In this document: positions 1 to 64,000 of the stretch, piece after piece
Layout of the letters: every line of letters starts with the position of its first letter
Position numbering within the stretch: the stretch's first letter is position 1
Source: a virus
Direction: 5' to 3' (one strand)
Virus record (IMG/VR): IMGVR_UViG_3300036790_000048
Location: 1-64,000 of that record
DNA length: 64,000 nt
Notes under the pieces: model-generated
What the model was told of the DNA's origin: nothing
What the model saw: the letters and a program-made list of their open reading frames with translations, nothing else
Database searches by the model: none
Program-made: the position numbers and the translations under genes

Positions 1-260
1 AGCCACTCGCCGGTGGCCTGCCCGGCCAGGAAGTTGACGTACTGGTGCAGCCCGCTGTAGCCGTACCGCTTGGGCGCGACCCACGCCGCCGCGGTCTCCT
101 TCTCGTACTGGAGCATCGCCGTGGCGCTGGCCTCATCGTCCGGGTCCAGCGCCACCAGGATCTCCACCCCGGCCGGTGCGACAGCCATGTCCAGCAGGCT
201 GTCTATGCTGTCCACCAGCTGCTCAGGCCGCCCGCGCGACGGCATCAGGACCGAGATCAT
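1..260 (-). CDS. Family 2 glycosyltransferase, N-terminal part (runs off the left edge)
   Basis: The first 86 residues are visible. They open with ISVLMPSRGRPEQL, the first beta strand and loop of a GT-A nucleotide-sugar-binding fold, and later carry VALDPDD, a plausible start of the acidic metal/sugar-nucleotide site. The ATG overlaps the TGA of the upstream dehydrogenase gene (ATGA), so the two are translationally coupled. With the dehydrogenase and a GT4 enzyme it forms a glycan-modifying cassette. Acceptor and sugar cannot be inferred, and the catalytic half lies outside the window. Confidence 0.75.
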   Translation of the reverse strand, partial: MISVLMPSRGRPEQLVDSIDSLLDMAVAPAGVEILVALDPDDEASATAMLQYEKETAAAWVAPKRYGYSGLHQYVNFLAGQATGEW

Positions 261-1516
261 CGCCGCCCCACCCTGATCACCGTGACGCCCGGCCGGTCGT
301 ACACGTAGCCGAACGGGTCGATGACCACCGACCCAGTCCGGTACGCGAACTTGGCGAACTCCTCGTGCTTGGTGGCCACCACGTAGACGAACGGCGGCCC
401 GTCCCGCAGAAACATCTGCGCCGCGCTGGACTGCACCACCGGGTCCCACTGCCACGGGTGCAGGTCCTCCAGGTACGACCGCAGCAGCAGCGCCGGCGAC
501 CCGGCCGTCAGGTCCGACTCGGGCTTGTACGCCTTGCCCAGGATGACCACCTGGTGGCCAGTCAGCGTCGCCTGCCTGCGCACCAGCTCGGCCAGCCACT
601 CGGTCTGCATCTCGCGAGCGTAGGCCAGGTTCTCGAAGAGCGGGAACGACGCCCCCAGCTGCTGCTCCAGCCAGGACATGGCGATGAGGTCCCGCGGGTG
701 GCACGCCCCGCCGTCGCCCATCCCGCCCTCCAGGTACTTGGACGAGATCACCCGGTCAGTGGCCGACGACAGCGCCTGCACCACCTGCGAGCAGTCTGCG
801 CCGAGCTTGTGCGACAGCTCCATGAGGTGGTTGGCCCAGACAATCTTCATGGAGATGTACGTGTTATACAGCACCTTGATCATCTCGGCGGTGGTGATGT
901 CGCAGGTGAACAGCAGGTTGCGCCCGTGCACCGGCGTGAACACCTCGCCCAGCATGCGCACGCCGCCGCCGTCGCTGCCGCAGATGACGAACTCCGGGTT
1001 GCTGAAGTCAGCGATCGTCGTGCCCATAGCGATGAACTGCGGGCTGTAGACCAGCTGCACGTAATGGTTGAGCAGCGGCCGGATCAGCCGGTTACAGGTG
1101 CCGGGCAGCACCGTGGACACCACCACCAGCGTGATGGGCTTCTCCAGCGTCGCCGCGGCGAAGCACACGTCCCGGCACGCCTGCACCAAGTACGAGTACT
1201 CGAAGTCCGCGCGCTCCTCCGCGGGCATGGGCTGCTCGCCGCCGAACCGGGCCTCGTGCGGCGTCTGCACCGCGACGAACACGATGTCCGACCGGTCCAC
1301 GACGCGGGCGATGTCATCACACCGGTGCACGAACTTGCCGTGCCGGGGCTCGTTCAGCAGCTCCTCCAGGCCCTCTTCCCGCATCGGCTCCACGAGTCCG
1401 GCCAGGATGTCCCACGGGCGCTCGTCCACGTCATAGCCGAACACCTGGTGGTGCTGCGCCAAGACCATGGCGCACGGGAAGCCCAGCTTGCCCAGGCCAA
1501 TCCACCCGACGTTCAC
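257..1516 (-). CDS. UDP-glucose/GDP-mannose dehydrogenase-family enzyme
   Basis: A 419-residue protein with the three-domain layout of nucleotide-sugar dehydrogenases, which oxidise the C6 hydroxyl of a UDP- or GDP-sugar to a carboxylate using two NAD+. The Rossmann motif GLGKLG is at residues 7-12. The central segment has YSPQFIAMG, then AEMIKVLYN with the expected Lys214 and Asn218, then GGACHPRD with the catalytic-type Cys272. The C-terminal domain has ILGKAYKPESD. Start is GTG, overlapping the stop of the upstream GT4 gene (GTGA). All catalytic landmarks are visible, so it looks active. The exact substrate is not determined; UDP-glucose is the most common one in the family. Confidence 0.88.
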   Translation of the reverse strand: MNVGWIGLGKLGFPCAMVLAQHHQVFGYDVDERPWDILAGLVEPMREEGLEELLNEPRHGKFVHRCDDIARVVDRSDIVFVAVQTPHEARFGGEQPMPAEERADFEYSYLVQACRDVCFAAATLEKPITLVVVSTVLPGTCNRLIRPLLNHYVQLVYSPQFIAMGTTIADFSNPEFVICGSDGGGVRMLGEVFTPVHGRNLLFTCDITTAEMIKVLYNTYISMKIVWANHLMELSHKLGADCSQVVQALSSATDRVISSKYLEGGMGDGGACHPRDLIAMSWLEQQLGASFPLFENLAYAREMQTEWLAELVRRQATLTGHQVVILGKAYKPESDLTAGSPALLLRSYLEDLHPWQWDPVVQSSAAQMFLRDGPPFVYVVATKHEEFAKFAYRTGSVVIDPFGYVYDRPGVTVIRVGRR

Positions 1517-2751
1517 CTGACCAGCCTCCAGCCCTCATCGCGCTCGGGCCGCGGCGGCTCCTCCGTGAGCCTGGCCTCCAGGCTGGCCATGATGGGTGCC
1601 CAGTTCCTGTCGTACACCAGGTCGTCGTTGTAGTTGTCAGCGAACGCGCGAGCGCGGTCCGACCGCTTGTCCGCCTCCCCGTTGTACGCGTCCTCGTACG
1701 CGTCCAGCAGCTCCCCGATGTCCGGGGTGATCCACGTCGCCGCGTGCCCCTTCTGCCAGTACGGCTGCCCGCCGACCAGCCAGCCGGGGCCGACCAGCTC
1801 AGTCATCGCGGAGCAGTCAGTGACGATCACCGGGACGCCGCACGCCTGCGCCTCCAGGATCGGCAGCCCGAAGCCCTCGCCGCGGCTCGCGCCGGTGTAG
1901 ACGTGCAACTTGGAGTACCACTTGGCCATGTCCGCCTGCGTGTAGTTGCCCGCCAGCAGGCTGTACGGGTCCGCCCACCGCACGTACGGGCCGATGCCGA
2001 GGAAGTCGGCCATGCCGATCAGGTCGTTCCCGCTCATCGCCGGGTGCGGCATGGTATGGCACAGCAGCAGCGCGTCCGCATGGCGGCTGCGGAACAACGC
2101 GAACGCGCTCATCTGCTCGAAGACCGCCTTGCGGTCGGTGTCCTTGTTGTGCACGTTCATGCCGATGATGAACGCGTCCTCGGGCACGTCGTCCGCCTCG
2201 CGCAGGCTGCGCCGGGCCGACTCCCGGCTGTGCGTCTCCCCGAACTCGTCATAGAGGATTCGCTCAGGCGGCTTGAACACGCCCTCGGTGTCGATGCCGT
2301 GCGGCGCGTAGAACGGGTCCAGCCCCTCATCCGCCAGCATCCGCTGCCCGAACTTGGCCATGGCGATCGGCTGCGCGCCGGACATCCGGAACTGCTCCTT
2401 GTCCATCCGGCCCAGGGGCTCGCAGTCCACCGGCTGCCAGATGCACACGTGCTGCGGCATCCGCCTCAGGATCATGCCGTTCATCGCGAACGCGTCGAAC
2501 AGGATGATCACCAGGTCCGCATTCCAGTCATCGGCGTGCCCGTGAATCAGGTCGTTGCCGTACCCCTCCAGCGCGCTGGGGTAGACCCGGAAGCCGTCCG
2601 ACTCGATGCGCGACCCCTGCAGCCCGTAGTTGGCGAACAGGGCCACCTCGTGGCCAGCGTTGCGCAGCCGCACTGCCAGCTGCCTTGATTGCGTGCCGTA
2701 GCCGGTGCCCGTCCAGAACGCGTTGGAAACGAGCAGCGTGCGCAGGGACAT
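1513..2751 (-). CDS. GT4-type (GT-B fold) glycosyltransferase
   Basis: A 412-residue retaining-type glycosyltransferase. The N-terminal lobe starts LLVSNAFWTGTGYGTQS, a typical acceptor-side glycine-rich loop. The C-terminal lobe contains EGFGLPILEAQACGVPVI followed by D and TEL, the classic E-x7-E donor-binding motif of the GT4 clan. GGAGG lies 7 nt before the ATG. The downstream sugar-nucleotide dehydrogenase overlaps its stop, suggesting the two supply and transfer the same sugar, possibly a uronic acid, to a virion or host surface. The acceptor is unknown. Confidence 0.88.
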   Translation of the reverse strand: MSLRTLLVSNAFWTGTGYGTQSRQLAVRLRNAGHEVALFANYGLQGSRIESDGFRVYPSALEGYGNDLIHGHADDWNADLVIILFDAFAMNGMILRRMPQHVCIWQPVDCEPLGRMDKEQFRMSGAQPIAMAKFGQRMLADEGLDPFYAPHGIDTEGVFKPPERILYDEFGETHSRESARRSLREADDVPEDAFIIGMNVHNKDTDRKAVFEQMSAFALFRSRHADALLLCHTMPHPAMSGNDLIGMADFLGIGPYVRWADPYSLLAGNYTQADMAKWYSKLHVYTGASRGEGFGLPILEAQACGVPVIVTDCSAMTELVGPGWLVGGQPYWQKGHAATWITPDIGELLDAYEDAYNGEADKRSDRARAFADNYNDDLVYDRNWAPIMASLEARLTEEPPRPERDEGWRLVR

Positions 2752-2766
2752 CAGACCTCCGAGGGT

Positions 2767-3903
2767 TCAGGCTCCTGCTGGTGACATTGCCGTAATCTGG
2801 TCCATCGTGATCTTCTGATGGCCGTTGCCGTTGGATGATACCTTGTCCCGCTGTGGTGCGAATTGCTCCGAGCACATGACCACCGCGAGATCGAGCACCA
2901 TCCGCGGGTCGTTGCCCGACCGGATCTTCTGCAGGTCCCACAGCACCCGCATGGCCCCGACGATCTGCGTCTCGACCAGCCGCCGGGCGATCTCCTGCCG
3001 CCGCCGCAGTGACTCTCCCTGCGCGGCGATGACCCCGCCCGACCGCAGCACCAGCACGTCGCGCAGGCACCGCACCAGCCGCCCGGCGATCACCAGCGGG
3101 TCGCCTATGTCGCACACCAGCTCGTCCACCCGCTGGTACAGGTCCCCCAGCCGGCCGGACGCCATGATCGCCAACAGCTCAGGCGCGAAGTCGGCCTCGC
3201 CGGTCAGCTCGTAGAACTTGTCCAGCGTCATGGCCTCCGCCCGCACCGCCTGGTCCAGTAGCTTCACCGCGTCGCGCAGCCCACCGTCCGCCCGGTCCAC
3301 GATGCACGCGAGCACCTCATCCTCGACCTGGAACCCCCGCGCGTCGCGGATCATCCGCAGCCGCTCAGTGATGTGCCGCGTGCTGATGCGCTTGAACCGG
3401 AAGTCCATGCACCGGCTGGCGATCGTATCGGGGATCTGGTCCGGCTCGGTGGTGACCAGCACGAAGGTGACGCGCTCGGGCGGCTCCTCCAGCGTCTTGA
3501 GCAGGACGTCGAACCCAGGCCGCGACACGCCGTGCGCCTCATCGAGCACCACGACCCGGTTGCGGCTGCCGACGTCGTACGTCACCATGTCGCACAGCTT
3601 GCGGATCTCCTCCGACCGGCCGTTAGTGGCCGCGTCCACCTCGATCACGTCCAGCGAGTTGGTGCGCTGCACCGACCGGCACGAGTCGCACTCGGCGCAC
3701 GGCCGGCTCTCCTCCGACTCGCAGTTGAGCGCCGCGGCGAGGATGCGGGCGGTCGATGTCTTCCCGGTGCCCCGGCTGCCGTGGAACAGCAGCGCCGCCG
3801 GGACCTCGCCCTTGCGGACCATGTTGTCCAGCACCAGGCTGACCCACGGCTGCCCGCAGATGTCCGTGAACTTCTGCGGCCTGAACTCAAGGGCTAGGTT
3901 CAT
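2767..3903 (-). CDS. dnaX: DNA polymerase III gamma/tau-like clamp-loader ATPase
   Basis: A 378-residue AAA+ clamp-loader subunit that uses ATP to open the sliding clamp and place it on primed DNA. Walker A GSRGTGKT is at residues 42-49. A four-cysteine zinc module (C61, C69, C72, C75) sits in the position characteristic of bacterial DnaX. Walker B VVLDEAH is at 118-124 and the SRC trans-arginine motif at 163-165. It stops after the collar domain and lacks the long tau C-terminus that contacts DnaB and polymerase, so it is gamma-like. ATG overlaps the stop of the methyltransferase gene. Partners elsewhere in the window are delta, delta' and DnaN. Confidence 0.93.
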   Translation of the reverse strand: MNLALEFRPQKFTDICGQPWVSLVLDNMVRKGEVPAALLFHGSRGTGKTSTARILAAALNCESEESRPCAECDSCRSVQRTNSLDVIEVDAATNGRSEEIRKLCDMVTYDVGSRNRVVVLDEAHGVSRPGFDVLLKTLEEPPERVTFVLVTTEPDQIPDTIASRCMDFRFKRISTRHITERLRMIRDARGFQVEDEVLACIVDRADGGLRDAVKLLDQAVRAEAMTLDKFYELTGEADFAPELLAIMASGRLGDLYQRVDELVCDIGDPLVIAGRLVRCLRDVLVLRSGGVIAAQGESLRRRQEIARRLVETQIVGAMRVLWDLQKIRSGNDPRMVLDLAVVMCSEQFAPQRDKVSSNGNGHQKITMDQITAMSPAGA

Positions 3904-5360
3904 TTCTTACTCCCGAGTAGCGACCGCATCTGCGATCGGTCATTAGCGCGCCAGGGCACCATGCGCCCAGCGTAGTCAAAGCTGAGGTCGCACGTGATGC
4001 CGCGCCGCCCCATGATGGCGGCGACGATCGCCGTCGTGCCAGTGCCGCCGAACGGGTCCAGCACCACGCCGGGCGTGGTCGGAGCCGGCTCCCACTGGTC
4101 GAGGAGGTACTCGCGCACCTGCCCGCGGCCGAACTGGTTCTGCGGGAACCTGGTCGTCTCGTCCTCGCGCCCCGGCTCCAGCCGCTGCCGCGTGCGCTCG
4201 GCCCCGCCGTCAGCCTTCCACTCGCCGCCCGACCGGGCCGGGTGGCCGTTGCCCTGGAACTCCTTGCCCATCCGCTGGCCCGACACCGACCGGTCGGTGT
4301 CCACCCCGCCGCGCCAGTCCTTGCCCCGGTTCTCCGGGTGGTCCTCGAACGGCGTGCACGCGCACGCGTTGCCGATGATCCTGGTCTGCACGCCCTCCTG
4401 CCACGGGCTGCGGTCCACGTCCTCGTAGCCGGGCAGCCGGTCGCCGCGCCCGCCGTCGCCGGAGTCCTCCCGCACCCGCCCCGTAGCCGCGGTCGTGCTC
4501 ACCGGGAACCGCCCCTGCCCGCACGCCGAGCACACGTGCACCGGTGACCAGCCGTCGATGACCCGCTGCACCAGGGCCGGAGGGAACGCGGCGAAGTGAT
4601 CGACGTCGAACTTCTCGCTCTCGTCCAGCTCATACCAGAGCGATTCCATCTCGTCCTTGAGCCACTTGGGGACCACCAGCGGCGAGGTGGCGATCTCCCA
4701 CACGCTGGGCGGCAGCTTACCCAGCTCATGCCCGGCCACCGCCCCATCCATGGCCCGCCAGCTGCCGTCGTCCTCGCGGTCCTTGCGCGACTTGCCCTTG
4801 GGGTCCTTGTGCGTCGTCCTGATCCGGTCAACGGCCTGGTAGTAGTCGCCCTGCTTGGTAAAGTGGAACATCATCTCGTGCGACCGGCGCACCCGGTCCC
4901 GCACCGACTCAGGCAGCCCGTTCGGCTTGCTCCACACGATCTCGGCGCGCTGTATCAGGCCCAGCTGGTCGGTGCACCCGATGGCGTACCGGGCAGGCAG
5001 GTTCATCAGCGACTTGGCCTTGTACCCCCACGTGTACCCGTGCGTGCTGACCGTGCCGCGGGGAGCGATGTTGCCCGGCGGGCCGCCACCGCCGCCTGCA
5101 TACTTATCCCCCAGGTTGACGAAGATGGACCCGCGCGGCTTGAGCACGCGCATCCACTCCTCGGTGCACTTCCACAGCGACTCTAGGAACTCCTGCGGCG
5201 TCGGCTCGTTCCCGACCTGCCCCTTGACCGACTCGCCGCCGTCCTGGTAATCCCGCAGCGCGAAGTAAGGAGGGCTGGTGACGATGAGGTCCACCGACTC
5301 GTCTCTCAGCGGCAGCTGCGACGCATCGCCCTGCAGCGACACCAGGTTACGACGGAACAT
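3900..5360 (-). CDS. DNA N4-cytosine/N6-adenine methyltransferase
   Basis: A 486-residue amino-methyltransferase in the beta-class order: catalytic TSPPY near the N-terminus (residues 28-32) and the AdoMet-binding motif DPFGGTGTT near the C-terminus (435-443). The TSPPY form rather than DPPY favours N4-cytosine, but does not prove it. Between them is a long target-recognition region with a Cys-containing stretch (HVCSACGQGR, then CAC) that could bind zinc. No restriction endonuclease is adjacent, so it is probably an orphan enzyme protecting phage DNA or marking it for regulation. It overlaps its neighbours at both ends. Confidence 0.9.
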   Translation of the reverse strand: MFRRNLVSLQGDASQLPLRDESVDLIVTSPPYFALRDYQDGGESVKGQVGNEPTPQEFLESLWKCTEEWMRVLKPRGSIFVNLGDKYAGGGGGPPGNIAPRGTVSTHGYTWGYKAKSLMNLPARYAIGCTDQLGLIQRAEIVWSKPNGLPESVRDRVRRSHEMMFHFTKQGDYYQAVDRIRTTHKDPKGKSRKDREDDGSWRAMDGAVAGHELGKLPPSVWEIATSPLVVPKWLKDEMESLWYELDESEKFDVDHFAAFPPALVQRVIDGWSPVHVCSACGQGRFPVSTTAATGRVREDSGDGGRGDRLPGYEDVDRSPWQEGVQTRIIGNACACTPFEDHPENRGKDWRGGVDTDRSVSGQRMGKEFQGNGHPARSGGEWKADGGAERTRQRLEPGREDETTRFPQNQFGRGQVREYLLDQWEPAPTTPGVVLDPFGGTGTTAIVAAIMGRRGITCDLSFDYAGRMVPWRANDRSQMRSLLGSKK

Positions 5361-5664
5361 CCCACTCCAGCCTGTACGGAATAGCGTCAGGATCAGGCCT
5401 GCGCTTGATGGTGGTCCCGAGGAATACCGACTGCCGCTGTCCGCCCGACTCCAGGCTCACCGCACCAGGCGGCTGCGCCGCGTCGTACCGCACCGGCAGG
5501 TCAGCGAACCGCACGCCCGCGGCGCAGGTGTCCTCCTGCACGACGCGCCGGTAGCCGAACTCGAAGCCGCACCCACACGCCCAGTAGATGAGGTCGTCGT
5601 CCTGCTCAGGCTGCGCCCGGTCCCCGCACGATGGGCACTCGGCGCTGTCCTCTACCTCGGCCAT
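5347..5664 (-). CDS. Small zinc-ribbon protein
   Basis: 105 residues with two cysteine knuckles, CPSC near residue 10 and CGC about 20 residues later, consistent with a treble-clef or zinc-ribbon fold. The rest has no recognised domain. Start ATG overlaps the upstream stop (TGATG) and its end overlaps the methyltransferase start by 14 nt, so it is translated with that gene. No function is assigned. Confidence 0.7.
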   Translation of the reverse strand: MAEVEDSAECPSCGDRAQPEQDDDLIYWACGCGFEFGYRRVVQEDTCAAGVRFADLPVRYDAAQPPGAVSLESGGQRQSVFLGTTIKRRPDPDAIPYRLEWDVPS

Positions 5665-5918
5665 CAGGTGGTGGACTCGTCATTGCGGACGGTGAACCCG
5701 CTGCCCGCCCAGTTGACTTGCTCGCGCAGCCGCCGGACCATCTCGTCGTCCACCAGCCGCTGCGACCGAGGCAGTTCGCCGCGCCGGGCGAGCATCATCT
5801 CGTACTCCGACCAGATTGGCGGCAGGTCCACCAGCATGGGCAGCTGTACGCTGTCCAGCCGGTCCCAGTCCTCAGAGCTGAACGCCGCCGACCATGCCGG
5901 GTCACCACTACTAGCCAT
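5664..5918 (-). CDS. Hypothetical protein, 84 aa
   Basis: Soluble, mixed-charge protein with tryptophans near its ends and a basic helix MVRRLREQV. No domain is recognised. It is supported by TGATG coupling to the next gene and by the absence of competing frames. A 31-nt spacer separates it from the gene upstream. Confidence 0.6.
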   Translation of the reverse strand: MASSGDPAWSAAFSSEDWDRLDSVQLPMLVDLPPIWSEYEMMLARRGELPRSQRLVDDEMVRRLREQVNWAGSGFTVRNDESTT

Positions 5919-5949
5919 GCCGCACTCTCCCCACCTGCACGTAGCTAAG

Positions 5950-6483
5950 TTATTCGGTGGCAGCGTTGAGCAGCCTCCGCACCTTCACGAGGTCGGTCAC
6001 GATGTTGTCGTAGACCTCGAACAAGACCAGGTACTCCAGGCTCCCCTCATCCATCTCCAGGAGCGCGCCGCGTGCGTAAACGGCCCCGTCCTGCAGCTCC
6101 TGGTACACGTCGAGCAGGAAGTTGCGCCCGTTTCCGGTCTGCAGGATGGTCCCGTACTTCTCGAGGCCGAACGCCTTGCGCTTATCGAGGTCGTCTGCTA
6201 CCTGATCCCTGATGTGCCTGGCCGTCCCGACTGACAGGTCCCACTGGGGGTCGCGGCTCAGGATGTCCTTGTTCACCAGGTCGTGCATGCTCGGCCCGTC
6301 GTTGTGCACCGGGGCCGGCTGGTTAAACATGTCCTCGTACGTGGTCACCGCTGCCTCCATCTCCCACGTGTGGGGTAGGTCGTCGTGATACCTGTTGCCG
6401 CTGCACAGGATGCCGTCAGGGCTGGCCACCCCGCAGATGGACCTGAGCTTGTCACCTCGGTACTGGAACTGCCCGCGTGTCAT
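5950..6483 (-). CDS. MazG-like phage nucleotide pyrophosphohydrolase
   Basis: 177 residues. The segment around FGLEKYG followed by NGRNFLLDVYQELQDGAVY matches the all-alpha phage dATP/dGTP-type pyrophosphohydrolases, in which E/D residues of the YxExxD helix bind magnesium. The expected role is hydrolysis of (d)NTPs to adjust nucleotide pools or degrade signalling nucleotides. An upstream in-frame start would add 22 arginine-rich residues, but the ATG at 6483 overlaps the stop of the radical SAM gene (ATGA) and is preferred. A second MazG-like gene lies at 46246-46809. Confidence 0.72.
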   Translation of the reverse strand: MTRGQFQYRGDKLRSICGVASPDGILCSGNRYHDDLPHTWEMEAAVTTYEDMFNQPAPVHNDGPSMHDLVNKDILSRDPQWDLSVGTARHIRDQVADDLDKRKAFGLEKYGTILQTGNGRNFLLDVYQELQDGAVYARGALLEMDEGSLEYLVLFEVYDNIVTDLVKVRRLLNAATE

Positions 6484-9338
6484 GCGATGGCCTCCCGCCA
6501 TAGCCCGCCGAGAACGATCCCGGCCTGCTCGTCCGCGCACCGAGGGCACCGGCTCTCAGTCCACAGATCTCCAGTCAGTGATTCCGGTATGGCCCTGCCG
6601 CAGTGCGTGCACTCGGTGCCGAACGGCACCTCCCCCTCCCGCTGCCTGGTGAACACCTCCAGCGTCCTCGCCGGGTACCGTGCCGCATCTATCCAGCTCG
6701 GCCTCCTGGTGAGCGCCTGGTAGACCTGGTACGGCCCCGCGCGCCTCCTGGTCAGCATGCGCAGCGTCAGCCGGTGGCCATCACCGTTCAGCCATATGTC
6801 GTCCACGAAATCCTTGGCGTTGACCTCCTCGAACGCCGCGGCGAAGTAGCTGCCCTCCTGCCGCAGCTTCAGCGGCACGTAGTCGCTCATACACCAGTTC
6901 ACCAGGTCAGCCGTGATGTTCGCGGGCATGTCCACGATCTCCAGCTCATGGAAACCGTTCCCGATCGCCGCCCGCATCGACACCCCGGCCGGGTACACCT
7001 CGCAGTCGTTCATGTCCAGCCAGGGCACCAGCTCATCAGCCAGCCTGCCCATCCACCCGCGCACGTCCGCTAGCCGCCTGGTCAGGCCGAACTCGGCGTA
7101 GTCAGTACCGAACGTCCAGTCCCGGTAGCCGTGCGCGTCGGACGCGAACCATATGGAGTTCTTGGACACGCACGCCCCAGACTGCTCCTGCAGCCGGTAG
7201 CCGGCCCGCCGGATCAGGTGCCGCCGGAACTCGTTGTCGGCCCAGCGATACACCTCAGGGCGCACCAGCCGTGCTCGTACCCGGACGGCGATGGTGGTCT
7301 GGTCCACGGGACGGAGGGCTGACACATCCTCAGCTCGGTCCCGCCGGGCAGCTCCAATATAGTCACGACGCAGCTGAAGGTCCCGCCCATCGCACACCCC
7401 GCAGCTGTTACCCATGCACCGCTCATCGCACCGGTCGATCCACTCATTGCCGTGGTACCTCTCATCGAACTTGGAGTCGTAGGTGGCGCTGTCGGTGCGC
7501 TCAGCGAACTCGCGCATCCGCGCGAACGTGTCCCACAGCAGGTCCCGGCTGACCCCGGTGTCGATGAACTCCCACCCGAGCATGTCGCCCCGGCCGCGCT
7601 CACCGAACAGGTCGCCCATGCCGCCAGCGAACCCGTGTGCCCGGAGCGCGTCGTCCAGCAGGGGGATCATGTTCCGCGGCACGCCGCCCCAGCACCCCTG
7701 GTCCAGCCCCTCCAGCACGTCGATGACCGCCTCGCCCGCCTCCCGGCTAGACCGCTGACACAGCTGGAAGAAGTGGACCTTGTTCGGCTCCGCCTTGGTG
7801 CCGATCTTGAACAGGATCTTGAGGTTGCGCAGCTCGTTGGCCACGTCGATCAGGTCATGGTCCGGCACCGGCCAGGTGCTGAACCACTGGAATGGCGTCT
7901 GCGCCTCGTACAGCAGCGGCGTGAACGAGAACTGGATGGTCACCTTGTCCGCCGCCATGGAGTCGCGGATGCCAGCCAGGTCCCGCGCCAGCTGCATGAT
8001 GCGCGCCACGTCGCCCGTATTCTCACCGGGCAGGCCGACGATCATGAACAGCTTGAACTTGCGGAACCCAGCCCGGATGCCTCGGGCCACCGCCTCCTTG
8101 ACCTCGGCGTCGGAGGTGGCCTTGCCCACCAGGTCCCGCATCCGCTGGCTGACGCCCTCCAGGCCCAGGGTGATGGACCGCGCCCCGCCCGCCGCCTGCA
8201 AGATCAGGTACGTCTCGTCGGAGATGAAGTCGTCAATCCGCTGCGCCACCGTGTCGATCTTGTCCGTGACGTTCTCCAGCAGCGCCTTGAGCACCGCGTT
8301 CTTGTTGGTCTGCATGGGGAAGTCCGGCCCGAACGGGCTGATCTCAGTGCCCCCGATGTTGTCGCGCATGCGCCGCGCCGCGTCCACCGTGTACTCAGTC
8401 GAGTGCTGCCGGAACGGCTTCTGCGCGAACGTCAGCCGGCAGAACGAGCACCACGCCGGGCACCCGCGGCTCGCCTCCACATCGCCCGACCCCATCGACG
8501 GATTGATGTAGAGCAGCGGCGGCCGGTCGAGCGGCTCGATGCTATCGAGGTCGATGACGTGCCGCTTGCGGAACGGCATCTGCATCCCGTCCAGCTCGCC
8601 CCGGTACCCAGTGACCTGCTTGGAGGGTCCATCACAAACGGTAGGAACGTCACCGTACTGAACGTGAACGAACCTGGGGAAGTAGAGGTAGTTGAAGGTC
8701 CTCGCCAGCCGCGCGTAGCATCCGAGTCGGTCGCCACTCCAAGTACCCTCCAACTTGAACATCTCGATCATCCGCAGCACCTGGCCCAGGCCGCCGTTGC
8801 CGGGCTCGTTCTCTGCCTCGCCCAGGAACACGCAGTCCACGACCGGTGCCATCACCTCAGGATTGCAGAACGCCTGCCCCCCGACCATGATCATGGGGTG
8901 CTCCTCGGGCACCCGGTCGCGCCACCGTAGCGGCACCCCGCTCATCGCCAGGTACTTGCAGAAGTTCATCAGCAGGACCACGTAGCTGATCGAGGTCCCC
9001 ACCACGTCAAAGTCCGCCAGCGGCCGCCGCGTCTCGATGCCGAACACCGGCACCCGCTCGCGCTCGAATATCTTCATGTCCCGCGGCGTGGCCGGGAGGT
9101 AGTAGCGGTCGCACAGGTGCCCGTCCCGGTCGTTGACGGCCTTCCACACAGCCGGAATGGACTGGTTGCCCGCCGCGTGCTCATAAGGCCACGACGCCGC
9201 CATCAGCATCCGCACCCGCGCGCTGTCCCAGTCCTTGCCGTACGTGTTGGGCTCGTCCCCCGACCACTGCGCAGGCCCGTCCAGCCGGTGCCGGTTGCGA
9301 TCGAGGAACCGGCCGATGCCGTCCGGCGTCCAGCTCAC
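6480..9338 (-). CDS. B12-binding-type radical SAM protein with C-terminal zinc ribbon
   Basis: A 952-residue protein. Residues about 95-180 resemble the degenerate cobalamin-binding region of the TIGR03960-type family (RRPLADFDVVGTSISY, then MVGGQAFCNPEV and FLGEAEN). The radical SAM cluster motif is RGCPAWCSFC with C293, C297 and C300. A TIM-barrel region follows (SITLGLEGVSQRMR, FKLFMIVGLPGEN). The last 45 residues carry a CTHC...CPRC zinc ribbon (C910, C913, C931, C934). Homologous cellular proteins have no firmly assigned substrate, so chemistry on tRNA, cofactor or peptide is open. GTG start overlaps the upstream stop. It is unusually long for a phage accessory enzyme. Confidence 0.85.
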   Translation of the reverse strand: MSWTPDGIGRFLDRNRHRLDGPAQWSGDEPNTYGKDWDSARVRMLMAASWPYEHAAGNQSIPAVWKAVNDRDGHLCDRYYLPATPRDMKIFERERVPVFGIETRRPLADFDVVGTSISYVVLLMNFCKYLAMSGVPLRWRDRVPEEHPMIMVGGQAFCNPEVMAPVVDCVFLGEAENEPGNGGLGQVLRMIEMFKLEGTWSGDRLGCYARLARTFNYLYFPRFVHVQYGDVPTVCDGPSKQVTGYRGELDGMQMPFRKRHVIDLDSIEPLDRPPLLYINPSMGSGDVEASRGCPAWCSFCRLTFAQKPFRQHSTEYTVDAARRMRDNIGGTEISPFGPDFPMQTNKNAVLKALLENVTDKIDTVAQRIDDFISDETYLILQAAGGARSITLGLEGVSQRMRDLVGKATSDAEVKEAVARGIRAGFRKFKLFMIVGLPGENTGDVARIMQLARDLAGIRDSMAADKVTIQFSFTPLLYEAQTPFQWFSTWPVPDHDLIDVANELRNLKILFKIGTKAEPNKVHFFQLCQRSSREAGEAVIDVLEGLDQGCWGGVPRNMIPLLDDALRAHGFAGGMGDLFGERGRGDMLGWEFIDTGVSRDLLWDTFARMREFAERTDSATYDSKFDERYHGNEWIDRCDERCMGNSCGVCDGRDLQLRRDYIGAARRDRAEDVSALRPVDQTTIAVRVRARLVRPEVYRWADNEFRRHLIRRAGYRLQEQSGACVSKNSIWFASDAHGYRDWTFGTDYAEFGLTRRLADVRGWMGRLADELVPWLDMNDCEVYPAGVSMRAAIGNGFHELEIVDMPANITADLVNWCMSDYVPLKLRQEGSYFAAAFEEVNAKDFVDDIWLNGDGHRLTLRMLTRRRAGPYQVYQALTRRPSWIDAARYPARTLEVFTRQREGEVPFGTECTHCGRAIPESLTGDLWTESRCPRCADEQAGIVLGGLWREAIA

Positions 9339-9607
9339 GTCGTCAGCCAGATGTTCTCAGGCGACTCCAGCAGCCGCACCGTGAAGTTACGGATGAACAG
9401 GTGCGGGAACTTCCTTGACCGCTCCCCGAGCCGCTGGTCCCCCCACTGCTTGGCGTCCTCGTAGCCAGTCCCGCCGAACCCCGGCTCCCCGAACGGCCCG
9501 AGCGTGCCCTCATGGCAGGTGCCGAAGCACCGGGCCTGCCGGGTGCCGCGGTCGGTGTGCAGCTGGCACCGGTCGTCCGCGAACTCCAGCGTGACGACAT
9601 ACGCCAT
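9335..9607 (-). CDS. Hypothetical protein, 90 aa
   Basis: The ATG at 9607 has a strong GGAGG 8 nt upstream; a longer in-frame start seven codons earlier lies ahead of this site and is not preferred. The product has three cysteines in its first third and a glycine-rich middle (FGEPGFGGTGYED). It ends inside the radical SAM start (GTGA). It follows the structured intergenic element at 9643-9725. No family is recognised. Confidence 0.65.
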   Translation of the reverse strand: MAYVVTLEFADDRCQLHTDRGTRQARCFGTCHEGTLGPFGEPGFGGTGYEDAKQWGDQRLGERSRKFPHLFIRNFTVRLLESPENIWLTT

Positions 9608-9642
9608 GGTCCCCACCTCCCCCACCATCGTAGATGAAAATA

Positions 9643-9725
9643 CGAGTCCCTGCCGCTACTCTTCCGAGGTCAGTAGCCCGCTCCGGTGGGGGTGGAGCAG
9701 CCTCAGTTTTCACGACAGGGACTCG
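9643..9725 (-). ncRNA. Structured three-way-junction RNA candidate in intergenic region
   Basis: The 164-nt gap between the secreted-protein gene and the 90-aa gene holds a 13-bp closing stem. On the minus-strand RNA, CGAGTCCCTGTCG (9725-9713) pairs with CGGCAGGGACTCG (9655-9643), all Watson-Crick except one G-U wobble; the plus-strand RNA would have a C-A mismatch there. Inside are two hairpins: GCTCC/GGAGC with a 9-nt loop and GCTACT/AGTAGC with an 11-nt loop, the last base shared with the closing stem. TATTTTC follows the 3' side, which might aid termination. It could be a cis-regulator, a processed small RNA or an elaborate terminator. Confidence 0.45.
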
Positions 9726-9771
9726 CCAAGAGCATCAGCGCCCGCCTAGCCCTCGCTTGTAACTATACCCA

Positions 9772-11121
9772 CTACCCGGCGGGCAACGCCGTCGCCTGCG
9801 AGACAGTGGTCGTAACTCCGCCGATAACGTACGTAGCCGTGGTGGCAACGCTGGAGTTATCCGTCGATATCGGGTCCGTGCCGGTGCACCCGAGGTTGAC
9901 CCACGTGGCGATGAACCGGTTGGCCAGCACCAGCGCCAGGCTGTTGCCGATCTGCGCGAAGCTCGGTGCCGGTGACTCGTTCTCAGTCTTGGCGTCAGCC
10001 GCCAGCCGCGGCGCTCCGTTCTGCGCCAGCTCCGTGCACCACGCCGCAGTGTCGTTGTCGTTCAGCGTGAACGGCTCGTCCACCTGCGCCCGGTACAGGT
10101 TGTCCAGCGCCAGGTCCGGGACGCCAGCCGGAGTGAACTGGCCGTTGTTGGTCACGAACTCGTCCAGGCCGGGGATGTCCGCCACCGGGGCAGCCTGCCA
10201 CAGCGTGGCCTGCACCTCCTGCAGCGCGCCGGACGGCAGCGGCCCGGCCCCGGAGACGGTCGGGTCCAGCGTGGGCACCGTCCACTCGCCGCACCCGATC
10301 GACGCCAGCACCGCGTCCAGCAGCTGCTCATCCGACCCGTTGGAGATGCCGGGGTTGTACGCGTAGGTCACCGGCACGTTGTCGGACGGGTCCTGGTCCA
10401 CGATCGAGAAGTCATGCGTCGTCGGGCAGGTCATGCCGTCCGCGGTAGACACGCCAGGGTTGGGCACCGTGACCGTGCCGTTCTCGATATCGGAGTTGAG
10501 CGCGCTGTAGAAGGCGTCGTCATTCGCGTACGACTGCTGCGCGAAGTTGATGAACGATCCAGCCCCAGGCCCTACCAGCTTAAGCACGGTGTCGTTGTAC
10601 CCCACCCAGATGTTGAGCACGTCGTGCGAGCCGAGCTGCGGCACCGGAGCCTTAACCGTGGGCGTGGTGCCAGCATCGATGACCTCCGGGTCGTAGATCG
10701 ACAGCTGGCCAGTCTCCGTGTTCAGGATCGTGGCCTGCACGAACGCCGAGTGCGTGCCGTCAGCCTCCGAGCACTGCTCGCCTGAGCTGCTCAGCTGATA
10801 AGGGGTCGCCAGGCCCTTGGCCGACAGAGGGTTGGCCGGGACGATCAGCGTGCACTGCGGCGCTGTCGTCAGCGGCGCTGTCAGCTGGTAGTCCTCTGTG
10901 GTCTGCGACACAGGGGGATGCACCACTGGCGCGAACTTGCCGTGGTACGTGCCGAAGCCGCGGAAGTCGTGCCGGTAGCCGAACCCGGACGACTGCGGCC
11001 GCCCCTGTCCGCCGTGCTGAGTGGCCGCGAACGCCGCCGCTGGGATCGCCAGCGCGATGACCGCCAGCAATAGGAGTACCCTGCGCCAGCCCAGAGACCG
11101 ACGCCTGCGAGATGATGACAT
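9772..11121 (-). CDS. Secreted protein of unknown function with N-terminal signal peptide
   Basis: 449 residues. A basic n-region (SSSRRRRSLGWRR), hydrophobic core LLLLAVIALAIPAAAFA and an A-x-A type cleavage region around residue 33 predict export. The mature part is soluble, rich in S, T, A and D, with a few cysteines that could form disulfides, and no recognised catalytic motif. AAGGGA lies 6 nt before the ATG. It follows a six-helix MsrQ-like membrane gene, so the two may act together at the envelope. Actinobacterial secreted proteins of this general style exist, so it may be host-derived. Confidence 0.75.
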   Translation of the reverse strand: MSSSRRRRSLGWRRVLLLLAVIALAIPAAAFAATQHGGQGRPQSSGFGYRHDFRGFGTYHGKFAPVVHPPVSQTTEDYQLTAPLTTAPQCTLIVPANPLSAKGLATPYQLSSSGEQCSEADGTHSAFVQATILNTETGQLSIYDPEVIDAGTTPTVKAPVPQLGSHDVLNIWVGYNDTVLKLVGPGAGSFINFAQQSYANDDAFYSALNSDIENGTVTVPNPGVSTADGMTCPTTHDFSIVDQDPSDNVPVTYAYNPGISNGSDEQLLDAVLASIGCGEWTVPTLDPTVSGAGPLPSGALQEVQATLWQAAPVADIPGLDEFVTNNGQFTPAGVPDLALDNLYRAQVDEPFTLNDNDTAAWCTELAQNGAPRLAADAKTENESPAPSFAQIGNSLALVLANRFIATWVNLGCTGTDPISTDNSSVATTATYVIGGVTTTVSQATALPAG

Positions 11122-11277
11122 GATTTCCCTTCAGTAACCGCGAGGACAGCCAGAGAGGCAGCCCGTACATCATGACCTGCCTCAGCCCGATGGCGAACAC
11201 GAACAAGACCAGCGTGACAGTGACGGCCCCGAGCACGGTGGCCGCCGCCAGCTGCGCCCCCCGCAAGCTAAGAACCC
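11122..11277 (-). other. Gap with membrane-helix coding potential
   Basis: The spacer between the MsrQ-like gene and the secreted-protein gene is open in one frame from a TTG near 11265 and would encode a convincing hydrophobic segment (LVLFVFAIGL). The same frame stays open about 360 nt into the secreted gene, where the translation becomes low-complexity. It is either a short membrane protein whose end is hidden by a frameshift, or chance. Confidence 0.25.
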
Positions 11278-12071
11278 CAGAGGGTGACCGCCCGCGCAAC
11301 CTCGCGCACCTCCTCGCCGCCTATGATCAGCACCCCCACCAGCGCGACTGACCCGATGATCCCGAGCGCCGCCCACCAGCCGCCAGTGGAGTACCCGCCC
11401 GCCCTCCAGTTCTTGATGGACCTGCGCACCCGCGGCCTGCGCAGCAGCACCGCGGGCAATGTGGCCCCGCCATACGCCGCGGTGATGACCCACGCGTGCA
11501 TCGACGCCAGGTGGAGTCCGACGATCGCCCACACGATCCACATGAGGCTGCGCTGCCAGCGTTTCCACTCCGGGCCGAGAGCCTTCTGCGCCACCGCGCT
11601 GGACGTGGCCGCCATGGGCAGGAGCAGGACCACGATCAGCAGCCCGGTCCAGTCCACCGCGCTACCTGCCGCCCGGTCGGCCATCGACGCCGAGGGGTAC
11701 GGCGTCACCGGCGGGTACGCCAGGTGGATGGCCAGCCCGGCCGCGCCGAGCACAAACACCCACAGCCCGTACCACCAGCGCAGCTTGGTGATCTTGAGCC
11801 TGGCCACCGTGATGAACGGCGTGACCGCCAGGCAGGCGATCAAGCACAGCGTGGCATCGAACCCAATCACCGCGTCCGCGTAGTCCAGCAGCCGCCCGGC
11901 GACGATCGGTCTCAGCAGGAACAGCATGGGCACCAGCGGCCACACCCGCAGCGCCGTCCACATCGGCCGGTGGTGAGGGGTCGCCGCGATCTTGAACGCC
12001 GTAGTCACCGGGCCTGCCGGTCTGGCCGGTGCCGCGTGCCTGCCTCGCTGGTTAGCAGCTCGCTGTCCCAC
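11268..12071 (-). CDS. MsrQ/YedZ-like ferric-reductase-type heme membrane protein
   Basis: 267 residues with about six membrane helices. The segment LLLPMAATSSAVAQKALG followed by W-x2-W-Q-R matches the MsrQ/ferric-reductase signature at the loop between helices 4 and 5, and CLAVTPFITVARLK matches the end of helix 2. Possible heme-ligand histidines are in AIHLAY and GLHLASMH. The usual LHR of that loop is WQR here, so one conserved His is missing. MsrQ passes electrons from the quinone pool to the periplasmic methionine-sulfoxide reductase MsrP; no MsrP gene is in the window. Start GTG follows AGG. Likely acquired from a host. Confidence 0.6.
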   Translation of the reverse strand: MGQRAANQRGRHAAPARPAGPVTTAFKIAATPHHRPMWTALRVWPLVPMLFLLRPIVAGRLLDYADAVIGFDATLCLIACLAVTPFITVARLKITKLRWWYGLWVFVLGAAGLAIHLAYPPVTPYPSASMADRAAGSAVDWTGLLIVVLLLPMAATSSAVAQKALGPEWKRWQRSLMWIVWAIVGLHLASMHAWVITAAYGGATLPAVLLRRPRVRRSIKNWRAGGYSTGGWWAALGIIGSVALVGVLIIGGEEVREVARAVTLWGS

Positions 12072-12089
12072 GCGCGTACCTATCGGCAG

Positions 12090-12344
12090 CTAGCCGTTCC
12101 ACGCATTGCGCTCGCGGGCCACCTCGCACGTGATACGCAGCCGGCACTTGTTCTCGGCCATCCGGACTGCTGCGCGCTGCACCTCGACCTCATTGCCGTC
12201 CCGGCGATGGCCGTCGATCTCGCGCTCGTTATTGTCGATCGCCTCGGGATAGATCTTCAGCAGCGACAGCAGCTCCCCAGGCGGGCAAGTACGGCAGTAC
12301 TTGCGGAACTGGTCCTCGCCGTTAGCTGGCGGAGGTGACGCCAC
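12090..12344 (-). CDS. Hypothetical protein, 84 aa
   Basis: A GTG start at 12344 is favoured because it overlaps the end of the SbcC C-lobe gene by 23 nt; an ATG at 12398 would overlap by 77 nt. The product has four cysteines (YCRTC, then NKC and ITC) and is otherwise charged and helical. No family is recognised. Confidence 0.5.
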   Translation of the reverse strand: MASPPPANGEDQFRKYCRTCPPGELLSLLKIYPEAIDNNEREIDGHRRDGNEVEVQRAAVRMAENKCRLRITCEVARERNAWNG

Positions 12345-12954
12345 TGCCGTCCAGCTCCAGCCGCATCCGCGCGTCGGCCGCGTCGTCGTATGCGTCACTG
12401 TGAGTGACTAGCACGATCTGCACACCAGCCTGGTGCGACACCTCGGCCAGGAACTCCGCTAGCCGCGGCTCGTACTCGCGCGAGACGTGGCCGAACGTCT
12501 CGTCAAGGAACAGCACCCGCCGGGCGTGCGGCGTCAGCAGCAGGACCACCAGCCGCACCATGAACCCAGTGACCGCGGCCATGCCCCCGCCGCGAGCGTC
12601 CATGACCGGGGTGTCCACCGCCCGGCCGCCGTACTGGGACCGGATGACGAACTCGGTCACCGCCTGGTTGGCCTTGACCGACTGCTGCACGTGGAAGCTC
12701 AGCTCAGACCCGAAGATGACCTGCAGCCCGCTGGTCACCAGCGTCTCCAGCTGGTCCTGCGCCTGCTTCTGCGCCATCTCCCCGAAGCTGGTCAGCAGCG
12801 CGTTGGCCTGCGTGTGCCGCTCGGTCTCAGCCTGCAAGTCCTGCACCTCGGCCTGCACCCGCATGCCCCGCGCCCCCAGCTCCCGCGCCGCGCCAGCTCG
12901 CCGCTCATAGGAGTACCGCGCCTGCCGCACCCGGTCAGCCAAAAGATCCATCAC
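12322..12954 (-). CDS. SbcC/Rad50 C-terminal ATPase lobe encoded as a separate protein
   Basis: 210 residues. The first ~75 are a helical coiled-coil arm. They are followed by an ABC/SMC-type signature region (DARGGGMAAVTGF, 119-131), Walker B VLFLDET (147-153) with catalytic Glu152, and an H-loop histidine (His185 in VTHSD). There is no Walker A. The missing N-lobe is encoded 4.6 kb away at 17611-18567, so two polypeptides must assemble into one ATPase head. A GTG at 12954 and the adjacent ATG at 12951 are both possible starts. It partners SbcD (16512-17486) in DNA-end processing. Confidence 0.8.
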   Translation of the reverse strand: MMDLLADRVRQARYSYERRAGAARELGARGMRVQAEVQDLQAETERHTQANALLTSFGEMAQKQAQDQLETLVTSGLQVIFGSELSFHVQQSVKANQAVTEFVIRSQYGGRAVDTPVMDARGGGMAAVTGFMVRLVVLLLTPHARRVLFLDETFGHVSREYEPRLAEFLAEVSHQAGVQIVLVTHSDAYDDAADARMRLELDGSGVTSAS

Positions 12955-13138
12955 GGCCCGTCCTCTTCCGCCAGATCAGCCGAGTCAGGTACACCAGCGC
13001 CGCGCGCCGGTGCTGCGGAGTGTCCAGCGGCATGCACTCCGACACCTCGATGTCATTCTCCCGGCACTCGGGGATGACCTTGGCCAGCAGGTCGATCACC
13101 GGCCCGTCCGGCTGGTCCAGGGGTGACCAGTCAGTCAC
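12935..13138 (-). CDS. Hypothetical protein, 67 aa
   Basis: GTG start overlaps the TGA of the cold-shock gene (GTGA) and the end overlaps the SbcC C-lobe gene by 20 nt. The product has a C-terminal basic helix (RRAALVYLTRLIWRKRTGR) that could bind nucleic acid. No domain is recognised. Confidence 0.6.
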   Translation of the reverse strand: MTDWSPLDQPDGPVIDLLAKVIPECRENDIEVSECMPLDTPQHRRAALVYLTRLIWRKRTGRDGSFG

Positions 13139-13476
13139 GACACCCACCCGTGACCCCTGGCCATCTGCAGTAGCGCGCCCTCCCAGTCCGCAGCGCGCAC
13201 CGCAGTGTCCACCTCCGCCATGAACACCTCCGGCGTCAGCACGTCCAGCGCCGGCTGCTGTCGCGCAGCGCCGTCACGCTGGCCGACGATCACATCGCAC
13301 GCCTGCACCCCGCGCTCGGTGGCCCGCTTGCTGAACGTCACCCGCTCGCCGGGCACCAGCTGCTGAGTCCCGCGCGGCAGCTGCTTGGCGTGCACGAACA
13401 CGTCATCCCCGCCCGGCTCCGTGATGAACCCGAACCCGCGGTCCTCCAGCCACGCCTTGACCACTCCCTCCGCCAT
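13135..13476 (-). CDS. Cold-shock domain protein with C-terminal extension
   Basis: 113 residues. Residues 1-65 form a cold-shock OB fold: GVVKAW, then RNP1-like RGFGFI and RNP2-like VFVHA, the aromatic face that binds single-stranded RNA or DNA. An extra ~45-residue C-terminal helix region is absent from ordinary 67-70 aa Csp proteins. The ATG at 13476 is chosen because GGAGGGG precedes it and the domain starts there; upstream sequence in frame is low-complexity and inside dnaN. Expected roles are RNA chaperone or single-strand binding. Confidence 0.88.
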   Translation of the reverse strand: MAEGVVKAWLEDRGFGFITEPGGDDVFVHAKQLPRGTQQLVPGERVTFSKRATERGVQACDVIVGQRDGAARQQPALDVLTPEVFMAEVDTAVRAADWEGALLQMARGHGWVS

Positions 13477-13484
13477 TACCCCTC

Positions 13485-14657
13485 CTACTCCAGCAGCACC
13501 GGTGGCAGCTGCCCGATCACGCCCGCCGTCTGGGCCTTGTCGTCGCGCAGCACCAGCGGGCTCCTGCGCTTGCCTGCGTCGGCGGCGAGGTGCAGCGACA
13601 CCTGCGGCCCCGCCGTCAGCCCCAGCAAGTCCTCCAGGTGCTCGTGGTTGACCACGATCATCCGTTCCTTGGACGTCCATTGCGCCGGGATCTCCTCAGA
13701 CGCCGCGTTGTGGTTCTTGTCCCGGCTGACCAGCGTCATCTTGCCGGGGGCCAGGCGCAGCCCGATGGCCGCGCTCTCCGGATCAGCCGTGATGCGCACC
13801 CGGTGGATGGCCGACACCAGGTCCCCCTTGTCCACCGACACGACCTGGCCGTTCTCGGTCATCGGCCCGCGCAACAGGCGCTTCTCCATGTCCGGGAACT
13901 CGCCCGCCATCTTCCCGGCCATGAACACGTCGTTGCCGATCCGGAACGCGAGGACGTACTTCTCCTCCCCCAGGCCGATCTCCTCGGCCTGGCAGTCGGC
14001 CAGCAGCCGGATCAGCCCGTCCACCGCGCCGACCGGGACCTGCATGTCCACCGGGAACCCGGCGATCGTCGCCTTGTGCAGGCGCACGTGCGACGACGCG
14101 ATGACCCGGCCGTCGCTGATGCTGATCGCCATCAGCTTGGGGTTGGTGCCGTCCCTGCTGGCCGCGTTCTTGACCAGCGACAGCGCCGTCAGCAGCTTCC
14201 CGCGGCTCACCGAGGTGAACTCCATGGAGTGCGCGTCGGGCAGTGGCGGGTAGTCGTCAGCCGGCTGGAGCATGAGGTCCCACGACGCGTGGCCAGCGGT
14301 GATGTGGGCCGACCCGCGGACGATCCGCACCTCCAAGTCGCCCTCGCCCGCCTCGTGCAGGATCTTGAGGAACCGGTGCGCCGGTAGCAGCACGGTGCCG
14401 CTCCCGATGCAGGTCACCAGCGTGGACTCCGACAGGACGCTCAGCTCCATATCGGTGGCCGCCACCCGCAGGCTGCCGTCCCCGATCACGACCTGGAAGT
14501 TGGACAGCAGCGGGTAGATGTTCTTGCCCGGCACCACCGACGCCGCCCGCTCCGTGAGCTGCTGCAAGTGGAACCGCTTGGCCGTGAACCCGATCTCCGC
14601 CTTGCCCGCGAACGACAGCTGCCGGGCGTCCTCCGCCAGCTGGTCGCCGTCAGCCAT
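13485..14657 (-). CDS. dnaN: DNA polymerase III beta sliding clamp
   Basis: 390 residues, close to the usual ~370-400 of bacterial beta clamps, with the three repeated clamp folds. Recognisable pieces are LQQLTERAASVVPGKNIYPLL near the start, LRVAATDMELSV (first-domain strand), PADDYPPLPD, and repeated hydrophobic strands through to GQLPPVLLE. It should form a ring on DNA that tethers polymerase and repair enzymes and be loaded by the DnaX/delta/delta' proteins encoded here. The ATG at 14657 is chosen over a longer open frame because it overlaps the 58-aa upstream gene; the extra 34 residues are low-complexity. Confidence 0.9.
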   Translation of the reverse strand: MADGDQLAEDARQLSFAGKAEIGFTAKRFHLQQLTERAASVVPGKNIYPLLSNFQVVIGDGSLRVAATDMELSVLSESTLVTCIGSGTVLLPAHRFLKILHEAGEGDLEVRIVRGSAHITAGHASWDLMLQPADDYPPLPDAHSMEFTSVSRGKLLTALSLVKNAASRDGTNPKLMAISISDGRVIASSHVRLHKATIAGFPVDMQVPVGAVDGLIRLLADCQAEEIGLGEEKYVLAFRIGNDVFMAGKMAGEFPDMEKRLLRGPMTENGQVVSVDKGDLVSAIHRVRITADPESAAIGLRLAPGKMTLVSRDKNHNAASEEIPAQWTSKERMIVVNHEHLEDLLGLTAGPQVSLHLAADAGKRRSPLVLRDDKAQTAGVIGQLPPVLLE

Positions 14658-14826
14658 GCAGCGCGTCCTCGATGTGGGACGCCAGACACGGCCCGACGTC
14701 CAGGCTGCGGTCGGACACCAGCTCGTCCATGTCGTTACACCCGTAGTCGCTGAAGTCAAACGACCGGATGGCCGCCAGGATCTTCTTGCCGTCCTGAGAC
14801 AGCCCCTTCTCCGTGCTGGTGCTCAC
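14650..14826 (-). CDS. Hypothetical protein, 58 aa
   Basis: Acidic, helical protein (KKILAAIRSFDFSDYG, then DELVSDRSLD) with a GTG start overlapping the upstream TGA (GTGA), preceded by GGTGGGA, and ending 8 nt inside dnaN. Translational coupling with dnaN suggests a replication link. No family is recognised. Confidence 0.65.
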   Translation of the reverse strand: MSTSTEKGLSQDGKKILAAIRSFDFSDYGCNDMDELVSDRSLDVGPCLASHIEDALHG

Positions 14827-15074
14827 AATCCCACCGCCCTCAGCGCCGTGTCTACCGCCGCCGTCTCGTGCTCGATCGCCTGGTTCACGTCCTCCAGCAG
14901 CTTGGCCGCCTGCGCGGGCGAGTCCGCGCCGAACTCCGCCTTGAGCGCCGCGTCCGCCTCGGCCAGGTCCTTCTGCGCCTGCTCCCGGGCGTACGCAGCC
15001 TGGTCGCGGGCGCGGTTGGCCTGCTCCACCCGCGCCCGCAGCCGGGCCACCGTCGCCGCCATGTCCTCAGCCAT
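14823..15074 (-). CDS. Coiled-coil protein, possibly a detached SbcC arm
   Basis: 83 residues, almost entirely helical and rich in A, E, Q and R (VARLRARVEQANRARDQ), with FGADSPAQAAKLLEDVN following. The spacing of an F-G-x-x-S-P-x-x-A turn between two coils resembles the arm region after the zinc hook in SbcC/Rad50. As both SbcC lobes are encoded separately nearby, this could be a third fragment, but it could equally be an independent coiled-coil protein. A GGAGGGTGGG stretch precedes the ATG. Confidence 0.7.
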   Translation of the reverse strand: MAEDMAATVARLRARVEQANRARDQAAYAREQAQKDLAEADAALKAEFGADSPAQAAKLLEDVNQAIEHETAAVDTALRAVGL

Positions 15075-15140
15075 TCATCCCACCCACCCTCCACGAAGCC
15101 CATTGGCATCGCGATACATACCTTCAGGCACGAGGTTCAC
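15075..15140 (-). CDS. Candidate 21-residue microprotein
   Basis: In the spacer upstream of the 83-aa gene, AAAGGAGG stands 9 nt before a GTG that opens a 22-codon frame ending TGA immediately before the next ATG (TGAATG). The ribosome site is among the best in the window. The peptide is glycine- and aromatic-rich (MYRDANGLRGGW). It could be a leader that couples translation to the downstream gene rather than a functional protein. Confidence 0.4.
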   Translation of the reverse strand: MNLVPEGMYRDANGLRGGWVG

Positions 15141-15155
15141 TGGGCATCACCTCCT

Positions 15156-16013
15156 TTAGAACAACCGCACACTATTGCTGGTACCGGGAGCAGGAGCGTA
15201 CTTCACACAGGCGTGCCTCACCTCGCAGTACCCGCAGCCCGTGCTATCCGCTTTTGGGGAGTAGTCCTGACGCAGGATGTCATGCGCGGTGCGCTCGATC
15301 CGCGTGTGCATCTCGGCCCGGTCGTGCTCGGTGGGCTGCCAGGACATAAACTGCTGGCTCTCCACCATGGGCTGTATCAGCCCGGCCAGGGTGAGCGGCT
15401 GGCCGAACATGCACTCGCACGTCACGTCGTAGAACGCCAGCTGCGCCTTGGTTTTCCGCCAGTACTGGTCGTCCTTGGTCACCTTCAGGTCCCAGACCCC
15501 GTAGTGGCCGGTGGACGGCTCGCGCACCAGGAGGTCCATCTCGCCGTTCAGCAGGATCTTGACCGGCGGGCCGCCCGCCGTCAGTGGAGAGATCATCATG
15601 GGCGTCTTGAACCGCACCGCGGGCTGGTACTCGTACGGCAGCACGAACTTGGTCAGGAACTTCTCCAGCCGGTCAGCGCACACCGTGCAGAACGCCCGCA
15701 CGTTCTCCCGGTCCTGGCGGTGCTTCCACCGCACCACCCCGTCGCCCTCTTCTATGACCTGCCGCTCGATCTCGTCCATGATCATGACGACGTGGGCCAC
15801 CATCCACCCAGGCGGAGGCGGGTCCATGCTCAGCCACCGGCGCATCGCCTGGTCCACGACATTGCCCTGGAAGAACACGCGCACGTCCGTGACCGGGCTT
15901 TTCATCCCCTCTGACGTCAGGTACGACTTCTGCTTGCACTCCTCGCTGGTCCTGATCTTCGACCAGCTGACCTTGACGAGCCGCGTCTCCTCATCGTAAT
16001 GACTCACGTACAC
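15156..16013 (-). CDS. PD-(D/E)XK nuclease of RecB/Cas4-like type with Fe-S cysteines
   Basis: 285 residues. The nuclease core has GEMDLLV with Asp160 and WDLKVT with Asp175 and Lys177, the D...D-x-K pattern of this superfamily, followed by QLAFYDV, a typical helix of RecB-like nucleases. Cys26 plus a C-terminal trio (C260, C263, C269 in CGYCEVRHAC) matches the four-cysteine iron-sulfur pin of AddB/Cas4-type enzymes. It lies directly after the SbcC N-lobe, SbcD and HAD genes, suggesting DNA-end resection or recombination. There is no CRISPR array, so a Cas4 adaptation role is not implied. Confidence 0.82.
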   Translation of the reverse strand: MYVSHYDEETRLVKVSWSKIRTSEECKQKSYLTSEGMKSPVTDVRVFFQGNVVDQAMRRWLSMDPPPPGWMVAHVVMIMDEIERQVIEEGDGVVRWKHRQDRENVRAFCTVCADRLEKFLTKFVLPYEYQPAVRFKTPMMISPLTAGGPPVKILLNGEMDLLVREPSTGHYGVWDLKVTKDDQYWRKTKAQLAFYDVTCECMFGQPLTLAGLIQPMVESQQFMSWQPTEHDRAEMHTRIERTAHDILRQDYSPKADSTGCGYCEVRHACVKYAPAPGTSNSVRLF

Positions 16014-16525
16014 CCAGCCCGGTACACCTTGGCCGCGGCCAGCTCAGGCGGATAGCACGGGTTGAGCACCAGGACCGGGACGTCGGTCAGGTCGCGGATC
16101 ATCTGCGCCGTCTCCGGCCAGTCCTCCACGAACAGCACGACCTCCTTGCCCTGGTCGCGCAGGTCCCAGATCCAGCGAGCCTTCATGCACGCGTTGGCGG
16201 ACGGCGGAAACTCGGCGTTGCTGCGCGGCTTCATCAGCAGGCAGTCCACCGGCAGCTCCAGCCGCGCGAACTGCGCCTCCACGATGTCCCGCGCGCTGTC
16301 ATCCGCCCCTGTCATCACGTACTGCAAGTGGTGAGGGGCCAGCAGCTTCATTAGGCTTACCGCCCCCTCGATTGGCTCATCTTCCCCGCACGCGAGCGCG
16401 TAATCCTCCCAGGTCAGCTCGCCTGCCTTGATCTTGGGCACCAGGTGCTGGCGCTTCATGGTGGACACCAAGGTGCTGTCCTTGTCCCACGCCACCACCG
16501 TGCGCAGGTTCTCACGATCGCTCAT
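16004..16525 (-). CDS. HAD-superfamily phosphatase
   Basis: 173 residues. VVAWDKDSTL near residue 9 is a DxDxT-type nucleophile motif; later MTGADDS (motif II region) and LFVEDWPETAQM (motif IV acidic residues) fit a small HAD enzyme, as in polynucleotide 3'-phosphatases and phage 5'/3'-nucleotidases. Being next to SbcD and a PD-(D/E)XK nuclease, clean-up of DNA termini is a reasonable guess, not shown. The ATG at 16525 is preferred; an upstream start would add 12 residues deep in sbcD. Confidence 0.72.
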   Translation of the reverse strand: MSDRENLRTVVAWDKDSTLVSTMKRQHLVPKIKAGELTWEDYALACGEDEPIEGAVSLMKLLAPHHLQYVMTGADDSARDIVEAQFARLELPVDCLLMKPRSNAEFPPSANACMKARWIWDLRDQGKEVVLFVEDWPETAQMIRDLTDVPVLVLNPCYPPELAAAKVYRAGCT

Positions 16526-17486
16526 TGTGCACCGCCCAGTCCAGTAGCTCCGACACCTCATCCTCGACGCCCTTGTCCACGCCGAGGCTGCGCACGTGCG
16601 CGATCACCGACTCAGCGTCCACCAGGGCGAACTTAGCCCCGCCGACGCTGGCCAGGAAGTCGTCCAGCTTGCCCGCGGCGTCCGTGACCTCCTGCTTCTC
16701 CCGTAGCCGGAACACCTGGTCCGCCGGCTTGGCCTTGGTCAGCGGCACCTCGGTGAACGACCCGTCCATGCTGTCCCACACCGCGACCTTGATCTGCCGA
16801 GTGAGGTTGTGCTCGTGCAGGCTGCCGCGGCTGAGCGCGCCGTAGTTGGCGAACCGCACCCCGGCCGCCTCCCACACCTCGTGCGCCTCGTGCACATGCC
16901 CGTAGTAGCAGCTGCCGCGGTTGCCCATCGCGCTGGCGAACATCACCGCGTCGTAGTTCTCGTACAGCAGCTCAAAGCCAGGCGGGTACAGCGGCGCGTG
17001 CGCCACCACCAGCTGATGCGCGCCACTGCCCGCGAACTCGTCCTCGCGGAAGTGCCGCAGCGCCTCCCCGACGTGCTCGTTATCCCAGGTCTGCTGCCAC
17101 GGCACCCCGTAGAGCTGCTGGGGAAACTCCCGGCACCGGCCGAGCAGCGCCCGCGCGCCAGCCGCAAACAGCACGCCCAGCGGCTGCGTCGCCCAGATCG
17201 AGTCCAGCCGGTCATGCTGGATGTCATGGTTGCCGGGCACGATGTACCAGGGCCGGTTATACGCCTGGCCGACGCGGATCACCTTCTGCACCAGCCGGTG
17301 GCTGTTGCGCCCCGGTGCCTTGGAGTGGAACACGTCCCCCGCCCACACCACCGCAGTGACCTGGTACTGCTCGGCCACCGCCACCGTCTCGCCCAGCAGG
17401 TCCAGCAGGTCGTCCGTGTACGAGTCGGTGCAACTCGACGGCGGCTTATCGGAGACGTGGATATCCCCGAAAGTCAGTACCCTCAC
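16512..17486 (-). CDS. sbcD: SbcD/Mre11-type nuclease subunit
   Basis: 324 residues of calcineurin-like metallophosphoesterase. The five motifs are visible: GDIH (7-10), GDVFHSK (50-56), PGNHD (84-88), VAHAPL with His163, and YGHVH (195-199), giving the two-manganese site. A C-terminal ~100-residue region would be the capping and SbcC-binding part. SbcD cuts DNA ends and hairpins with its SbcC ATPase, which here is split. GTG start has GGGAGGGTG upstream and overlaps the stop of a 43-aa membrane gene. Confidence 0.92.
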   Translation of the reverse strand: MRVLTFGDIHVSDKPPSSCTDSYTDDLLDLLGETVAVAEQYQVTAVVWAGDVFHSKAPGRNSHRLVQKVIRVGQAYNRPWYIVPGNHDIQHDRLDSIWATQPLGVLFAAGARALLGRCREFPQQLYGVPWQQTWDNEHVGEALRHFREDEFAGSGAHQLVVAHAPLYPPGFELLYENYDAVMFASAMGNRGSCYYGHVHEAHEVWEAAGVRFANYGALSRGSLHEHNLTRQIKVAVWDSMDGSFTEVPLTKAKPADQVFRLREKQEVTDAAGKLDDFLASVGGAKFALVDAESVIAHVRSLGVDKGVEDEVSELLDWAVHNERS

Positions 17487-17614
17487 CAGCTCACCCTCCC
17501 GTAGACAATCAGTTGCAGCAGCAGGTACACCGCGCTGAACGCCAGCATCAGCAGCGCGGCACGCCACAGCGTGTCCCACGCGCCGAGGAGGAAGCCGACG
17601 ATGTAGTGCCTCAC
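17483..17614 (-). CDS. Single-pass membrane microprotein between split sbcC and sbcD
   Basis: 43 residues, dominated by the hydrophobic run AALLMLAFSAVYLLLQLIV with short polar ends. Its GTG overlaps the TGA of the SbcC N-lobe gene and its TGA overlaps the GTG of sbcD, so all three are coupled. Such a protein between the two subunits of a DNA-repair nuclease is unexpected; it could tether the complex to the membrane or be an unrelated insertion. Confidence 0.7.
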   Translation of the reverse strand: MRHYIVGFLLGAWDTLWRAALLMLAFSAVYLLLQLIVYGRVSW

Positions 17615-18567
17615 TGGTGTCCGTGCTCCTTTAGCACAGGCTGCCCGCACTCCGGGCACACGCCCCACTGGGCCGAGTACTCATCCAGCTGCCGAGCCAC
17701 CTCAGCCGCCTGCTCCGCCTCAGCCTTCTCAGCCAGTATTGCCATTTGCGACACGCGCTCCCGCTGGGCCTGCGCGCCGAGCAGGAACTCCAGCCGGTCA
17801 CGCCGAGCCACGAACTCCTCCAGCAGCTCCAGCGACGGCGGCTCGCCCACCACGCGCACCTGCTGCACGCTGCGCTCGGTCTGCTCGCGGAACGCCAGCC
17901 ACTGCTGCAGCCGGTCGCGCCGCTGCTCCAGCTCCGCTATGCGCGCCATCGACGCCTCCGCCGCCTCGACCGCCTCCCGCTCGGCCGGTAGCGTGGCGTA
18001 CTGCGCCGCCTGCTCCTGCAAGTCCGCCAGGTCCGTCATCCGGATGGTCAGCTCGCCCGACGATCGCAGCCGCCTCCGGTTGGCCTCCTGCGCCGCCCGG
18101 TACAGCAGCGTAACGTTGGTCAGCCTGCCCAGGACGCGCGCCACCTCGCTGCCGGTGGAATCCAGCAGGTACGGCCGGTCGAACTGCGACGCGAAGTTGA
18201 CCTCGCCCAGCTGCATCACCTGAGACACTGCCTCGGGCACCTTGCCCGCCAGCTTGGTGTATGTCTTCTGGTGGACCCCAACGCCTAGCTGGTAGTCGTT
18301 CTTGCCGCCGCGGTGGATCGTCGCCACCCACCGGTCATCGTCCATGCCGGTGCGCTCGATCTCGTCCCCCGACGCCGACACCATGCACGTCTTCTCGCCG
18401 TTGGTGATGTAGCTGGTGCCCTTGTCGTTGAACGCCAGCAGCCGGACCGACCGGAACAGGCCTGACTTGCCTGATCCGGTCGCCCCGGTGACCACCGTGA
18501 ACCACCCCAGCCTGACCGTCAGCTTGCGCAGCGACTGGTAGTTCTCCACCACGATCTCACGCAGCAC
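17611..18567 (-). CDS. sbcC: SbcC/Rad50 N-terminal ATPase lobe with coiled coil and zinc hook
   Basis: 318 residues. It starts LREIVVENYQSLRKLTVRL, typical of SbcC/RecF-type ATPases, with Walker A GATGSGKS at 28-35. Residues ~165-300 form a long coiled coil, and CPECGQ (304-309) near the C-terminus is a CxxC zinc hook. The protein ends 9 residues later with no signature, Walker B or D-loop; those are on the separate 12322-12954 gene. It is therefore the front half of a Rad50-like protein rather than a truncated pseudogene. GTG start with GGAGG 10 nt upstream. Confidence 0.85.
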   Translation of the reverse strand: MLREIVVENYQSLRKLTVRLGWFTVVTGATGSGKSGLFRSVRLLAFNDKGTSYITNGEKTCMVSASGDEIERTGMDDDRWVATIHRGGKNDYQLGVGVHQKTYTKLAGKVPEAVSQVMQLGEVNFASQFDRPYLLDSTGSEVARVLGRLTNVTLLYRAAQEANRRRLRSSGELTIRMTDLADLQEQAAQYATLPAEREAVEAAEASMARIAELEQRRDRLQQWLAFREQTERSVQQVRVVGEPPSLELLEEFVARRDRLEFLLGAQAQRERVSQMAILAEKAEAEQAAEVARQLDEYSAQWGVCPECGQPVLKEHGHQ

Positions 18568-18568
18568 G

Positions 18569-19150
18569 TCAGATCGCCTCCACCGCGAACAGCTGCCCGT
18601 CCGCGCGCTGCACGACCGCCCTGCCCGCCTTGTCCTTGGCCCCCGGCAGGTCCGCGTACGTCTGCGGCTTGCCCGGCGTGTCTGGCTTGCCAGGCGTCGC
18701 AGGCTTTACCGGGACCACCGGCTTGCCAGGCGTCGCAGGCTTGGACGGCCTGCCCGGCACCGGAGGCTTGGACGGCTTCGGCCTGATACCCACCCCCCGC
18801 CCAGGATGGTAGATGTAGACGCCACGCCGCGCCCGGTCCACGTCCGTTCGCAGGGCCACGAAGTCCCGCAGCACCCCGGCCACCTGCTGCCCGCTCAGGC
18901 CGGTCCCGGTCGCCACATCCGCTACCGTGAGCTGCTTGCGCGGGTGCTGCTGCAGGTACGCCGCCACCTGGAAGGTCAGGCGCTCCGTGGGGTTGCCGTA
19001 GCCGACCGCCGACAGCGCGTCCCTGGTCAGCTGGTCCAGCTCGGCCTCAGTCGTCGTGCGCGGCTGCCCGACCGCCGGTAGCTCCTGCACCGTGAACTCG
19101 TTCTGGCCCGGCTCCATGGCGGTCCCGTTGACCGCTACGTCCACGGTCAT
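18569..19150 (-). CDS. Winged-helix protein with proline-rich PGKP repeat tail
   Basis: 193 residues in three parts. Residues ~38-115 are helical with LTVADVATGTGLSGQQVAGV, a winged-helix DNA-binding motif, then RRGVYIYHPG as the wing. Residues ~122-165 are a string of PGKP-type units (PVPGRPSKPATPGKPVVPVK), likely extended and disordered. The C-terminal ~30 residues are globular. The gene overlaps its upstream neighbour (ATGA) and sits 1 nt before sbcC. A DNA-binding regulator or tethering factor is plausible. Confidence 0.65.
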   Translation of the reverse strand: MTVDVAVNGTAMEPGQNEFTVQELPAVGQPRTTTEAELDQLTRDALSAVGYGNPTERLTFQVAAYLQQHPRKQLTVADVATGTGLSGQQVAGVLRDFVALRTDVDRARRGVYIYHPGRGVGIRPKPSKPPVPGRPSKPATPGKPVVPVKPATPGKPDTPGKPQTYADLPGAKDKAGRAVVQRADGQLFAVEAI

Positions 19151-19476
19151 GCGTCGTCCTTCGGCTCGTGCTTCCTGGCGCTGACGTTGCGCAGGAACAG
19201 GTCAGCCTTCTCCGACGACGTGAGCGCCCCGCCCTCTTCGATCAGGTAGCCCGGCTCGTACTTGTAGCGCCGGCTCGCCTTGACGAAGCCGTGGAAGTCG
19301 CGCTCCTTGGTGATCTCGGTTCCGCAGAACCGGCAGGTGAACACCACCTCGTACCCGCCGCCCGGGGCCACGAACACCTCAGGCGTACTGCGCGGGCTGT
19401 GATTGCCCACCAGCACGCGGCACGTCACGTACTGGGGCGGCAGGTTGTTGAGCTGGTTCCGACGATTCCTTGCCAT
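19147..19476 (-). CDS. Hypothetical protein, 109 aa
   Basis: Basic N-terminus (MARNRRNQLNNLPPQY), one CRFC pair plus Cys19, and a charged C-terminus. A partial zinc site is possible. GGTGGG lies upstream of the ATG. No family is recognised. Confidence 0.6.
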   Translation of the reverse strand: MARNRRNQLNNLPPQYVTCRVLVGNHSPRSTPEVFVAPGGGYEVVFTCRFCGTEITKERDFHGFVKASRRYKYEPGYLIEEGGALTSSEKADLFLRNVSARKHEPKDDA

Positions 19477-19479
19477 TTG

Positions 19480-19692
19480 TTATCCCACCTTGGTAGCTAA
19501 TCCGGCCTCGGTGTAGCTAGTCCACCCAGGCCATGTCTCCTGTTGCCTGTGCCCGCACGCCGGGCACGTCATCTCTTCTACCGGTGCACCGTCCAGGTCC
19601 TGCATGTCATCGGCCGCGTCCACCTGCCAGAGGCCGTCGTAGGCCACGCCGCACTTGGCGCAGTCCACGTTGGCCAGCAGGACGACGCTCAC
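19480..19692 (-). CDS. Zinc-ribbon protein, 70 aa
   Basis: CAKCGVAYDGLW (C11, C14) and CPACGHRQ (C43, C46) form a complete four-cysteine zinc ribbon, spaced as in ribbon domains of transcription and RNA-processing factors. GTG start overlaps the stop of the DUF932-like gene. The larger open frame extending upstream is low-complexity and antiparallel to that gene, so it is not used. Confidence 0.75.
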   Translation of the reverse strand: MSVVLLANVDCAKCGVAYDGLWQVDAADDMQDLDGAPVEEMTCPACGHRQQETWPGWTSYTEAGLATKVG

Positions 19693-20855
19693 TCCTCGGG
19701 CTTGATCCGGCGGCACGACGCGCAGCGCAGGCTGGCGCTGTGAGCCACGTGCCCGCCGACGCGCATCAGCTTGTCCACCGAGGAGTCGCTCAGCTCGCTG
19801 TCGTTGGCCGCGGCGGTGATGGCGTTCAGGACCGTATACATGGACAGCTCGCCGCCGACGTCGGCCATGTACCTGATGACCTCCTGCCGCAGCTTGGCGG
19901 GGACGCTGTGCTGCCGGAACAGGTCGTCCAGCACCAGGTTGACGTCCTGCTCGACCGGGATCTCCGTGGCCGCCTGCACGCCCTCCAGGGACTGCTCCAG
20001 GCCGCCGAGCACATTGTCTACCGCCGCCTGCGCCCAGGCGTACACGTCGTCGTCCTCGTAACCCCCAGCGCGCCGGTTGAACTGCCCGGATGTGACCAGC
20101 GTGTCGGTCATGCCGTTGGTGCACCGCCACCGGAACAGGTAGCCGTCCACGCTGACCGGCTTCAGGCCGAGCTGGCTGTTGCGCCACTGCACCCCGACCG
20201 ACCACATGTCGGACGGGTCCGCCGTGCCGGGGCCGCGGACGTTGCGGACGTGGCCGGGCACGACCAGCCGCCCGTGCGTCAGCTCCAGCGAGTGGGTGAA
20301 CTTGTAGTCGAGCAGCACCTCATCCGCCGACCACGCCGGGTAGTGCGACTTGATGCCCTGCACCAGCTCGTCCAGCAGCCGCAGGTTGCTGAACGGCCGG
20401 ATGGTGCCGGACCCGAACGCCACCACCACCGGCACGCTGTCCGGCCCGGCCTCGCCGCGGACAAACCCCTTGAACTCGCGTCCCTCCCACCCGCTGTTGC
20501 CGCCGAACCACCAGTTGAGCTGCTGCTCCAGCAGGTGTGACGGCGTGCGCTCCTGCAGCTTGCGCGGGATGCCGACCTTGGCCCCGGCCTCCAGCAGGGA
20601 GTCCTTGGTCAGCTGGTACTCGTCGCCGTTCGGGTAGAGGCGGACGAACGCGTTCATGGTGTCCGACCCGCGGGCCGTCTCCGACACCTTGTCCCAGTCC
20701 GGGTCGATCCGGAACACGACGCCCGACTGCGCCTCGAACTTGAAGTCCTGCAGCGGCTCGGTGGCGGACAGCTTCTCCCGCGCCTGGTCGAGCGTCAGCA
20801 GTCGGGGCCGCATCTCGTCTATGGACGGGTCCATGATGTCCGTCTGAGCAGTCAC
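19689..20855 (-). CDS. DUF932-like phage/plasmid protein
   Basis: 388 residues. The middle has [13 protein letters not shown] and later [12 protein letters not shown], which match the conserved NS-x-x-G and C-T-N-G-M blocks of DUF932 proteins found in phages and plasmids next to recombination genes. The C-terminus adds a CASC pair. Biochemical role is unknown. GTG start overlaps the recA stop (GTGA), so it is translated with RecA; a link with strand exchange or single-strand DNA handling is inferred from context only. Confidence 0.68.
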
Positions 20856-21994
20856 TTAGCGCCTCCAGGTGCCAGTAGGTCTGAGATCGATCCTTGCGGT
20901 ACCAGCGCCGCCGGGTCAACAGCCGGAGCCGACCGCACCGGGCTGGGCGGCGAGGGAGCCTGGCCCAGGCCAGTCGTGGCCATGCGCTCGGTGATGCGCC
21001 GCTCCAAGTCGTCCAGGTACTCGTCCGCGCACACCGCCAGCGCCGCGCGAGACTTGTCCTTACCCTGGCCCAGGCTATGCCCGTCCACCGAGTAGAACGC
21101 GCCCGACTTGACGATGATCCCGAACTCCACACCGAGGTCCAGCAGCTGCGCCGCACGGCTGAACCCGAGTCCGTAGATGATGTCCGCCTCGGCCTGCCGG
21201 AACGGAGGGGCCAGCTTGTTCTTGACCACCTTGATGCGCACCCGCTGCCCGATCGCCGTGGTGCCGTCCTTCAGCGACTCGATCTTGCGCACGTCCAGCC
21301 GCACCGACGCGTAGAACTTCAGCGCCTTGCCGCCAGTGGTCACCTCAGGGTTGCCGTAGAAGACGCCGATCTTCTCACGCAGCTGGTTGATGAATATGCA
21401 CGTGGTCCGCGTCTTGCTCAGCGACCCAGTGATCTTGCGCAGCGCCTGGGACATTAGCCGCGCCTGCAAGCCAGGGTGACTGTCCCCCATGTCGCCCTCA
21501 ATCTCAGCCCGCGGCACCAGCGCCGCCACCGAGTCGATGACGATGATGTCCACCACGCCCGACCGCGCGCACATGTCCGCGATCTCGAGGCCCTGCTCCC
21601 CCGTGTCCGGCTGGGACAGCAGGAAGTTGTGCTCGGTGTCCACGCCGAGAGCGCGTGCGTAATCGGGGTCGAGAGCGTGCTCGGCGTCGATCATCACCAC
21701 GACGCCCGGCGTGCCGTTCGCCCGCGCCAGCCGCTGCGCGCTCGCGATGGCATGCAGAGCCAGGGTGGTCTTCCCGCTCATCTCCGGGCCGTAGATCTCC
21801 ACCACGCGCCCGCGAGGCAGCCCGCCGATGCCCAGCGCCACGTCCAGCGCCGTGCACCCGGTAGGGATCACCTCCACCGGCACCTCCACCGACACGCTCA
21901 TATCCATGAGCGCCCCGGTGCCGAACTGCTGGTTGACGCCGCCCAGCAGCGCCTGCACCGGGTCGTCTGGCGCTGCCGCCTTAGCCTTAGCCAT
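20852..21994 (-). CDS. recA: RecA recombinase
   Basis: 380 residues, bacterial-type length and architecture. Walker A is GPEMSGKT (69-76; GPESSGKT is usual). Then [44 protein letters not shown] (Walker B and loop 1), [22 protein letters not shown] (loop 2), and a long C-terminal domain ending in an acidic/proline tail. It should form ATP-dependent filaments on ssDNA for recombination-dependent replication. Much closer to bacterial RecA than to T4 UvsX-type proteins, so host acquisition is likely. Confidence 0.97.
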
Positions 21995-22002
21995 CTGTCT
22001 CC

Positions 22003-22437
22003 CTAGTGAAAGAAGTACCCGTCGCGCGGGTCAGTACCAGCTGGAGCCTGCGCCGGTGGTGCGTCCTGGCCCGCGCCGAAGATCAGGTGATTGTCGATCC
22101 GGTCAGCAGGGACAGGCAGCTCCCGCTGCTCGAACCACTCCCGGTACGTCGCCTCATCCACCGGTCCCTCAGGCCCGTCAGACGACTCGCCGCAGGCCTT
22201 GACGATGGCGTTCAGGTGCTCGAACGTCTCGGTGAACTGGTAGTACGCCTTGCGCGGCTCGTCGTCCATCACGTGCTGGACCGTGCGCCGCGCGCTGTCT
22301 CGGGCGCTGTCAGCCGCCCGCTCGGCGTAGTACTCGACGATCTCCTCAGGCGTGGCGTCCCACACCAGCCACGAGTTAGTCCCGACACTGAATATGGCCA
22401 GCCGCCCGTCCGGCTGCTTGACGATCTGATGCCCCAC
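22003..22437 (-). CDS. Hypothetical protein, 144 aa
   Basis: GTG start. Soluble and acidic, with an N-terminal strand-rich region ([17 protein letters not shown]) followed by helices ([20 protein letters not shown]). It lies between a resolvase-like nuclease and RecA, so a recombination-accessory role is possible. No family is recognised. Confidence 0.65.
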
Positions 22438-22447
22438 CAGGGTCCTC

Positions 22448-22828
22448 CTAATCTGTCCATTGATGATCGGCCACGTAGTTGAGCGCGCCCTGCATGTGCT
22501 GCAGCAGCAGGATGAAATGCTCTCCGCTCATCGTCACGTAGCCGTCTACCGGGCTGCCCTTGCCGCGCCGGTGGTCCCACACCACGCCAACCGGCACCCC
22601 GGCGTTGGCCGCCTCTTTCACCGCCTGGTCAACCTTCTCGGCCAGCGAAGCGCGCACCGTGTTCTTGGCCTCGATGACGATGCCGCTCAGCGAGTTCAGC
22701 AGCTCGATATCACCCTTGTCCTGGTTGCCGCTCGGTGCCTTGCGCTTGGCCAGGATGCCGCGGCTGAGCAAGGTGTTGACGATCGCCGTTTCCCACTTGG
22801 TCCCTTTAACCCGCGGCGGATTGGTCAC
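22448..22828 (-). CDS. Holliday-junction-resolvase-like PD-(D/E)XK nuclease
   Basis: 126 residues. KGTKWETAIVNTLLSRGI gives the N-terminal helix with a conserved Glu, and DKGDIELLNSLSGIVIEAK gives the catalytic D-x(n)-E-A-K. This is the arrangement of Hjc-like resolvases and small phage endonucleases. GTG start overlaps the stop of the SSB-like gene. Substrate specificity (four-way junctions or other DNA) is inferred from fold and from neighbours RecA and SSB. Confidence 0.75.
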   Translation of the reverse strand: MTNPPRVKGTKWETAIVNTLLSRGILAKRKAPSGNQDKGDIELLNSLSGIVIEAKNTVRASLAEKVDQAVKEAANAGVPVGVVWDHRRGKGSPVDGYVTMSGEHFILLLQHMQGALNYVADHQWTD

Positions 22829-24249
22829 TGCTGGCCCATCCGGGCCAGGTCCTCGAACGTGTAGGACCCGCTGGCCGGGGGTGCCTGCGCCGGGGCCTCC
22901 GGTGCCGCGGGCGGCGGAGGCGGCGTGGCCGCAGCCGCGGGCTGCCCGATCGCCGCCAGCCCGTCGAACCCGTTAGAAGGGGATGACGCAGCCGGAGGGG
23001 CCGGGGCAGCGGCCGGTGCCGTCTGGGCCAGCGCAGCCAGATCCGGGGCTGCAGACGCCGCTGGCGAAGTAGGAGGGACCGGTGCCGCCGGGGCCGCTGG
23101 TGGCGGTGGAGGGGTCGGCGCGGCCGGGGGAGCAAGCATGTCGCCCGCCTGCCCCGGTGGCTGCCACTGACCCGGCTGGCCCGCCGGAGGGGCCGGTGGC
23201 GCGGGAGGAGCCGGCGGACCCGCGGGCTGCCCGCCGTAGTTGCCGTCCAGCAGGCCCATGTTGATCCCGCCCCCGCCGCCAGCGCCGCCGCCTACACCAG
23301 CCACGCCACCGCCGCCGCCCTGGCCGTTCGCGTACGCGTTGCCGCCCTGCTGCCAGCCGCCGCCTCCAGCGCCACCGCCGCCGTTCGGCCCGTACTGCTG
23401 CTGCACCTGCTGGAGGCCCTGCTGCACCGACTCCATGCCGAAGCCCTGGCCCATGTTGGGCATGCCCTGCTGCCGCGACTCGTACGCGCGCACCACGTCC
23501 CAGCGCTGGATGACCCGGCTGATGTCATCCGCCAGCCAGTCCTCCTTGACCCGCCGCCCGATCGCCTCAGTGAGGTCGTCGTCGCTCGCGCCGTTCTGGG
23601 CCAGGTACTGCGCCGTGTACTGCCGGGTGGCGTCGTTGGCCAGCCAGACAGCAGGCGCGACCGGCAGGAACTCGCCGTTGGAGTACGGCTTCTGGAAGTT
23701 CTGGTCGTCGCACGTGAGCAGCAGGTCCACCGTGCGGATGTCCTCGTAGGCCGGACCCATGGACCTGATGTCAATCAGCTTGTCCATGACCTTGCCGCCG
23801 AACACCCACACCAGGGCGCTGACCCCGTACGGGCTGGCGATGTCATTCCACCCGCCGCCGGGCCGCAGCCCATAGCGGATGATGTTAGCCGAGTACCGCG
23901 GCGAGGGAGCCCGGAAGATGTCCGGCCGCTCCCTCGCCATGTTGCACGCCTGGCAGTTCTTGTCGTCCACGCCGCGCTCCCGCAGCACCTCGAAGACGCC
24001 GTTGCAGATCGGCCGGGAGACGAACTTCTTGTCCACCACGAACTGCTCTGAGCCGTCGCGGTCCTTGATCTTCTTGTAGACCGGGGCCATGTTGACGATG
24101 TTAGGAGCCTCCAGCCAGTGGACGTACTCCACGATCGGCTGCCCAACGACCACGATGCGTGCGTGCTCGTTGGTCTGTAGCTTGAGCTTTGGGAAGTTGG
24201 ACCGTCCTGCGTCGGAACGGTAGTCGCTGCTGATGTCTGCGCGAGGCAT
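22825..24249 (-). CDS. Single-stranded-DNA-binding-like protein with long disordered tail
   Basis: 474 residues. Residues 1-260 are globular: an N-terminal LKLQTNEHARIVVV strand region, conserved cysteines including NCQACNMARERP, and YGVSALVWVFGG, resembling the zinc-containing core of gp32-like phage SSBs. Residues ~280-474 are low-complexity (glycine-rich, then P/A-rich) and end YTFEDLARMGQQ. Related motifs occur earlier (FDGLAAIGQ and DLAALAQ), suggesting partner-binding peptides. The ATG at 24249 has AGAGGTGGGG upstream; a GTG three codons earlier is less likely. Assignment to SSB rests on layout and on the recA/nuclease context. Confidence 0.6.
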   Translation of the reverse strand: MPRADISSDYRSDAGRSNFPKLKLQTNEHARIVVVGQPIVEYVHWLEAPNIVNMAPVYKKIKDRDGSEQFVVDKKFVSRPICNGVFEVLRERGVDDKNCQACNMARERPDIFRAPSPRYSANIIRYGLRPGGGWNDIASPYGVSALVWVFGGKVMDKLIDIRSMGPAYEDIRTVDLLLTCDDQNFQKPYSNGEFLPVAPAVWLANDATRQYTAQYLAQNGASDDDLTEAIGRRVKEDWLADDISRVIQRWDVVRAYESRQQGMPNMGQGFGMESVQQGLQQVQQQYGPNGGGGAGGGGWQQGGNAYANGQGGGGGVAGVGGGAGGGGGINMGLLDGNYGGQPAGPPAPPAPPAPPAGQPGQWQPPGQAGDMLAPPAAPTPPPPPAAPAAPVPPTSPAASAAPDLAALAQTAPAAAPAPPAASSPSNGFDGLAAIGQPAAAATPPPPPAAPEAPAQAPPASGSYTFEDLARMGQQ

Positions 24250-24276
24250 AGCCCCCACCTCTGATTTTCTGCGAAT

Positions 24277-24308
24277 GTGTGCCGTGTGCCGTGTGCCGTG
24301 TGCCGTGT
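24277..24308. repeat. Heptanucleotide tandem repeat upstream of the SSB-like gene
   Basis: Four perfect copies of GTGTGCC (24277-24304) plus a partial fifth, on the plus strand, in the gap between the SSB-like gene and the 40-aa gene. It sits about 30 bp before the SSB start and may be a replication-slippage product or a binding site. Confidence 0.9.
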
Positions 24309-24329
24309 AGGCAGGATGCTACCGCGCGC

Positions 24330-24452
24330 CTATGACATTCCGTCGTCCGGCTCCCGCTCGGCCTCGATCGACTCCTCAAAGTCCCGCTCAGCGCTCTTGC
24401 GGCGCGCGAGATCGCGCAGCCAGCGAGGTACTAGCCACCTGGGCGGGAACAT
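24330..24452 (-). CDS. Basic-acidic 40-aa protein
   Basis: Starts at an ATG that overlaps the upstream TGA (TGATG). N-terminus is arginine- and tryptophan-rich (PRWLVPRWLRDLARRK), C-terminus acidic. No domain is recognised. Confidence 0.5.
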   Translation of the reverse strand: MFPPRWLVPRWLRDLARRKSAERDFEESIEAEREPDDGMS

Positions 24453-24619
24453 CAGCGGTCCGAGATGAACTGGACGCGCTGCCGGTCGTGGTCGAACCTG
24501 ACGTGCGTCACCGGCTGCCGCATGTCCATATCGTAGGTGTCGAACATCTCCACCCCGACGTCCCCGAACTCGTCGTAGATGTGCTGCAGCTCTGCCAGGA
24601 CCGTGCTGACCTTTGTCAT
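24452..24619 (-). CDS. Hypothetical protein, 55 aa
   Basis: ATG overlaps the stop of the 92-aa gene (ATGA) and its stop overlaps the next start (TGATG). Contains an acidic helix (ELQHIYDEFGD) and a strand-like C-terminus. No family is recognised. Confidence 0.6.
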   Translation of the reverse strand: MTKVSTVLAELQHIYDEFGDVGVEMFDTYDMDMRQPVTHVRFDHDRQRVQFISDR

Positions 24620-24894
24620 GTCTCCCATAATGGCTTTTCTATCGAGTCGTCGTCCTCGTACGCCGTGATCGCCCCGCCCGCGTGCGGCCCGCCGCGCTGC
24701 TGCGCCTTGTGCTGCGCCCAGTAGTGCTTGGAGTGGATGACCTTGACCAGGATGCCCGTCGCCGCCTCCAGCGAGCCGTCCGGCATCTGGTAGCCGAACA
24801 CCTTGACCGTCTGGTCAGGCTGCCGCCGGTACTCCACCCGCTTGGCCTCTTCCACGCCGCGGCGGATGTCCCGCTTACACTCGGCGCACTTCAT
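24616..24894 (-). CDS. Hypothetical protein with N-terminal CxxC, 92 aa
   Basis: Begins KCAECKRDIRRGVEEAKR, a half zinc knuckle followed by a basic helix, then a beta-rich region with conserved H and W (VIHSKHYWAQHK) that could supply further ligands. ATGA overlaps at both ends. Confidence 0.6.
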   Translation of the reverse strand: MKCAECKRDIRRGVEEAKRVEYRRQPDQTVKVFGYQMPDGSLEAATGILVKVIHSKHYWAQHKAQQRGGPHAGGAITAYEDDDSIEKPLWET

Positions 24895-25058
24895 CCCTCA
24901 ACCAGGTCGGTCGGTGCCTTGGCCGAGTTCTCCCGGATGATCATCAGCGCCACCGCCCGCGACACCGGCCCGGTGTAGTGCGCGCTCATCGTCCCGTTGT
25001 CCAGCCCGACCGTCATCGTCCCGCCGTTAGGCAGGTCCACCGTGCTCCGTACGTCCAT
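24891..25058 (-). CDS. Hypothetical protein, 55 aa
   Basis: ATG at 25058 overlaps the upstream TGA (TGATG). Short beta-rich protein (GGTMTVGLDNGTMSAHY) then a helix. A longer frame exists but its extra residues lie within the upstream gene. Confidence 0.55.
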   Translation of the reverse strand: MDVRSTVDLPNGGTMTVGLDNGTMSAHYTGPVSRAVALMIIRENSAKAPTDLVEG

Positions 25059-25576
25059 CACCGCTCCAAGCTGGACTCGAACGCGTAGCTGCGCAGCACC
25101 TGGGCGATGTCCTCGCGCGTCGCGTTGATAGCACGGTACCGCAGCCACATGTCGTCCAGCAGCTCCTGCGCCAGAGCCTTCTGCTTCTCCGCCTGCCGGG
25201 CCGCCCGCAGCTGCGCGAACACCTTAACGTCCCACCGGGCGTAGCGCTCGCGCGGCCCTTCCATCTCCTCGCCGCGGCGCACGCCGGTCCTGCTGTGGAG
25301 GTCGGCCTGCTGCGCCCACGCCTCATCGTAGGTGAGCTGGGCGTCCATCGCCCCCCGGCCGAGCGCGCCCCGGACCGATATGGCCAGCGAGACGTACTCC
25401 TCCATGTTGTCCTGCACCGCGCGCACGTACTCCAGCGCCTGCCGGTAGGCCATCAGCGTTCCCGTCTCGCGCGCCTGCGCGAACGCCGCCTTGACCAGGC
25501 CGCGCCAGTGCTCGGCGTTGGCCTTGCAGTTGGCCGCCTGCTCCTCCAGCGACGGCGGCGGTGCAGGCTCGGTCAC
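25058..25576 (-). CDS. Helical protein of unknown function, 172 aa
   Basis: Mostly helical and charged (LEYVRAVQDNMEEYVSLA, and a C-terminal LRAARQAEKQKALAQELLDD), without a recognised domain. GTG start overlaps the upstream stop (GTGA). Confidence 0.6.
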   Translation of the reverse strand: MTEPAPPPSLEEQAANCKANAEHWRGLVKAAFAQARETGTLMAYRQALEYVRAVQDNMEEYVSLAISVRGALGRGAMDAQLTYDEAWAQQADLHSRTGVRRGEEMEGPRERYARWDVKVFAQLRAARQAEKQKALAQELLDDMWLRYRAINATREDIAQVLRSYAFESSLER

Positions 25577-25893
25577 AGACCAGCCCGCTTCCTGCACTCC
25601 TCCAGCTCCAGGCCGGTGACACCGACCAGGACCTGCGCGAACTGCTCCCGGTTGTCCACCAGCTGGCTGCGAACCACCGCCACGTCCCGGCCGAACTTGG
25701 GGGACTGCACCAGCACGAACCGCTCCGCCTCCAGCGTGAGCAGCACGAACGCACTCTTGATGTCGATCCCGTTCTCACCTGGCGTGGCGTAGAACCCGTA
25801 CTCGTTGGCCAGCCGCACTAGATCCGTCTCGTCAAGCGTGACGTCGAACTTCTCCGCCCCGTACTGCGTGGCGATCCCCTGCCTGACTTCCAT
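25573..25893 (-). CDS. Hypothetical protein, 106 aa
   Basis: ATG preceded by GGAGGTGGGGGC. It overlaps the 3' end of the polymerase gene by 76 nt in another frame. Alternating strands and helices (FDVTLDETDLVRLANEYG, RFVLVQSPKFGRDVAVV). No family is recognised. Confidence 0.6.
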   Translation of the reverse strand: MEVRQGIATQYGAEKFDVTLDETDLVRLANEYGFYATPGENGIDIKSAFVLLTLEAERFVLVQSPKFGRDVAVVRSQLVDNREQFAQVLVGVTGLELEECRKRAGL

Positions 25894-28469
25894 GCCCCCA
25901 CCTCCCGTAACAGCGACAGCCCATCGGCCAGCGCATCATTGTCTACCGTCGCGGTGTCCCAGAACACCTCAGCCCCGCCGAGCACGACGCTGATCCTGGC
26001 CGAGTCGTCCGGGGACAGCGATGACCCGGAGCTGATCGTGGTGGAGCCAGCCGGCGTCTGCAAGAGCAGGACGTTCGGGCCAGGGGACTCCGCCATCAGC
26101 AGCAGGAACCGCTGCCATGACGCCATGTCCGGCATCTCCGCCACCCGGATGACCACCATGCCGACGTGCGGAGCGCGCGCCGCCCGGGAAGCCGCCTCGC
26201 CGGCCGTGGGCAGGTCGGTTACATGCGCCGCCGACGCCGCGTCAGCCAGCGTGCCCGGCGTAGCGGGAGCCAAGGGCGCATCCGCGTCATCCTCTTCATC
26301 ATCCTCTTCCTGCATCCCGATATCGAGGACAGCCCCGAGCCCGATCAGCTGGTTGTTCTCGTCCAGCTTCAGCTCAGTCTGCGACCCCCACCGTTGGAAC
26401 ATGTGCCAGTCAGGCTGCATCACCGGCCAGTGCGCCGTCCACTCAGTTTTGGCGACGATGGCCGGGGTCAGCACGTCGATCACCAGCTGCGGAGCCACGT
26501 CCTTACGGACGTAGAACTCCAGCGCGTCGTGGATGTTCATGACCAGGCGCACGCTGTCCAGCAGCCCGGCCGCCTTGAGAGCCGCGTGGCAGCGGATCAT
26601 GATCAGCTTCATCATGTCCGCCAGCGCCCCCTGGATGGGCGCGTTGCCCGCGGTGCGCTCGCCGCCCGCGTACTCGGCCCGGTGCTGCTTGCACATGTAC
26701 CCAGGGCGGCACCACTTGCAGTCCTTGCCCGCCCCGTACGCCCAGATCGGATGGCGCCGCCCCAGCCGGCTCATGGTGTAGCCGTTGACCTTGGAGTCCG
26801 CCACCGTCATCCGCGTCCACGCGGCGATGGCCGGGTAGGCGGCGAAGTACCCGTCCCACGCCTCCTGCGCCTCATCGACCTCGCACGCGAGCCGGTCGGC
26901 CAGGCCCTGCACCGTCAGCTGGTAGCCCAGCGCGAAGTTCATCGTCTTGCCGAACGGCCGGAACCCGCCGCTGTCCGGGTTCCACGGCTTGCCGAACAGC
27001 TCGCCCCCCGCGTAGACCTCATCCACGGTGATGTGCAGCAGCCGCGAAGCCGTCAGGGCGTGCAGGTCCTCGCCGCGGCCGAACGCCTCCAGCATCGCCT
27101 GCTCGCCCGCCTCGGCCGCGATGATCCGCAGCTCCCCCTGGCTGATGTCGAACCCCATCCCCCACCAGCCGTCCGGCACCGTCACGCAGTCGCGGAAGTT
27201 GAAGTCGAACGTCTCGCCGTCGCACTCGTAGTGGTATTTCTTGGGCAGGTTCTGGTAGTTGAAGTCGGACGAGCTGAACCGGCCGGTGAAGGTGCCGTGC
27301 GGCAGCAGGTGGCAGTGCGCCCGCCCGCACTCGCACCAGCCGAACTCGCGCCGGAACGTCTCCAGGTAGGTGCCCAGCAGCTTGGACATACCCCGGTAGT
27401 CCTGCAGCCGCTTGACGAACGTGTCGGCCCCGAGTCCCTTGAGCGCGATGGCGCTGGTGGACATTTTCTTATCAGAGCCGTCCTTTTTGCCCTTGGTCAT
27501 GATGTGCGTGCGCAGGCCCAGGCCCTCAGGCGCTGGCGAGTACAGAATCTTGCCGATCTGCTGGAAGCTGTTCGGGTTGAACTTGACGATCCGGTCGAGC
27601 CGCTCGGTCAGGTGCGTCTGCATGCCGCCCTGCATCCGCGCGTGGAACACCCTGGCCCGCACCTTGGCCTCATCGAGGAAGTCCCAGTCAACCTCCAGGC
27701 CCTCATCCTCCATGGCCCACACGATCGGCCAGACGTTCATCTCCAGCCAGTAGATGAAGTTGTCCTTGACCGACTCGTAGTGCCGGTCGTGCAGCCGCCA
27801 GGTCTGGATGGCGTCATCGCACGCGTAGCCGAACACCCTGGGGTCAGACGGGTCCAGCAGGTTGAACCGCAGCTGGTAGCGCTTGTTCGCCGGTAGTTTC
27901 TTGCCCTGCTGCCCGTACACCACCTCGTTGAACAGCTCGATCAGCTCAGTCTGCTTGTAGCCGAACACGTCCCAGCTAAGCGACTTCAGGGCGATCGACC
28001 GCCACTGCGCCAGGGCGTGGCATTCCATCATGGTGTCCGACCGCAGCGGGAAGTAGCCCCTGCTCGCGCGCACCGCAGACCCATACTCCGGGTGGTCGCC
28101 CAGGTAGCGCAGCAGGAACCGCGACAGCGTGCGCTCCTCCATGTCCGCGTTGTGTACGACCACCAGGCCCGACCTGCATATCAGCCACAGCGCCTCCGCC
28201 GCCCGCCGCGGGTCCAGGTTGTAGCGCGTCTCGTCATGGAACACCGGCGCATACCTGGCCCAGCTCGCCGCGTTGGTGAAGTTGAACCCGGCCAGGACGG
28301 ACTCCTCCGGGTGCAGCGACGGGCTGGTGTTCTTGTAGCTGCGCGCCTCGCCCTCGTACCCCGTCTCGCAGTCGAGGGAGATCGGCCGCCCGACGCTGAC
28401 CATCTTGACCGCCATGGCCGACAGCTCCTCCGAGCTGGTGACGTAGCCGGTGTTGGCCGCCGCGGTCAC
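25818..28469 (-). CDS. polA: Family A DNA polymerase with 3'-5' exonuclease and unusual C-terminal extension
   Basis: 883 residues. Exonuclease: SLDCETG (Asp33, Glu35), HNAD (Asp109), YACDD (Tyr215, Asp218/219). Polymerase: motif A FDISQGELR (Asp441; SQIELR is usual), motif B R504-x3-K508 then NFALGY with Phe512 and Tyr516, motif C NIHDALEF (Asp648; the usual HDE is HDA). Two cysteine clusters unusual for the family are present: CECGRAHC (379-386) and CKWCRPGYMC (584-593). After ~725 comes an acidic linker and a ~110-residue domain (ESPGPNVLLLQTPAG, VLGGAEVFW) that resembles the C-terminal tau-binding region of DnaE. GTG start overlaps the upstream stop. Confidence 0.95.
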   Translation of the reverse strand: MTAAANTGYVTSSEELSAMAVKMVSVGRPISLDCETGYEGEARSYKNTSPSLHPEESVLAGFNFTNAASWARYAPVFHDETRYNLDPRRAAEALWLICRSGLVVVHNADMEERTLSRFLLRYLGDHPEYGSAVRASRGYFPLRSDTMMECHALAQWRSIALKSLSWDVFGYKQTELIELFNEVVYGQQGKKLPANKRYQLRFNLLDPSDPRVFGYACDDAIQTWRLHDRHYESVKDNFIYWLEMNVWPIVWAMEDEGLEVDWDFLDEAKVRARVFHARMQGGMQTHLTERLDRIVKFNPNSFQQIGKILYSPAPEGLGLRTHIMTKGKKDGSDKKMSTSAIALKGLGADTFVKRLQDYRGMSKLLGTYLETFRREFGWCECGRAHCHLLPHGTFTGRFSSSDFNYQNLPKKYHYECDGETFDFNFRDCVTVPDGWWGMGFDISQGELRIIAAEAGEQAMLEAFGRGEDLHALTASRLLHITVDEVYAGGELFGKPWNPDSGGFRPFGKTMNFALGYQLTVQGLADRLACEVDEAQEAWDGYFAAYPAIAAWTRMTVADSKVNGYTMSRLGRRHPIWAYGAGKDCKWCRPGYMCKQHRAEYAGGERTAGNAPIQGALADMMKLIMIRCHAALKAAGLLDSVRLVMNIHDALEFYVRKDVAPQLVIDVLTPAIVAKTEWTAHWPVMQPDWHMFQRWGSQTELKLDENNQLIGLGAVLDIGMQEEDDEEDDADAPLAPATPGTLADAASAAHVTDLPTAGEAASRAARAPHVGMVVIRVAEMPDMASWQRFLLLMAESPGPNVLLLQTPAGSTTISSGSSLSPDDSARISVVLGGAEVFWDTATVDNDALADGLSLLREVGAWKSGRGSPRSTGRRSSTSRLTRRI

Positions 28470-28633
28470 GCGGCCAGCCGTCGCCGCTTGCGCCGCGCTC
28501 CCTCAGGCCGGGACCTGCGCACCGCGTTCATTCGCGCCGCCAGCGAGCACCTGCACCGGTAGCCGTCGCCACGCAGCGCAGGCGGAGCCGAGCACACCGG
28601 GCACTTGCGTGACCACCCGTAATTCTCGCTCAT
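28466..28633 (-). CDS. Zinc-ribbon protein with basic tail, 55 aa
   Basis: CPVC (C11, C14) and CRC (C27, C29) form a compact zinc ribbon, followed by an arginine-rich tail (RRSRPEGARRKRRRL) likely to bind nucleic acid. Its TGA overlaps the polymerase GTG (GTGA), so it is coupled to polymerase synthesis. It overlaps the 117-aa reading frame below in a different frame. Confidence 0.65.
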   Translation of the reverse strand: MSENYGWSRKCPVCSAPPALRGDGYRCRCSLAARMNAVRRSRPEGARRKRRRLAA

Positions 28634-28856
28634 TGGACTCGTCAATCTCCTCTCGCAGGATGCGCAGCTCTCCTACCGTCGCAGGCTGGCTGTCCGGGGC
28701 CGTCATCATCTCGACCCGCAGCAAGAGCAGCTGCTCATCAGACAGCATGCTCATCGCCCGAGCGGACAGCTCCGCTGTCATACCGCACTCCCGCTCCAGC
28801 TCAGACACCCTCCGCTCAGCGCGACGTGCGCGCTGCACCCACCGGCGCAAACTCAC
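28503..28856 (-). CDS. Helical hypothetical protein, 117 aa
   Basis: GTG start with GTGA overlap. First ~75 residues look genuine: a basic helix VSLRRWVQRARRAERRV, then MLSDEQLLLLRVEMM. The last ~40 residues run over the 55-aa zinc-ribbon gene, so either the genes overlap by 131 nt or one end is wrong. Confidence 0.45.
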   Translation of the reverse strand: MSLRRWVQRARRAERRVSELERECGMTAELSARAMSMLSDEQLLLLRVEMMTAPDSQPATVGELRILREEIDESNERELRVVTQVPGVLGSACAAWRRLPVQVLAGGANERGAQVPA

Positions 28857-29194
28857 CCGGTCTTCCGCCTGATCTTCGTGTCTTCCCGGCTCCCCTCCAT
28901 GATCGCCTTGCCCCCGATCTCTCGCGCATGGATCAGCGCAGTGGGGCGGTCGCGGTACTCGCCTTTGAGCACAGGCTGCTGCAGCTCCAGCATGTACGCC
29001 CAGCCGTCCGGGTCGGACTCGCTCCACGCCACCACCCTCCAGTCCATGAAATGGCCCGAGTCGCGGAAAGACTCCTCGAACCTCTTGAGGCACTCCTGCT
29101 TCCCGGCCTCGCCATCACTATCGCTGACGTACACCACCGACCACTCAGTCCGGTAGACACGCCAGAACCTGGAATCGTCGCTAGTTACTGTCAT
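28853..29194 (-). CDS. Hypothetical protein, 113 aa
   Basis: Alpha/beta protein with WRVYRTEWSVVYVSDSD and a long charged helix. No domain is recognised. It follows the delta subunit gene closely. Confidence 0.6.
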   Translation of the reverse strand: MTVTSDDSRFWRVYRTEWSVVYVSDSDGEAGKQECLKRFEESFRDSGHFMDWRVVAWSESDPDGWAYMLELQQPVLKGEYRDRPTALIHAREIGGKAIMEGSREDTKIRRKTG

Positions 29195-29195
29195 A

Positions 29196-30146
29196 TCAGG
29201 TACTACCTAACCACGACACGACCAGGACCTCAGCAGCGCCCGTCGCTTTACCCGACCGGTACGCGTCCTCGACCGCCACCAGCGTGACCCAGCACCGCGC
29301 CACGCGCTCCTCCCCGTAGTCCTTGGCGACGCCCGCGTACTTCTGCGCCAGGAAGGCCGGGACGCCTAGCTTGGCCGTCACGTCACGCCGGCTCACGTTG
29401 TCCCGCGCCGCCCGGTGCAGTGTGCCCAGGGTCTCCAGCCGCGACGCCAGCAGGCCCAGGGAGAACCCGAGCCCGTCCTGCCCCATGGAGTCCGCCGCCA
29501 GCATCGCCCCGCGCCGGTCCCCCAGAATCAGTCGGTCAGCGAAGTCGCCCGGCAGCTCGCTGCACAGCATGTCGATGGCCGCGTCGTTGATCCCGCCGAG
29601 CATGCGCGCCTTGGCCAGCACCGTGCGCACCTCAGACAGGCTGCCCGACGCCCGCTCCAGCAGCCGCCGCGCCTGCCAGTCCTCCAGGCCAGGCAGCTGC
29701 CGCTGCGCCCACGCCACCGCGTCCACCGGGTCCAGCGCTGAGCACCGCACCAGCTGGCCCAGAGTCGTGTCCCGCAGCCAGGTCAGCGGCACGCCGAGCT
29801 GCCCGTCATCGCGCGGGAAGTCCTCGCGGTCGTCATCGAACACCAGGTAGATGTGCCTCGGCCGCTCCCGCAGCCAGGCGTGCAGGTGCCCCCACGCCTT
29901 GAGCGCGGCGACGTTGCGCACGATGACCACGCGCGTCTGCACCGACAAGCTGGACAGCGCCGCCTCCCAGATATCCGGCTCCCGGTCCCGCCCGGCCGCG
30001 TACACCTCCACGTAGTCCGGGGACACGCCGCGGACCACCGAGTCAACGACCTCGCTGACCAGCACCCGCTCCCGCCCGCACACCCACGTCACGCGCGCCG
30101 GGCCGTTCTTGGCGAACGACGCAGCCCACTGCTTGTAACTGCCCAT
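29196..30146 (-). CDS. DNA polymerase III delta-like clamp-loader subunit
   Basis: 316 residues, the usual size of delta. The N-terminal AAA+-like domain has no Walker A, as expected, and starts VTWVCGRERVLVSEVVDSVV, like the delta opening that binds and opens the beta clamp. Domain II carries a long helical region and domain III a collar (QDGLGFSLGLLASRLETLG, then AQKYAGVAKDYG). Sequence identity is low, so the call relies on layout plus co-location with delta' and DnaN. It lies two genes downstream of delta'. Confidence 0.7.
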   Translation of the reverse strand: MGSYKQWAASFAKNGPARVTWVCGRERVLVSEVVDSVVRGVSPDYVEVYAAGRDREPDIWEAALSSLSVQTRVVIVRNVAALKAWGHLHAWLRERPRHIYLVFDDDREDFPRDDGQLGVPLTWLRDTTLGQLVRCSALDPVDAVAWAQRQLPGLEDWQARRLLERASGSLSEVRTVLAKARMLGGINDAAIDMLCSELPGDFADRLILGDRRGAMLAADSMGQDGLGFSLGLLASRLETLGTLHRAARDNVSRRDVTAKLGVPAFLAQKYAGVAKDYGEERVARCWVTLVAVEDAYRSGKATGAAEVLVVSWLGST

Positions 30147-30149
30147 AGC

Positions 30150-30560
30150 TCACCCCCGGAACAGGCCGCCCGGGCCGGGCTCGCCGTGTCCGTTTCCGTT
30201 GCCCCACATCTTCTGCATCTGCTCCGGGGACACCTGCCCGCCCATCCCCAGCACCGCCTTGCGCGCCTCGCCCTTGACCTCCTTGAGCTGCTCCCCGAAC
30301 TTCTCCTCGAAGTCGATCTCGAACTGCCAGGTGAGGATCTTGCGGATGTCCTCGTTCACGTTGCCCATCCGCCGGAACACGTACGCGATGAACGTGTCGA
30401 TGCGCAGCCGGTTGATGCTGGACGGGTCCACCATCACGCCGAACTGGGCGATGGCCTCGACCTCCTGCACGTTCTGCCACGCAAGCTGGGCGTGCTTGGC
30501 CTCCAGCTCCGCGATGTCCGCCGCGTAATCCGGCTCCTGCTGCTCTGGCTGATCCGTCAT
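30150..30560 (-). CDS. Hypothetical protein between clamp-loader genes, 136 aa
   Basis: Soluble, helical; MVDPSSINRLRIDTFIAYVF and a glycine-rich C-terminus (WGNGNGHGEPGPGG). Its ATG overlaps the delta' stop (ATGA) and it ends 3 nt before delta. Position suggests a clamp-loader accessory factor, but no homology is seen. Confidence 0.65.
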   Translation of the reverse strand: MTDQPEQQEPDYAADIAELEAKHAQLAWQNVQEVEAIAQFGVMVDPSSINRLRIDTFIAYVFRRMGNVNEDIRKILTWQFEIDFEEKFGEQLKEVKGEARKAVLGMGGQVSPEQMQKMWGNGNGHGEPGPGGLFRG

Positions 30561-31408
30561 GTCCTGCCCTCCGTCATCAGCACGCCCGCCAGGGCGCGAA
30601 CCGAAGCCGCCGGCCTCGCCTGCCCGCTAGCCGCCAGCAAGGCTATGCCCTTGCGCGCCACGGTGCGGCCGATCAGCTGCCTCTCAGTGCTACTGAACAG
30701 GGGAGTGGGCCGCCCCGACGCCGCAGCGCCGAACAGCTCGCGCAGCATCCAGTCCTCCGTGTCCCCCCAGCCCTTGACCACCCGCTCCAGCAGGTCCCGG
30801 TCCCTCCCGTTGATGGCCCGCACCACGCCGAGCACCGCCGCCCGCGCCGGTCGGAACCGCTCAGCCACGTCCAGCGCCGGTTTCACCCGCCCGCGGCCAG
30901 CCGGAGCAATGACCGCGGCGTCCTTCTCGGACATGCCGCGCATGACCAGCACCCGCGACACCTCGGCGTCAGTCAGCTCGCCCAGCCTCCAGATGATGCA
31001 CCGGCTCGATATCGTGGGCAGCGGCGACGTCGAGCTGACCAGCAGGAACCGGGCGAAGTCCGGCGGCTCCTCCAGCTCCTTGAGCAGCGCGTTCTGCACC
31101 GCCGGCGTCCTCGCCCCGTCCAGGTTGACCACGATGACCTTGCACCCGGACCCCAGAGAGCTGGGCGTCGGGTGCGTGGTCAGAAACTTGCGCAGCTCGC
31201 GTATATGCGAGATCCGCGGCTCGGCCCGCACCCACTGGTTGAACCACGGCGCGTGGTAGCTGGCCAGCCAGGTGGCCATCAGCCACTTGCCAATCGACTC
31301 GGGCCCAAGCATCAGCACGGGCTGCGCCGGTAGCTCCAGCTGCAGCGCCTCCCGGCACCGGTCATGGCCGATCTTGGGGCAGGTCACCTCACCGCCCACG
31401 AACGTCAC
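30557..31408 (-). CDS. DNA polymerase III delta'-like clamp-loader subunit
   Basis: 283 residues. GPESIGKW stands where Walker A should be but lacks the Ser/Thr, as in delta', which does not need to hydrolyse ATP. ALLKELEEPPDFARFLLV and SSRC (the trans-acting arginine finger) are the sensor and SRC motifs. The C-terminus is a helical collar. GTG at 31408 overlaps the sigma-factor stop; 33 further upstream in-frame residues are low-complexity and not used. Confidence 0.85.
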   Translation of the reverse strand: MTFVGGEVTCPKIGHDRCREALQLELPAQPVLMLGPESIGKWLMATWLASYHAPWFNQWVRAEPRISHIRELRKFLTTHPTPSSLGSGCKVIVVNLDGARTPAVQNALLKELEEPPDFARFLLVSSTSPLPTISSRCIIWRLGELTDAEVSRVLVMRGMSEKDAAVIAPAGRGRVKPALDVAERFRPARAAVLGVVRAINGRDRDLLERVVKGWGDTEDWMLRELFGAAASGRPTPLFSSTERQLIGRTVARKGIALLAASGQARPAASVRALAGVLMTEGRT

Positions 31409-32322
31409 GCGGGAGCCGGTGCCACGCGCTCCAGGTGGTGCACCACAGCGTTCAGCACGTGCGGCGCGTAGTGGCCCTTCCCCTTGTGCATGGGGGGCAC
31501 CTCGCACTCCGGATAGGTGGCCCGCTCGTACCGGGCGATCTTGTGGTAGTTCATCAGCGCCAGCGGGTTACCCGCCGCCGCCAGCGGCTGCCTGACGTGC
31601 GGAGCCCCCTTGCGCGCCCGCAGCAGCGCCGCCGCCTGGCGGCAGTGCGCCATAGTGTACGTCTCGCCGTCGATCGTGACCCGCGCCGACAACACCGCCT
31701 GCTGCCGGAGGTTCTGCCGCATCCACTGCAGCCACCGGCTGGTCACAGCCGAGGTGACGCCGAGCGACTGCGCCGTCTCCGACGTGCTCACCCGCCCCGT
31801 GCGGGACATCTGGTCAATCAGCGCGTCAAACAGCCGCACCAGGTCGCACCGGTCCTGCGCCGACCGCGGCGGGACAGTGGCCAGGAACCCACGCGCCTGC
31901 CTGATCCACTCAGCCGCGTCCAGGTCGGCCATGTCGTCCTCAGCCCCGCCGAACAGGTCCAGCAGGTGGGTGCCCTCCGCCCCCGGCACCGGCGCGTCCA
32001 GCACGACCGCCTCATGCTTGCGCTGCCTGCCCAGCCGGTCCCGCTGCCCCTTGACGTACAGCGCCACCTGCGCCGTGAGGAAGGTCCGGAACTTGGCCTG
32101 CATCTGCTGGCCCTCGTGCGCGAACTTCATCTGGGGGTCGAACATCCCGAGCACGTCGCGCTCCACCAGCCGGGTCATGATCTCCATGGCCACGTCCTCG
32201 GCGTCCTGCGCCGGGATCGCCGGAGTGTTGGCCACGATCCGCCTGACGTAGCCGTAATACTGCCTGAACATCTCGTCCGTGCTGGCTGGAGCCAGAACAC
32301 CGTCATCGATCATTGACGTCAT
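31405..32322 (-). CDS. Sigma-70-family RNA polymerase sigma factor
   Basis: 305 residues. Region 2: QDAEDVAMEIMTRLVERDV, then FRTFLTAQVALYVKGQRDR for -10 recognition. Region 4: RVSTSETAQSLGVTSAVTSR helix-turn-helix for -35. A ~110-residue C-terminal extension follows, unlike minimal ECF sigmas. The ATG at 32313 has better ribosome-site spacing than 32322. Likely redirects host RNA polymerase to phage promoters. It precedes the clamp-loader genes in the transcript. Confidence 0.75.
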   Translation of the reverse strand: MTSMIDDGVLAPASTDEMFRQYYGYVRRIVANTPAIPAQDAEDVAMEIMTRLVERDVLGMFDPQMKFAHEGQQMQAKFRTFLTAQVALYVKGQRDRLGRQRKHEAVVLDAPVPGAEGTHLLDLFGGAEDDMADLDAAEWIRQARGFLATVPPRSAQDRCDLVRLFDALIDQMSRTGRVSTSETAQSLGVTSAVTSRWLQWMRQNLRQQAVLSARVTIDGETYTMAHCRQAAALLRARKGAPHVRQPLAAAGNPLALMNYHKIARYERATYPECEVPPMHKGKGHYAPHVLNAVVHHLERVAPAPA

Positions 32323-32355
32323 CCCACCTGTCGCGTAGCTGCGTTGTGCCGTGCC

Positions 32356-32532
32356 CTATCGGAAGCGCGGGCGGTCGGGTATCTGCGTGACGCTGATAGC
32401 GCTCGGATCAAACGGCAGCCGCTCCATGGCCAGCGCCATGGCCTGGTCGCCATCCGGCGCGGGCACCCCGAATACCATGACCGCGCCGGTGGGGGATGTG
32501 GCGTGCACCTGCCACTGAAGCTCCCGGCTCAC
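32356..32532 (-). CDS. Hypothetical protein, 58 aa
   Basis: GTG overlaps the upstream TGA. Beta-strand rich with a central helix (GDQAMALAMERL); no family recognised. A 33-nt gap separates it from the sigma factor. Confidence 0.6.
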   Translation of the reverse strand: MSRELQWQVHATSPTGAVMVFGVPAPDGDQAMALAMERLPFDPSAISVTQIPDRPRFR

Positions 32533-33026
32533 TCCTCCGGAGCCTTCGGCTGCATGGCCTCGGTGACGGCATTCTCGACCGCCGTCCGCATGCCCTGCGA
32601 GAACTGGTACTTCTGCATGATCCGGGCCATCTCGGCCTGGGCCGCGTCCCTGGTCTTGACAGCCTGCTCCAGGTCCGCGGCGTCCTCCGGCGACGGCGGC
32701 TTGAAGTACTCCTTGCCCGCGTACCGGTCCAGCTGCTTTTTCACCCCGCCCTCGACAGCCAGGATGTTCTTGTTGGACCCGTGGATGCCGGTAGCCGAGC
32801 CGTGCTTGATCCTGCCGCTGCTGCGGCTCAGGTACGCGTAGGGCACATCGACCTTGGTCTTGGCCTGGCTGACCCGGACCTTGGCGGTTTCCTTCAGCTG
32901 CGCGTAGGTGTCCGCGCGCACGTCCCCGATGTCAGCCGAGGTGCTGGCGACGAACCGGCCGTCCGCGTCCACCCAGGCAGACCACCGCACGCTGCCGACC
33001 GTGAAGTCCAGGCCCAGGTTTTCCAT
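32529..33026 (-). CDS. Hypothetical protein, 165 aa
   Basis: N-terminal beta region (VRWSAWVDADGRFVAS) and a charged helical C-terminal half (DAADLEQAVKTRDAAQAEM). TGATG coupling upstream. No domain is recognised. Confidence 0.65.
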   Translation of the reverse strand: MENLGLDFTVGSVRWSAWVDADGRFVASTSADIGDVRADTYAQLKETAKVRVSQAKTKVDVPYAYLSRSSGRIKHGSATGIHGSNKNILAVEGGVKKQLDRYAGKEYFKPPSPEDAADLEQAVKTRDAAQAEMARIMQKYQFSQGMRTAVENAVTEAMQPKAPEE

Positions 33027-33436
33027 CAGGCCCCCCGGTGCGCGCGGTCAGCAGCGACCGCCCGGTACTTGTAGAGCGCCGTGCTGCTGACGCTGAACTT
33101 TTTCCGCAGCTCCGCCTCGGGCACGTGCTCGCCCGCCTCGATGTGCTGCTGGATCTCCCTGATGAGCGCCTCGATGTGCGTCTCCCAGGGGGACTTGCCG
33201 GTGGCCGCCTGCGCCACGTCGCGCGCCCCCGTCTCGGCCGCGGCCACGACCTCCGCGGGCACGGCCTCAGCCGCAGCCTTGATCATCTCCTCCCGGCCAG
33301 CCAGGCGGCCTTGCTCGTAGACGATCGCCGTCCGCACGACGTGCCGGGTCAGGCCCAGCGTCTTGACGATCTCGCCCTCAGAGACCCCCTTCCCGTGCAG
33401 TTCGACCACTGCCGGGTTCTCGGCGTTGCTGCTCAC
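33026..33436 (-). CDS. Helix-turn-helix DNA-binding protein
   Basis: 136 residues with two HTH-like units: GVSEGEIVKTLGLTRHVVRT near the N-terminus and HVPEAELRKKFSVSSTALYK near the C-terminus, linked by an alanine-rich helix. It has the look of a phage transcription or segregation regulator. GTG start overlaps the upstream stop. Confidence 0.72.
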   Translation of the reverse strand: MSSNAENPAVVELHGKGVSEGEIVKTLGLTRHVVRTAIVYEQGRLAGREEMIKAAAEAVPAEVVAAAETGARDVAQAATGKSPWETHIEALIREIQQHIEAGEHVPEAELRKKFSVSSTALYKYRAVAADRAHRGA

Positions 33437-33606
33437 AGTTCTTCATCTCCATCCGCTAGGTACAGGTACACGCAGTCATGACTGCCCGCGTCGTCGGAGT
33501 AGTCCGACTTGACCGCGCCGGTGACGTCCACGCCGTCCTCTCCCGCCGTGACCGGCAGGTCCGCGTCCAGCTTGGACAGTTCCGCGATCAGCTCTCCGTT
33601 GGTCAT
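33433..33606 (-). CDS. Acidic hypothetical protein, 57 aa
   Basis: ATG at 33606 overlaps the upstream stop (ATGA). Acidic and small (TNGELIAELSKLDADLPV); a longer frame upstream is arginine-rich and unlikely. A DNA-mimic role is possible from charge only. Confidence 0.55.
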   Translation of the reverse strand: MTNGELIAELSKLDADLPVTAGEDGVDVTGAVKSDYSDDAGSHDCVYLYLADGDEEL

Positions 33607-34010
33607 TTGTCCCCACCTTCTGTGTCCCGCGCCGCGGACACTCCGCCGCGCTTTCCGTACGGCCGGGGTGGCACCTCGACTATGGAGCCGGGGAACATCT
33701 CGTCCGCGTGCTTGATGGTAACCCAGCCGAACGGCGCCCTGCTGGGCTCGTGCTTTTTGTCGTCCCACACGTCCAGCCCCGTGTCAGGGTTGACCTCCTG
33801 CAGGATGTAGCCGTGAGTGCCCTTGTTCCCGAACGGCGTCTTGAAGACCTTGCCGTTCTTGACCCACAGCTCGCCGTTGCGCACCACCATGTCGTCATGC
33901 TCGAAGCCCAGCTCCGTGCACACCCGCCAGCGCCGGTCCTTGAACCACTCAGCCATCCGGCGCTCCCGCGCCGCGTGCAGAGCCGCGCTGCGCGGAGTCT
34001 CGTCTGTCAT
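33603..34010 (-). CDS. Hypothetical protein, 135 aa
   Basis: Alpha/beta protein with several tryptophans (FKDRRWRVCTELGFEHDD, FGWVTIKHADEMFPGS). No domain is recognised. Overlaps neighbours at both ends. Confidence 0.62.
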   Translation of the reverse strand: MTDETPRSAALHAARERRMAEWFKDRRWRVCTELGFEHDDMVVRNGELWVKNGKVFKTPFGNKGTHGYILQEVNPDTGLDVWDDKKHEPSRAPFGWVTIKHADEMFPGSIVEVPPRPYGKRGGVSAARDTEGGDK

Positions 34011-34183
34011 AGCCCCTCATCCCCAATACCCCAGGCTGCCAGCCGGCAGACCACGCAGTCGCAGTCCGGGCCATGCATCTCAGCGCGCCTGCGGTCCCAG
34101 TACTCCAAGTAGGACTCGTCGTCGCGCTTGTCCGACGTGTCCGGCGGATGGTAGCGGCTCACCACCCGGCTCTCATCAGGCAT
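34007..34183 (-). CDS. Hypothetical protein, 58 aa
   Basis: ATG at 34183, preceded by GGGGGGACCTG; an earlier GTG/ATG would overlap the upstream gene more. CDCVVC near the C-terminus could bind metal. Confidence 0.55.
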   Translation of the reverse strand: MPDESRVVSRYHPPDTSDKRDDESYLEYWDRRRAEMHGPDCDCVVCRLAAWGIGDEGL

Positions 34184-34454
34184 CAGGTCCCCCCAGCAAA
34201 TCATCCGGCGTCTTCCACCGTTCGGCCTGCACCGCCCGCCGCCGGTCGGCCTCAGCGATGGCCCCCTCGCGGTGCTCCGCCCGGTCGTCCGCCCGCTGCT
34301 CGTCCGCCCACCGGGCGTACTCTACCCCAGGCTCCAGCGCGCGCATTGGCTCGGCCTTGAACAGATCCGCGTACTCCGGGCAGTACCGCGTGTGCTCGCG
34401 CATCAGCGCCACGCTGCCCGTCGCGCCGCATCCCGCGCACCTGCCCTGGCTCAT
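34176..34454 (-). CDS. Zinc-finger protein, 92 aa
   Basis: CAGCGATGSVALMREHTRYC supplies C, C, H and C ligands in a C2HC finger, followed by a long charged helix (EHREGAIAEADRRRAVQ). ATG at 34454 overlaps the membrane gene stop (ATGA). Confidence 0.65.
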   Translation of the reverse strand: MSQGRCAGCGATGSVALMREHTRYCPEYADLFKAEPMRALEPGVEYARWADEQRADDRAEHREGAIAEADRRRAVQAERWKTPDDLLGGPDA

Positions 34455-34567
34455 AGCAGGCAGATCGAGATCAGGAGAGTGATGCCCCAGGTATTCCACA
34501 CCGGGCCGAACCACTCCACGTGCGGGAATTTCTGGATCCACCAGACGATGAGCCATATGACGATCAT
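34451..34567 (-). CDS. Membrane microprotein, 38 aa
   Basis: Starts with IVIWLIVWWI and ends with ITLLISICLL, two short hydrophobic stretches around a polar loop, consistent with a hairpin membrane protein. ATG overlaps the upstream stop (ATGA). Confidence 0.6.
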   Translation of the reverse strand: MIVIWLIVWWIQKFPHVEWFGPVWNTWGITLLISICLL

Positions 34568-34896
34568 GAGGGCTGCATCCTGACCGGCTGCGGCCCGAAG
34601 CACGACTCCGCCGCCTCCAGCCGCTCCGCGGAGTACTTGCCCCACGCCCGGTTGCGCTTCTCCTCGACGTCCCCCGCCGCGGCGAGGTCCGTGGTCAGCC
34701 GGTCGGTGGCCTCGTGCATCTTGCGCTCGAACGCCCACTGCCGGGCGAACTTCCAGAAGTTCGTGACCCGATCCTGGGCGTACCACGCCGCCATCAAGTC
34801 GCGCTTCCACTGCGCCGACCGCTCCCCGCTCAGCTCCGGGGCCAGCTCTATCAGAGCCGTGAACGCCAGGGTCGGGTCCAGGTCCATCTCCTGCAT
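34564..34896 (-). CDS. Helical hypothetical protein, 110 aa
   Basis: All-helical and tryptophan-rich (WKRDLMAAWYAQDRVTNFWK). No domain is recognised. Confidence 0.6.
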   Translation of the reverse strand: MQEMDLDPTLAFTALIELAPELSGERSAQWKRDLMAAWYAQDRVTNFWKFARQWAFERKMHEATDRLTTDLAAAGDVEEKRNRAWGKYSAERLEAAESCFGPQPVRMQPS

Positions 34897-34909
34897 GTGC
34901 TTACCCCTC

Positions 34910-35179
34910 CTAGTCCTGCGGGAGCATCGCTGCCCGCACCGTGTCCAGCGCCAGCTGGATGGTTGGAATGATCACCGGCTGCGCAGGCGCTCCTCTGAAC
35001 CGCGCCTCCCAGTCGGGTATCCGCGCCCGCCCCGGCTCGAACACGCACACCGTGACGTCGGTGTCCTCGATGAGGACGCGGACATGCCCGCAGTCGTACA
35101 TATCCCAGCCATTCAGCGCAGTGCGTAGCTGGAACCCATTCTCCTGCAGCCAATCGCACAGGTAAATCATGTCTGTCAT
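34910..35179 (-). CDS. Hypothetical protein, 89 aa
   Basis: Alpha/beta protein (YLCDWLQENGFQLRTALNGW, RVLIEDTDVTVCVF). A 13-nt gap follows it. No family is recognised. Confidence 0.58.
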   Translation of the reverse strand: MTDMIYLCDWLQENGFQLRTALNGWDMYDCGHVRVLIEDTDVTVCVFEPGRARIPDWEARFRGAPAQPVIIPTIQLALDTVRAAMLPQD

Positions 35180-35206
35180 CCTGCCCCCTCCACCGACTAG
35201 AACGCT

Positions 35207-35818
35207 TTACAATTGTGAACTATTCCGCAGCGCCTTGCGCCCAGCCCCGGTCAGCTGGTACGCCCCGCTGCACCCGACCGGCTCGATGAGTCCCCGGTCC
35301 TCCAGTTCGTATACACCCGGCAGGACCGCCACCGCGTCCCAGATCCGAGGTCCGTTCTCGTAGCTGCGCAGCAGGCCCTCGTACACCACGTCCTCCTTGA
35401 ACTTGACCGGGTTCCCCCGCGCCTCGCGCACCTTGACGATCTTCTCGATGGCCGCCTCAGCCTCAATACCAGGCGCGTCGATCTCACGCTGCCCGTGATC
35501 CGCGGCCTCGGCCCCCGACGCGAACAGCGGGACCGGCGACTCGTAGGTGAACACCGACCCCTCCACGCTCAGCCAGTGCAGCCGCATGGCCAGAGTCTCG
35601 CGCATGTCGTGGCACCCAGCCCAGCCCGCGCATATCCTCCCGTCCGACTGGTGGCACATGAACACCTGGTGCGCGCCCGCCATCGCCTGCTGCGCGATGG
35701 TCCCGTCGTACTTGCGCAGCTTGTCGTACTCGGACTTGTCCCAGACGCCGCTGGGGCAGTCGCGCCGGTACGGGCACTGCGCGCATGGTCCGTTGGGCCG
35801 GACCGTCATGTTGGTCAC
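35207..35818 (-). CDS. DUF6283-like protein with C-terminal winged-helix region
   Basis: 203 residues. N-terminal PCAQCPYRRDCPSGVW (C12, C15, C21) plus later Cys/His residues (FMCHQSDGRICAGWAGCHD) match the cysteine-rich DUF6283 style of actinophage proteins, perhaps a metal or Fe-S site. The last ~65 residues look like a small winged helix. Function unknown. Confidence 0.6.
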   Translation of the reverse strand: MTNMTVRPNGPCAQCPYRRDCPSGVWDKSEYDKLRKYDGTIAQQAMAGAHQVFMCHQSDGRICAGWAGCHDMRETLAMRLHWLSVEGSVFTYESPVPLFASGAEAADHGQREIDAPGIEAEAAIEKIVKVREARGNPVKFKEDVVYEGLLRSYENGPRIWDAVAVLPGVYELEDRGLIEPVGCSGAYQLTGAGRKALRNSSQL

Positions 35819-36123
35819 GGATGGCCGCCCGCGCCGTCAGGGCCAGAGCGCGGCCCGTCAGCCATCCGCCCCCGCGCCAGCCGCTCCCTCAGCTGCCGGT
35901 CGTTCTCGACCTGCCAGAACCACGAGTCCCGCGCGTTGTTGGGCACCCGGTACAGCCGCTTGCCCACGTCCACCTTGAGCACCCGCCCCATGACCTCGCC
36001 CACCGGGATCTTGCCCACCGACGTGCTGATGTGCGTCTTGTTGACGTCCTCCGCCGTGATGGTGTAGAACACCCGGCCAGGGTCAGGCGCGACCTCGCTG
36101 ACCTTAAAGATTTCCCGTGTCAT
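35815..36123 (-). CDS. Hypothetical protein, 102 aa
   Basis: ATG at 36123 follows AGGTGGGGGG. Beta-rich first half (FYTITAEDVNKTHISTSVG) and basic helical end (RQLRERLARGRM). No family recognised. Confidence 0.6.
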   Translation of the reverse strand: MTREIFKVSEVAPDPGRVFYTITAEDVNKTHISTSVGKIPVGEVMGRVLKVDVGKRLYRVPNNARDSWFWQVENDRQLRERLARGRMADGPRSGPDGAGGHP

Positions 36124-36400
36124 GCCCCCCACCTTCTGAACTAGTTACAGGACAGAACGTTACCACCAACGCCTGACAGTCGTCAAATAATTCAGGCAGT
36201 CGACATGGAGGGATGACCGCGGTCCACCAGCCTGCGCACGTCACCGTGTGACGGCATCGGCGGTGGTACTGGAACCCGCGGCACGGACACGCCCACCCCT
36301 CAGTACCTAGCACTACCGGGTAGGGGTCGCCACCGCGCGACGACGCCACCGTCAGGCACAGCTCATTCCAGTCCGGCGTGACCGGCATCGTGAAGCGCAA
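36104..36400 (-). CDS. SWIM-type zinc-finger protein
   Basis: 98 residues. CPCRGFQYHRRCRH has the C-x-C-x(n)-C-x-H pattern of SWIM zinc fingers, which bind DNA or proteins and occur in MuDR and SNF2-related proteins. A TTG start at 36400 is used since GGGAGA lies 6 nt before it; an ATG at 36388 lacks a site. First gene of its direction next to the divergent spacer. Confidence 0.6.
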   Translation of the reverse strand: MRFTMPVTPDWNELCLTVASSRGGDPYPVVLGTEGWACPCRGFQYHRRCRHTVTCAGWWTAVIPPCRLPELFDDCQALVVTFCPVTSSEGGGHDTGNL

Positions 36401-36495
36401 GTCAGTTCTCCCGCTAGCCGATATAACTCATGTCAAACATAATTCTCCCCTGCCGTCTCCATGCCCCCGAAACGGCCCTCCCACAAGGAGTACCG
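36401..36495. promoter_or_regulatory. Divergent intergenic region with candidate promoter
   Basis: The only divergent spacer of the window. An AT-richer stretch (ATATAACTCATG, 36421-36432, then CATAAT at 36438-36443) stands out in this GC-rich genome and could serve as a -10 for the plus-strand lysozyme gene; no clear -35 is visible. AAGGAG at 36485-36490 is the ribosome site of the plus gene. Confidence 0.4.
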
Positions 36496-37215
36496 ATGTA
36501 CCGCGGACGACACGCGAAGCCGAAGCCGCCCAGCAAGGTCTCCAAGACCGCCGCCACCGGAGTGATCGCCACCGGAGCCGTCATCGCCGGGTCGGTGCCA
36601 GCGCTGGCCTCCACCTACACCGTGCACAGCGGCGACACCCTGTCCCAGATCGCCCAGTCGCACTGCGGCAAGGCATCCGACTGGCAGGGCATCTACGCCG
36701 CCAACCGCAAGGTGATCGGCTCCGACCCCAACCTGATCCTCACCGGCCAGCGCCTCAGCCTCAGCTGCAAAGCACCAGCCAAGGCCGCCGTGGTGATCGT
36801 CCCCGCGACCGCCAGCTCAGCCGCCGTGGTCGCCAGCAGCGACAACTACCTGACGATCGCCAAGTTCCTGGTCGCGCACGGGTACTCTCGCGCCGCCGCA
36901 GCCGGGATCGTGGCCTGCATCGCCGGGGAGTCAGCCGGGAACCCGGAGTCCGAGGGCGACGGCGGAGGCGGCCTGATCGGCTGGACCCCGCTCCCGGCCG
37001 GGTACGTGACCGGCAACCCGACCGCCGACCTGAACAAGCAGCTGAGCGAGATCCTGGTCTACAACAGCAGGTTCGGCAGCGCCGTCAGCACCCTCAACAT
37101 CATCCCGAGCGCGGTGGCCGCGGCCGACTACTACTCGCAGGAGTTTGAGCGCCCGGCCGTCACCGACTCCGACGTGCGCGCCAGCGTGGCCGACTCGATC
37201 TTCTCGCTGCTCTAG
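36496..37215 (+). CDS. Secreted LysM-lysozyme-like muralytic protein
   Basis: 239 residues, the only plus-strand gene. Signal peptide of about 39 residues (basic start, then GVIATGAVIAGSVPALA). LysM at ~41-91: TYTVHSGDTLSQIAQSHCG, then GQRLSLSCK. Residues ~117-239 resemble phage-tail-lysozyme domains: YLTIAKFLVAHGYSRAAAAG, then IAGESAGNPE with likely catalytic Glu145, then GLIGW. Expected to bind and cut peptidoglycan from outside the cytoplasm. The ATG at 36496 has AAGGAG 5 nt upstream. Its direction and independent start suggest its own promoter, as for a moron or separately timed lysin. Confidence 0.82.
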   Translation: MYRGRHAKPKPPSKVSKTAATGVIATGAVIAGSVPALASTYTVHSGDTLSQIAQSHCGKASDWQGIYAANRKVIGSDPNLILTGQRLSLSCKAPAKAAVVIVPATASSAAVVASSDNYLTIAKFLVAHGYSRAAAAGIVACIAGESAGNPESEGDGGGGLIGWTPLPAGYVTGNPTADLNKQLSEILVYNSRFGSAVSTLNIIPSAVAAADYYSQEFERPAVTDSDVRASVADSIFSLL

Positions 37216-37373
37216 ACAGCCGGGATGTCCGGCATGGTCGGGTCCTGACCGCGCCCGAGCGTCTCATCGAACGGCACCCGGTTGGCCAGCCCGACCACCG
37301 TCCTGGTCCCCGTCTCGTCGCGCCGGGACCACTCCCGCGCCAGCTGCGCCATGATGGGCGTCGCCGCGAACAC
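37212..37373 (-). CDS. Hypothetical protein, 53 aa
   Basis: GTG start with weak ribosome site; a longer frame exists upstream over the HTH gene. It ends 4 nt inside the plus-strand lysozyme gene, so the two converge. Polar sequence with AQLAREWSRRDETGTRTVVG. No family recognised. Confidence 0.45.
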   Translation of the reverse strand: MFAATPIMAQLAREWSRRDETGTRTVVGLANRVPFDETLGRGQDPTMPDIPAV

Positions 37374-37387
37374 CTCAGCCGGGTCGC

Positions 37388-37657
37388 TCAGCTCATCTCG
37401 TCCAGGCCGGGCATGTCGTGGACGGTTGGGATAACCGCCACCACCCGCGTGCGCTTGCGGCGCATTTTCTTCACGTCGCTCTCGTCTACCACCACCGGCC
37501 GATCGTTCCCGGCCGACCTCACCCGCCACGCCTTCAGCTGGCCGCTCTTGACCATCTGGTGCGCCGTCTGCCGGCTTACCTCCAGCATCTCCGCCGCCAG
37601 CGAAATTGATACCACCCCGGGAAGATCGGGCAGCGCGTCTGCTGTGTCCGTTGGCAC
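37388..37657 (-). CDS. Excisionase/MerR-like helix-turn-helix protein
   Basis: 89 residues. SLAAEMLEVSRQTAHQMVK is a winged-helix HTH of the excisionase/AlpA type, followed by the wing with LKAWRV and then DESDVKKM. Such proteins regulate recombination or early transcription. GAGG precedes the GTG. No integrase is seen in the window. Confidence 0.75.
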   Translation of the reverse strand: MPTDTADALPDLPGVVSISLAAEMLEVSRQTAHQMVKSGQLKAWRVRSAGNDRPVVVDESDVKKMRRKRTRVVAVIPTVHDMPGLDEMS

Positions 37658-37663
37658 TCAACC

Positions 37664-38212
37664 TCAGCCCCTTAGCAGTGGCTCCATAATCAATTTACAA
37701 CCGTCAAGCCACTCTACCGCGTCCCGCGCGTCTGAAACCGCCGGGAGCACACCGAAACAGGCTGCCAGCGGAGCCGCGAACCGCTCCTCGAACTGCTCCC
37801 TCTCCCACGACGGCCCGCGCATTCGCGCGCACCACGTCTTCAGCGCCTCGGCCAGGGTGTCGGTGCCGGGCGGCGGCTCGTACTGCAGCGCCGCCCACCG
37901 GTCGCGCCAGTCAGGCAGGGTGATCCCCGCCATCTTCATCATCCGCTCGGCCGCCTCAGTCCGGGTGCAGTCCCAGTACTCCGCCAGCAGGCTGACCGGC
38001 CGCCACGCCCGGCCGCAGGCGAAGCAGTAGCAGCTGTTGGTGTCCTCGTAGATCCGCAGCGCCGCCTCGGTGCCGCCGTCCGGGTGGGCGATGTGACCGA
38101 ACGGACACCACGTCTTGCGATTGCCGAACCCCTCCGGGATCTCCACCTCCGCCCACCGGCACGCCTGCTCCATGGTCACGCCGTCGTTGGCTGCCTGGAT
38201 CATGCCCGGCAT
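37664..38212 (-). CDS. Stand-alone DnaG-type primase zinc-binding domain protein
   Basis: 182 residues. TWCPFGH gives Cys36 and His40, and CYCFACGRAW gives Cys61, Cys63 and Cys66, similar to the CHC2 zinc domain of bacterial primases that recognises the initiation site. A helical region follows, but there is no TOPRIM catalytic domain. It may deliver specificity to a separate or host primase. TGATG coupling with the 76-aa gene; DnaB lies just upstream. Confidence 0.68.
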   Translation of the reverse strand: MPGMIQAANDGVTMEQACRWAEVEIPEGFGNRKTWCPFGHIAHPDGGTEAALRIYEDTNSCYCFACGRAWRPVSLLAEYWDCTRTEAAERMMKMAGITLPDWRDRWAALQYEPPPGTDTLAEALKTWCARMRGPSWEREQFEERFAAPLAACFGVLPAVSDARDAVEWLDGCKLIMEPLLRG

Positions 38213-38442
38213 CAGGCGCGCTCGGCGTCCCGCATGCGGCGCTCGTTCTCGAGGTCCTCGGCCAGGTCCTCCCGCCCGTCCTGGTACACCCGCTTGATCA
38301 GGTCCAGCACGTCCATGGCGTCCGAGTCGCTCACCACGGCCACCACCGACCGCCGGTCCCCGTCGAACTCCACGATCTCGCGCCTGCTCTCGCTCCCGCG
38401 GCGGCGGATCGGGTCAGCCGCCAGCTTCCACGTCCTGCGCAT
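38212..38442 (-). CDS. Hypothetical protein, 76 aa
   Basis: Basic first third (RRRGSESRREIVEF), then strand VVAVVSDSD and acidic helices. It lies between primase-domain and DnaB genes. No family recognised. Confidence 0.6.
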   Translation of the reverse strand: MRRTWKLAADPIRRRGSESRREIVEFDGDRRSVVAVVSDSDAMDVLDLIKRVYQDGREDLAEDLENERRMRDAERA

Positions 38443-38443
38443 G

Positions 38444-39931
38444 TCATCCCCCCATCAGCGTGCCGATGTCAGCCGCGCTGTTCATCATTACCTCCCCAGG
38501 CGCGGAGACGGACCCCCCGTCCTCGCACCGGAAGAAGCTGGTCGCGTAGTCGATCTTGAGCGGGATGACCGCGCCGCGCGGCCCGTCCCGGTTCTTCAGC
38601 AGCTCACCCTTGACCGGGCACGCCCGCGGGTTCTCGATCTTGGCCGGCTCCAGCAGCGTGAGCACCACGTCCGGCGTGTTGAACGCCTCGGCCGACCCGG
38701 CCAGGTCGATGCCCGCGTAGCTGCCCTCCTTGAGCGCCCGGTCCCGGCCAGGCCGGTTGACCTGCCACGGGCTGATACACGGCACCCCGGTGCCGCCCTC
38801 GTGCGTGGCCGCCATCGCCTTGGTGTCCTTGACGATCTGCGCCGTCTCCTCGTGCGAGGTGTCGCGCTTCCTATCAGAGTTGAGCAGGCCGAGGTAGTCG
38901 ATGATACACAGGTGCACCTCGAACAGGTGGCCGATCCGGCTCAGCCGGGACCGCACCTGCCCGATGGTCGCGCCCCACGGCACCTGCGCCACGTAGCACT
39001 TTCCGTAAGCGGGGTTATCGGTGAAGTCGCGCAGCACTTCGCTGTAGGCGGCGATCTCGGGGCCGCTCAGCGACCCCTCCCTGATCCGCTTGCTGTCGAT
39101 CCCGTCCGGCAGCTCCATATCGAACTGCGGATGGCGGCTGTGCCGGGCGATCAGCTTGTTAACGACCTGGGGCCGCAGCGTCTCGCTGGTGAAGAACACG
39201 ACGTTCTTACCCTGCGCCACGCACGCATGCCACGCGGTGGACACGCACAGGCTGGTCTTGCCCGAGCTGCTGAACCCGGCCACCAGGGCCAGCTCCCCGT
39301 TCCCCAGCCCGCCGCCGAGCAGGTCATCGATCGCCGCCACCCCGGTGCCGATTCCGGTCCGCCCGCCCTGCCGCTTGCGGCCCTCGACCGACTTCATGAA
39401 CCGCCCGATGATCTGGCTCTGCTCCTGCCGGATGTCCCCCTCGGGGGACTCGGACTGGTTCAGCTCCACGTCAATCGCCGCGAACCGCTCCAGGACGTGC
39501 AGGCGGGCCGCCTCCGGGCCTACCACGCGCTCGCCGTTCTTGTCCTCCACGCCGCGCGTCAGGATCTCGTACGCCGCGCTCAGCGCCTCGCCAGTGGCCT
39601 GCTCCGACGCCACCTCGCGCAGCCGCTCGACCGCCCACCCGAACTCGCCGTCCGTGGCCTGCGTGCCCGCCAGCTGGTCGTAGACCTCCAGGTACATCGC
39701 CACGGTGCCCGCCTGCGACCGCTGCTGCTCAAGGAACCCCTGCAGCGCCGCCCTGGTCATCACCTCGCCGGTCATGTCCAGGTAGCGCCCCAGCAGCGCG
39801 AACAGCTGAGGGTTGACCTGCCCGCCGAAGTGCACCGGCCGCAGCCGCCGCATGGCCGACTCCAGCAGGTCAGCCCTCCCCGGCAGGATCGCCGCCAGGA
39901 CCGTCGTCCCCGGCTCCTGAGGAGTCGTCAT
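38444..39931 (-). CDS. dnaB: DnaB-like replicative helicase
   Basis: 495 residues. N-terminal helical domain to ~160, linker, then a RecA-like motor: GIGTGVAAIDDLLGGGLGNG, Walker A GFSSSGKT (219-226), catalytic Glu250 in FFTSE, Walker B CIIDYLGLL with Asp345, and SPWQVNR. It should form the ring helicase that unwinds the fork 5'-3' on the lagging strand and recruits primase. ATG overlaps the small membrane gene by 62 nt. Confidence 0.92.
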   Translation of the reverse strand: MTTPQEPGTTVLAAILPGRADLLESAMRRLRPVHFGGQVNPQLFALLGRYLDMTGEVMTRAALQGFLEQQRSQAGTVAMYLEVYDQLAGTQATDGEFGWAVERLREVASEQATGEALSAAYEILTRGVEDKNGERVVGPEAARLHVLERFAAIDVELNQSESPEGDIRQEQSQIIGRFMKSVEGRKRQGGRTGIGTGVAAIDDLLGGGLGNGELALVAGFSSSGKTSLCVSTAWHACVAQGKNVVFFTSETLRPQVVNKLIARHSRHPQFDMELPDGIDSKRIREGSLSGPEIAAYSEVLRDFTDNPAYGKCYVAQVPWGATIGQVRSRLSRIGHLFEVHLCIIDYLGLLNSDRKRDTSHEETAQIVKDTKAMAATHEGGTGVPCISPWQVNRPGRDRALKEGSYAGIDLAGSAEAFNTPDVVLTLLEPAKIENPRACPVKGELLKNRDGPRGAVIPLKIDYATSFFRCEDGGSVSAPGEVMMNSAADIGTLMGG

Positions 39932-40082
39932 CGCCCTCCCCGCTCATATGTCTCTTCAGCTCGTTAGTCTGGTCGCGCAGGTCGCGCCGGAACATCCGCC
40001 CCTGCAGCGTGTTGAACCCGAAGATCGCGATAGCCGAGGTGATCAGCCCCGGCAGCACGCGGTCAAGGAAGTACGGCCACAC
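39870..40082 (-). CDS. Membrane-anchored small protein, 70 aa
   Basis: GTG start. One N-terminal membrane helix (VLPGLITSAIAIFGF) followed by a basic helix (RRDLRDQTNELKRHM) and acidic tail. Last 62 nt overlap dnaB. Topology suggests a cytoplasmic tail. Confidence 0.55.
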   Translation of the reverse strand: MWPYFLDRVLPGLITSAIAIFGFNTLQGRMFRRDLRDQTNELKRHMSGEGDDDSSGAGDDGPGGDPAGEG

Positions 40083-40673
40083 CTACGTGTCTTCCGCGGC
40101 GTCGTGCACCCGGAACACCCGCAGCTGCTCCTGCGAGTCGAAGTCGCGGAAGTCCCCAGCGATGTTGGTCAGCTTGATCCCCTCGCGGGTGGCCACGATC
40201 GGCCGCCCGCGGCTGCTGAAATCCGTGTCGTGCTCGACGAACCCCGTTGCCATGTGGATCTTGCCGAAGTCCACCACGATGTCCCCCGGCTGCACGTCCG
40301 ACGCTTTCATGTAGCCCCACGTCTTGCCGTGGTGGTCGATCGAGATCCGGTCCCGCTGGTAGGGAGCCGGGATGGCCCGCCGCATCGACGGTGCCAGGCC
40401 CATGGCCTCCGGCCCGCCGGGGATGACGCCCGCGCCGGGCAGGGTGGACCGCAGCGCGTCCGGGATCGGCTTCAGGCCCTCCATGTGGACCGGCTCCTTG
40501 GCCCGCGAGCGCCGCTCGGCCAGGATCTGCTCAGTCAGCTCGGCCTGCTTGTGCAGGCTCTTGGAGTTCTTGTCGCTGATCACCGCCTCGATGGGGACGA
40601 TGTTCTCGCCGTGCTCGTTGACGGCCGCCTCAGCGTCCTTGTTCGGCCGCGCGTCCGGGTCCCACCGGTTCAC
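40083..40673 (-). CDS. Hypothetical protein, 196 aa
   Basis: GTG at 40673 overlaps the upstream stop (GTGA). N-terminal half charged and helical, C-terminal half beta-rich (DRISIDHHGKTWGYMKASDV, then QPGDIVVDFG), which may be an OB- or SH3-like domain. No family recognised. Confidence 0.6.
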   Translation of the reverse strand: MNRWDPDARPNKDAEAAVNEHGENIVPIEAVISDKNSKSLHKQAELTEQILAERRSRAKEPVHMEGLKPIPDALRSTLPGAGVIPGGPEAMGLAPSMRRAIPAPYQRDRISIDHHGKTWGYMKASDVQPGDIVVDFGKIHMATGFVEHDTDFSSRGRPIVATREGIKLTNIAGDFRDFDSQEQLRVFRVHDAAEDT

Positions 40674-40957
40674 AGCTCTCCTCCGTCCAGCTGCTTCTGC
40701 ATCTCGCCCAGCTCGTGCCGCAGCACGGGAATCTGGTTCGACAGCTCGCACCGCTCACTCCACAGCTCACGGTAGCGCTTCTCAATCCGCGCCGCCCGAG
40801 CCTGAGCCGAGTACGCCGCAAGCCCGGCCATAAGCGTGGTTCCCACCCACACCAGGACCGCCGTCAGGTTCACCGACGCCACCCCGAACACGTACAACGA
40901 TCCGAGGAACAGCACCAGCGCCGTGTACCAGATGGCCATGCTCAGGTACTTATTCAT
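40670..40957 (-). CDS. Two-helix membrane protein with coiled-coil tail, 95 aa
   Basis: Membrane helices YTALVLFLGSLYVFGVA and LVWVGTTLMAGLAAY, then a charged coiled coil (RIEKRYRELWSERCELSNQI). The layout is that of a small phage membrane protein. ATGA overlap upstream. It is far from the holin candidate and not a clear spanin. Confidence 0.68.
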   Translation of the reverse strand: MNKYLSMAIWYTALVLFLGSLYVFGVASVNLTAVLVWVGTTLMAGLAAYSAQARAARIEKRYRELWSERCELSNQIPVLRHELGEMQKQLDGGEL

Positions 40958-41457
40958 ATGAGGTCGTGCTCCCTCTTAATGGCCGGGGTAAGCGTCACGT
41001 CCAGCGGACCCTGCGCGAAGACCGCCAGGTCCCCCGCCTTGTCCTTGTCTCGTACCGCCGGGCGCAGGTCCTTCAGCACCCCCTCACGGGACATCACCGT
41101 CAGGTGGCAGTGCTTGCACTCCCCGGTCTTCCAGGTGAACGCGAACCGGCCCGCGAGCACCGTCTCGTACTCGGCCACCATGCCGCGCGCCAGCCGCTCG
41201 TTCGCCTGCGCCTCGCTGTAGACCTGGGGGTTCCCCTTATTCCAGTCCACCCACATCTCCGGGCTGGTGTACGTCCTGTCCTCCAGCCGGACCGACCGGG
41301 TGCGCCCGTCCACCGCCGGGCACTCGTGCCGGTAGAACCGCACCTGCGGGCTGCACTGCGCCGCCGCCCGGTTCTCCACCCACAGACAGTCGAGCGCGTG
41401 CTGCGCCCGGAACTTGAACTGTGCCCCGGCCGCCCGGTCAGTCTGCGTCAGGCCCAT
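40954..41457 (-). CDS. Hypothetical protein with CxxC-H site, 167 aa
   Basis: Mixed alpha/beta protein. ECKHCHLTVMSREG and earlier cysteines (LDCLWVENRAAAQC) could bind zinc. No recognised domain. Confidence 0.6.
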   Translation of the reverse strand: MGLTQTDRAAGAQFKFRAQHALDCLWVENRAAAQCSPQVRFYRHECPAVDGRTRSVRLEDRTYTSPEMWVDWNKGNPQVYSEAQANERLARGMVAEYETVLAGRFAFTWKTGECKHCHLTVMSREGVLKDLRPAVRDKDKAGDLAVFAQGPLDVTLTPAIKREHDLI

Positions 41458-41599
41458 GTGGCATCATCCATCCCGTCTCAGTCATGCCCGTGATCGTGCA
41501 CGTGCCGCAGATGAAGCTGACCGAGTACGTCTCGGCCCCGCACCCCAGGCAGTAGACCTTCTGCGGCACCGGCAGCCGCTCGCGCTCAGGGTAATTCAT
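41438..41599 (-). CDS. Zinc-ribbon protein, 53 aa
   Basis: CLGC (C17, C20) and CGTC (C31, C34) make a complete four-cysteine ribbon. ATG overlaps the sigma factor gene by 14 nt, and its end overlaps the following gene by 20 nt. No other domain. Confidence 0.68.
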   Translation of the reverse strand: MNYPERERLPVPQKVYCLGCGAETYSVSFICGTCTITGMTETGWMMPHGPDAD

Positions 41600-42299
41600 C
41601 CCGGCCCCTCGCCGCCCGCGCCAGCGCCTCGTGCACCGCCAGCACGCCCTGCTGCTGCAGCACCGTCACCTCTTCCGGTGCCATCCCCATCGTCTCAGCC
41701 GCCTGCCGCACTGTCATCCCGTAGTAGAAGGTCAGGCACATGCTGAACTGCGTCGCCAGCGGCATGCCCTCCATGACCTGCACCGCCCCCGCCAGCAGGT
41801 CGTCCACCACCGCGTGCGACTCGGTGTCCGCCGCGTCGGTGACGTCGTGCTCGATGGGGTCGAACCCGACCGGCCGCCTGTTCATGGCGGCCAGGGTGTC
41901 GTTCACCTGCTCGCGCGTCAGCCCGCTGCCCTCCGACAGCTGCGCCTCCGACGCGCCCTGGTCCTGGCCCGCCTCCCGCAGCGCGCGAGCGCGGTTGCGG
42001 ACGGTGCGCGACACCCAGTCCTGGCCGCGCATGTAGTCGAGGATGCTCCCGTTCATCCTACGCAGGCAGTACGCGCTGAAGTACCTCGTGCAGGAGGGGT
42101 CGTAGCCGTTCTTCTCGCAGTAGACCTCCCACCGCGCCGCCGCCTCGGTCAGCCCCTTGTAAGCCAGGCTGACCAGCTCCTCGAACTCCAGCACGTACGG
42201 CGCTCCGTGCCAGTGCCGCCACGCGACAGCCCGCGCCTGCACGATGAGCTGCTGCATCAGCTGGTCGATCGGCGGGTCGATGGGCTTCTCGTCAGGCAC
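41586..42299 (-). CDS. WhiG/FliA/SigB-like sigma factor
   Basis: 237 residues, the size of group 3 sigmas. Region 2: EFEELVSLAYKGLTEAAARW, then SAYCLRRMNGSILDYMRGQD, as in WhiG/FliA. Region 3 follows, and region 4 is YYGMTVRQAAETMGMAPEEV. A phage-borne group 3 sigma would reprogram host transcription, perhaps late. It lies beside a SNF2 helicase. Confidence 0.85.
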   Translation of the reverse strand: MPDEKPIDPPIDQLMQQLIVQARAVAWRHWHGAPYVLEFEELVSLAYKGLTEAAARWEVYCEKNGYDPSCTRYFSAYCLRRMNGSILDYMRGQDWVSRTVRNRARALREAGQDQGASEAQLSEGSGLTREQVNDTLAAMNRRPVGFDPIEHDVTDAADTESHAVVDDLLAGAVQVMEGMPLATQFSMCLTFYYGMTVRQAAETMGMAPEEVTVLQQQGVLAVHEALARAARGRDELP

Positions 42300-44070
42300 C
42301 GGCCACCGCCCGCATCATCCACTCCGGGTCGTCGGCCCAGTCCCACTCGCTGGCCAGGGTGCCCGCGTCCAGCACCGCGGCGGACATCACCGCCTCGCCC
42401 GCCAGCATCTCGGCCATGGCCTTGTCCACCGGCGCGTCCTCGCACAGCAGCTGCTGCACGTAGACCGTCTCGTGCGCACTGGAGTCCCGCTTGATCCGCC
42501 CGATGAGCTGGCTCTGCCGCCCGGCGCTGACCGGCGGGTCGCAGATGACCAGCCGCCGAGCCTTCTGCAGGTTCAGCCCCATCCCGCCCGCGTCAGTGAT
42601 GAGGATGACGTTGGCCGCCCCGGAGTTGAACGCAGCGATGGCGTGCGCCTGCTCGCTCGCGTGCTGCTCCCCCCAGATCCGCACGTTGGCGATCCCGGCC
42701 GCCGTCAGGCGCGCTGACAGGTCCGCCAGCGTCGGCCTGAAGTAGTTGTAGACCACGACCGGCTCACCGCTCAGATCGCCGCTCAGCGCCTCCGTGACCC
42801 AATCCAGCTTGGCCGACTCACCGGTCCTGCCAGTATCGAGGGTGGCCAGCCCGCTCACGATCTGCCGCGCCCGCATGAACGCCGCCTGCGCCTCGGTGGT
42901 GCTGACCTTGTTCCCGGTCTGGTCCATCCGCGTGAGGACGCCCTTGCGCAGCTCCATGTACCGCAGCGCCTGCTCAGGCCCCAGCGTCAGCCAGACCTGC
43001 GAGGCGATAACGCCCGGCATCTGGATGTCATCACACTGGTCGGCCGTCCGCCGCAGCACCAGCGGCGCGATGCGCTGCCGGAACTCGGCCACCCGCTCCG
43101 GGTTGACGCCCTTCTCCTGCTCGGTGAACTTTGGGCCGGGCGTGATCCTGCTCAGCGGGAAGTGCGCGTCGGTCGGCCGCGCCGGGCACGGCCCGGACGC
43201 CTTTGTCTTGGAGTCCACCCACAGCTTGTTGGCGTGGTCGGCCACCAGGAACGCCTTGCACCACCGGCACCGCGTCGGCTTCAGCTTGGGCGTGTAGTAG
43301 ACCCGCTCCATGTTGACGTAGCGGTGCTGGAACTCCTGCCGCGAGCCGAGCGAGCTGCGCCAGCCGAGGATCGTGCCGAGGTCGTACAGCTGGGTCAGTT
43401 TCTTGTCCAGCGGCGTCGCGGTGGCGATCACCACCCGGTCGGCCTTGTCGCAGATTTCCTTTATCGTACGCGAGGTTTTGTTGGCGTTGCGCAGGCAGTC
43501 GATGTCGTCGCAGATGACCGTGCCGATGTCATGATGCGACAGCTGGTCGGCTCCCTTGGCCACCTTGGACGCCAGCATCTCCGGGCCGATCAGCGCCACC
43601 TCCCACTCATCGCGCGCCAGCTTGCGCCCGCGCTCGGCCGCCGTGCCGGTGACGGCGATGGTGATGAGGTCGGGGACCATCCGCGCCAGCTCGGCCTGCC
43701 ACTGCGCGATGGTGGCCGCCCGCGCGATGATCAGGCCCTTGCGCGAGTGCTGGGCGAAGGTGCCGATCTCGCCGTTCCCCAGCAGCAGCGACAGCAGCCC
43801 CGCGCACTGCACCGTCTTGCCCAGCCCGGTCGAGTCGAACAGCCCCGCCCGCGGCGTCAGGTACAGCCAGGTGATCCCGATGCGCTGGTGCCGCCGTGGC
43901 TTCACCCCGCACCGCCTGCACCCGGCCGTCAGCTCGGCGTGGGCCGGGCAGGGCCGGTCGTTCCACGGCTCCATGTGCGGCAGCTCTATATCGTAGCTGG
44001 ACTGCACGACGTTGGCGACGCCCTGCATCATGTCCGGCCGCATCCGCCTCGGGTCCAGCGCCGTCGTCAT
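42292..44070 (-). CDS. SNF2/DEAD-like helicase
   Basis: 592 residues. Walker A DSTGLGKT (79-86) and DDID (188-191) in place of DEAH, then motif III ATATP, and in the second RecA lobe TDAGGMGLNLQ and QLIGRIKRD (motif VI). A CPAHAELTAGCRRC cluster (41-54) sits just before the first lobe. SNF2 enzymes remodel protein-DNA complexes; in phages they accompany replication or recombination. ATG overlaps the upstream stop. Confidence 0.88.
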   Translation of the reverse strand: MTTALDPRRMRPDMMQGVANVVQSSYDIELPHMEPWNDRPCPAHAELTAGCRRCGVKPRRHQRIGITWLYLTPRAGLFDSTGLGKTVQCAGLLSLLLGNGEIGTFAQHSRKGLIIARAATIAQWQAELARMVPDLITIAVTGTAAERGRKLARDEWEVALIGPEMLASKVAKGADQLSHHDIGTVICDDIDCLRNANKTSRTIKEICDKADRVVIATATPLDKKLTQLYDLGTILGWRSSLGSRQEFQHRYVNMERVYYTPKLKPTRCRWCKAFLVADHANKLWVDSKTKASGPCPARPTDAHFPLSRITPGPKFTEQEKGVNPERVAEFRQRIAPLVLRRTADQCDDIQMPGVIASQVWLTLGPEQALRYMELRKGVLTRMDQTGNKVSTTEAQAAFMRARQIVSGLATLDTGRTGESAKLDWVTEALSGDLSGEPVVVYNYFRPTLADLSARLTAAGIANVRIWGEQHASEQAHAIAAFNSGAANVILITDAGGMGLNLQKARRLVICDPPVSAGRQSQLIGRIKRDSSAHETVYVQQLLCEDAPVDKAMAEMLAGEAVMSAAVLDAGTLASEWDWADDPEWMMRAVAGA

Positions 44071-44216
44071 CCGCCCCTCACCTCCACCAGGTGCAGCGTG
44101 TCCTCACCGTGGTAGTGCTGCGTCAGCCAGGTGCGGTCGAACGGCTGCCACCCGGCCAGCGCCCGGTCAGTCGGCTCGACCGTCATCAGCATGACCACCG
44201 CCTTAGTGCTGTTCAC
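44067..44216 (-). CDS. Hypothetical protein, 49 aa
   Basis: GTG start overlaps the upstream gene by 14 nt; its stop overlaps the SNF2 start (ATGA). Beta-strand first (VVMLMTVEP), then LAGWQPFDRTWLTQHYHG. No family recognised. Confidence 0.55.
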   Translation of the reverse strand: MNSTKAVVMLMTVEPTDRALAGWQPFDRTWLTQHYHGEDTLHLVEVRGG

Positions 44217-44601
44217 CGATCTCCTCCACCGCCTCCGGGGGCAGCTTGATCACGTCCGGCAGCGGCACGTTCACGATGTTCCGGTCCAGCGACACCCCCA
44301 GCGCCCGGTCATGCAGGCTGGGGGTGTGCGCCTTGCACTGGCAGCTGCTGCCGCGCCGCCGCGGGCACCACGTCTCGTGGTCAGCCGGGTTGTAGCGCTC
44401 CTCTTCCCACACCATCAGCGCGCCCACGTCGGCGTGCTTCTCGCAGAACCACAGGCCGTTCTCGGTCCGCCAGTCGGTCGATGACCACCCCGCGTGCCGG
44501 GCCTCGTAGCGCGCCGCCAGCGCGGTGCCGCGGTAGGACATGAACTCCTGCCCGCAGTTGATCACGTCGCACTCGAAGAACCACAGGTGCGCTAGCGGCA
44601 T
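44203..44601 (-). CDS. Cysteine/histidine-rich hypothetical protein, 132 aa
   Basis: Several Cys and His residues in pairs (CDVINC, FCEKH, CQCK), consistent with zinc binding. No recognised family. Start ATG overlaps the previous gene by 10 nt. Confidence 0.6.
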   Translation of the reverse strand: MPLAHLWFFECDVINCGQEFMSYRGTALAARYEARHAGWSSTDWRTENGLWFCEKHADVGALMVWEEERYNPADHETWCPRRRGSSCQCKAHTPSLHDRALGVSLDRNIVNVPLPDVIKLPPEAVEEIGEQH

Positions 44602-44807
44602 GGCGCCCCCCGCGAATCGGGAGGGACGGTAAGCGGCTCAGCCACGCCCCTGCAAGCGCGGCCAGCAGTGCGCCGCCCCTCCCTCATCGCCGGTGCCCGG
44701 TACTTCAACGAGACCCTCCATGTGACGGCCGGAGTCGCGCAGACCGCCAGAACCTCGTCCAGGGCTATCCCCTGGCACCACACCCGGGCACACCACAGTG
44801 CTACCAC
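44592..44807 (-). CDS. Possible HTH-like protein, 71 aa
   Basis: GTG preceded by TGAG. CQGIALDEVLAVCATPAVTW resembles an HTH, then a basic stretch (REGRRTAGRACRG). Codon content is less convincing than neighbours. Confidence 0.4.
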   Translation of the reverse strand: MVALWCARVWCQGIALDEVLAVCATPAVTWRVSLKYRAPAMREGRRTAGRACRGVAEPLTVPPDSRGAPCR

Positions 44808-44808
44808 C

Positions 44809-45006
44809 TCAGCGCCCGGCCGACGCGTAGACCGGCTGCCCGGCTTCCAGGCCCGCGTACGACAGCCAGCGCACGCCGCCGTCCGCGGCGTAGCTGAACG
44901 ACCTATCGGGGAAGTGAGCCAGGTCGTCAAGAATGTCCTGCGCCTCGTTCGCTCCGCGCCCGGAGTCCGTCAGCGCCTCGCGCGCCTGACGCCATGACAT
45001 GCCCAT
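44809..45006 (-). CDS. Hypothetical protein, 65 aa
   Basis: ATG with GGTGGGGAC upstream. Helical start (SWRQAREALTD) and beta-rich end. No family recognised. Confidence 0.58.
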   Translation of the reverse strand: MGMSWRQAREALTDSGRGANEAQDILDDLAHFPDRSFSYAADGGVRWLSYAGLEAGQPVYASAGR

Positions 45007-45021
45007 GTCCCCACCCTGCAG

Positions 45022-45168
45022 CTAAGTCCCGTCCTCCACTTTACCGTCCTGCGACAGCTCCAGGTCGGCCACCCGGTCCTCCAGCTCCGCCATCGACTTC
45101 TCGAGGTCACGCACCCGCCTCCGCAGCGCCAGCACCTCAGACCCCTTGGCCACGTAGACCTGCTTCAC
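45022..45168 (-). CDS. Coiled-coil microprotein, 48 aa
   Basis: Heptad-like pattern (EVLALRRRVRDLEKSMAELE) with GTG overlapping the upstream stop. Suggests a dimerising leucine-zipper-type helix. Confidence 0.58.
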   Translation of the reverse strand: MKQVYVAKGSEVLALRRRVRDLEKSMAELEDRVADLELSQDGKVEDGT

Positions 45169-45404
45169 AAGACCTGCCTCCCCGCCCGGTTCCCCACCGG
45201 CTTGCCGTTGATCTTCCGGAGCACGACCGCGGCCTCTGTCCCGTCCCGCTTCCTGCACGCCCCGCACCGGATGTCCCCGGACATCAGCGCGGCCACGTGG
45301 ATGGCCCCGTGCTCCCTGCACAGAGCAGCATAGCCCTTGTGCCCGTGGCGGCACTCCCACTCCACCGTCACCGTCGCGTTGGCCGTGCACAGGCAGGCCG
45401 TCAT
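45165..45404 (-). CDS. Zinc-binding protein, 79 aa
   Basis: ATG at 45404 overlaps the upstream stop (ATGA). ECRHGHKGYAALCREH and CGACRKRDG give two metal-binding halves. No recognised family. Confidence 0.62.
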   Translation of the reverse strand: MTACLCTANATVTVEWECRHGHKGYAALCREHGAIHVAALMSGDIRCGACRKRDGTEAAVVLRKINGKPVGNRAGRQVL

Positions 45405-45661
45405 CGCCACAGCACCAGCCATCTCCTCAGGTCGGACGGGTGCGCGGCCGGGCGGATGTGGTCAGCGCACATCGACCACGGCAGCGGGTGGCCGGAGTAG
45501 TGCGCGCGCAGCTCGCCCAGCGCCGGGTGATGGCACCCAGCGTACTCGCACCAGTCGCTGGTGCCCGGCGTCCGCTTCCCGTCCGGCAGCCGCTCGCGCT
45601 GCCTCTCGTCCGGATGGCTGCGCCCGCACGCGGGGCAGTCGTGCCGCCTCACCGGTCCCAT
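45401..45661 (-). CDS. Zinc-binding protein, 86 aa
   Basis: ATG at 45661. CPACGRSHPDERQRERLPDG, then DWCEYAGCHHPA and SMCADH supply several Cys/His ligands in an HNH-like or ribbon pattern; a true HNH catalytic Asn is not clear. Confidence 0.6.
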   Translation of the reverse strand: MGPVRRHDCPACGRSHPDERQRERLPDGKRTPGTSDWCEYAGCHHPALGELRAHYSGHPLPWSMCADHIRPAAHPSDLRRWLVLWR

Positions 45662-45957
45662 GCCCGCCGCGCCCCCTCCTGATCCAGCCGCGCCTGCGCC
45701 AGCCAGCCGAACGGGTAGGCCGAGATCGTCGTGGACCTCTCGTCCGGCAGCCGCGTGTCCCGCCAGCATACCGAGAACCCCGTCACCCGGTCACCCGGCG
45801 AGCGCACCAGCTCCCAGCACCCGCCGCAGTCGCGGCACAGGCCGGTGCCGTCCAGCGCCGTCATCTTCTCGAACGGGCAGAACCCCTCCGCCAGCATGGC
45901 CACCACCCGCTCCGCGGGCTCGCCGGGCGTGAACCACTCAGACGGCATCGGCCTCAC
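45649..45957 (-). CDS. Cysteine-containing hypothetical protein, 102 aa
   Basis: CRDCGGCWELV and FCPFEKM suggest zinc binding. GTGA overlap with the upstream gene. No family recognised. Confidence 0.58.
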   Translation of the reverse strand: MRPMPSEWFTPGEPAERVVAMLAEGFCPFEKMTALDGTGLCRDCGGCWELVRSPGDRVTGFSVCWRDTRLPDERSTTISAYPFGWLAQARLDQEGARRAWDR

Positions 45958-46265
45958 GATGACCTCTCAGGCCCGTTCCGCCCCCAGACCCGGAACATGG
46001 CGTCGTCCCCCAGCGCGCAGCACAGCTTCCCGGCCTCCGCCATCAGCACGTTGGCCTCAGCGAACGTCGTGCCCAGGGGAACGTGCGCGCTCCGCCAGGT
46101 GGCCATCACCTCCAGGCTGGCCGCGATGCCGTTGGCGTCGTAGAGCGGGCACGGTGCCCAGTGCCGCCAGCACCACTGGTCGTGCTCCCAGCCAGCCGGC
46201 TTGTACGGGATGAACTGCGAGAACCACAGCGCAGCCGGGTCCAGCTCACATCCTCTTGCCTCCAT
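45954..46265 (-). CDS. Hypothetical protein, 103 aa
   Basis: Tryptophan-rich start (HDQWCWRHWAPC) and a helical C-terminal half. No family recognised. Confidence 0.58.
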   Translation of the reverse strand: MEARGCELDPAALWFSQFIPYKPAGWEHDQWCWRHWAPCPLYDANGIAASLEVMATWRSAHVPLGTTFAEANVLMAEAGKLCCALGDDAMFRVWGRNGPERSS

Positions 46266-46809
46266 GCCGCCACCCCCTGGTCGCGTTGTACTCCAGCTTG
46301 CGATCGACCTCGGCCCGGAGGTCGATCCCGTAGACCTGCGCGTACCCGGCCAGGTGCCGGTAGAGCGTGGTCATCAGGCCCGCCACCTCAGCCTGGCTGC
46401 CGAACGTGTGCGCCTCGCCCGCCTTGACCGCCAGCCCGGTCAGGTTCCACATGGCCCCCATCAGCGACGCCCGCGTCCCCTCGACCGGTGCCCACGGCAC
46501 CCCGTTGGAGAGCTTGAACCCGAACAGGTGGCAGTCGTCCAGCAGCCGGATGAGGATGTCCGCGAACTCCGACCCGACCCCCTCGGGCTTAGGCGGCGGC
46601 TTGCCCTTGGCGTAGATCCAGCCCGGCTCGGTGGCGTCATCGAACCCCCACCTCCGCCACGCGTCGCACGCCTCGGCCATCTCGGTGACCAGCAGCATCA
46701 TCGCCTCAGCGAAGGTGGGGTCCTTCTCCTCCGGGTTGTCCCGCCAGCCGTTCGACACGTTGATCGCGTAGACGGCCTTGGTATACATGTCCAGGTCCAT
46801 CTGGGTCAC
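46246..46809 (-). CDS. MazG-like nucleotide pyrophosphohydrolase
   Basis: 187 residues. AEAMMLLVTEMAEACDAWRR gives the E-x-x-E helix of all-alpha NTP pyrophosphohydrolases, and GSEFADILIRLLDDC gives the second E-x-x-D helix, together binding Mg2+. Expected to act on non-canonical or excess (d)NTPs. GTG start overlaps the upstream stop; an ATG four codons later is an alternative. It pairs with the MazG-like gene at 5950-6483. Confidence 0.78.
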   Translation of the reverse strand: MTQMDLDMYTKAVYAINVSNGWRDNPEEKDPTFAEAMMLLVTEMAEACDAWRRWGFDDATEPGWIYAKGKPPPKPEGVGSEFADILIRLLDDCHLFGFKLSNGVPWAPVEGTRASLMGAMWNLTGLAVKAGEAHTFGSQAEVAGLMTTLYRHLAGYAQVYGIDLRAEVDRKLEYNATRGWRHGGKRM

Positions 46810-47303
46810 AAGCCCCGCACCTCCAGCTGCTCGATGTCCTCGTAGATGTAGACGATGAAGTCGGCGTCCAGGCACCCGCGGCAGACGCAGGACATCCCGT
46901 GCCACTTCACCCGCCACCGCTGTCTCTGTGAGCACCGCGTCTCCCACCGCGACGCAGCCCGGTAGTAGCGCTCCTCGGCGGTGTCGCCCGGATTCGGCTC
47001 CGGCAGCGGCTCGCAGAACTGCGCCAGCTCGTCCTGCGTCGCGAACGTGCCCGCGAACCCGTCCATCGCGACCGCGGCCAAGCCCATCTGCTCGGTCATG
47101 TGCGCGTAGTACTCCAGCTGGCTCTGCGCCGACGCAGCCGCGTGCGCCATGGTCATGATCTGCTCGTGCGACGGCAGCGCCGTAGACGCCGCCCACAGCC
47201 GGTCCGCGTCAGCAGCCTCCGTGAACGAGTCCGCAAGGCTAGCCCGCTCCCCGGCCGCCGCCAGCCGCGCATAGTCCCCGTAGTCGTACGGCTCCCCGCT
47301 CAC
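46806..47303 (-). CDS. Helical hypothetical protein with CxC-x2-C, 165 aa
   Basis: GTG at 47303 (GTGA). Mostly helical; a Cys cluster (SCVCRGCLD) occurs near the C-terminus. No recognised family. Confidence 0.58.
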   Translation of the reverse strand: MSGEPYDYGDYARLAAAGERASLADSFTEAADADRLWAASTALPSHEQIMTMAHAAASAQSQLEYYAHMTEQMGLAAVAMDGFAGTFATQDELAQFCEPLPEPNPGDTAEERYYRAASRWETRCSQRQRWRVKWHGMSCVCRGCLDADFIVYIYEDIEQLEVRGL

Positions 47304-47503
47304 CACCGCTCCCCCCTCGCCCGCTCCGTCATCGCGTCCCAGGTGTCCGACACCGCGAACCACAGCGCCATGCCCAGCATCGCGTCCGCCATGGCCAGGA
47401 ACCCAGCCACCGCCAGCGGCAGCATGAGGGCCGCGCAGGCGGCGTACGCGACCGCGAACACCGGGATCGACGCGACCACCGTCAGCCGCCACCAGAACCT
47501 CAC
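47300..47503 (-). CDS. Membrane protein, 67 aa
   Basis: Two hydrophobic segments (LTVVASIPVFAVAYAACAAL and LPLAVAGFLAMADAMLGM) and a polar C-terminus. The second of two tandem GTG codons (47503) overlaps the upstream TGA. Confidence 0.6.
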   Translation of the reverse strand: MRFWWRLTVVASIPVFAVAYAACAALMLPLAVAGFLAMADAMLGMALWFAVSDTWDAMTERARGERW

Positions 47504-47778
47504 CACAGTCTCGGCACCCTCTCGTCGTCCTCGGCGTCGCGCCCGCAGTCCGAGCACAGCCACCCGCCCTCGCCGTCCGACCTGATCCGGTCGCCCTCCC
47601 AGATCTCCCCGCCGCACGGGCCGGAGCAGTCGCCGTCCAGGCTGGCCGTGAACCACGGCCCCAGCGTGCCCCGCCCGTAACCCGACCTGCGGGGACCGAC
47701 CGTCGCGGGCTCAGCCCCGTGGCGCGGCGTGCAGTCCCCGCAGGTGGCTATATCGATCTCGTGCTTGCACTCAGGCAT
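47500..47778 (-). CDS. Zinc-ribbon protein, 92 aa
   Basis: Cys pairs ECKH, CGDC, then DCSGPCGGEI and WLCSDCG; the last two, with GDRIRSDGEGGW between, match a common actinophage ribbon. No enzymatic motif. Confidence 0.68.
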   Translation of the reverse strand: MPECKHEIDIATCGDCTPRHGAEPATVGPRRSGYGRGTLGPWFTASLDGDCSGPCGGEIWEGDRIRSDGEGGWLCSDCGRDAEDDERVPRLW

Positions 47779-48013
47779 CCGTGCACATCACCGCCATCAG
47801 CCGGTAAGCGCCGGTCAGGTCCACGATGTTGCGCAGGACCTGCAGCGCCTGCCACGGCTTGTCCAGCTCGATGTAGCGCGCCGCGTCCCTGATCACCGGG
47901 TCGGCCAGCTTGGGGTCCACCCCCATCACGTCCACCGCACAGTCGAGCGCCGCCACCTGGCGTATCGTCGGCACCGGCTTTCCCAGCGCGTTGAACTCCG
48001 TGTCCGCGCTCAC
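47771..48013 (-). CDS. Hypothetical protein, 80 aa
   Basis: GTG at 48013 overlaps the stop of the 32-aa frame. Helical (DPVIRDAARYIELDKPWQAL); no family recognised. Confidence 0.55.
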   Translation of the reverse strand: MSADTEFNALGKPVPTIRQVAALDCAVDVMGVDPKLADPVIRDAARYIELDKPWQALQVLRNIVDLTGAYRLMAVMCTDA

Positions 48014-48108
48014 TCGCCGTGCACCAGGCCGATCCGGTCGGGCCACCGCAGCGGCTCGCGCTCCTGCTTGTCCTCTTCGGCCTCAGGCGGCCGCTGGTCC
48101 GTTGTCAT
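48010..48108 (-). CDS. Candidate 32-aa acidic microprotein
   Basis: ATG directly after GGCGGAGG, GTGA overlap with the next gene, but ribosome-site spacing is short and it overlaps the upstream gene by 26 nt. Acidic (PEAEEDKQEREPL). Confidence 0.35.
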   Translation of the reverse strand: MTTDQRPPEAEEDKQEREPLRWPDRIGLVHGE

Positions 48109-48562
48109 CCTCCGCCCCCTCCGTGTTCATCCAGAACATCACCGGCACCCGCACCCGCTCGCCAGTGTCCGACAGGCACATCCGCAAGTGCGGCGCGACG
48201 CTGGACACTACCGCGTGGCGGTCCACGGTCGGCCGCCCCGTGTCGCACCCGCCGAACCGGAACGCCTGCCCCGGCTTCAGCCCCAGGCCAGTGCCCCACT
48301 CCCAGCCCTCTTCGGCCGCCGCCTCGGCCTGCGCCCCGCTCATCGCCGCCCGCACCGCACCAGGCGGCTGAGCGCGCCGGATCTTGTTCTCAGCCGACTT
48401 CTCGTCCCGCGTCCCGGCCGCGTAGCCGTGCCGCCACAGCTCGAACAGCACGTCGGCCGCGGTGCGCGACCCCTCCTGCTCGACCCCGAACTGCTGCAGG
48501 TTCCGCAGCGCCCAGCTGACCGCCGAGTTCATCTGCCGCCCCGTCTCGCCAGGGATGGTCAT
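48083..48562 (-). CDS. Hypothetical protein, 159 aa
   Basis: ATG at 48562 (TGATG). Helical N-terminal half (VSWALRNLQQFGVEQEG) and beta C-terminal half (ERVRVPVMFWMN). No family recognised. Confidence 0.6.
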   Translation of the reverse strand: MTIPGETGRQMNSAVSWALRNLQQFGVEQEGSRTAADVLFELWRHGYAAGTRDEKSAENKIRRAQPPGAVRAAMSGAQAEAAAEEGWEWGTGLGLKPGQAFRFGGCDTGRPTVDRHAVVSSVAPHLRMCLSDTGERVRVPVMFWMNTEGAEDDNGPAAA

Positions 48563-48672
48563 CAGTGAACCCCCCGCTCTCGCAGGTCCGTGCACCCAGG
48601 GCATCCGCACTCGCATGGCTTGGGGTAGCAGGCCTCCCAGTCGTGCCCGGTCCAGTCCGTCCAGGCCCTCAC
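48562..48672 (-). CDS. Cysteine-rich microprotein, 36 aa
   Basis: GTG overlaps the upstream stop. Five cysteines within the second half (ACYPKPCECGCPGC), a dense metal-binding or disulfide-prone cluster. Confidence 0.5.
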   Translation of the reverse strand: MRAWTDWTGHDWEACYPKPCECGCPGCTDLRERGVH

Positions 48673-48794
48673 GGCCTCTCCCCGCGGTCGAACTTCCAGC
48701 ACGCCCCGGCCGGGCACTCGCCGCAGCACCGCCGCTTGGGCCGCCTGCGCAGCAGCCTGGGCCATTTCATGTTGATGGTGATCTTGATCTTCAC
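48669..48794 (-). CDS. Basic cysteine-rich microprotein, 41 aa
   Basis: Arginine-rich (WPRLLRRRPKRRCCGEC) with four cysteines close together. GTG overlaps the upstream stop. May bind nucleic acid through a small zinc knuckle. Confidence 0.5.
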   Translation of the reverse strand: MKIKITINMKWPRLLRRRPKRRCCGECPAGACWKFDRGERP

Positions 48795-49252
48795 GGGTGC
48801 CACACCTCCGCCACCGTCCGCATCACATCGATGAACGAGTCGCCGCGGATGAACGTGAAGTCGGTGAACTGGGTCACCAGCGCGCAGTGCGTCTCCTCCA
48901 CCCGCATCGTGCCCCAGGGCGATTTCTTCATCACCATGTCCCGTTTCCGGGTCAGCTGCGCCGTCGTCAGCGACGATGACGCCAGCACCCCTACCTGATT
49001 CCCCAGGTCTATCCCGACCAGCACCCACTGCGGGCTCTGGTCGTACTCAGGGACCGCCGGGAGATCCCGCCGCACCTCGACCTCGCCGGGAACCGTCGCC
49101 GGGTAGCTGATGGGCTGCCCGCTGAACGAGACACCGTGCTCCCGGTCTAGCCGCGCTGGCGGGTTCGGGTCATGCGCTGCCATCCGGCACGGCCGGTGGT
49201 GCCCGCACGGGTTCGGCCCGCTGCTCCCGGCCTCGGGCATCGTCTCAGGCAT
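48791..49252 (-). CDS. Hypothetical protein, 153 aa
   Basis: Beta-rich (QWVLVGIDLGNQVGVLAS) with a Cys/His-containing N-terminus (PCGHHRPC). No family recognised. Confidence 0.58.
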   Translation of the reverse strand: MPETMPEAGSSGPNPCGHHRPCRMAAHDPNPPARLDREHGVSFSGQPISYPATVPGEVEVRRDLPAVPEYDQSPQWVLVGIDLGNQVGVLASSSLTTAQLTRKRDMVMKKSPWGTMRVEETHCALVTQFTDFTFIRGDSFIDVMRTVAEVWHP

Positions 49253-49688
49253 GCTGACGCCTCCAGTGCCGCCGGTAGGCAGCCTCGGTGCGGAACCGGG
49301 TGCCGGTGGCCCAGCCGGGCTTGAGGACGCCGCACGCCCAGTGGGTCACCCGGCCGTGCTCGGTCCGGTCCTCCGCCCACGGGCAGTAGAAGAACGTGCC
49401 CCCGCGCTCCGGTTCCGGCGGCTCCGCCTGCGTGGTGAACGGCGTCGTGCCCAGCAGCCGGGGCGGCAGCGGGTCCATCTCCGGGGGCGGCAGGATGTTC
49501 CGGTCGGGCGGCGCGAACCGCAGCAGCTTCCGCGACTTCACCCGGCTCATCACCGACATGGCCTGCGCCCGCTTGATCAGCGAGCTGATCTGCTCCGACG
49601 TCAGGTCCCCGACGTCGGTCAGCGGCTGCCCGTCCGGGCCGAACTTCTCGACCGCCTCAGTCTCGACCCCGTGCGATCCCTCTTCCAT
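49245..49688 (-). CDS. Hypothetical protein with C-terminal zinc-finger-like region, 147 aa
   Basis: ATG at 49688 (TGATG). LTSEQISSLIKRAQAMSVMS is helical; the last ~45 residues have FYCPWAED, WACGVLKPG and AYRRHWRRQH, a C-C-H-H finger. Confidence 0.6.
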   Translation of the reverse strand: MEEGSHGVETEAVEKFGPDGQPLTDVGDLTSEQISSLIKRAQAMSVMSRVKSRKLLRFAPPDRNILPPPEMDPLPPRLLGTTPFTTQAEPPEPERGGTFFYCPWAEDRTEHGRVTHWACGVLKPGWATGTRFRTEAAYRRHWRRQHA

Positions 49689-49888
49689 CAGCGCGCCTCC
49701 GTGACGTCGAAGTAGAACGGCGCGCGGTCGGCGTACACGACCCGCACCTGCATGTCCCATGGTGCCCGGCCAACCACGTCGATCCGCACCGGGTCCTTCG
49801 GCAGCAGCTCCCCGGCCAGCGGCTCGCCCGCCTCAATCTTGCGCCGGATGTCCCGCTCGACCGCCGCCTTGGCCTCATCCAGCGTCAT
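49688..49888 (-). CDS. Hypothetical protein, 66 aa
   Basis: Helix then beta hairpin (LDEAKAAVERDIRRKIEAG, then MQVRVVYADRAPFYFDV). No family recognised. Confidence 0.58.
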   Translation of the reverse strand: MTLDEAKAAVERDIRRKIEAGEPLAGELLPKDPVRIDVVGRAPWDMQVRVVYADRAPFYFDVTEAR

Positions 49889-50223
49889 GGCGTCGCCGCC
49901 GGGCTCTTATAGGGGCACGGCCACCCGTCGTACCCGCAGCTGCAGACGATGTTCATGGGGTCTCCGTCCCGCGTCGTGGCGTGGTGCGCGCTCAGCAGCT
50001 TGTCCTTCACCGGCTCGATGTCCAGCGTCTGCGCAGCCGTCTCAGCGAACTCCGGGGGCGGCAGCGGAGGCTTCTCGCGCAGCGCCTCGATCATCACGTA
50101 CTCGTGGCCAGCCGTGACGGCCCTGCTCCAGGCCGCCATCGCGTCCGCGGCGTCCGGCCCGTTGTAGAGGCCGGTGTGCTTGCTGCCGTCCGTCCGGTCC
50201 ACGTAGTAGTTATAAGTCACCAT
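49885..50223 (-). CDS. Hypothetical protein, 112 aa
   Basis: ATG at 50223 with GGGGGAAG 4 nt upstream. Beta start (TYNYYVDRTDGSKHTG), helix, then CSCGYDGWPC at the end. No family recognised. First gene after the 92-nt intergenic gap. Confidence 0.6.
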   Translation of the reverse strand: MVTYNYYVDRTDGSKHTGLYNGPDAADAMAAWSRAVTAGHEYVMIEALREKPPLPPPEFAETAAQTLDIEPVKDKLLSAHHATTRDGDPMNIVCSCGYDGWPCPYKSPAATP

Positions 50224-50315
50224 GCAGCTTCCCCCACCCTCTTTGCCCCCGTTTCCGCCGACTCGTATTCGGTGTAAACCACGGAGGGCACCACGAGGGT
50301 TTTCTACCGTCTCGC
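50224..50315. promoter_or_regulatory. Intergenic gap with imperfect palindrome and direct repeats
   Basis: 50251-50279 is an imperfect inverted repeat (GTTTCCGCCGA, 7-nt centre, TCGGTGTAAAC). It is followed by two similar units CCACGGAGGG and CCACGAGGG. Lower GC than its surroundings. Could be an operator or transcription start region for the 49885-50223 gene. Confidence 0.3.
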
Positions 50316-51029
50316 TCACGCCGGCAGCCGGAACGGCTGCAGCCGCTCCAGCTCGGCCAGCGCCGTGTCCGACGCGTACGGCCCGCCCCCGTGGTTGGCA
50401 GGGCGGGCCGTCTTCCCGTCTCCAGCGGGCGCTGTCACGGACTTGTAGATGCCGCACGCGAACCGGCAAGCGCCCGTGCCGCACGCTGATTTGTTATCGC
50501 AGCTGAACTCACCGGCCTGCTTGGCGCACTCCGCCGCCGCCGTCTGCTGCGCCTGCCGCAGCTCCGACCGCAGCCGCCACGAGTGCTGCTTCTGGAGGAT
50601 GCCGACCGCCATCTTGGACATGGCCATCACGTAGCTGACGTCCGTGGCCATCGCCTCGTAAGCCCTTGCAGCCATGGGCATCGCCGCTATCAGCGGCGCG
50701 TCCCGCATCGCCTCTTCCGATCGCACCCGCAGCGCGTGCATGAACGCGTGCTTGGTGGCCGGTCGGCCCGCCGCGCCGCGCCCGGTGAACGTCAGCGACG
50801 CGTAGAACTTGCCCCGGTACGGCGCGGCCTCGCTGTGGTAGTCGCACAGCGCGAGCGGGTTGCGGTATCGGGCGAGAGGCTGCCGCACCATCAGGCCCGG
50901 TGCCTCGGTCAGTATCTCGCGCGCCTCGGTGACCATGTTGACGCTGAGCATCACGCCGCCGACCACCAGGAACACCTGCTCCTGCTCAGGCACGGCAAGC
51001 GGAATAGCGCTAATCGCTGGCTGGGACAT
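50316..51029 (-). CDS. Hypothetical protein with Cys cluster, 237 aa
   Basis: Helical middle (AMATDVSYVMAMSKMAVGIL), and FSCDNKSACGTGACRFACGI near the C-terminus with four cysteines. Function unknown. It lies downstream of the holin candidate. Confidence 0.6.
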   Translation of the reverse strand: MSQPAISAIPLAVPEQEQVFLVVGGVMLSVNMVTEAREILTEAPGLMVRQPLARYRNPLALCDYHSEAAPYRGKFYASLTFTGRGAAGRPATKHAFMHALRVRSEEAMRDAPLIAAMPMAARAYEAMATDVSYVMAMSKMAVGILQKQHSWRLRSELRQAQQTAAAECAKQAGEFSCDNKSACGTGACRFACGIYKSVTAPAGDGKTARPANHGGGPYASDTALAELERLQPFRLPA

Positions 51030-51039
51030 GCCGCGCCGC

Positions 51040-51402
51040 CTACAGCTTCCCGGCCGGGGCGGGTGCCTGCCCGACCACCGGCGACACGTTGTGCCGCAGC
51101 AAGTAGCTCATCACCGTGACGATCCCGGCCGCCACCACGGCGATGGTGTGCGGGCTCAGGTGCAGCCCGAACGCCGCAGCCGCCACCAGTATCGTAGATA
51201 TGGATGCCGAGATGATCCCCTGGTTGGGAGGGGTGGTCAGGAACGCCCCGACCAGCGCGCACAGCGCCGTGGAGATGGTCCCGATCGCCGCCAGCTCAGC
51301 CGACGTCAGGTGGAACCCAGGGAAGAACGCGAAGAACATGAGGATGAGGCCGTTAAGCCCAGCCCCCACCATCAGTACCGGCTCACGACGGACGAGGCCC
51401 AT
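51040..51402 (-). CDS. Holin-like membrane protein
   Basis: 120 residues with about four hydrophobic helices: VLMVGAGLNGLILMFFAFF, AIGTISTALCALVGAFL, ISTILVAAAAFGLHL and IAVVAAGIVTVMSYLL. Such a small multi-helix protein beside tail genes is the usual position of a holin, which times lysis by holing the membrane. AGGAG lies 9 nt before the ATG at 51402, and a possible promoter is at 51492-51521. The holin call is by position and topology. Confidence 0.55.
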   Translation of the reverse strand: MGLVRREPVLMVGAGLNGLILMFFAFFPGFHLTSAELAAIGTISTALCALVGAFLTTPPNQGIISASISTILVAAAAFGLHLSPHTIAVVAAGIVTVMSYLLRHNVSPVVGQAPAPAGKL

Positions 51403-51491
51403 TAAACGTACTCCTGACGTGCATGCGGTGGCTCTGGGGGAAGGCCGCGCCGCGGCATCAACAGGCTGCTCGTGCACGCACGGTTAAACGG

Positions 51492-51521
51492 ATGGTACGC
51501 CGATAGGCACACCTCTGGCAA
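51492..51521 (-). promoter_or_regulatory. Candidate sigma-70-type promoter upstream of the holin-like gene
   Basis: On the minus strand TTGCCA (51521-51516), 18-nt spacer, TACCAT (51497-51492): 5/6 and 4/6 matches to the housekeeping consensus, in the 122-nt gap before the holin-like gene. A GCCGC/GCGGC hairpin lies further downstream at 51444-51456. Confidence 0.35.
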
Positions 51522-51524
51522 CTG

Positions 51525-51839
51525 TCAGGGCTCTAGCGTGAAGCTCTCGAAGTCGAACGCGTAGTAGTTCTCCGACCCGCCCGAAATGATGCCCTGCATC
51601 CACCACGTTCCCGGTACCCACCCAGTCGTGGGGACGGTGGCGATGTAGTAGCGACTGGGCGTGTCGTATGTCGCCGTGGCCACGTAGTCAGGGTCCTCCC
51701 GGTCGGCCGGGTTCTCCTGCGGGTTCTTGGGCGGAGCGAACAGGTTAATGGTGCACCCGGCGTCCGCGATGATCTTCCGCGTGAAGCCGTCCGTGCCGCG
51801 GACCTTGAGGTCTATGTTCATCCCGACGTAGAGCGTCAC
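51525..51839 (-). CDS. Small tail-associated protein candidate, 104 aa
   Basis: GTG start. Beta-rich (YVGMNIDLKVRGTDG, YYIATVPTTGWVPGTWWMQG), like small Ig-like structural proteins beside phage tail genes. Role is inferred from position. Confidence 0.55.
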   Translation of the reverse strand: MTLYVGMNIDLKVRGTDGFTRKIIADAGCTINLFAPPKNPQENPADREDPDYVATATYDTPSRYYIATVPTTGWVPGTWWMQGIISGGSENYYAFDFESFTLEP

Positions 51840-51856
51840 GTCTCTGCAATCGGGTG

Positions 51857-54800
51857 CTAGGACGGTGGCTCAGCCAGCATCACCAGCTGCGCCTCACCAG
51901 CCGCATCCTGGCTGATCTGCGCCGCCACGATCTGCAGGTCAAAGATGATGGCCCCCCAGCCAGTCCCCCACGTGTACCAGAGGCCATCCACACCGTGACC
52001 GGAGTCGAAATCGCCCACATCCAGAGACTGGCCGGGCACCGCCTCCGTGCTCGCCCCGGTGCCCGCGTCCGACAATCGCAGCCCGATGGCGTAGCCCTGC
52101 GCCCCGGTGCCAGCGTCCGAGTCGGACACGAACTGGATAAGCCCAGGGACGAACCCGAACTCCGTGTCCGCCCCGCTGTCCAGGTCGAACAGGTGCGCAA
52201 CGATGCCCCAGAACTCCAGCCCGGCCGCCGCGTCGGACCCCGCGAGGCCGATCGCCTGCGCCATGGCCCCAGTGCCCGTGTCAGCCGACGCCAGCCCGAC
52301 CGCGCCAGTCAGGTCGCCGCCAGCTCCGTGATCCGCGTCCGCCGGGTGGCCCGTCTGCTGCCCCGCGTCCGTGCCGGTGCCAGTGTCGGCGTCAGCCGGG
52401 CGGCCCAGCATGACCTGAGCCTCAGCCCCGGACCCTACGTCCGCTGATGCCAGCCCCAGCTGGCCAGTCAGGTCAGCGCCAGTGCCCGCGTCCGAGGAGG
52501 ACACCTGCACGGACTGCCCGATCACCTGCCCGGTGTCCGTGCCCTGGCCGAGGTCGTAGTCAGCCAGCCTAGCCGCCAGCGACTGCGCCTCAGCGCCAGT
52601 CCCAGCGTCTGCGCTCGGCAGCCGGACGCTCTGCAACTCGGCTCCGGTGCCGCTGTCCGATCCGGCCATCTGCTCGACGACCGTCTGCGCCTCAGCGCCA
52701 GACCCAGCGTCGGCCGAACTGACCCGCGTGAACTGCGATTCGGAGCCGGACCCGGAGTCGGCCGCGGCCACCGCCTCGTGCTGTGCCTCAGCCCCGATGC
52801 CAGCGTCAGCACCGGTGACCATCACGCCAGTCTGCTGGGCCTCAGCACCCATGCCGAGGTCGCTGTCCGCCAGCCGGGCGGTGACCGTCTGCGCCTCAGC
52901 GCCGGTGCCGTGGTCACTGTCGGACGGGCTGCCCGACCTGTTGGCCGTCCCGCTGTCCGCGCCCGTGCCGAGGTCGCTGTCCGCCAGCCGGGCGAGCAGC
53001 GCCTGAGACTCCGCCCCGGTGCCTGCGTCGGCCAGCGGCAGGATGACACTCCAGGCCTCGCCGCCAGTGCCCGCGTCCGCGCTAGCGGCCGATGCGACGA
53101 CAGTGCCAGCGTCGGCCCCGGATGCCGCCTCCAGCCCTGCCAGGCCAAGCTGGACGCCCTGGTCCGCCCCGGTGCCCGCGTCGGCCCCCGCCGCCGCCGC
53201 TGCGACGCTGGACGCCTCCTGGCCAGTGCCAGCGTCACTCGCGTTAACCCGAACAGTCTGAGCTGCACTGCCGCTACCCGTATCGGACCCAGCCACCGGA
53301 ATGATCTCGAACGGGCTGCCCGCGTCCGCACCCGTGCCAGCGTCCGCGCTAGCCACCAGGATGACCTGAGCCTCAGCGCCAGCGCCGGTATCCGACCCGG
53401 CCACCGGGATGGTCTCGAAGACAGAGCCCGCGTCCGCTCCAGTCCCCGCGTCCAGCCCACGGACGCCGACGAACTGCGCCTCCGTGCCCTGCCCGGTGTC
53501 CAGCGAGTTCAGCCGGTCGAGGTCGCTGACCGCCTCCACCCCGGTGCCCGCGTCCAGCCCGCTGACGCCGACAAACTGCGCCTCAGCCCCAGACCCCGCG
53601 TCGCTGCCAGACACCGGTGTGGTGCTGACCTCAGCGCCAGCGTCCAGCCCAGACCCAGCGTCGGCCGAGGACACCCCGACGATCTGCAGCTCAGCGCCCG
53701 ACCCGCTGTCCGCTGCCGCCAGCCTGGCCGACGACTGCCCGGCGTCAGCGCCAGTGCCCGCGTCAGCCGACGCCAGCAATACTGCCTGCGCATCAGATCC
53801 GGTGCCCGCGTCCTGGCCAGCCAGGGCAGCCGTGACGACGCCAGTCTCAGCCCCAGTGCCAGCGTCCAGCGCAGACAGGCCGATGCCCTGGGCGTCCGCC
53901 CCGGTGCCACTGTCCGATCCCGCCAGGCTGGCCGCGGCAACGCCGGTCTCAGCACCGTGCCCAGTATCGGCGCTGGCCACCGGGATGGTCTCAGTCGCAG
54001 TGCCAGCGTCACCACCCAGCCCAGCGTCAGACGAAGCCACCGCGATGATCTGCGCCTCAGCCCCGGTACCCGAGTCCGCGGCCAGCACGACTGCGTTAGC
54101 CTGCCCAGCCTCCTGGCCGGTGCCTGCGTCAGCGCTGGCCACCCCGACGTACTGAGCCTCAGTCCCAGACCCAGAGTCGGCACCGGCCAGCGTCGCAACG
54201 ATAACGCCAGTCTCAGCCCCCGTCCCAGCATCAGCCGAGGTGACCAGCACGTACTGCGCCTCAGCACCGGTGCCGGTGTCAGCCGAACTCAGCCGGGCAG
54301 ATACCGTCCCGGTACCATCCGCCCCCGCTCCGCTGTCAGAACTCGCCACGCCGATCTGCTGGGCGTCAGCTCCAGTGCCAACGTCAGCCGACAACAGGGC
54401 TGCTCGCACCTGCCCGGCGTCAGCGCCCGACCCGCTGTCCGCCCCAGCGACGCCCAGCGCCTGCGCGTCCGCTCCAGTGCCCGTGTCCGAGCCGGATACG
54501 GATGCTATGACGCCCTGCGCCTCTAGCCCGGCCCCAGAGTCAGGCGATGCCACCTGGTTAAACTGGACGACGCTCTGCGTCTCCAGGCCCGTGCCGCTGT
54601 CCGAGTCGTGCACGAACGCCGTGAGCGCCTGCAGCTCGGTCCCAGTGCCAGCGTCCGTACTGGGCACCCTGGCCGTGAGCGCCTGCGTCTCCAGGCCAGC
54701 GCCGGTGTCCAGCCCAGCTTCCGGGATGATCTCGTGAACGCCCTGCAGCTCGGCCCCGGTGCCCGTATCCGCGCTCGGCACCCTCGCGGTCAGCGCCTGC

Positions 54801-56290
54801 GCGTCCGCCCCCGCGGCACTCGCATCCGAGCTGGACTTGGGAGTCGATCCGCCGCCTGACACCGGGATAACTCCCGGGCTAACTGCGCCAGGCACAGCCT
54901 TGCCAGGACTCGCCGCCGTCATCGGCAATGGCGACGGAGCCGGCGGGATGATCTCTACGCCAGTGAAGGCTGACTTATTACGAGTAGCGGTCGCGCCAAA
55001 GGTAACCGCAACCCCGGCCGTCGTCCTGGCTATGGCGTAGAACGCCGTCGCATACCCGTTATTGGCGCCCTTGGCAGGCGCGGCAAAAGTGTCAGTGATT
55101 ACGCCATCCACCACAAACGCAGTCGCCGGTGCCTGACCACAGGCACCCACCAGCATCGATCCCGTCTGCGCCGGGGTAATGGTGATACCGGACTGCGTGC
55201 CAGTCGCAGTCTGCCCATTCAGCGCCGCCTGAGCTATCTGCGCAGCCGCGTCAGCAGCGCCCACAGCCTCGAAGATCATGACGTCACAGTCCGTGACCGT
55301 GGACGGCAGCGCAGTAACAGTAACAGTCTGGCTGGCCGGGGAAGACCCCGAGTCCGACACCCATACGGCTGACCCGCCACCTGCACCGGACCCATCGTTA
55401 GCAAACAGAAGCTGGGTCCATGTCTGAGGCCCCGTCCCCGTCAGCGTGAAGCTGGTAGTGGTCAGTCCGTTGCCGTTACATACCGCGCCGATGGCGACCA
55501 GCAGCACATTAGGGCTGGGCGTGAACGACGTGGACGTCAGAGTGTTGGTGCCGTTAAGCGTCGTCGGCTTCCACGTGACATCAACCGGGCCAGACACGGT
55601 GCCTAGCTCAGACCCAGTCCCGCTATCCGAGCTGGAGATGGACGTCCCGCCAGCCAGCTTAAGAGCCACGACCGTGGTAGACCAGTCACCAGACGTGTTC
55701 GTGGTAATGGACGCGGACTCAGTGCCACCGGTCGAGTTCTTATAAAACACAAACAGGTCGAAGTTGAAGCTGCCGCTGTTATTGGATGGGTCAGCCGTGT
55801 AGCCAGTCGGCGTAGTCGCCGTCGCGTTACCAGCCGCGTCACCGTAGACCACGAGCAGGTATTCATTAGACGCGGTGTCCGAGTACGCACCCAGCGTCGC
55901 AGGCGTTCCGCTCCCGCTATTGCCTGCCAGGGTGCCGTCCGGTGTGACGCTAATCCCTGATATCTCCTGCACGAGGATAACCCAGCCGAAGTTATCCGTG
56001 ACATTGAATGTGCCGGTAATAGTCGGCTTAGTACCAGCGTCCCCGGACGGGGTGGCCAGCACATACACCCCGAGGAAGTCCCACCCAGCCGCTACGTTAC
56101 CGCCAAGGAACGTGAATGCATTGTTGTTACTATCCTTGACCGTGCACGCAGTACCAAGAACCGCATCATCGCTGTTGAGGCCGACGATGGCGATCATCAC
56201 CGAGCCGGACGTCAGGTTGCTGGTATACGCGACCGACGCGTTCCCGCTGCTGTTGGTCGCGCTGTTGGACTGGAGGCGTGACCACGCCAT
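51857..56290 (-). CDS. Giant tail-type protein built of D-x-G-x-G repeats
   Basis: 1477 residues. Two N-terminal beta-sandwich domains (about 1-215 and 225-455). Then a linker (ASPGKAVPGAVSPGVIP), then an array of over 50 short units around a core like SADAGTGAEAQ, spaced 12-20 residues, to ~1430, and a short C-terminal domain. The core D-x-G-x-G-x-[DE] could bind Ca2+, as in RTX-like turns, and the array should be a long fibrous stem. The same linker and repeats occur in the 1311-aa protein. GGGAGG precedes the ATG. Likely tail fibre or virion surface protein. Confidence 0.75.
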   Translation of the reverse strand: MAWSRLQSNSATNSSGNASVAYTSNLTSGSVMIAIVGLNSDDAVLGTACTVKDSNNNAFTFLGGNVAAGWDFLGVYVLATPSGDAGTKPTITGTFNVTDNFGWVILVQEISGISVTPDGTLAGNSGSGTPATLGAYSDTASNEYLLVVYGDAAGNATATTPTGYTADPSNNSGSFNFDLFVFYKNSTGGTESASITTNTSGDWSTTVVALKLAGGTSISSSDSGTGSELGTVSGPVDVTWKPTTLNGTNTLTSTSFTPSPNVLLVAIGAVCNGNGLTTTSFTLTGTGPQTWTQLLFANDGSGAGGGSAVWVSDSGSSPASQTVTVTALPSTVTDCDVMIFEAVGAADAAAQIAQAALNGQTATGTQSGITITPAQTGSMLVGACGQAPATAFVVDGVITDTFAAPAKGANNGYATAFYAIARTTAGVAVTFGATATRNKSAFTGVEIIPPAPSPLPMTAASPGKAVPGAVSPGVIPVSGGGSTPKSSSDASAAGADAQALTARVPSADTGTGAELQGVHEIIPEAGLDTGAGLETQALTARVPSTDAGTGTELQALTAFVHDSDSGTGLETQSVVQFNQVASPDSGAGLEAQGVIASVSGSDTGTGADAQALGVAGADSGSGADAGQVRAALLSADVGTGADAQQIGVASSDSGAGADGTGTVSARLSSADTGTGAEAQYVLVTSADAGTGAETGVIVATLAGADSGSGTEAQYVGVASADAGTGQEAGQANAVVLAADSGTGAEAQIIAVASSDAGLGGDAGTATETIPVASADTGHGAETGVAAASLAGSDSGTGADAQGIGLSALDAGTGAETGVVTAALAGQDAGTGSDAQAVLLASADAGTGADAGQSSARLAAADSGSGAELQIVGVSSADAGSGLDAGAEVSTTPVSGSDAGSGAEAQFVGVSGLDAGTGVEAVSDLDRLNSLDTGQGTEAQFVGVRGLDAGTGADAGSVFETIPVAGSDTGAGAEAQVILVASADAGTGADAGSPFEIIPVAGSDTGSGSAAQTVRVNASDAGTGQEASSVAAAAAGADAGTGADQGVQLGLAGLEAASGADAGTVVASAASADAGTGGEAWSVILPLADAGTGAESQALLARLADSDLGTGADSGTANRSGSPSDSDHGTGAEAQTVTARLADSDLGMGAEAQQTGVMVTGADAGIGAEAQHEAVAAADSGSGSESQFTRVSSADAGSGAEAQTVVEQMAGSDSGTGAELQSVRLPSADAGTGAEAQSLAARLADYDLGQGTDTGQVIGQSVQVSSSDAGTGADLTGQLGLASADVGSGAEAQVMLGRPADADTGTGTDAGQQTGHPADADHGAGGDLTGAVGLASADTGTGAMAQAIGLAGSDAAAGLEFWGIVAHLFDLDSGADTEFGFVPGLIQFVSDSDAGTGAQGYAIGLRLSDAGTGASTEAVPGQSLDVGDFDSGHGVDGLWYTWGTGWGAIIFDLQIVAAQISQDAAGEAQLVMLAEPPS
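52000..54830 (-). repeat. Coding repeat array in the 1477-aa protein
   Basis: DNA encoding more than 50 degenerate copies of the D-[ASTL]-G-[TS]-G-[AT]-[DE] core. Nucleotide identity between copies is high enough (for example GCCCCGGTGCC-type segments recur) to make collapse or expansion in short-read assemblies a concern. Confidence 0.85.
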
Positions 56291-56316
56291 GGCGGCCTCC
56301 CGTCAGATTGGAAGCC

Positions 56317-56628
56317 CTAGCTCAGCGGCCCGATGATCACCCGCTGGCTCGCCGCGTACACGTAGGCACTGGCCGGCTGCGGGTACGTCCCCGGCGGCAG
56401 CCCGGTGGTGTAGATCTGGTACAGCGCGTTGGCGTCAGCGAACGCCGTGAATATCGCCGTCGCGTCAGCCGTGGTGAACCCCATCGTCTCCAGGTCAGAC
56501 TCTGCGTACGCCGACAGCCACTCGTAGAAGTTCTCCACATCCTCCAGGGCATTGCGCAGCGCCGCCAGCTTGGCCTGGGCGTTGTTGGTCACGTACGCCT
56601 GCGTGATGCCAGAGGTGAAGATCGCCAT
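56317..56628 (-). CDS. Small tail-region protein, 103 aa
   Basis: Helical N-terminal two-thirds (LAALRNALEDVENFYEWL) and a small C-terminal region with VYAASQRVIIG. It sits between tail proteins and may be a structural or assembly factor. Confidence 0.55.
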   Translation of the reverse strand: MAIFTSGITQAYVTNNAQAKLAALRNALEDVENFYEWLSAYAESDLETMGFTTADATAIFTAFADANALYQIYTTGLPPGTYPQPASAYVYAASQRVIIGPLS

Positions 56629-56632
56629 GCCT

Positions 56633-57247
56633 CTACCTATCGGGCAGACGATAGCTACCAGGCAGCAGACCGGGGTCTAGCGCCGGTGGCGCGAGAGACG
56701 GAGCGATCACTCCACGCTCGCGCAACATACGGACATAACGGCGCACCGACTCCGGCCGCGGCTCGTAGACATGGTGATGCACCACGCTGCCGTGCAAGTG
56801 GATGCCAAACCGGTGATTCTTGATGAGGTAATCGTAGAACCTCCGGTCAATGCCAACCTGATCCTTACCACGGAACGCCGACACCGGGAACCACGTCTGC
56901 ACTTGCGCGCTGAACTTAGTCACCCCGAACCCGCCGATCACCAAGTTAGTGTGCGGCTCCGGGTTCTGCCAGAACGTGTACCCGCACCACGGCTCACGGC
57001 ATCCTAGCAAACTAGGCAGAGTATCCATGAATATCTCTTTGTCCTGCTCAACGATAATCAGGTCCTCGGTGCCGTTCCACCGCTTTTCCATCTCATCAGC
57101 GTATATCTGTCTACTGGGCTTTGTGTCAACCCACTCGACCTCCAACCCCACCTGGGGAGCGTACTTCTCCAGCGCCGCCTTCACCCTCGGGTCCAGATCC
57201 GACTCGAACGGATAGTCACCACCATACATACATACCAGACGAGTCAT
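56633..57247 (-). CDS. Glycosyltransferase-like protein within the tail module
   Basis: 204 residues. LIIVEQDKEI (DxD-like acidic site) followed by LGCREPWCGY, then VIGGFGVTKFSAQVQ, GIDRRFYDYL and HLHGSVVHHHVYEP. This E-[HQ]-D...C-x(4)-W-C...FS...D...H pattern is common to a group of small phage GT-A-like proteins. It might modify the repeat-rich fibres beside it. ATG overlaps the upstream stop (TGATG). Confidence 0.55.
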   Translation of the reverse strand: MTRLVCMYGGDYPFESDLDPRVKAALEKYAPQVGLEVEWVDTKPSRQIYADEMEKRWNGTEDLIIVEQDKEIFMDTLPSLLGCREPWCGYTFWQNPEPHTNLVIGGFGVTKFSAQVQTWFPVSAFRGKDQVGIDRRFYDYLIKNHRFGIHLHGSVVHHHVYEPRPESVRRYVRMLRERGVIAPSLAPPALDPGLLPGSYRLPDR

Positions 57248-58191
57248 CACGCCACCCTGTAGATAACCGGCGCAGTAGCCGTAATTCCATAGACAGTGAA
57301 CCCAGACGTCCACACCGCAGTAAGAATTAGAGGAGACGTCGAGCTGGCCCCGCTGACCGTCACCGCCGAGCCAGAGCTGGCCGCAGCTGCGCCATTATTA
57401 GACGCCACAGCACTCTGCATACCACTGGCCGCAACCAGGCTATTACTAGAGTTATACGGCCCGTAGAAGCAGTTGATGTTAGCCGCGGCCGATGTCACCA
57501 CACCTGCTGAGAGGCCCTGGATAGTAACCTGCCCGTTAACATCAAAACTAGCTCCAGCCACCACCGTAGTCACAGTGAACAAGGGCATATTGGTGCCTTG
57601 CACCAGGCTGGCCAGCTTGGTAGACCCCGTAGATGTAAACGCACCGCCAGCCGATCCAGACCCGCCCCAGTAAAGATTGAACCCCAGGTTCCCGCGTGCC
57701 GTGCCACCATGCGCGGTAATCGATCCAAACGCCAGCGCCTCGAATGTAGCCCCGAGTTCAAGGTCATTAGCCGTGGGAGTATATGTAGCCAGCACAGTCT
57801 CCGTAGTGCTGGTCGTGATCGTCACTGGTGTCGTCACCGCATTAGACGCTTGCTTCAGGTTCTGCAGCGTACCTGCGCTGATCACCATGTCATAAGTGGC
57901 CAGAGCCGAGTGCGCGACGACAGTACCCTCAACCCCACGAATCACCGTCCACGACGAAGACCCGCCGCCCCCCGTGACCACCGCCATAATCTCCGATGGC
58001 GCGGCCGGGTCCACGATTCGGAAGAACGTGTTCGGAAACACACTGTCCTGCGGCGTCGGGAACGTCGTGTACCCAGTCCCCATGACCCAGCTCTCACTGG
58101 TACCAGCGGCCGGCGTAGTGGTGCCATATGTGCCCGTGGCCACGCAGGAGCACTGGTTGCCGAAGATCTCCAGAGTTGCCGTAAGCGCCAT
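57247..58191 (-). CDS. Tail or appendage protein, 314 aa
   Basis: N-terminal ~110 residues look like a virion-attachment domain (FPTPQDSVFPNTFFRIVD, then GGSSSWTVIRGVEGT). The rest is S/T/A/V-rich with repeated beta strands like a receptor-binding or carbohydrate-binding domain. Only weak ribosome site. Placed among fibre genes. Confidence 0.62.
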   Translation of the reverse strand: MALTATLEIFGNQCSCVATGTYGTTTPAAGTSESWVMGTGYTTFPTPQDSVFPNTFFRIVDPAAPSEIMAVVTGGGGSSSWTVIRGVEGTVVAHSALATYDMVISAGTLQNLKQASNAVTTPVTITTSTTETVLATYTPTANDLELGATFEALAFGSITAHGGTARGNLGFNLYWGGSGSAGGAFTSTGSTKLASLVQGTNMPLFTVTTVVAGASFDVNGQVTIQGLSAGVVTSAAANINCFYGPYNSSNSLVAASGMQSAVASNNGAAAASSGSAVTVSGASSTSPLILTAVWTSGFTVYGITATAPVIYRVA

Positions 58192-58211
58192 ATCTCAGCC
58201 TATCGTAGCCA

Positions 58212-61200
58212 CTAGCTGGGCACCCCGCAGACGATCCGCACGCCGCTGACCAGCTGCACCATATCAGGCCCGAACACGCACACCGCGACGTTGGCCGTCC
58301 GCCCGCTCACGTCGCTCCCAGCCGCCGCGTCGGCGTCCGACACGAACTCCAGCGAGTCCGAGTCCCTGATGATCTCGTAGAACCGCTGCGCCGCGTCCAG
58401 GTGGCGGGTGAACTCGCCCTCCCACTCGCGGACCACCACCTCATCCGGCTGCCCCTCGTGCCAGACGACCCGCAGCCCGCCGCTCGGATTGAACAGCCAC
58501 GGCGGCGGGAACGCCCAGATCCCCAGCTGGTAAGCGCCGGGCTCGCCGCCAGTGCCGCCGTCCGCGCCAGCCGGTGCGTAAAGCGACAGCTGCGAGTCCG
58601 CGCCATCGCCGCTATCGAGGTCAGCCCTGCCTCCCGCAGTGGCCCACGACTCAGCCCCGGTCCCGCCGTCGATGTCCGCCAGCGCGTTGACCAGGACGAC
58701 GAAGCTGCCCGACTCAGCCCCCGTAGCCAGGTCCGCGCCCGGTGGCGGGACCACGACCATGGGGGACTGCGCGTCCGCCCCGGTGGCGAAGTCCGAGCCG
58801 ACCGCGGCCTCAGTGTCGCCCTCCTGCACGCGCCCCGAGTCGGCGCTGACGATGAACATCGTGCCGGACGGCTCGTAGAACTGCGTCTCCGTACCGGTAC
58901 CCGCGTCGGCGTCCCTGACCCGCACAGCCGGCAGCGTGGCCGCGTCCGCGCCCAGCCCGGCGTCAAGGTCGGACTCCAGCGCGCGCAGCAAGCCAGCGTC
59001 CACGCCCAGCCCGGCGTCAGCGCCAGTCTCCAGCGCCATCAGCGTATCCGCGTCCGCGCCCAGCCCCGCGTCCGTGTCTCGCGCCAGCGCCGTCAGCAGG
59101 CCAGTGTCCGCACCCGTGCCAGCGTCCACGTCGGCCAGCCGGAGAACCTGCACGTCCGCGCCGGTCCCGGCGTCCACATCGGATATGGAGTCGGCAGTGG
59201 CCTGCAGCTCAGACCCGGTGCCAGTGTCCGACGACGCCAGCGTCAGGACCTGAGCGTCCGCGCCGGTGCCGGAGTCCGCGTTGGACATCGACGCCCGAGA
59301 CGACTGCGACTCGGACCCGGTGCCGCCGTCGAACACGACGACGCGAATCGCCAGGACCTCAGCTCCAGTGGCCGCGTCCGAGCTGGGGATGCGCCCGAGG
59401 CCCGACTCCACCTCGTAACTGGTGAAGCTCGCGTCCGTGTCGCTGACGAGCATCGAGCCGCTGCTGACACTCTCCGTGTCAACGCCCACGCCGCTGTCCA
59501 CGTCGGACACGAGCGCGGTGGCAGCCACAGCCTGGGCCTCAGCCCCAGTGCCGCTGTCCGAGCTGGCCAGCGCGATGCCCTGCTGCTCGGCCCCAGTACC
59601 GCTATCAGAGCTGGGCACCCTCGCCGTGAGCACCTGCAGCTCGGCCCCGGTACCAATATCAGAGCTGGGCAGCCGGACGCTCTGCGCGTCCGCACCGGTG
59701 CCCGCGTCGGAACTGGGCAGCCTGGCCGTAAGCGCCTGCGTCTCCGTACCAGCGCCCGCGTCTGCGCTGGGAATCGTCAGCGCCTGCAGCTCGGCCCCGG
59801 TGCCAGCGTCTGCGCTGGCCAGGCTAGCCGTCAGCGCCAGCGCCTCCAAGCCAGTGCCAGCGTCGGCGCTGGCCAGGGACTCGATGACCGTCTGCGTCTC
59901 GGCCCCGGTGCCGCTGTCCGGGTTGGGCACCTTGGCGATCAGGCTCTGCGCCTCCAGACCAGTGCCAGCGTCAGCGCTGGGCACCCTGGCGGTCATGCTC
60001 TGCGCGTCAGCCCCGGTGCCGCTGTCCGCGCTCGGCGTGCGAGCCGTCAGGACGTAAGTCTCCGCCCCGGTGCCCGCGTCCGTCGATGCTTGCAGCCTGG
60101 GCGAGTTGACCGCGTACAGGTACGTGGTGCCAGTCGGGTCCGACCCGTAGTCGCCAGGCTGGATGTCAACCTGCAGCGCGGTGAGGACCGTCCCAGAGAA
60201 CGTGGTGTCCGCCGTGCTGTACTGGTTGGTCCATGTCGCCCCGTCCGGCGCGGTGTCGAAGAACACCGTGCCCGCGGACTCCCTGATCCGCCACCAGGCA
60301 TGGCTAGTCGCGTTGTACGTGGTCGTGAATAGCGACGTCTGGACGCCAGCGACTGCCTTGTAGACAGCCAGGTTAACGCCCGTCTGCCCGAACATAATCG
60401 CGTTGCCGGTGCTGCTGGTCAGGAACAGGAACGTCGCTGAGCTGGTCGCGATGTACGGAGCGATGCCCACGTAGATCGATGAGCTGGTCAGGTCGTAGTT
60501 GACGGTGCTGCCCAGGGCAGAGCTGTAGCCCGTGTCGCACTGGATGGCCGCGCTGCCCGGTGACCAGCTGTACGTGCCGTACGAGTTGCCCCACACCGCG
60601 CTGAAGTCGTTGGCCCTGAAGTTCTCGACCAGCGTCGCCATCTTGGGCAGCGGGATAATCCCCGTCTCAGCCCCGGTGCCGCTGTCCGAGCTGAACAGGC
60701 GCTCGGTGGCTATCCGCTGCGACTCAGCCCCGGTGCCGCTGTCCGAGCTGGACTTGGACGACGACGGAATAAGCCCAGGAGTGGCCGCGCCAGGGACAGC
60801 CCTGCCAGGGGACGCCGGCGTCTGCGCCAGCGGCGGCTGCGTGTTCAGCGCCTCGTACAGCGCTTGGAACAAGGCGATCCGGTAGTCCCAGCCGAACTCG
60901 ATGGTGGTCGTGTTATTGGGGTTGTCCCCCTCGACGTCCCGCAGCTCGGCGTCGTCAAAGTAGTGGACCTCGCTCGCGGCGGCGCTAGCGATAGCCGGGA
61001 ACAGGCGCGCCCAAGCCGCCGTCGCCGGAGCGACCGCCCCGGATATGACAGCCTGCGTCCACGCCGAGGTGGAGTCCGCCACGCCAGTCCCAGCCGTGAC
61101 GCTGATCTCCGTGCCGGTCGATGTGTACCACTGGACCTGGCAGGTGACCGTGCGCGACGTGGCCGCTGCGCGCACCCATATAGCGCCGTCAACGCTGTCC

Positions 61201-62147
61201 CCGACCGCGACCGGCAGCATCTCGGTGGCGTAGGCGGTGGCGATGCACGACGCGATCTGAGCCGGGGTCGATCCCGTGCAGGTGACCGCCAGGCAGTCAG
61301 CACCAGAATGATGCTGCGCAGAGCTGTTGGCAACCGAGGTGTTGCCTGCCGCCAGCCAGTTGCCGTTGCCGCCCTCGAAGCTCGCCTCCTCGATGGCGTC
61401 GCAGCCGAACACGCTCTCACCAGGCGCGCCGTTAAACAGGCAGATATCACCGATCGGAAGCTGCGCCGCGACCTGCCCCAGCATGAACGACTGCACGTAC
61501 TCGAAGAACGCGGTGACATTAGCCTGCGACTGGCCTGTGCTGGCCGGTGACCCGTTGATCTCCCACAGGCAGAACGGCTTGGGCGGCGACGCCCCCGACG
61601 CGACAGCAGCAATGGTCGTGAGCCTGTCCCCGGCCACGTAGCCAGACGCGTAGTAGTCCGTGCTGACCTTATCCACGTAAGCGTCACCGGGATAGTACGA
61701 AGCCTCGCTGTTGTGCACCACCGACCCGTTGGCGGTCTGGAATGACATTGGGTAATACGGCCGGATCGCAGGCCCGTAGTACTGCACCGCGGCGATGTAC
61801 TGGGCCGACGTCAGCCCGTTGTAGTACGGCTCCGACCAGATGCACACGTCGCAGTCGGCCCCGGCCGCAACCAGCGCCTCCATGAACGACTGGATATTGG
61901 CGTAGTCGGTCGAGCTGACCGGGTTGTAGGCCGGGGTCATGCTGATGAGGATCTTGCACCCGGCCGCGATCATCGCCGTCATATCAGAGCCGATGGTCCA
62001 GGGTCCAGTGCCCTGGTACGACCGGGTGACCGTGGGGGTGCCGGTGCCCGTCCAGCCGCTCCATGTGCTGGCCGCGCTCGTCCAGTCGGTGAACGCCGCG
62101 AACCCCATCGCAGACGGGTTGAGGAACGCCCCGACCCTGGTTGTCAC
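58212..62147 (-). CDS. Tail fibre-type protein with GH26-like glycosidase domain and repeats
   Basis: 1311 residues. Residues 1-250 form a TIM-barrel glycosidase domain of GH26 style: CIWSEPYYNG (catalytic acid/base type), YYPGDAYVDKVSTDYY, and FCLWEINGS (nucleophile type). Then a CBM-like sandwich (~255-410), linker ASPGRAVPGAATPGLIP, a laminin-G-like sandwich (~505-690), about 30 D-x-G-x-G repeats, and a C-terminal module (from ~1087). It should degrade a polysaccharide on the host surface during adsorption. GTG start overlaps the upstream stop. Confidence 0.78.
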   Translation of the reverse strand: MTTRVGAFLNPSAMGFAAFTDWTSAASTWSGWTGTGTPTVTRSYQGTGPWTIGSDMTAMIAAGCKILISMTPAYNPVSSTDYANIQSFMEALVAAGADCDVCIWSEPYYNGLTSAQYIAAVQYYGPAIRPYYPMSFQTANGSVVHNSEASYYPGDAYVDKVSTDYYASGYVAGDRLTTIAAVASGASPPKPFCLWEINGSPASTGQSQANVTAFFEYVQSFMLGQVAAQLPIGDICLFNGAPGESVFGCDAIEEASFEGGNGNWLAAGNTSVANSSAQHHSGADCLAVTCTGSTPAQIASCIATAYATEMLPVAVGDSVDGAIWVRAAATSRTVTCQVQWYTSTGTEISVTAGTGVADSTSAWTQAVISGAVAPATAAWARLFPAIASAAASEVHYFDDAELRDVEGDNPNNTTTIEFGWDYRIALFQALYEALNTQPPLAQTPASPGRAVPGAATPGLIPSSSKSSSDSGTGAESQRIATERLFSSDSGTGAETGIIPLPKMATLVENFRANDFSAVWGNSYGTYSWSPGSAAIQCDTGYSSALGSTVNYDLTSSSIYVGIAPYIATSSATFLFLTSSTGNAIMFGQTGVNLAVYKAVAGVQTSLFTTTYNATSHAWWRIRESAGTVFFDTAPDGATWTNQYSTADTTFSGTVLTALQVDIQPGDYGSDPTGTTYLYAVNSPRLQASTDAGTGAETYVLTARTPSADSGTGADAQSMTARVPSADAGTGLEAQSLIAKVPNPDSGTGAETQTVIESLASADAGTGLEALALTASLASADAGTGAELQALTIPSADAGAGTETQALTARLPSSDAGTGADAQSVRLPSSDIGTGAELQVLTARVPSSDSGTGAEQQGIALASSDSGTGAEAQAVAATALVSDVDSGVGVDTESVSSGSMLVSDTDASFTSYEVESGLGRIPSSDAATGAEVLAIRVVVFDGGTGSESQSSRASMSNADSGTGADAQVLTLASSDTGTGSELQATADSISDVDAGTGADVQVLRLADVDAGTGADTGLLTALARDTDAGLGADADTLMALETGADAGLGVDAGLLRALESDLDAGLGADAATLPAVRVRDADAGTGTETQFYEPSGTMFIVSADSGRVQEGDTEAAVGSDFATGADAQSPMVVVPPPGADLATGAESGSFVVLVNALADIDGGTGAESWATAGGRADLDSGDGADSQLSLYAPAGADGGTGGEPGAYQLGIWAFPPPWLFNPSGGLRVVWHEGQPDEVVVREWEGEFTRHLDAAQRFYEIIRDSDSLEFVSDADAAAGSDVSGRTANVAVCVFGPDMVQLVSGVRIVCGVPS
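58895..60086 (-). repeat. Coding repeat array in the 1311-aa protein
   Basis: Main run of roughly 25 units with the same D-x-G-x-G core as the 1477-aa protein, often separated by SLIAKVP-type spacers. Further degenerate copies occur in the C-terminal module. Confidence 0.82.
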
Positions 62148-62719
62148 GCCATCTCCTCGACCAGGAGCACCAGCGCAGCCTCCCTGGCCTTGGCGCAGGT
62201 CACCTCGACCCCGGCTACCAGCTGCGTGACGACGGCGGTCGGCCCGTTGCCCTCAGCCCCGCCGCCCGCGTCCGAGTCGGACGGGAACTCCAGCGTGGCC
62301 ATGTCCCGCCGCATCTCGTAGTGCCAGACGACGCGCAGCCCGCCACTGGGGCCGAACAGCCACGGTGGCGGGAACGGGAACACCCCGATGGCGTACCACT
62401 GCTCCTCAGCCCCGGTGGCCGCGTCCACGTCCGCTGGCGCGTACAGCAGCGCGTGCACGTCCGCCCCGGTGCCAGCGTCCGCGTCGCTCTTGCCCGCCGC
62501 CGTGCTCCAGGCCTCGGCCCCGGTGCCGCCGTCGATGTCCGACGCGATGTAAGCCAGGACGAAGACGCTGGCCGACCCGGAGATGGCGACGCCGCTGTCC
62601 GCGTCCGCCACGATGATCTGACGCGACTCGGTGTCCGCCCCGGTGGCAGCGTCGGAGTCAACCGCGCCCTCGGTGTCGCCCTCCTGGCCGCGACCGAGGT
62701 CTGAGTCGGTGATGAGCAC
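62144..62719 (-). CDS. Short repeat protein paralogous to the fibre C-terminus
   Basis: 191 residues. It aligns with the last ~225 residues of the 1311-aa protein: LGRGQEGDTEGAVDSD against SGRVQEGDTEAAVGSD, SDIDGGTGAEAWSTAAG against ADIDGGTGAESWATAGG, and PPPWLFGPSGGLRVVWH against PPPWLFNPSGGLRVVWH. Probably a duplicated module that forms part of the same appendage. GTG start; stop overlaps the fibre start. Confidence 0.7.
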   Translation of the reverse strand: MLITDSDLGRGQEGDTEGAVDSDAATGADTESRQIIVADADSGVAISGSASVFVLAYIASDIDGGTGAEAWSTAAGKSDADAGTGADVHALLYAPADVDAATGAEEQWYAIGVFPFPPPWLFGPSGGLRVVWHYEMRRDMATLEFPSDSDAGGGAEGNGPTAVVTQLVAGVEVTCAKAREAALVLLVEEMA

Positions 62720-62752
62720 GGAGGCTCACCTCCCAGCAGACTGCCCCTCCCC

Positions 62753-62932
62753 TTATGTAATCGGGGAATGCTCCTGCCGCCGTCGCTTCCTGGCCTGCCT
62801 CGCGGCCCGTATCTGCGGGTCGTAGAACACCGGGCGCTCGCTCTCCTCGGCATCCCTGTCAGCCGACGATCGCCTGGTGGCTCGCTGGCCCTTCCGGGCC
62901 TGCTGCTGCCTCATACCTTTACTTTCGGTCAC
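62753..62932 (-). CDS. Basic hypothetical protein, 59 aa
   Basis: GTG with AGGAG 8 nt upstream; overlaps the membrane gene stop. Very basic, polar (QQQARKGQRATRRSS, then ARQARKRRRQ), probably disordered and nucleic-acid- or membrane-associated. Confidence 0.52.
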   Translation of the reverse strand: MTESKGMRQQQARKGQRATRRSSADRDAEESERPVFYDPQIRAARQARKRRRQEHSPIT

Positions 62933-63030
62933 CGGTGGCTCCTGAAGTACAGCCACGTCGCCAGCGCCATCAGCGCGAACGACGCCCACCAGATCAGCGG
63001 CTCCAGCGACTTCCAGTCCTCCACTGTCAT
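62929..63030 (-). CDS. Single-pass membrane microprotein, 33 aa
   Basis: One hydrophobic segment (LIWWASFALMALATWLYF) with acidic start and basic end, giving a predicted N-out topology. Its TGA overlaps the next GTG. Confidence 0.55.
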   Translation of the reverse strand: MTVEDWKSLEPLIWWASFALMALATWLYFRSHR

Positions 63031-63045
63031 GCCCGGAGGTACCGC

Positions 63046-63459
63046 CTAAGCGCACTTGCAGTGCGGCGGCGTGACCGACGACGCCACGCTCACCGCCATC
63101 CCGGCCGGCATCATCATCCCCGCCGCCGGGCTCTGTCGCTGCACCCAGAGGATCTTGCCGCAGATGACCGGCGTGACCAGCCCGATGCTGAACCCGTCGT
63201 CCTTCAGCACCCGCTGCGCAATCGCCTGGGGCATGCCGATTACGTCCGGCACCCGCACCGTGTCCAGCACCGGGCCTGAGTGCGTCACCGGCCGCGGCGC
63301 GGGCTTAGCCGGGGACACGTTGGCCCCGATCACCGTGATGACAATGAGCGCGATGAAGACCGCCACCGCCCACGCGATCAGTTTCTTCTGCCACGACCAC
63401 CGCTGCCGCGCGCCGCGGTGCGGCCTCGCCCCGTGGTGAGGCGCGTACTGCTCGCTCAC
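63046..63459 (-). CDS. Membrane-anchored PASTA-domain protein
   Basis: 137 residues. Basic cytoplasmic start, one membrane helix (LIAWAVAVFIALIVITVIG, ~28-46), proline-rich linker, then a PASTA domain (~68-128: VRVPDVIGMPQAIAQRVL, then GKILWVQRQSPAAGMMMPAG). PASTA domains bind peptidoglycan or lipid II and are known from actinobacterial PknB kinases; here no kinase domain is present. Likely acts at the cell envelope. GTG overlaps the upstream stop. Confidence 0.78.
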   Translation of the reverse strand: MSEQYAPHHGARPHRGARQRWSWQKKLIAWAVAVFIALIVITVIGANVSPAKPAPRPVTHSGPVLDTVRVPDVIGMPQAIAQRVLKDDGFSIGLVTPVICGKILWVQRQSPAAGMMMPAGMAVSVASSVTPPHCKCA

Positions 63460-63590
63460 CGTCGCCCCCAGAACCAATCCACGCCGCACACGATCCGCTC
63501 GTGCCGCGACTCCCTCGGCCCGATCGGCAGGACGCTCTCCCACACGTAGTGCCTGCCGATACGGGCCACGAACCGGTACCGCGTCCTCAC
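63456..63590 (-). CDS. Small basic protein, 44 aa
   Basis: GTG with AGGAG 7 nt upstream. Beta-rich and basic (RTRYRFVARIGRHYVWES). TGA overlaps the PASTA gene start. No family recognised. Confidence 0.55.
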   Translation of the reverse strand: MRTRYRFVARIGRHYVWESVLPIGPRESRHERIVCGVDWFWGRR

Positions 63591-63599
63591 CTGCGTCTC

Positions 63600-64000
63600 C
63601 TAGCCCATCGTCTTGCTGATGGCGTACTCGGCCTGGGCGTTGGTGAAGCCCTCGCCGTAGGTGGAGGTCAGCTGCTGGAGCAGGCTGGACTTGCTGAACC
63701 CCTCGCCGTCGTCCAGGTAGCCCTGGGCCGACTCGACCGCCTGCTGATCCCAGTTGGGGTTGAGGTAGTTGATGGCGAACGTCGCGTCGGCGTTGCTGAA
63801 CCCGTCGCCCGCGGCCGAAGTCAGCTGCTGCAGGAGACCTGCGTAGCTGAACCCCTCGCCGTCCGTCAGGTAGCCCTGCGCCGACTGCACAGCCTGCTGC
63901 TGGTCGCTCGTCATCGCCGGTGCCGTGTTGGCCGGTGGCGGAGGCGCAGCGGGCGCTGGTGCCGCCGTGGACGGCACTGGTGCCGCTAGCGTGGCCGAAG
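63600..64000 (-). CDS. Ltp-family superinfection-exclusion-like protein (5' end off the right edge)
   Basis: Visible part carries a proline-rich linker and two tandem Ltp/host-cell-surface-lipoprotein repeats: SAQGYLTDGEGFSYAGLLQQ with TSAAGDGFSNADATFAI, then SAQGYLDDGEGFSKSSLLQQ with TSTYGEGFTNAQAEYAI. Phage TP-J34 Ltp blocks DNA injection by other phages through such repeats. The frame stays open to the window edge, so the N-terminus, where a lipobox or membrane anchor should be, is not visible. Confidence 0.72.
   Translation of the reverse strand, partial: SATLAAPVPSTAAPAPAAPPPPANTAPAMTSDQQQAVQSAQGYLTDGEGFSYAGLLQQLTSAAGDGFSNADATFAINYLNPNWDQQAVESAQGYLDDGEGFSKSSLLQQLTSTYGEGFTNAQAEYAISKTMG

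What the first reader, a model, noticed from the sequence alone, without database searches (positions are those of the whole stretch)
12322..18567. SbcC/Rad50 ATPase split into two genes 4.6 kb apart
The N-lobe gene (17611-18567) holds Walker A, coiled coil and zinc hook CPEC and then stops. The C-lobe gene (12322-12954) holds a coil, the signature, Walker B and H-loop and has no Walker A. SbcD, a phosphatase, a nuclease and dnaN lie between. Both halves have intact motifs and ribosome/stop coupling, so they look functional, not decayed. Rad50/SbcC and T4 gp46 are normally single chains; here two subunits must form one head, perhaps allowing separate control.
Basis: partly seen in the sequence, partly recalled or inferred. 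Interest (0 to 1): 0.88.

Follow-up and report, generated by a model that had tools for sequence, protein, structure and literature searches.

The report
Phage DNA-repair ATPase split in pieces
In this virus of bacteria, a DNA-break-processing machine that is normally one long protein (Rad50/SbcC) is made as two separate half-proteins, probably with a small third piece, and the same split is kept in at least 23 other very different phages and prophages, so it is a working design and not a broken gene.

Summary
The N-lobe gene (17611-18567, minus) carries Walker A, Q-loop, a coiled arm and CPEC 11 residues before its stop. The C-lobe gene (12322-12954, minus) carries a coil, Walker B and H-loop and no Walker A. 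The 139.6-kb virus record shows no other SbcC. Both profiles hit Rad50 best among solved structures (E about 1e-11), including P. furiosus Rad50 crystals made as two chains.

The split is an old, conserved state: 24 phages or prophages (actinophage-like, Bacillales, cyanophage, acidobacterial, 266-536 kb phages) encode both halves separately, 0.25-107 kb apart. None was found fused. SbcD is present in all 18 checked whole records that hold both halves. N and C trees each place split forms apart from fused SbcC, consistent with one fission.

Corrections and additions: (1) the signature is not canonical; LSGG[E/Q] is replaced by a conserved x-GG[GA]-hydrophobic. (2) The cut lies at the zinc-hook apex: CxxC sits 3-14 residues from the N-chain end in 19 of 21. 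(3) A small coiled-coil protein (14823-15074) travels with the module as a likely third piece. (4) 'Separate control' is unsupported here: the genes form one overlapping run.

No description found in the open-access library. New variant of a known kind.

The parts
17611..18567 (-). N-chain of split SbcC/Rad50: Walker A lobe, Q-loop, coiled arm, terminal zinc-hook-type CPEC (residues 304-307 of 318)
   Evidence: ORF; PHROG 16465 1e-24; PDB Rad50 9e-12 with family profile; AF2 pLDDT 75, Foldseek to Rad50/SMC N-lobe chains
12322..12954 (-). C-chain of split SbcC/Rad50: coil, variant signature RGGGM, Walker B, H-loop (start GTG 12954 or ATG 12951)
   Evidence: ORF; PHROG 15167 1e-33; PDB Rad50 9e-12 with family profile; AF2 pLDDT 91, Foldseek to Rad50/SMC C-lobe chains
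14823..15074 (-). M-chain: 83-aa coiled-coil protein, probable third component of the split arm
   Evidence: Same small gene beside N, C or dnaN in actinophage-like, Bacillales, cyanophage, acidobacterial and 266-536-kb phages; reciprocal profile searches between lineages rank it first
16512..17486 (-). SbcD/Mre11-like nuclease (start GTG 17486, overlaps the ORF before it)
   Evidence: Metallophos 6e-11; found in 19 of 19 records that hold the C-chain
15156..16013 (-). PD-(D/E)XK (Cas4/RecB-like) nuclease, syntenic with the split SbcC genes
   Evidence: PDDEXK_1 1e-13; same position in most actinophage-like loci and in the 266-536-kb phages
13485..14657 (-). DnaN-like sliding clamp, between M and C genes
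   Evidence: DNA_pol3_beta 3e-15; M gene directly before it in most actinophage-like loci and in LR745208, G021, G026
16004..16525 (-). HAD-type phosphatase, polynucleotide-kinase-phosphatase-like
   Evidence: PHROG 415 3e-17; present in 6 loci
17483..17614 (-). 43-aa transmembrane-like ORF overlapping N stop (GTGA) and SbcD start (GTGA)
   Evidence: sequence; conservation not tested
20852..21994 (-). RecA, upstream in the same cluster (also next to N in the 266-536-kb phages)
   Evidence: RecA 2e-120; synteny

Best explanation
This is a natural split form of the SbcC/Rad50 ATPase that works with SbcD on DNA ends during phage replication and recombination. Inferred mechanism: the N-chain (Walker A lobe plus arm ending in the CxxC hook) and the C-chain (signature/Walker B lobe with a short coil) pair to rebuild one ABC head. 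Two such heads engage with ATP, hold SbcD at the arm roots, and control nuclease access to DNA ends. The cut lies at the hook apex, so the ascending and descending arm strands are separate polypeptides; a small coil protein (M-chain) probably supplies part of the missing descending strand or clasps the arm. Shown here: both halves, their Rad50 affinity, the motif distribution, co-occurrence with SbcD, a gene neighbourhood with RecA, a PD-(D/E)XK nuclease and a sliding clamp that is conserved in many of the phages, and co-inheritance. Inferred: physical assembly, ATPase activity, role in resection, and the role of M.
For: Complementary motifs, none duplicated. Both profiles hit Rad50 best in PDB; models match separate N- and C-lobe chains of Rad50 and SMC heads. 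24 phages or prophages with both halves separate, none found fused; C-only records are all fragments of about 95 kb or less. SbcD in 19 of 19 checked records. Same gene order RecA-N-SbcD-PDDEXK-M-DnaN-C in the window and in 266-536-kb phages at about 25% identity. N and C distance matrices correlate, r = 0.93. Split forms group apart from fused ones in both trees (90% and 84% of bootstrap trees). CxxC is 3-14 residues from the N-chain end in 19 of 21, but central in fused proteins (T4 gp46 about 288 of 560; E. coli about 506 of 1048).
Against: No interface between the chains was modelled or measured. Signature Ser is replaced by Gly and the following Glu/Gln by a hydrophobic residue in all 21 C-chains; mutating the signature in human RAD50 abolishes DNA binding (review PMC4494100), so the ATP cycle may differ. 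Hook-less N-chains (Magritte, G016, G004) show the hook is dispensable in one clade. Tree support is moderate and fused sampling is thin (8 rows).
Confidence: 0.88

Rival explanations
1. The two halves are remnants of a broken SbcC gene (insertion, rearrangement or assembly error) and no longer work.
For: A single ancestral chain is the norm; mobile genes occur in the gap in some relatives (AP2/HNH-type gene directly after N in BboS-125 and Brevibacillus).
Against: The same two-gene state with intact frames and conserved motifs recurs in 24 genomes, with pairwise identities down to 14% (N) and 19% (C); assembly error cannot recur so.
Confidence: 0.02
2. N and C chains do not form one head; each acts alone or with another partner (for example the C-chain as a clamp-associated factor, the N-chain as a DNA-binding arm).
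For: In several phages the genes are 30-107 kb apart; the signature is non-canonical in the whole family.
Against: ABC heads need both lobes; the halves always co-occur in the larger records, with SbcD; no second N or C lobe in any record; distance correlation 0.93.
Confidence: 0.08
3. The halves are joined after transcription or translation (trans-splicing intein or split intron) into one SbcC chain.
For: Split inteins and introns are known in phage genes (own knowledge).
Against: The N-chain ends 3-14 residues after CxxC and the C-chain begins with a coil, leaving no room for intein halves; no Rfam intron in 11500-20000.
Confidence: 0.02

Closest known systems
SbcC-SbcD / Rad50-Mre11 (E. coli SbcCD, archaeal and eukaryotic MR)
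   Same: ABC head with Walker A lobe, coiled arm, CxxC hook, Walker B lobe; SbcD partner encoded in the same genome, usually close by
   Different: One chain there, two (probably three) here; arm much shorter; variant signature; hook at a chain end
T4 gp46-gp47
   Same: Phage version, similar total size (gp46 560 aa; N+M+C here 611 aa), clamp gene nearby
   Different: gp46 is a single chain with a central CxxC
PHROG 16465 'exonuclease' and PHROG 15167 'ATPase' (e.g. Bacillus phage vB_BboS-125 gp32 and gp35)
   Same: These families are the N- and C-chains; all tested members match
   Different: Listed as two unconnected families; I found no statement that they are halves of one ATPase, and the SbcD gene next to them in BboS-125 is not annotated
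Two-chain P. furiosus Rad50 catalytic-domain constructs (PDB 1f2t, 1ii8, 3qkr)
   Same: N and C lobes as separate chains forming one head
   Different: Laboratory truncation with little or no arm; here natural
Mre11-Rad50 fusions (Mimivirus R555; PMC3175470)
   Same: Unusual gene architecture of the same complex in viruses
   Different: Fusion of partners rather than fission of Rad50
Split polymerases in jumbo phages (split Pol III alpha and split RNAP; PMC7824862)
   Same: A phage enzyme encoded as separate, distant pieces
   Different: Different enzyme; in the passages found, that survey describes SbcC without any split form

Membership tests
SbcC/Rad50 | N-terminal Walker A lobe of Rad50 type | tested here: met
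   GATGSGKS; family profile vs PDB Rad50 9e-12; Q-loop Gln aligned in 20 of 21. Pfam AAA_23 only below cut-off (17.4 vs 27 bits)
SbcC/Rad50 | C-terminal lobe with Walker B and H-loop | tested here: met
   DE of Walker B and His of the H-loop in all 21; profile vs PDB Rad50 9e-12
SbcC/Rad50 | ABC signature LSGG[E/Q] | tested here: not met
   x-GG[GA]-hydrophobic instead (GHGA in Mvi-JY20); Ser absent in all 21, with register fixed by the downstream conserved Arg
SbcC/Rad50 | Central CxxC zinc hook | tested here: inconclusive
   CxxC present in 19 of 21 N-chains but at the chain end; zinc binding not testable
SbcC/Rad50 | SbcD/Mre11 partner encoded | tested here: met
   19 of 19 records
SbcC/Rad50 | Single polypeptide carrying both lobes | tested here: not met
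   Separate genes in all 24 genomes with both halves
SbcC/Rad50 | ATP-dependent head engagement and DNA-end nuclease activity | not testable with these tools
   needs biochemistry
SMC proteins | Hinge domain between the arms | tested here: not met
   No hinge; N-chain ends at CxxC; sequence hits to SMC are weaker than to Rad50, although Foldseek ranks B. subtilis SMC heads first alongside Rad50

The most novel reading that the evidence does not exclude
A three-chain SbcC: N-chain, M-coil and C-chain form an arm open at its apex, with a hook that no covalent link joins to the descending coil and a modified signature, coupled to the phage's sliding clamp and PD-(D/E)XK nuclease. This would be an MR-type machine whose arms can be opened or exchanged, unlike any known Rad50.
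Probability: 0.35. Interest if true: 0.82.

Novelty: new variant of a known kind. Interest (0 to 1): 0.64.

Why it matters
How much of Rad50's function needs one continuous arm (signalling between hook and head) is an open question. Nature has kept a form with the arm cut at the hook, in phages of at least four bacterial phyla, so it can be tested directly: what can an MR complex do when hook and descending coil are not covalently linked? It also names two PHROG families (16465, 15167) as halves of one enzyme and points to a small new partner protein.

Tried and rejected
Looked for fused relatives. PHROG 1499 and its members (488-520 aa, L080-L082) are single-chain mini-SbcC proteins, not another split. 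N-lobe scan of viral contigs with the window protein alone gave nothing; two-sequence profiles worked. Genome-contig scan with the actinophage profile found nothing; a second with BboS-125 gp35 found four Bacillales loci. The idea that M plus the C-chain coil equals the N-chain arm in length (60+83 vs about 148 residues) fits the window but not longer N-chains (450-485 aa), so length matching is not used as evidence. A lead that Bacillus phage 0305phi8-36 lacks one SbcC lobe (PMC3175470) could not be followed: record not held. Intron/intein explanation rejected. Separate regulation in the window: no promoter-like site, uninformative. Coevolution between chains not attempted: too few pairs.

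Full report
Observation. The N-chain has 318 residues: Walker A GATGSGKS, Q-loop FASQFD, helical arm, CPEC at 304-307, then 11 residues and the stop. The C-chain has 210: a coil, RGGGM, VLFLDE, VTHS, and neither Walker A nor CxxC. The gap is 4,656 bp. Between them lie SbcD, a polynucleotide-kinase-type phosphatase, a PD-(D/E)XK nuclease, an 83-aa coil protein, a DnaN-like clamp, a cold-shock-like protein and small ORFs.

What they are. With profiles of five or six family members, the best PDB sequence matches are Rad50 for both halves (9e-12 each). The best C hits are chains B of P. furiosus Rad50 crystals in which the lobes are separate chains. AlphaFold2 gave a good C model (pLDDT 91) and a fair N model (75, pTM 0.40, three arm helices 153-189, 193-237, 246-301). 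Foldseek placed them on Rad50 and SMC C-lobe and N-lobe chains. The single-chain N model is weak around 122-139.

No complete SbcC elsewhere. In the 139.6-kb virus record the N-chain, the C profile, PHROG 77 (SbcC) and Pfam AAA_23 find only these two genes. The limit: PHROG 77 and AAA_23 detect even the N-chain only weakly, and the record may be incomplete.

The split is conserved. Records with separate N and C genes: this window; Microbacterium phage Magritte; Bacillus phage vB_BboS-125; uncultured 485-kb phage LR745208; Microcystis phage Mvi-JY20; Tunturiibacter phage Tunturi_5; 13 further IMG/VR records (including one of 536 kb) and a 266-kb one; and four Bacillales genomes, by their neighbours likely prophages (Sutcliffiella, two Paenibacillus, Brevibacillus). 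That is 24. Spacing runs from 0.25 kb (Paenibacillus) to 107 kb, and in Tunturi_5 the genes lie on opposite strands. Records with C but no N are all fragments of about 95 kb or less. I found no fused form. Isolates with it are few: about five among 50,697 phage records at the sensitivity of tblastn. SbcD was present in all 19 checked records. Trees of the N lobes and of the C lobes each put the 21 split forms together and apart from eight fused ones (90% and 84% of bootstrap trees). Both recover several of the same inner groups, and distances correlate at 0.93 (not corrected for shared phylogeny). The simplest reading is one old fission followed by spread among phages. Fused sampling was small, so this is not settled.

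Where the cut is. In 19 of 21 N-chains a CxxC motif lies 3-14 residues from the end; no C-chain has one. In fused proteins with a CxxC it is central. The cut is therefore at the hook apex. Magritte and G016 (and, by its end sequence, G004) have another tail instead of the hook.

A third piece. A 75-97-aa coiled-coil gene is between N and C in Bacillales and Mvi-JY20, right after N in Tunturi_5, and between the PD-(D/E)XK nuclease and DnaN in actinophage-like and 266-536-kb phages. A profile from actinophage-like members ranks the five Bacillales ones first of 822 ORFs (3.5e-5 to 1.7e-3). The reverse search ranks actinophage-like ones first of 1,369 (best 6e-6) and finds the 266-kb and 485-kb phage members (1.6e-6, 9e-4). 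The Tunturi_5 and Mvi-JY20 members rest on position and type, not on score. I propose it as part of the complex. It stays with DnaN when N and C have moved away, so a clamp-linked role is also possible.

What is unusual in the head. The signature LSGG[E/Q] is x-GG[GA]-hydrophobic (GHGA in Mvi-JY20). The register is fixed by a conserved Arg 12 residues on that aligns with Rad50. The D-loop Asp is kept in the Mvi-JY20 and 266-536-kb groups but is Ser in the others. These are fixed family traits, not decay, but they mean the ATP cycle should not be assumed identical to Rad50's.

Literature. Full-text searches of the open-access library found no split SbcC or Rad50. A survey of 224 jumbo phages calls SbcC-SbcD nearly universal and describes split polymerases but, in the passages found, no split SbcC (PMC7824862). 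Fusions of Mre11 with Rad50 are known (PMC3175470). Subscription papers and preprints were not searchable, so novelty is provisional.

Verdict. A real, conserved split SbcC/Rad50, not a curiosity of one genome; the mechanism is strong by analogy and untested by experiment.

Noticed in passing
L004 (NC_048735.1) 9103-10218: Bacillus phage vB_BboS-125 carries an unannotated SbcD gene just after its C-chain gene; the record leaves most of the stretch blank.
   Followed up: partly
L004 7398-7970 and L077 9062-9601: An AP2/HNH-type (homing-endonuclease-like) gene sits directly after the N-chain stop in BboS-125 and Brevibacillus but not in Sutcliffiella or Paenibacillus; a mobile gene at the hook position could have caused the original fission.
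   Followed up: no
window 18569-19150: Gene before the N-chain joins a MarR-like winged helix (weak match) to collagen-like PGKP repeats.
   Followed up: no
window 17483-17614: 43-aa transmembrane-like ORF overlapping both the N-chain stop and the SbcD start by GTGA.
   Followed up: no
L002, L037, L038: One group (Magritte, G016, G004) has no hook CxxC and carries a different C-terminal tail; in it the N and C genes lie 33-94 kb from each other.
   Followed up: partly
L005 11992-13359, L094 13802-15028: Longer N-chains (400-485 aa) have repeated 45-55-residue helix units with an LP/VP turn, suggesting a segmented arm and not one plain coiled coil.
   Followed up: no
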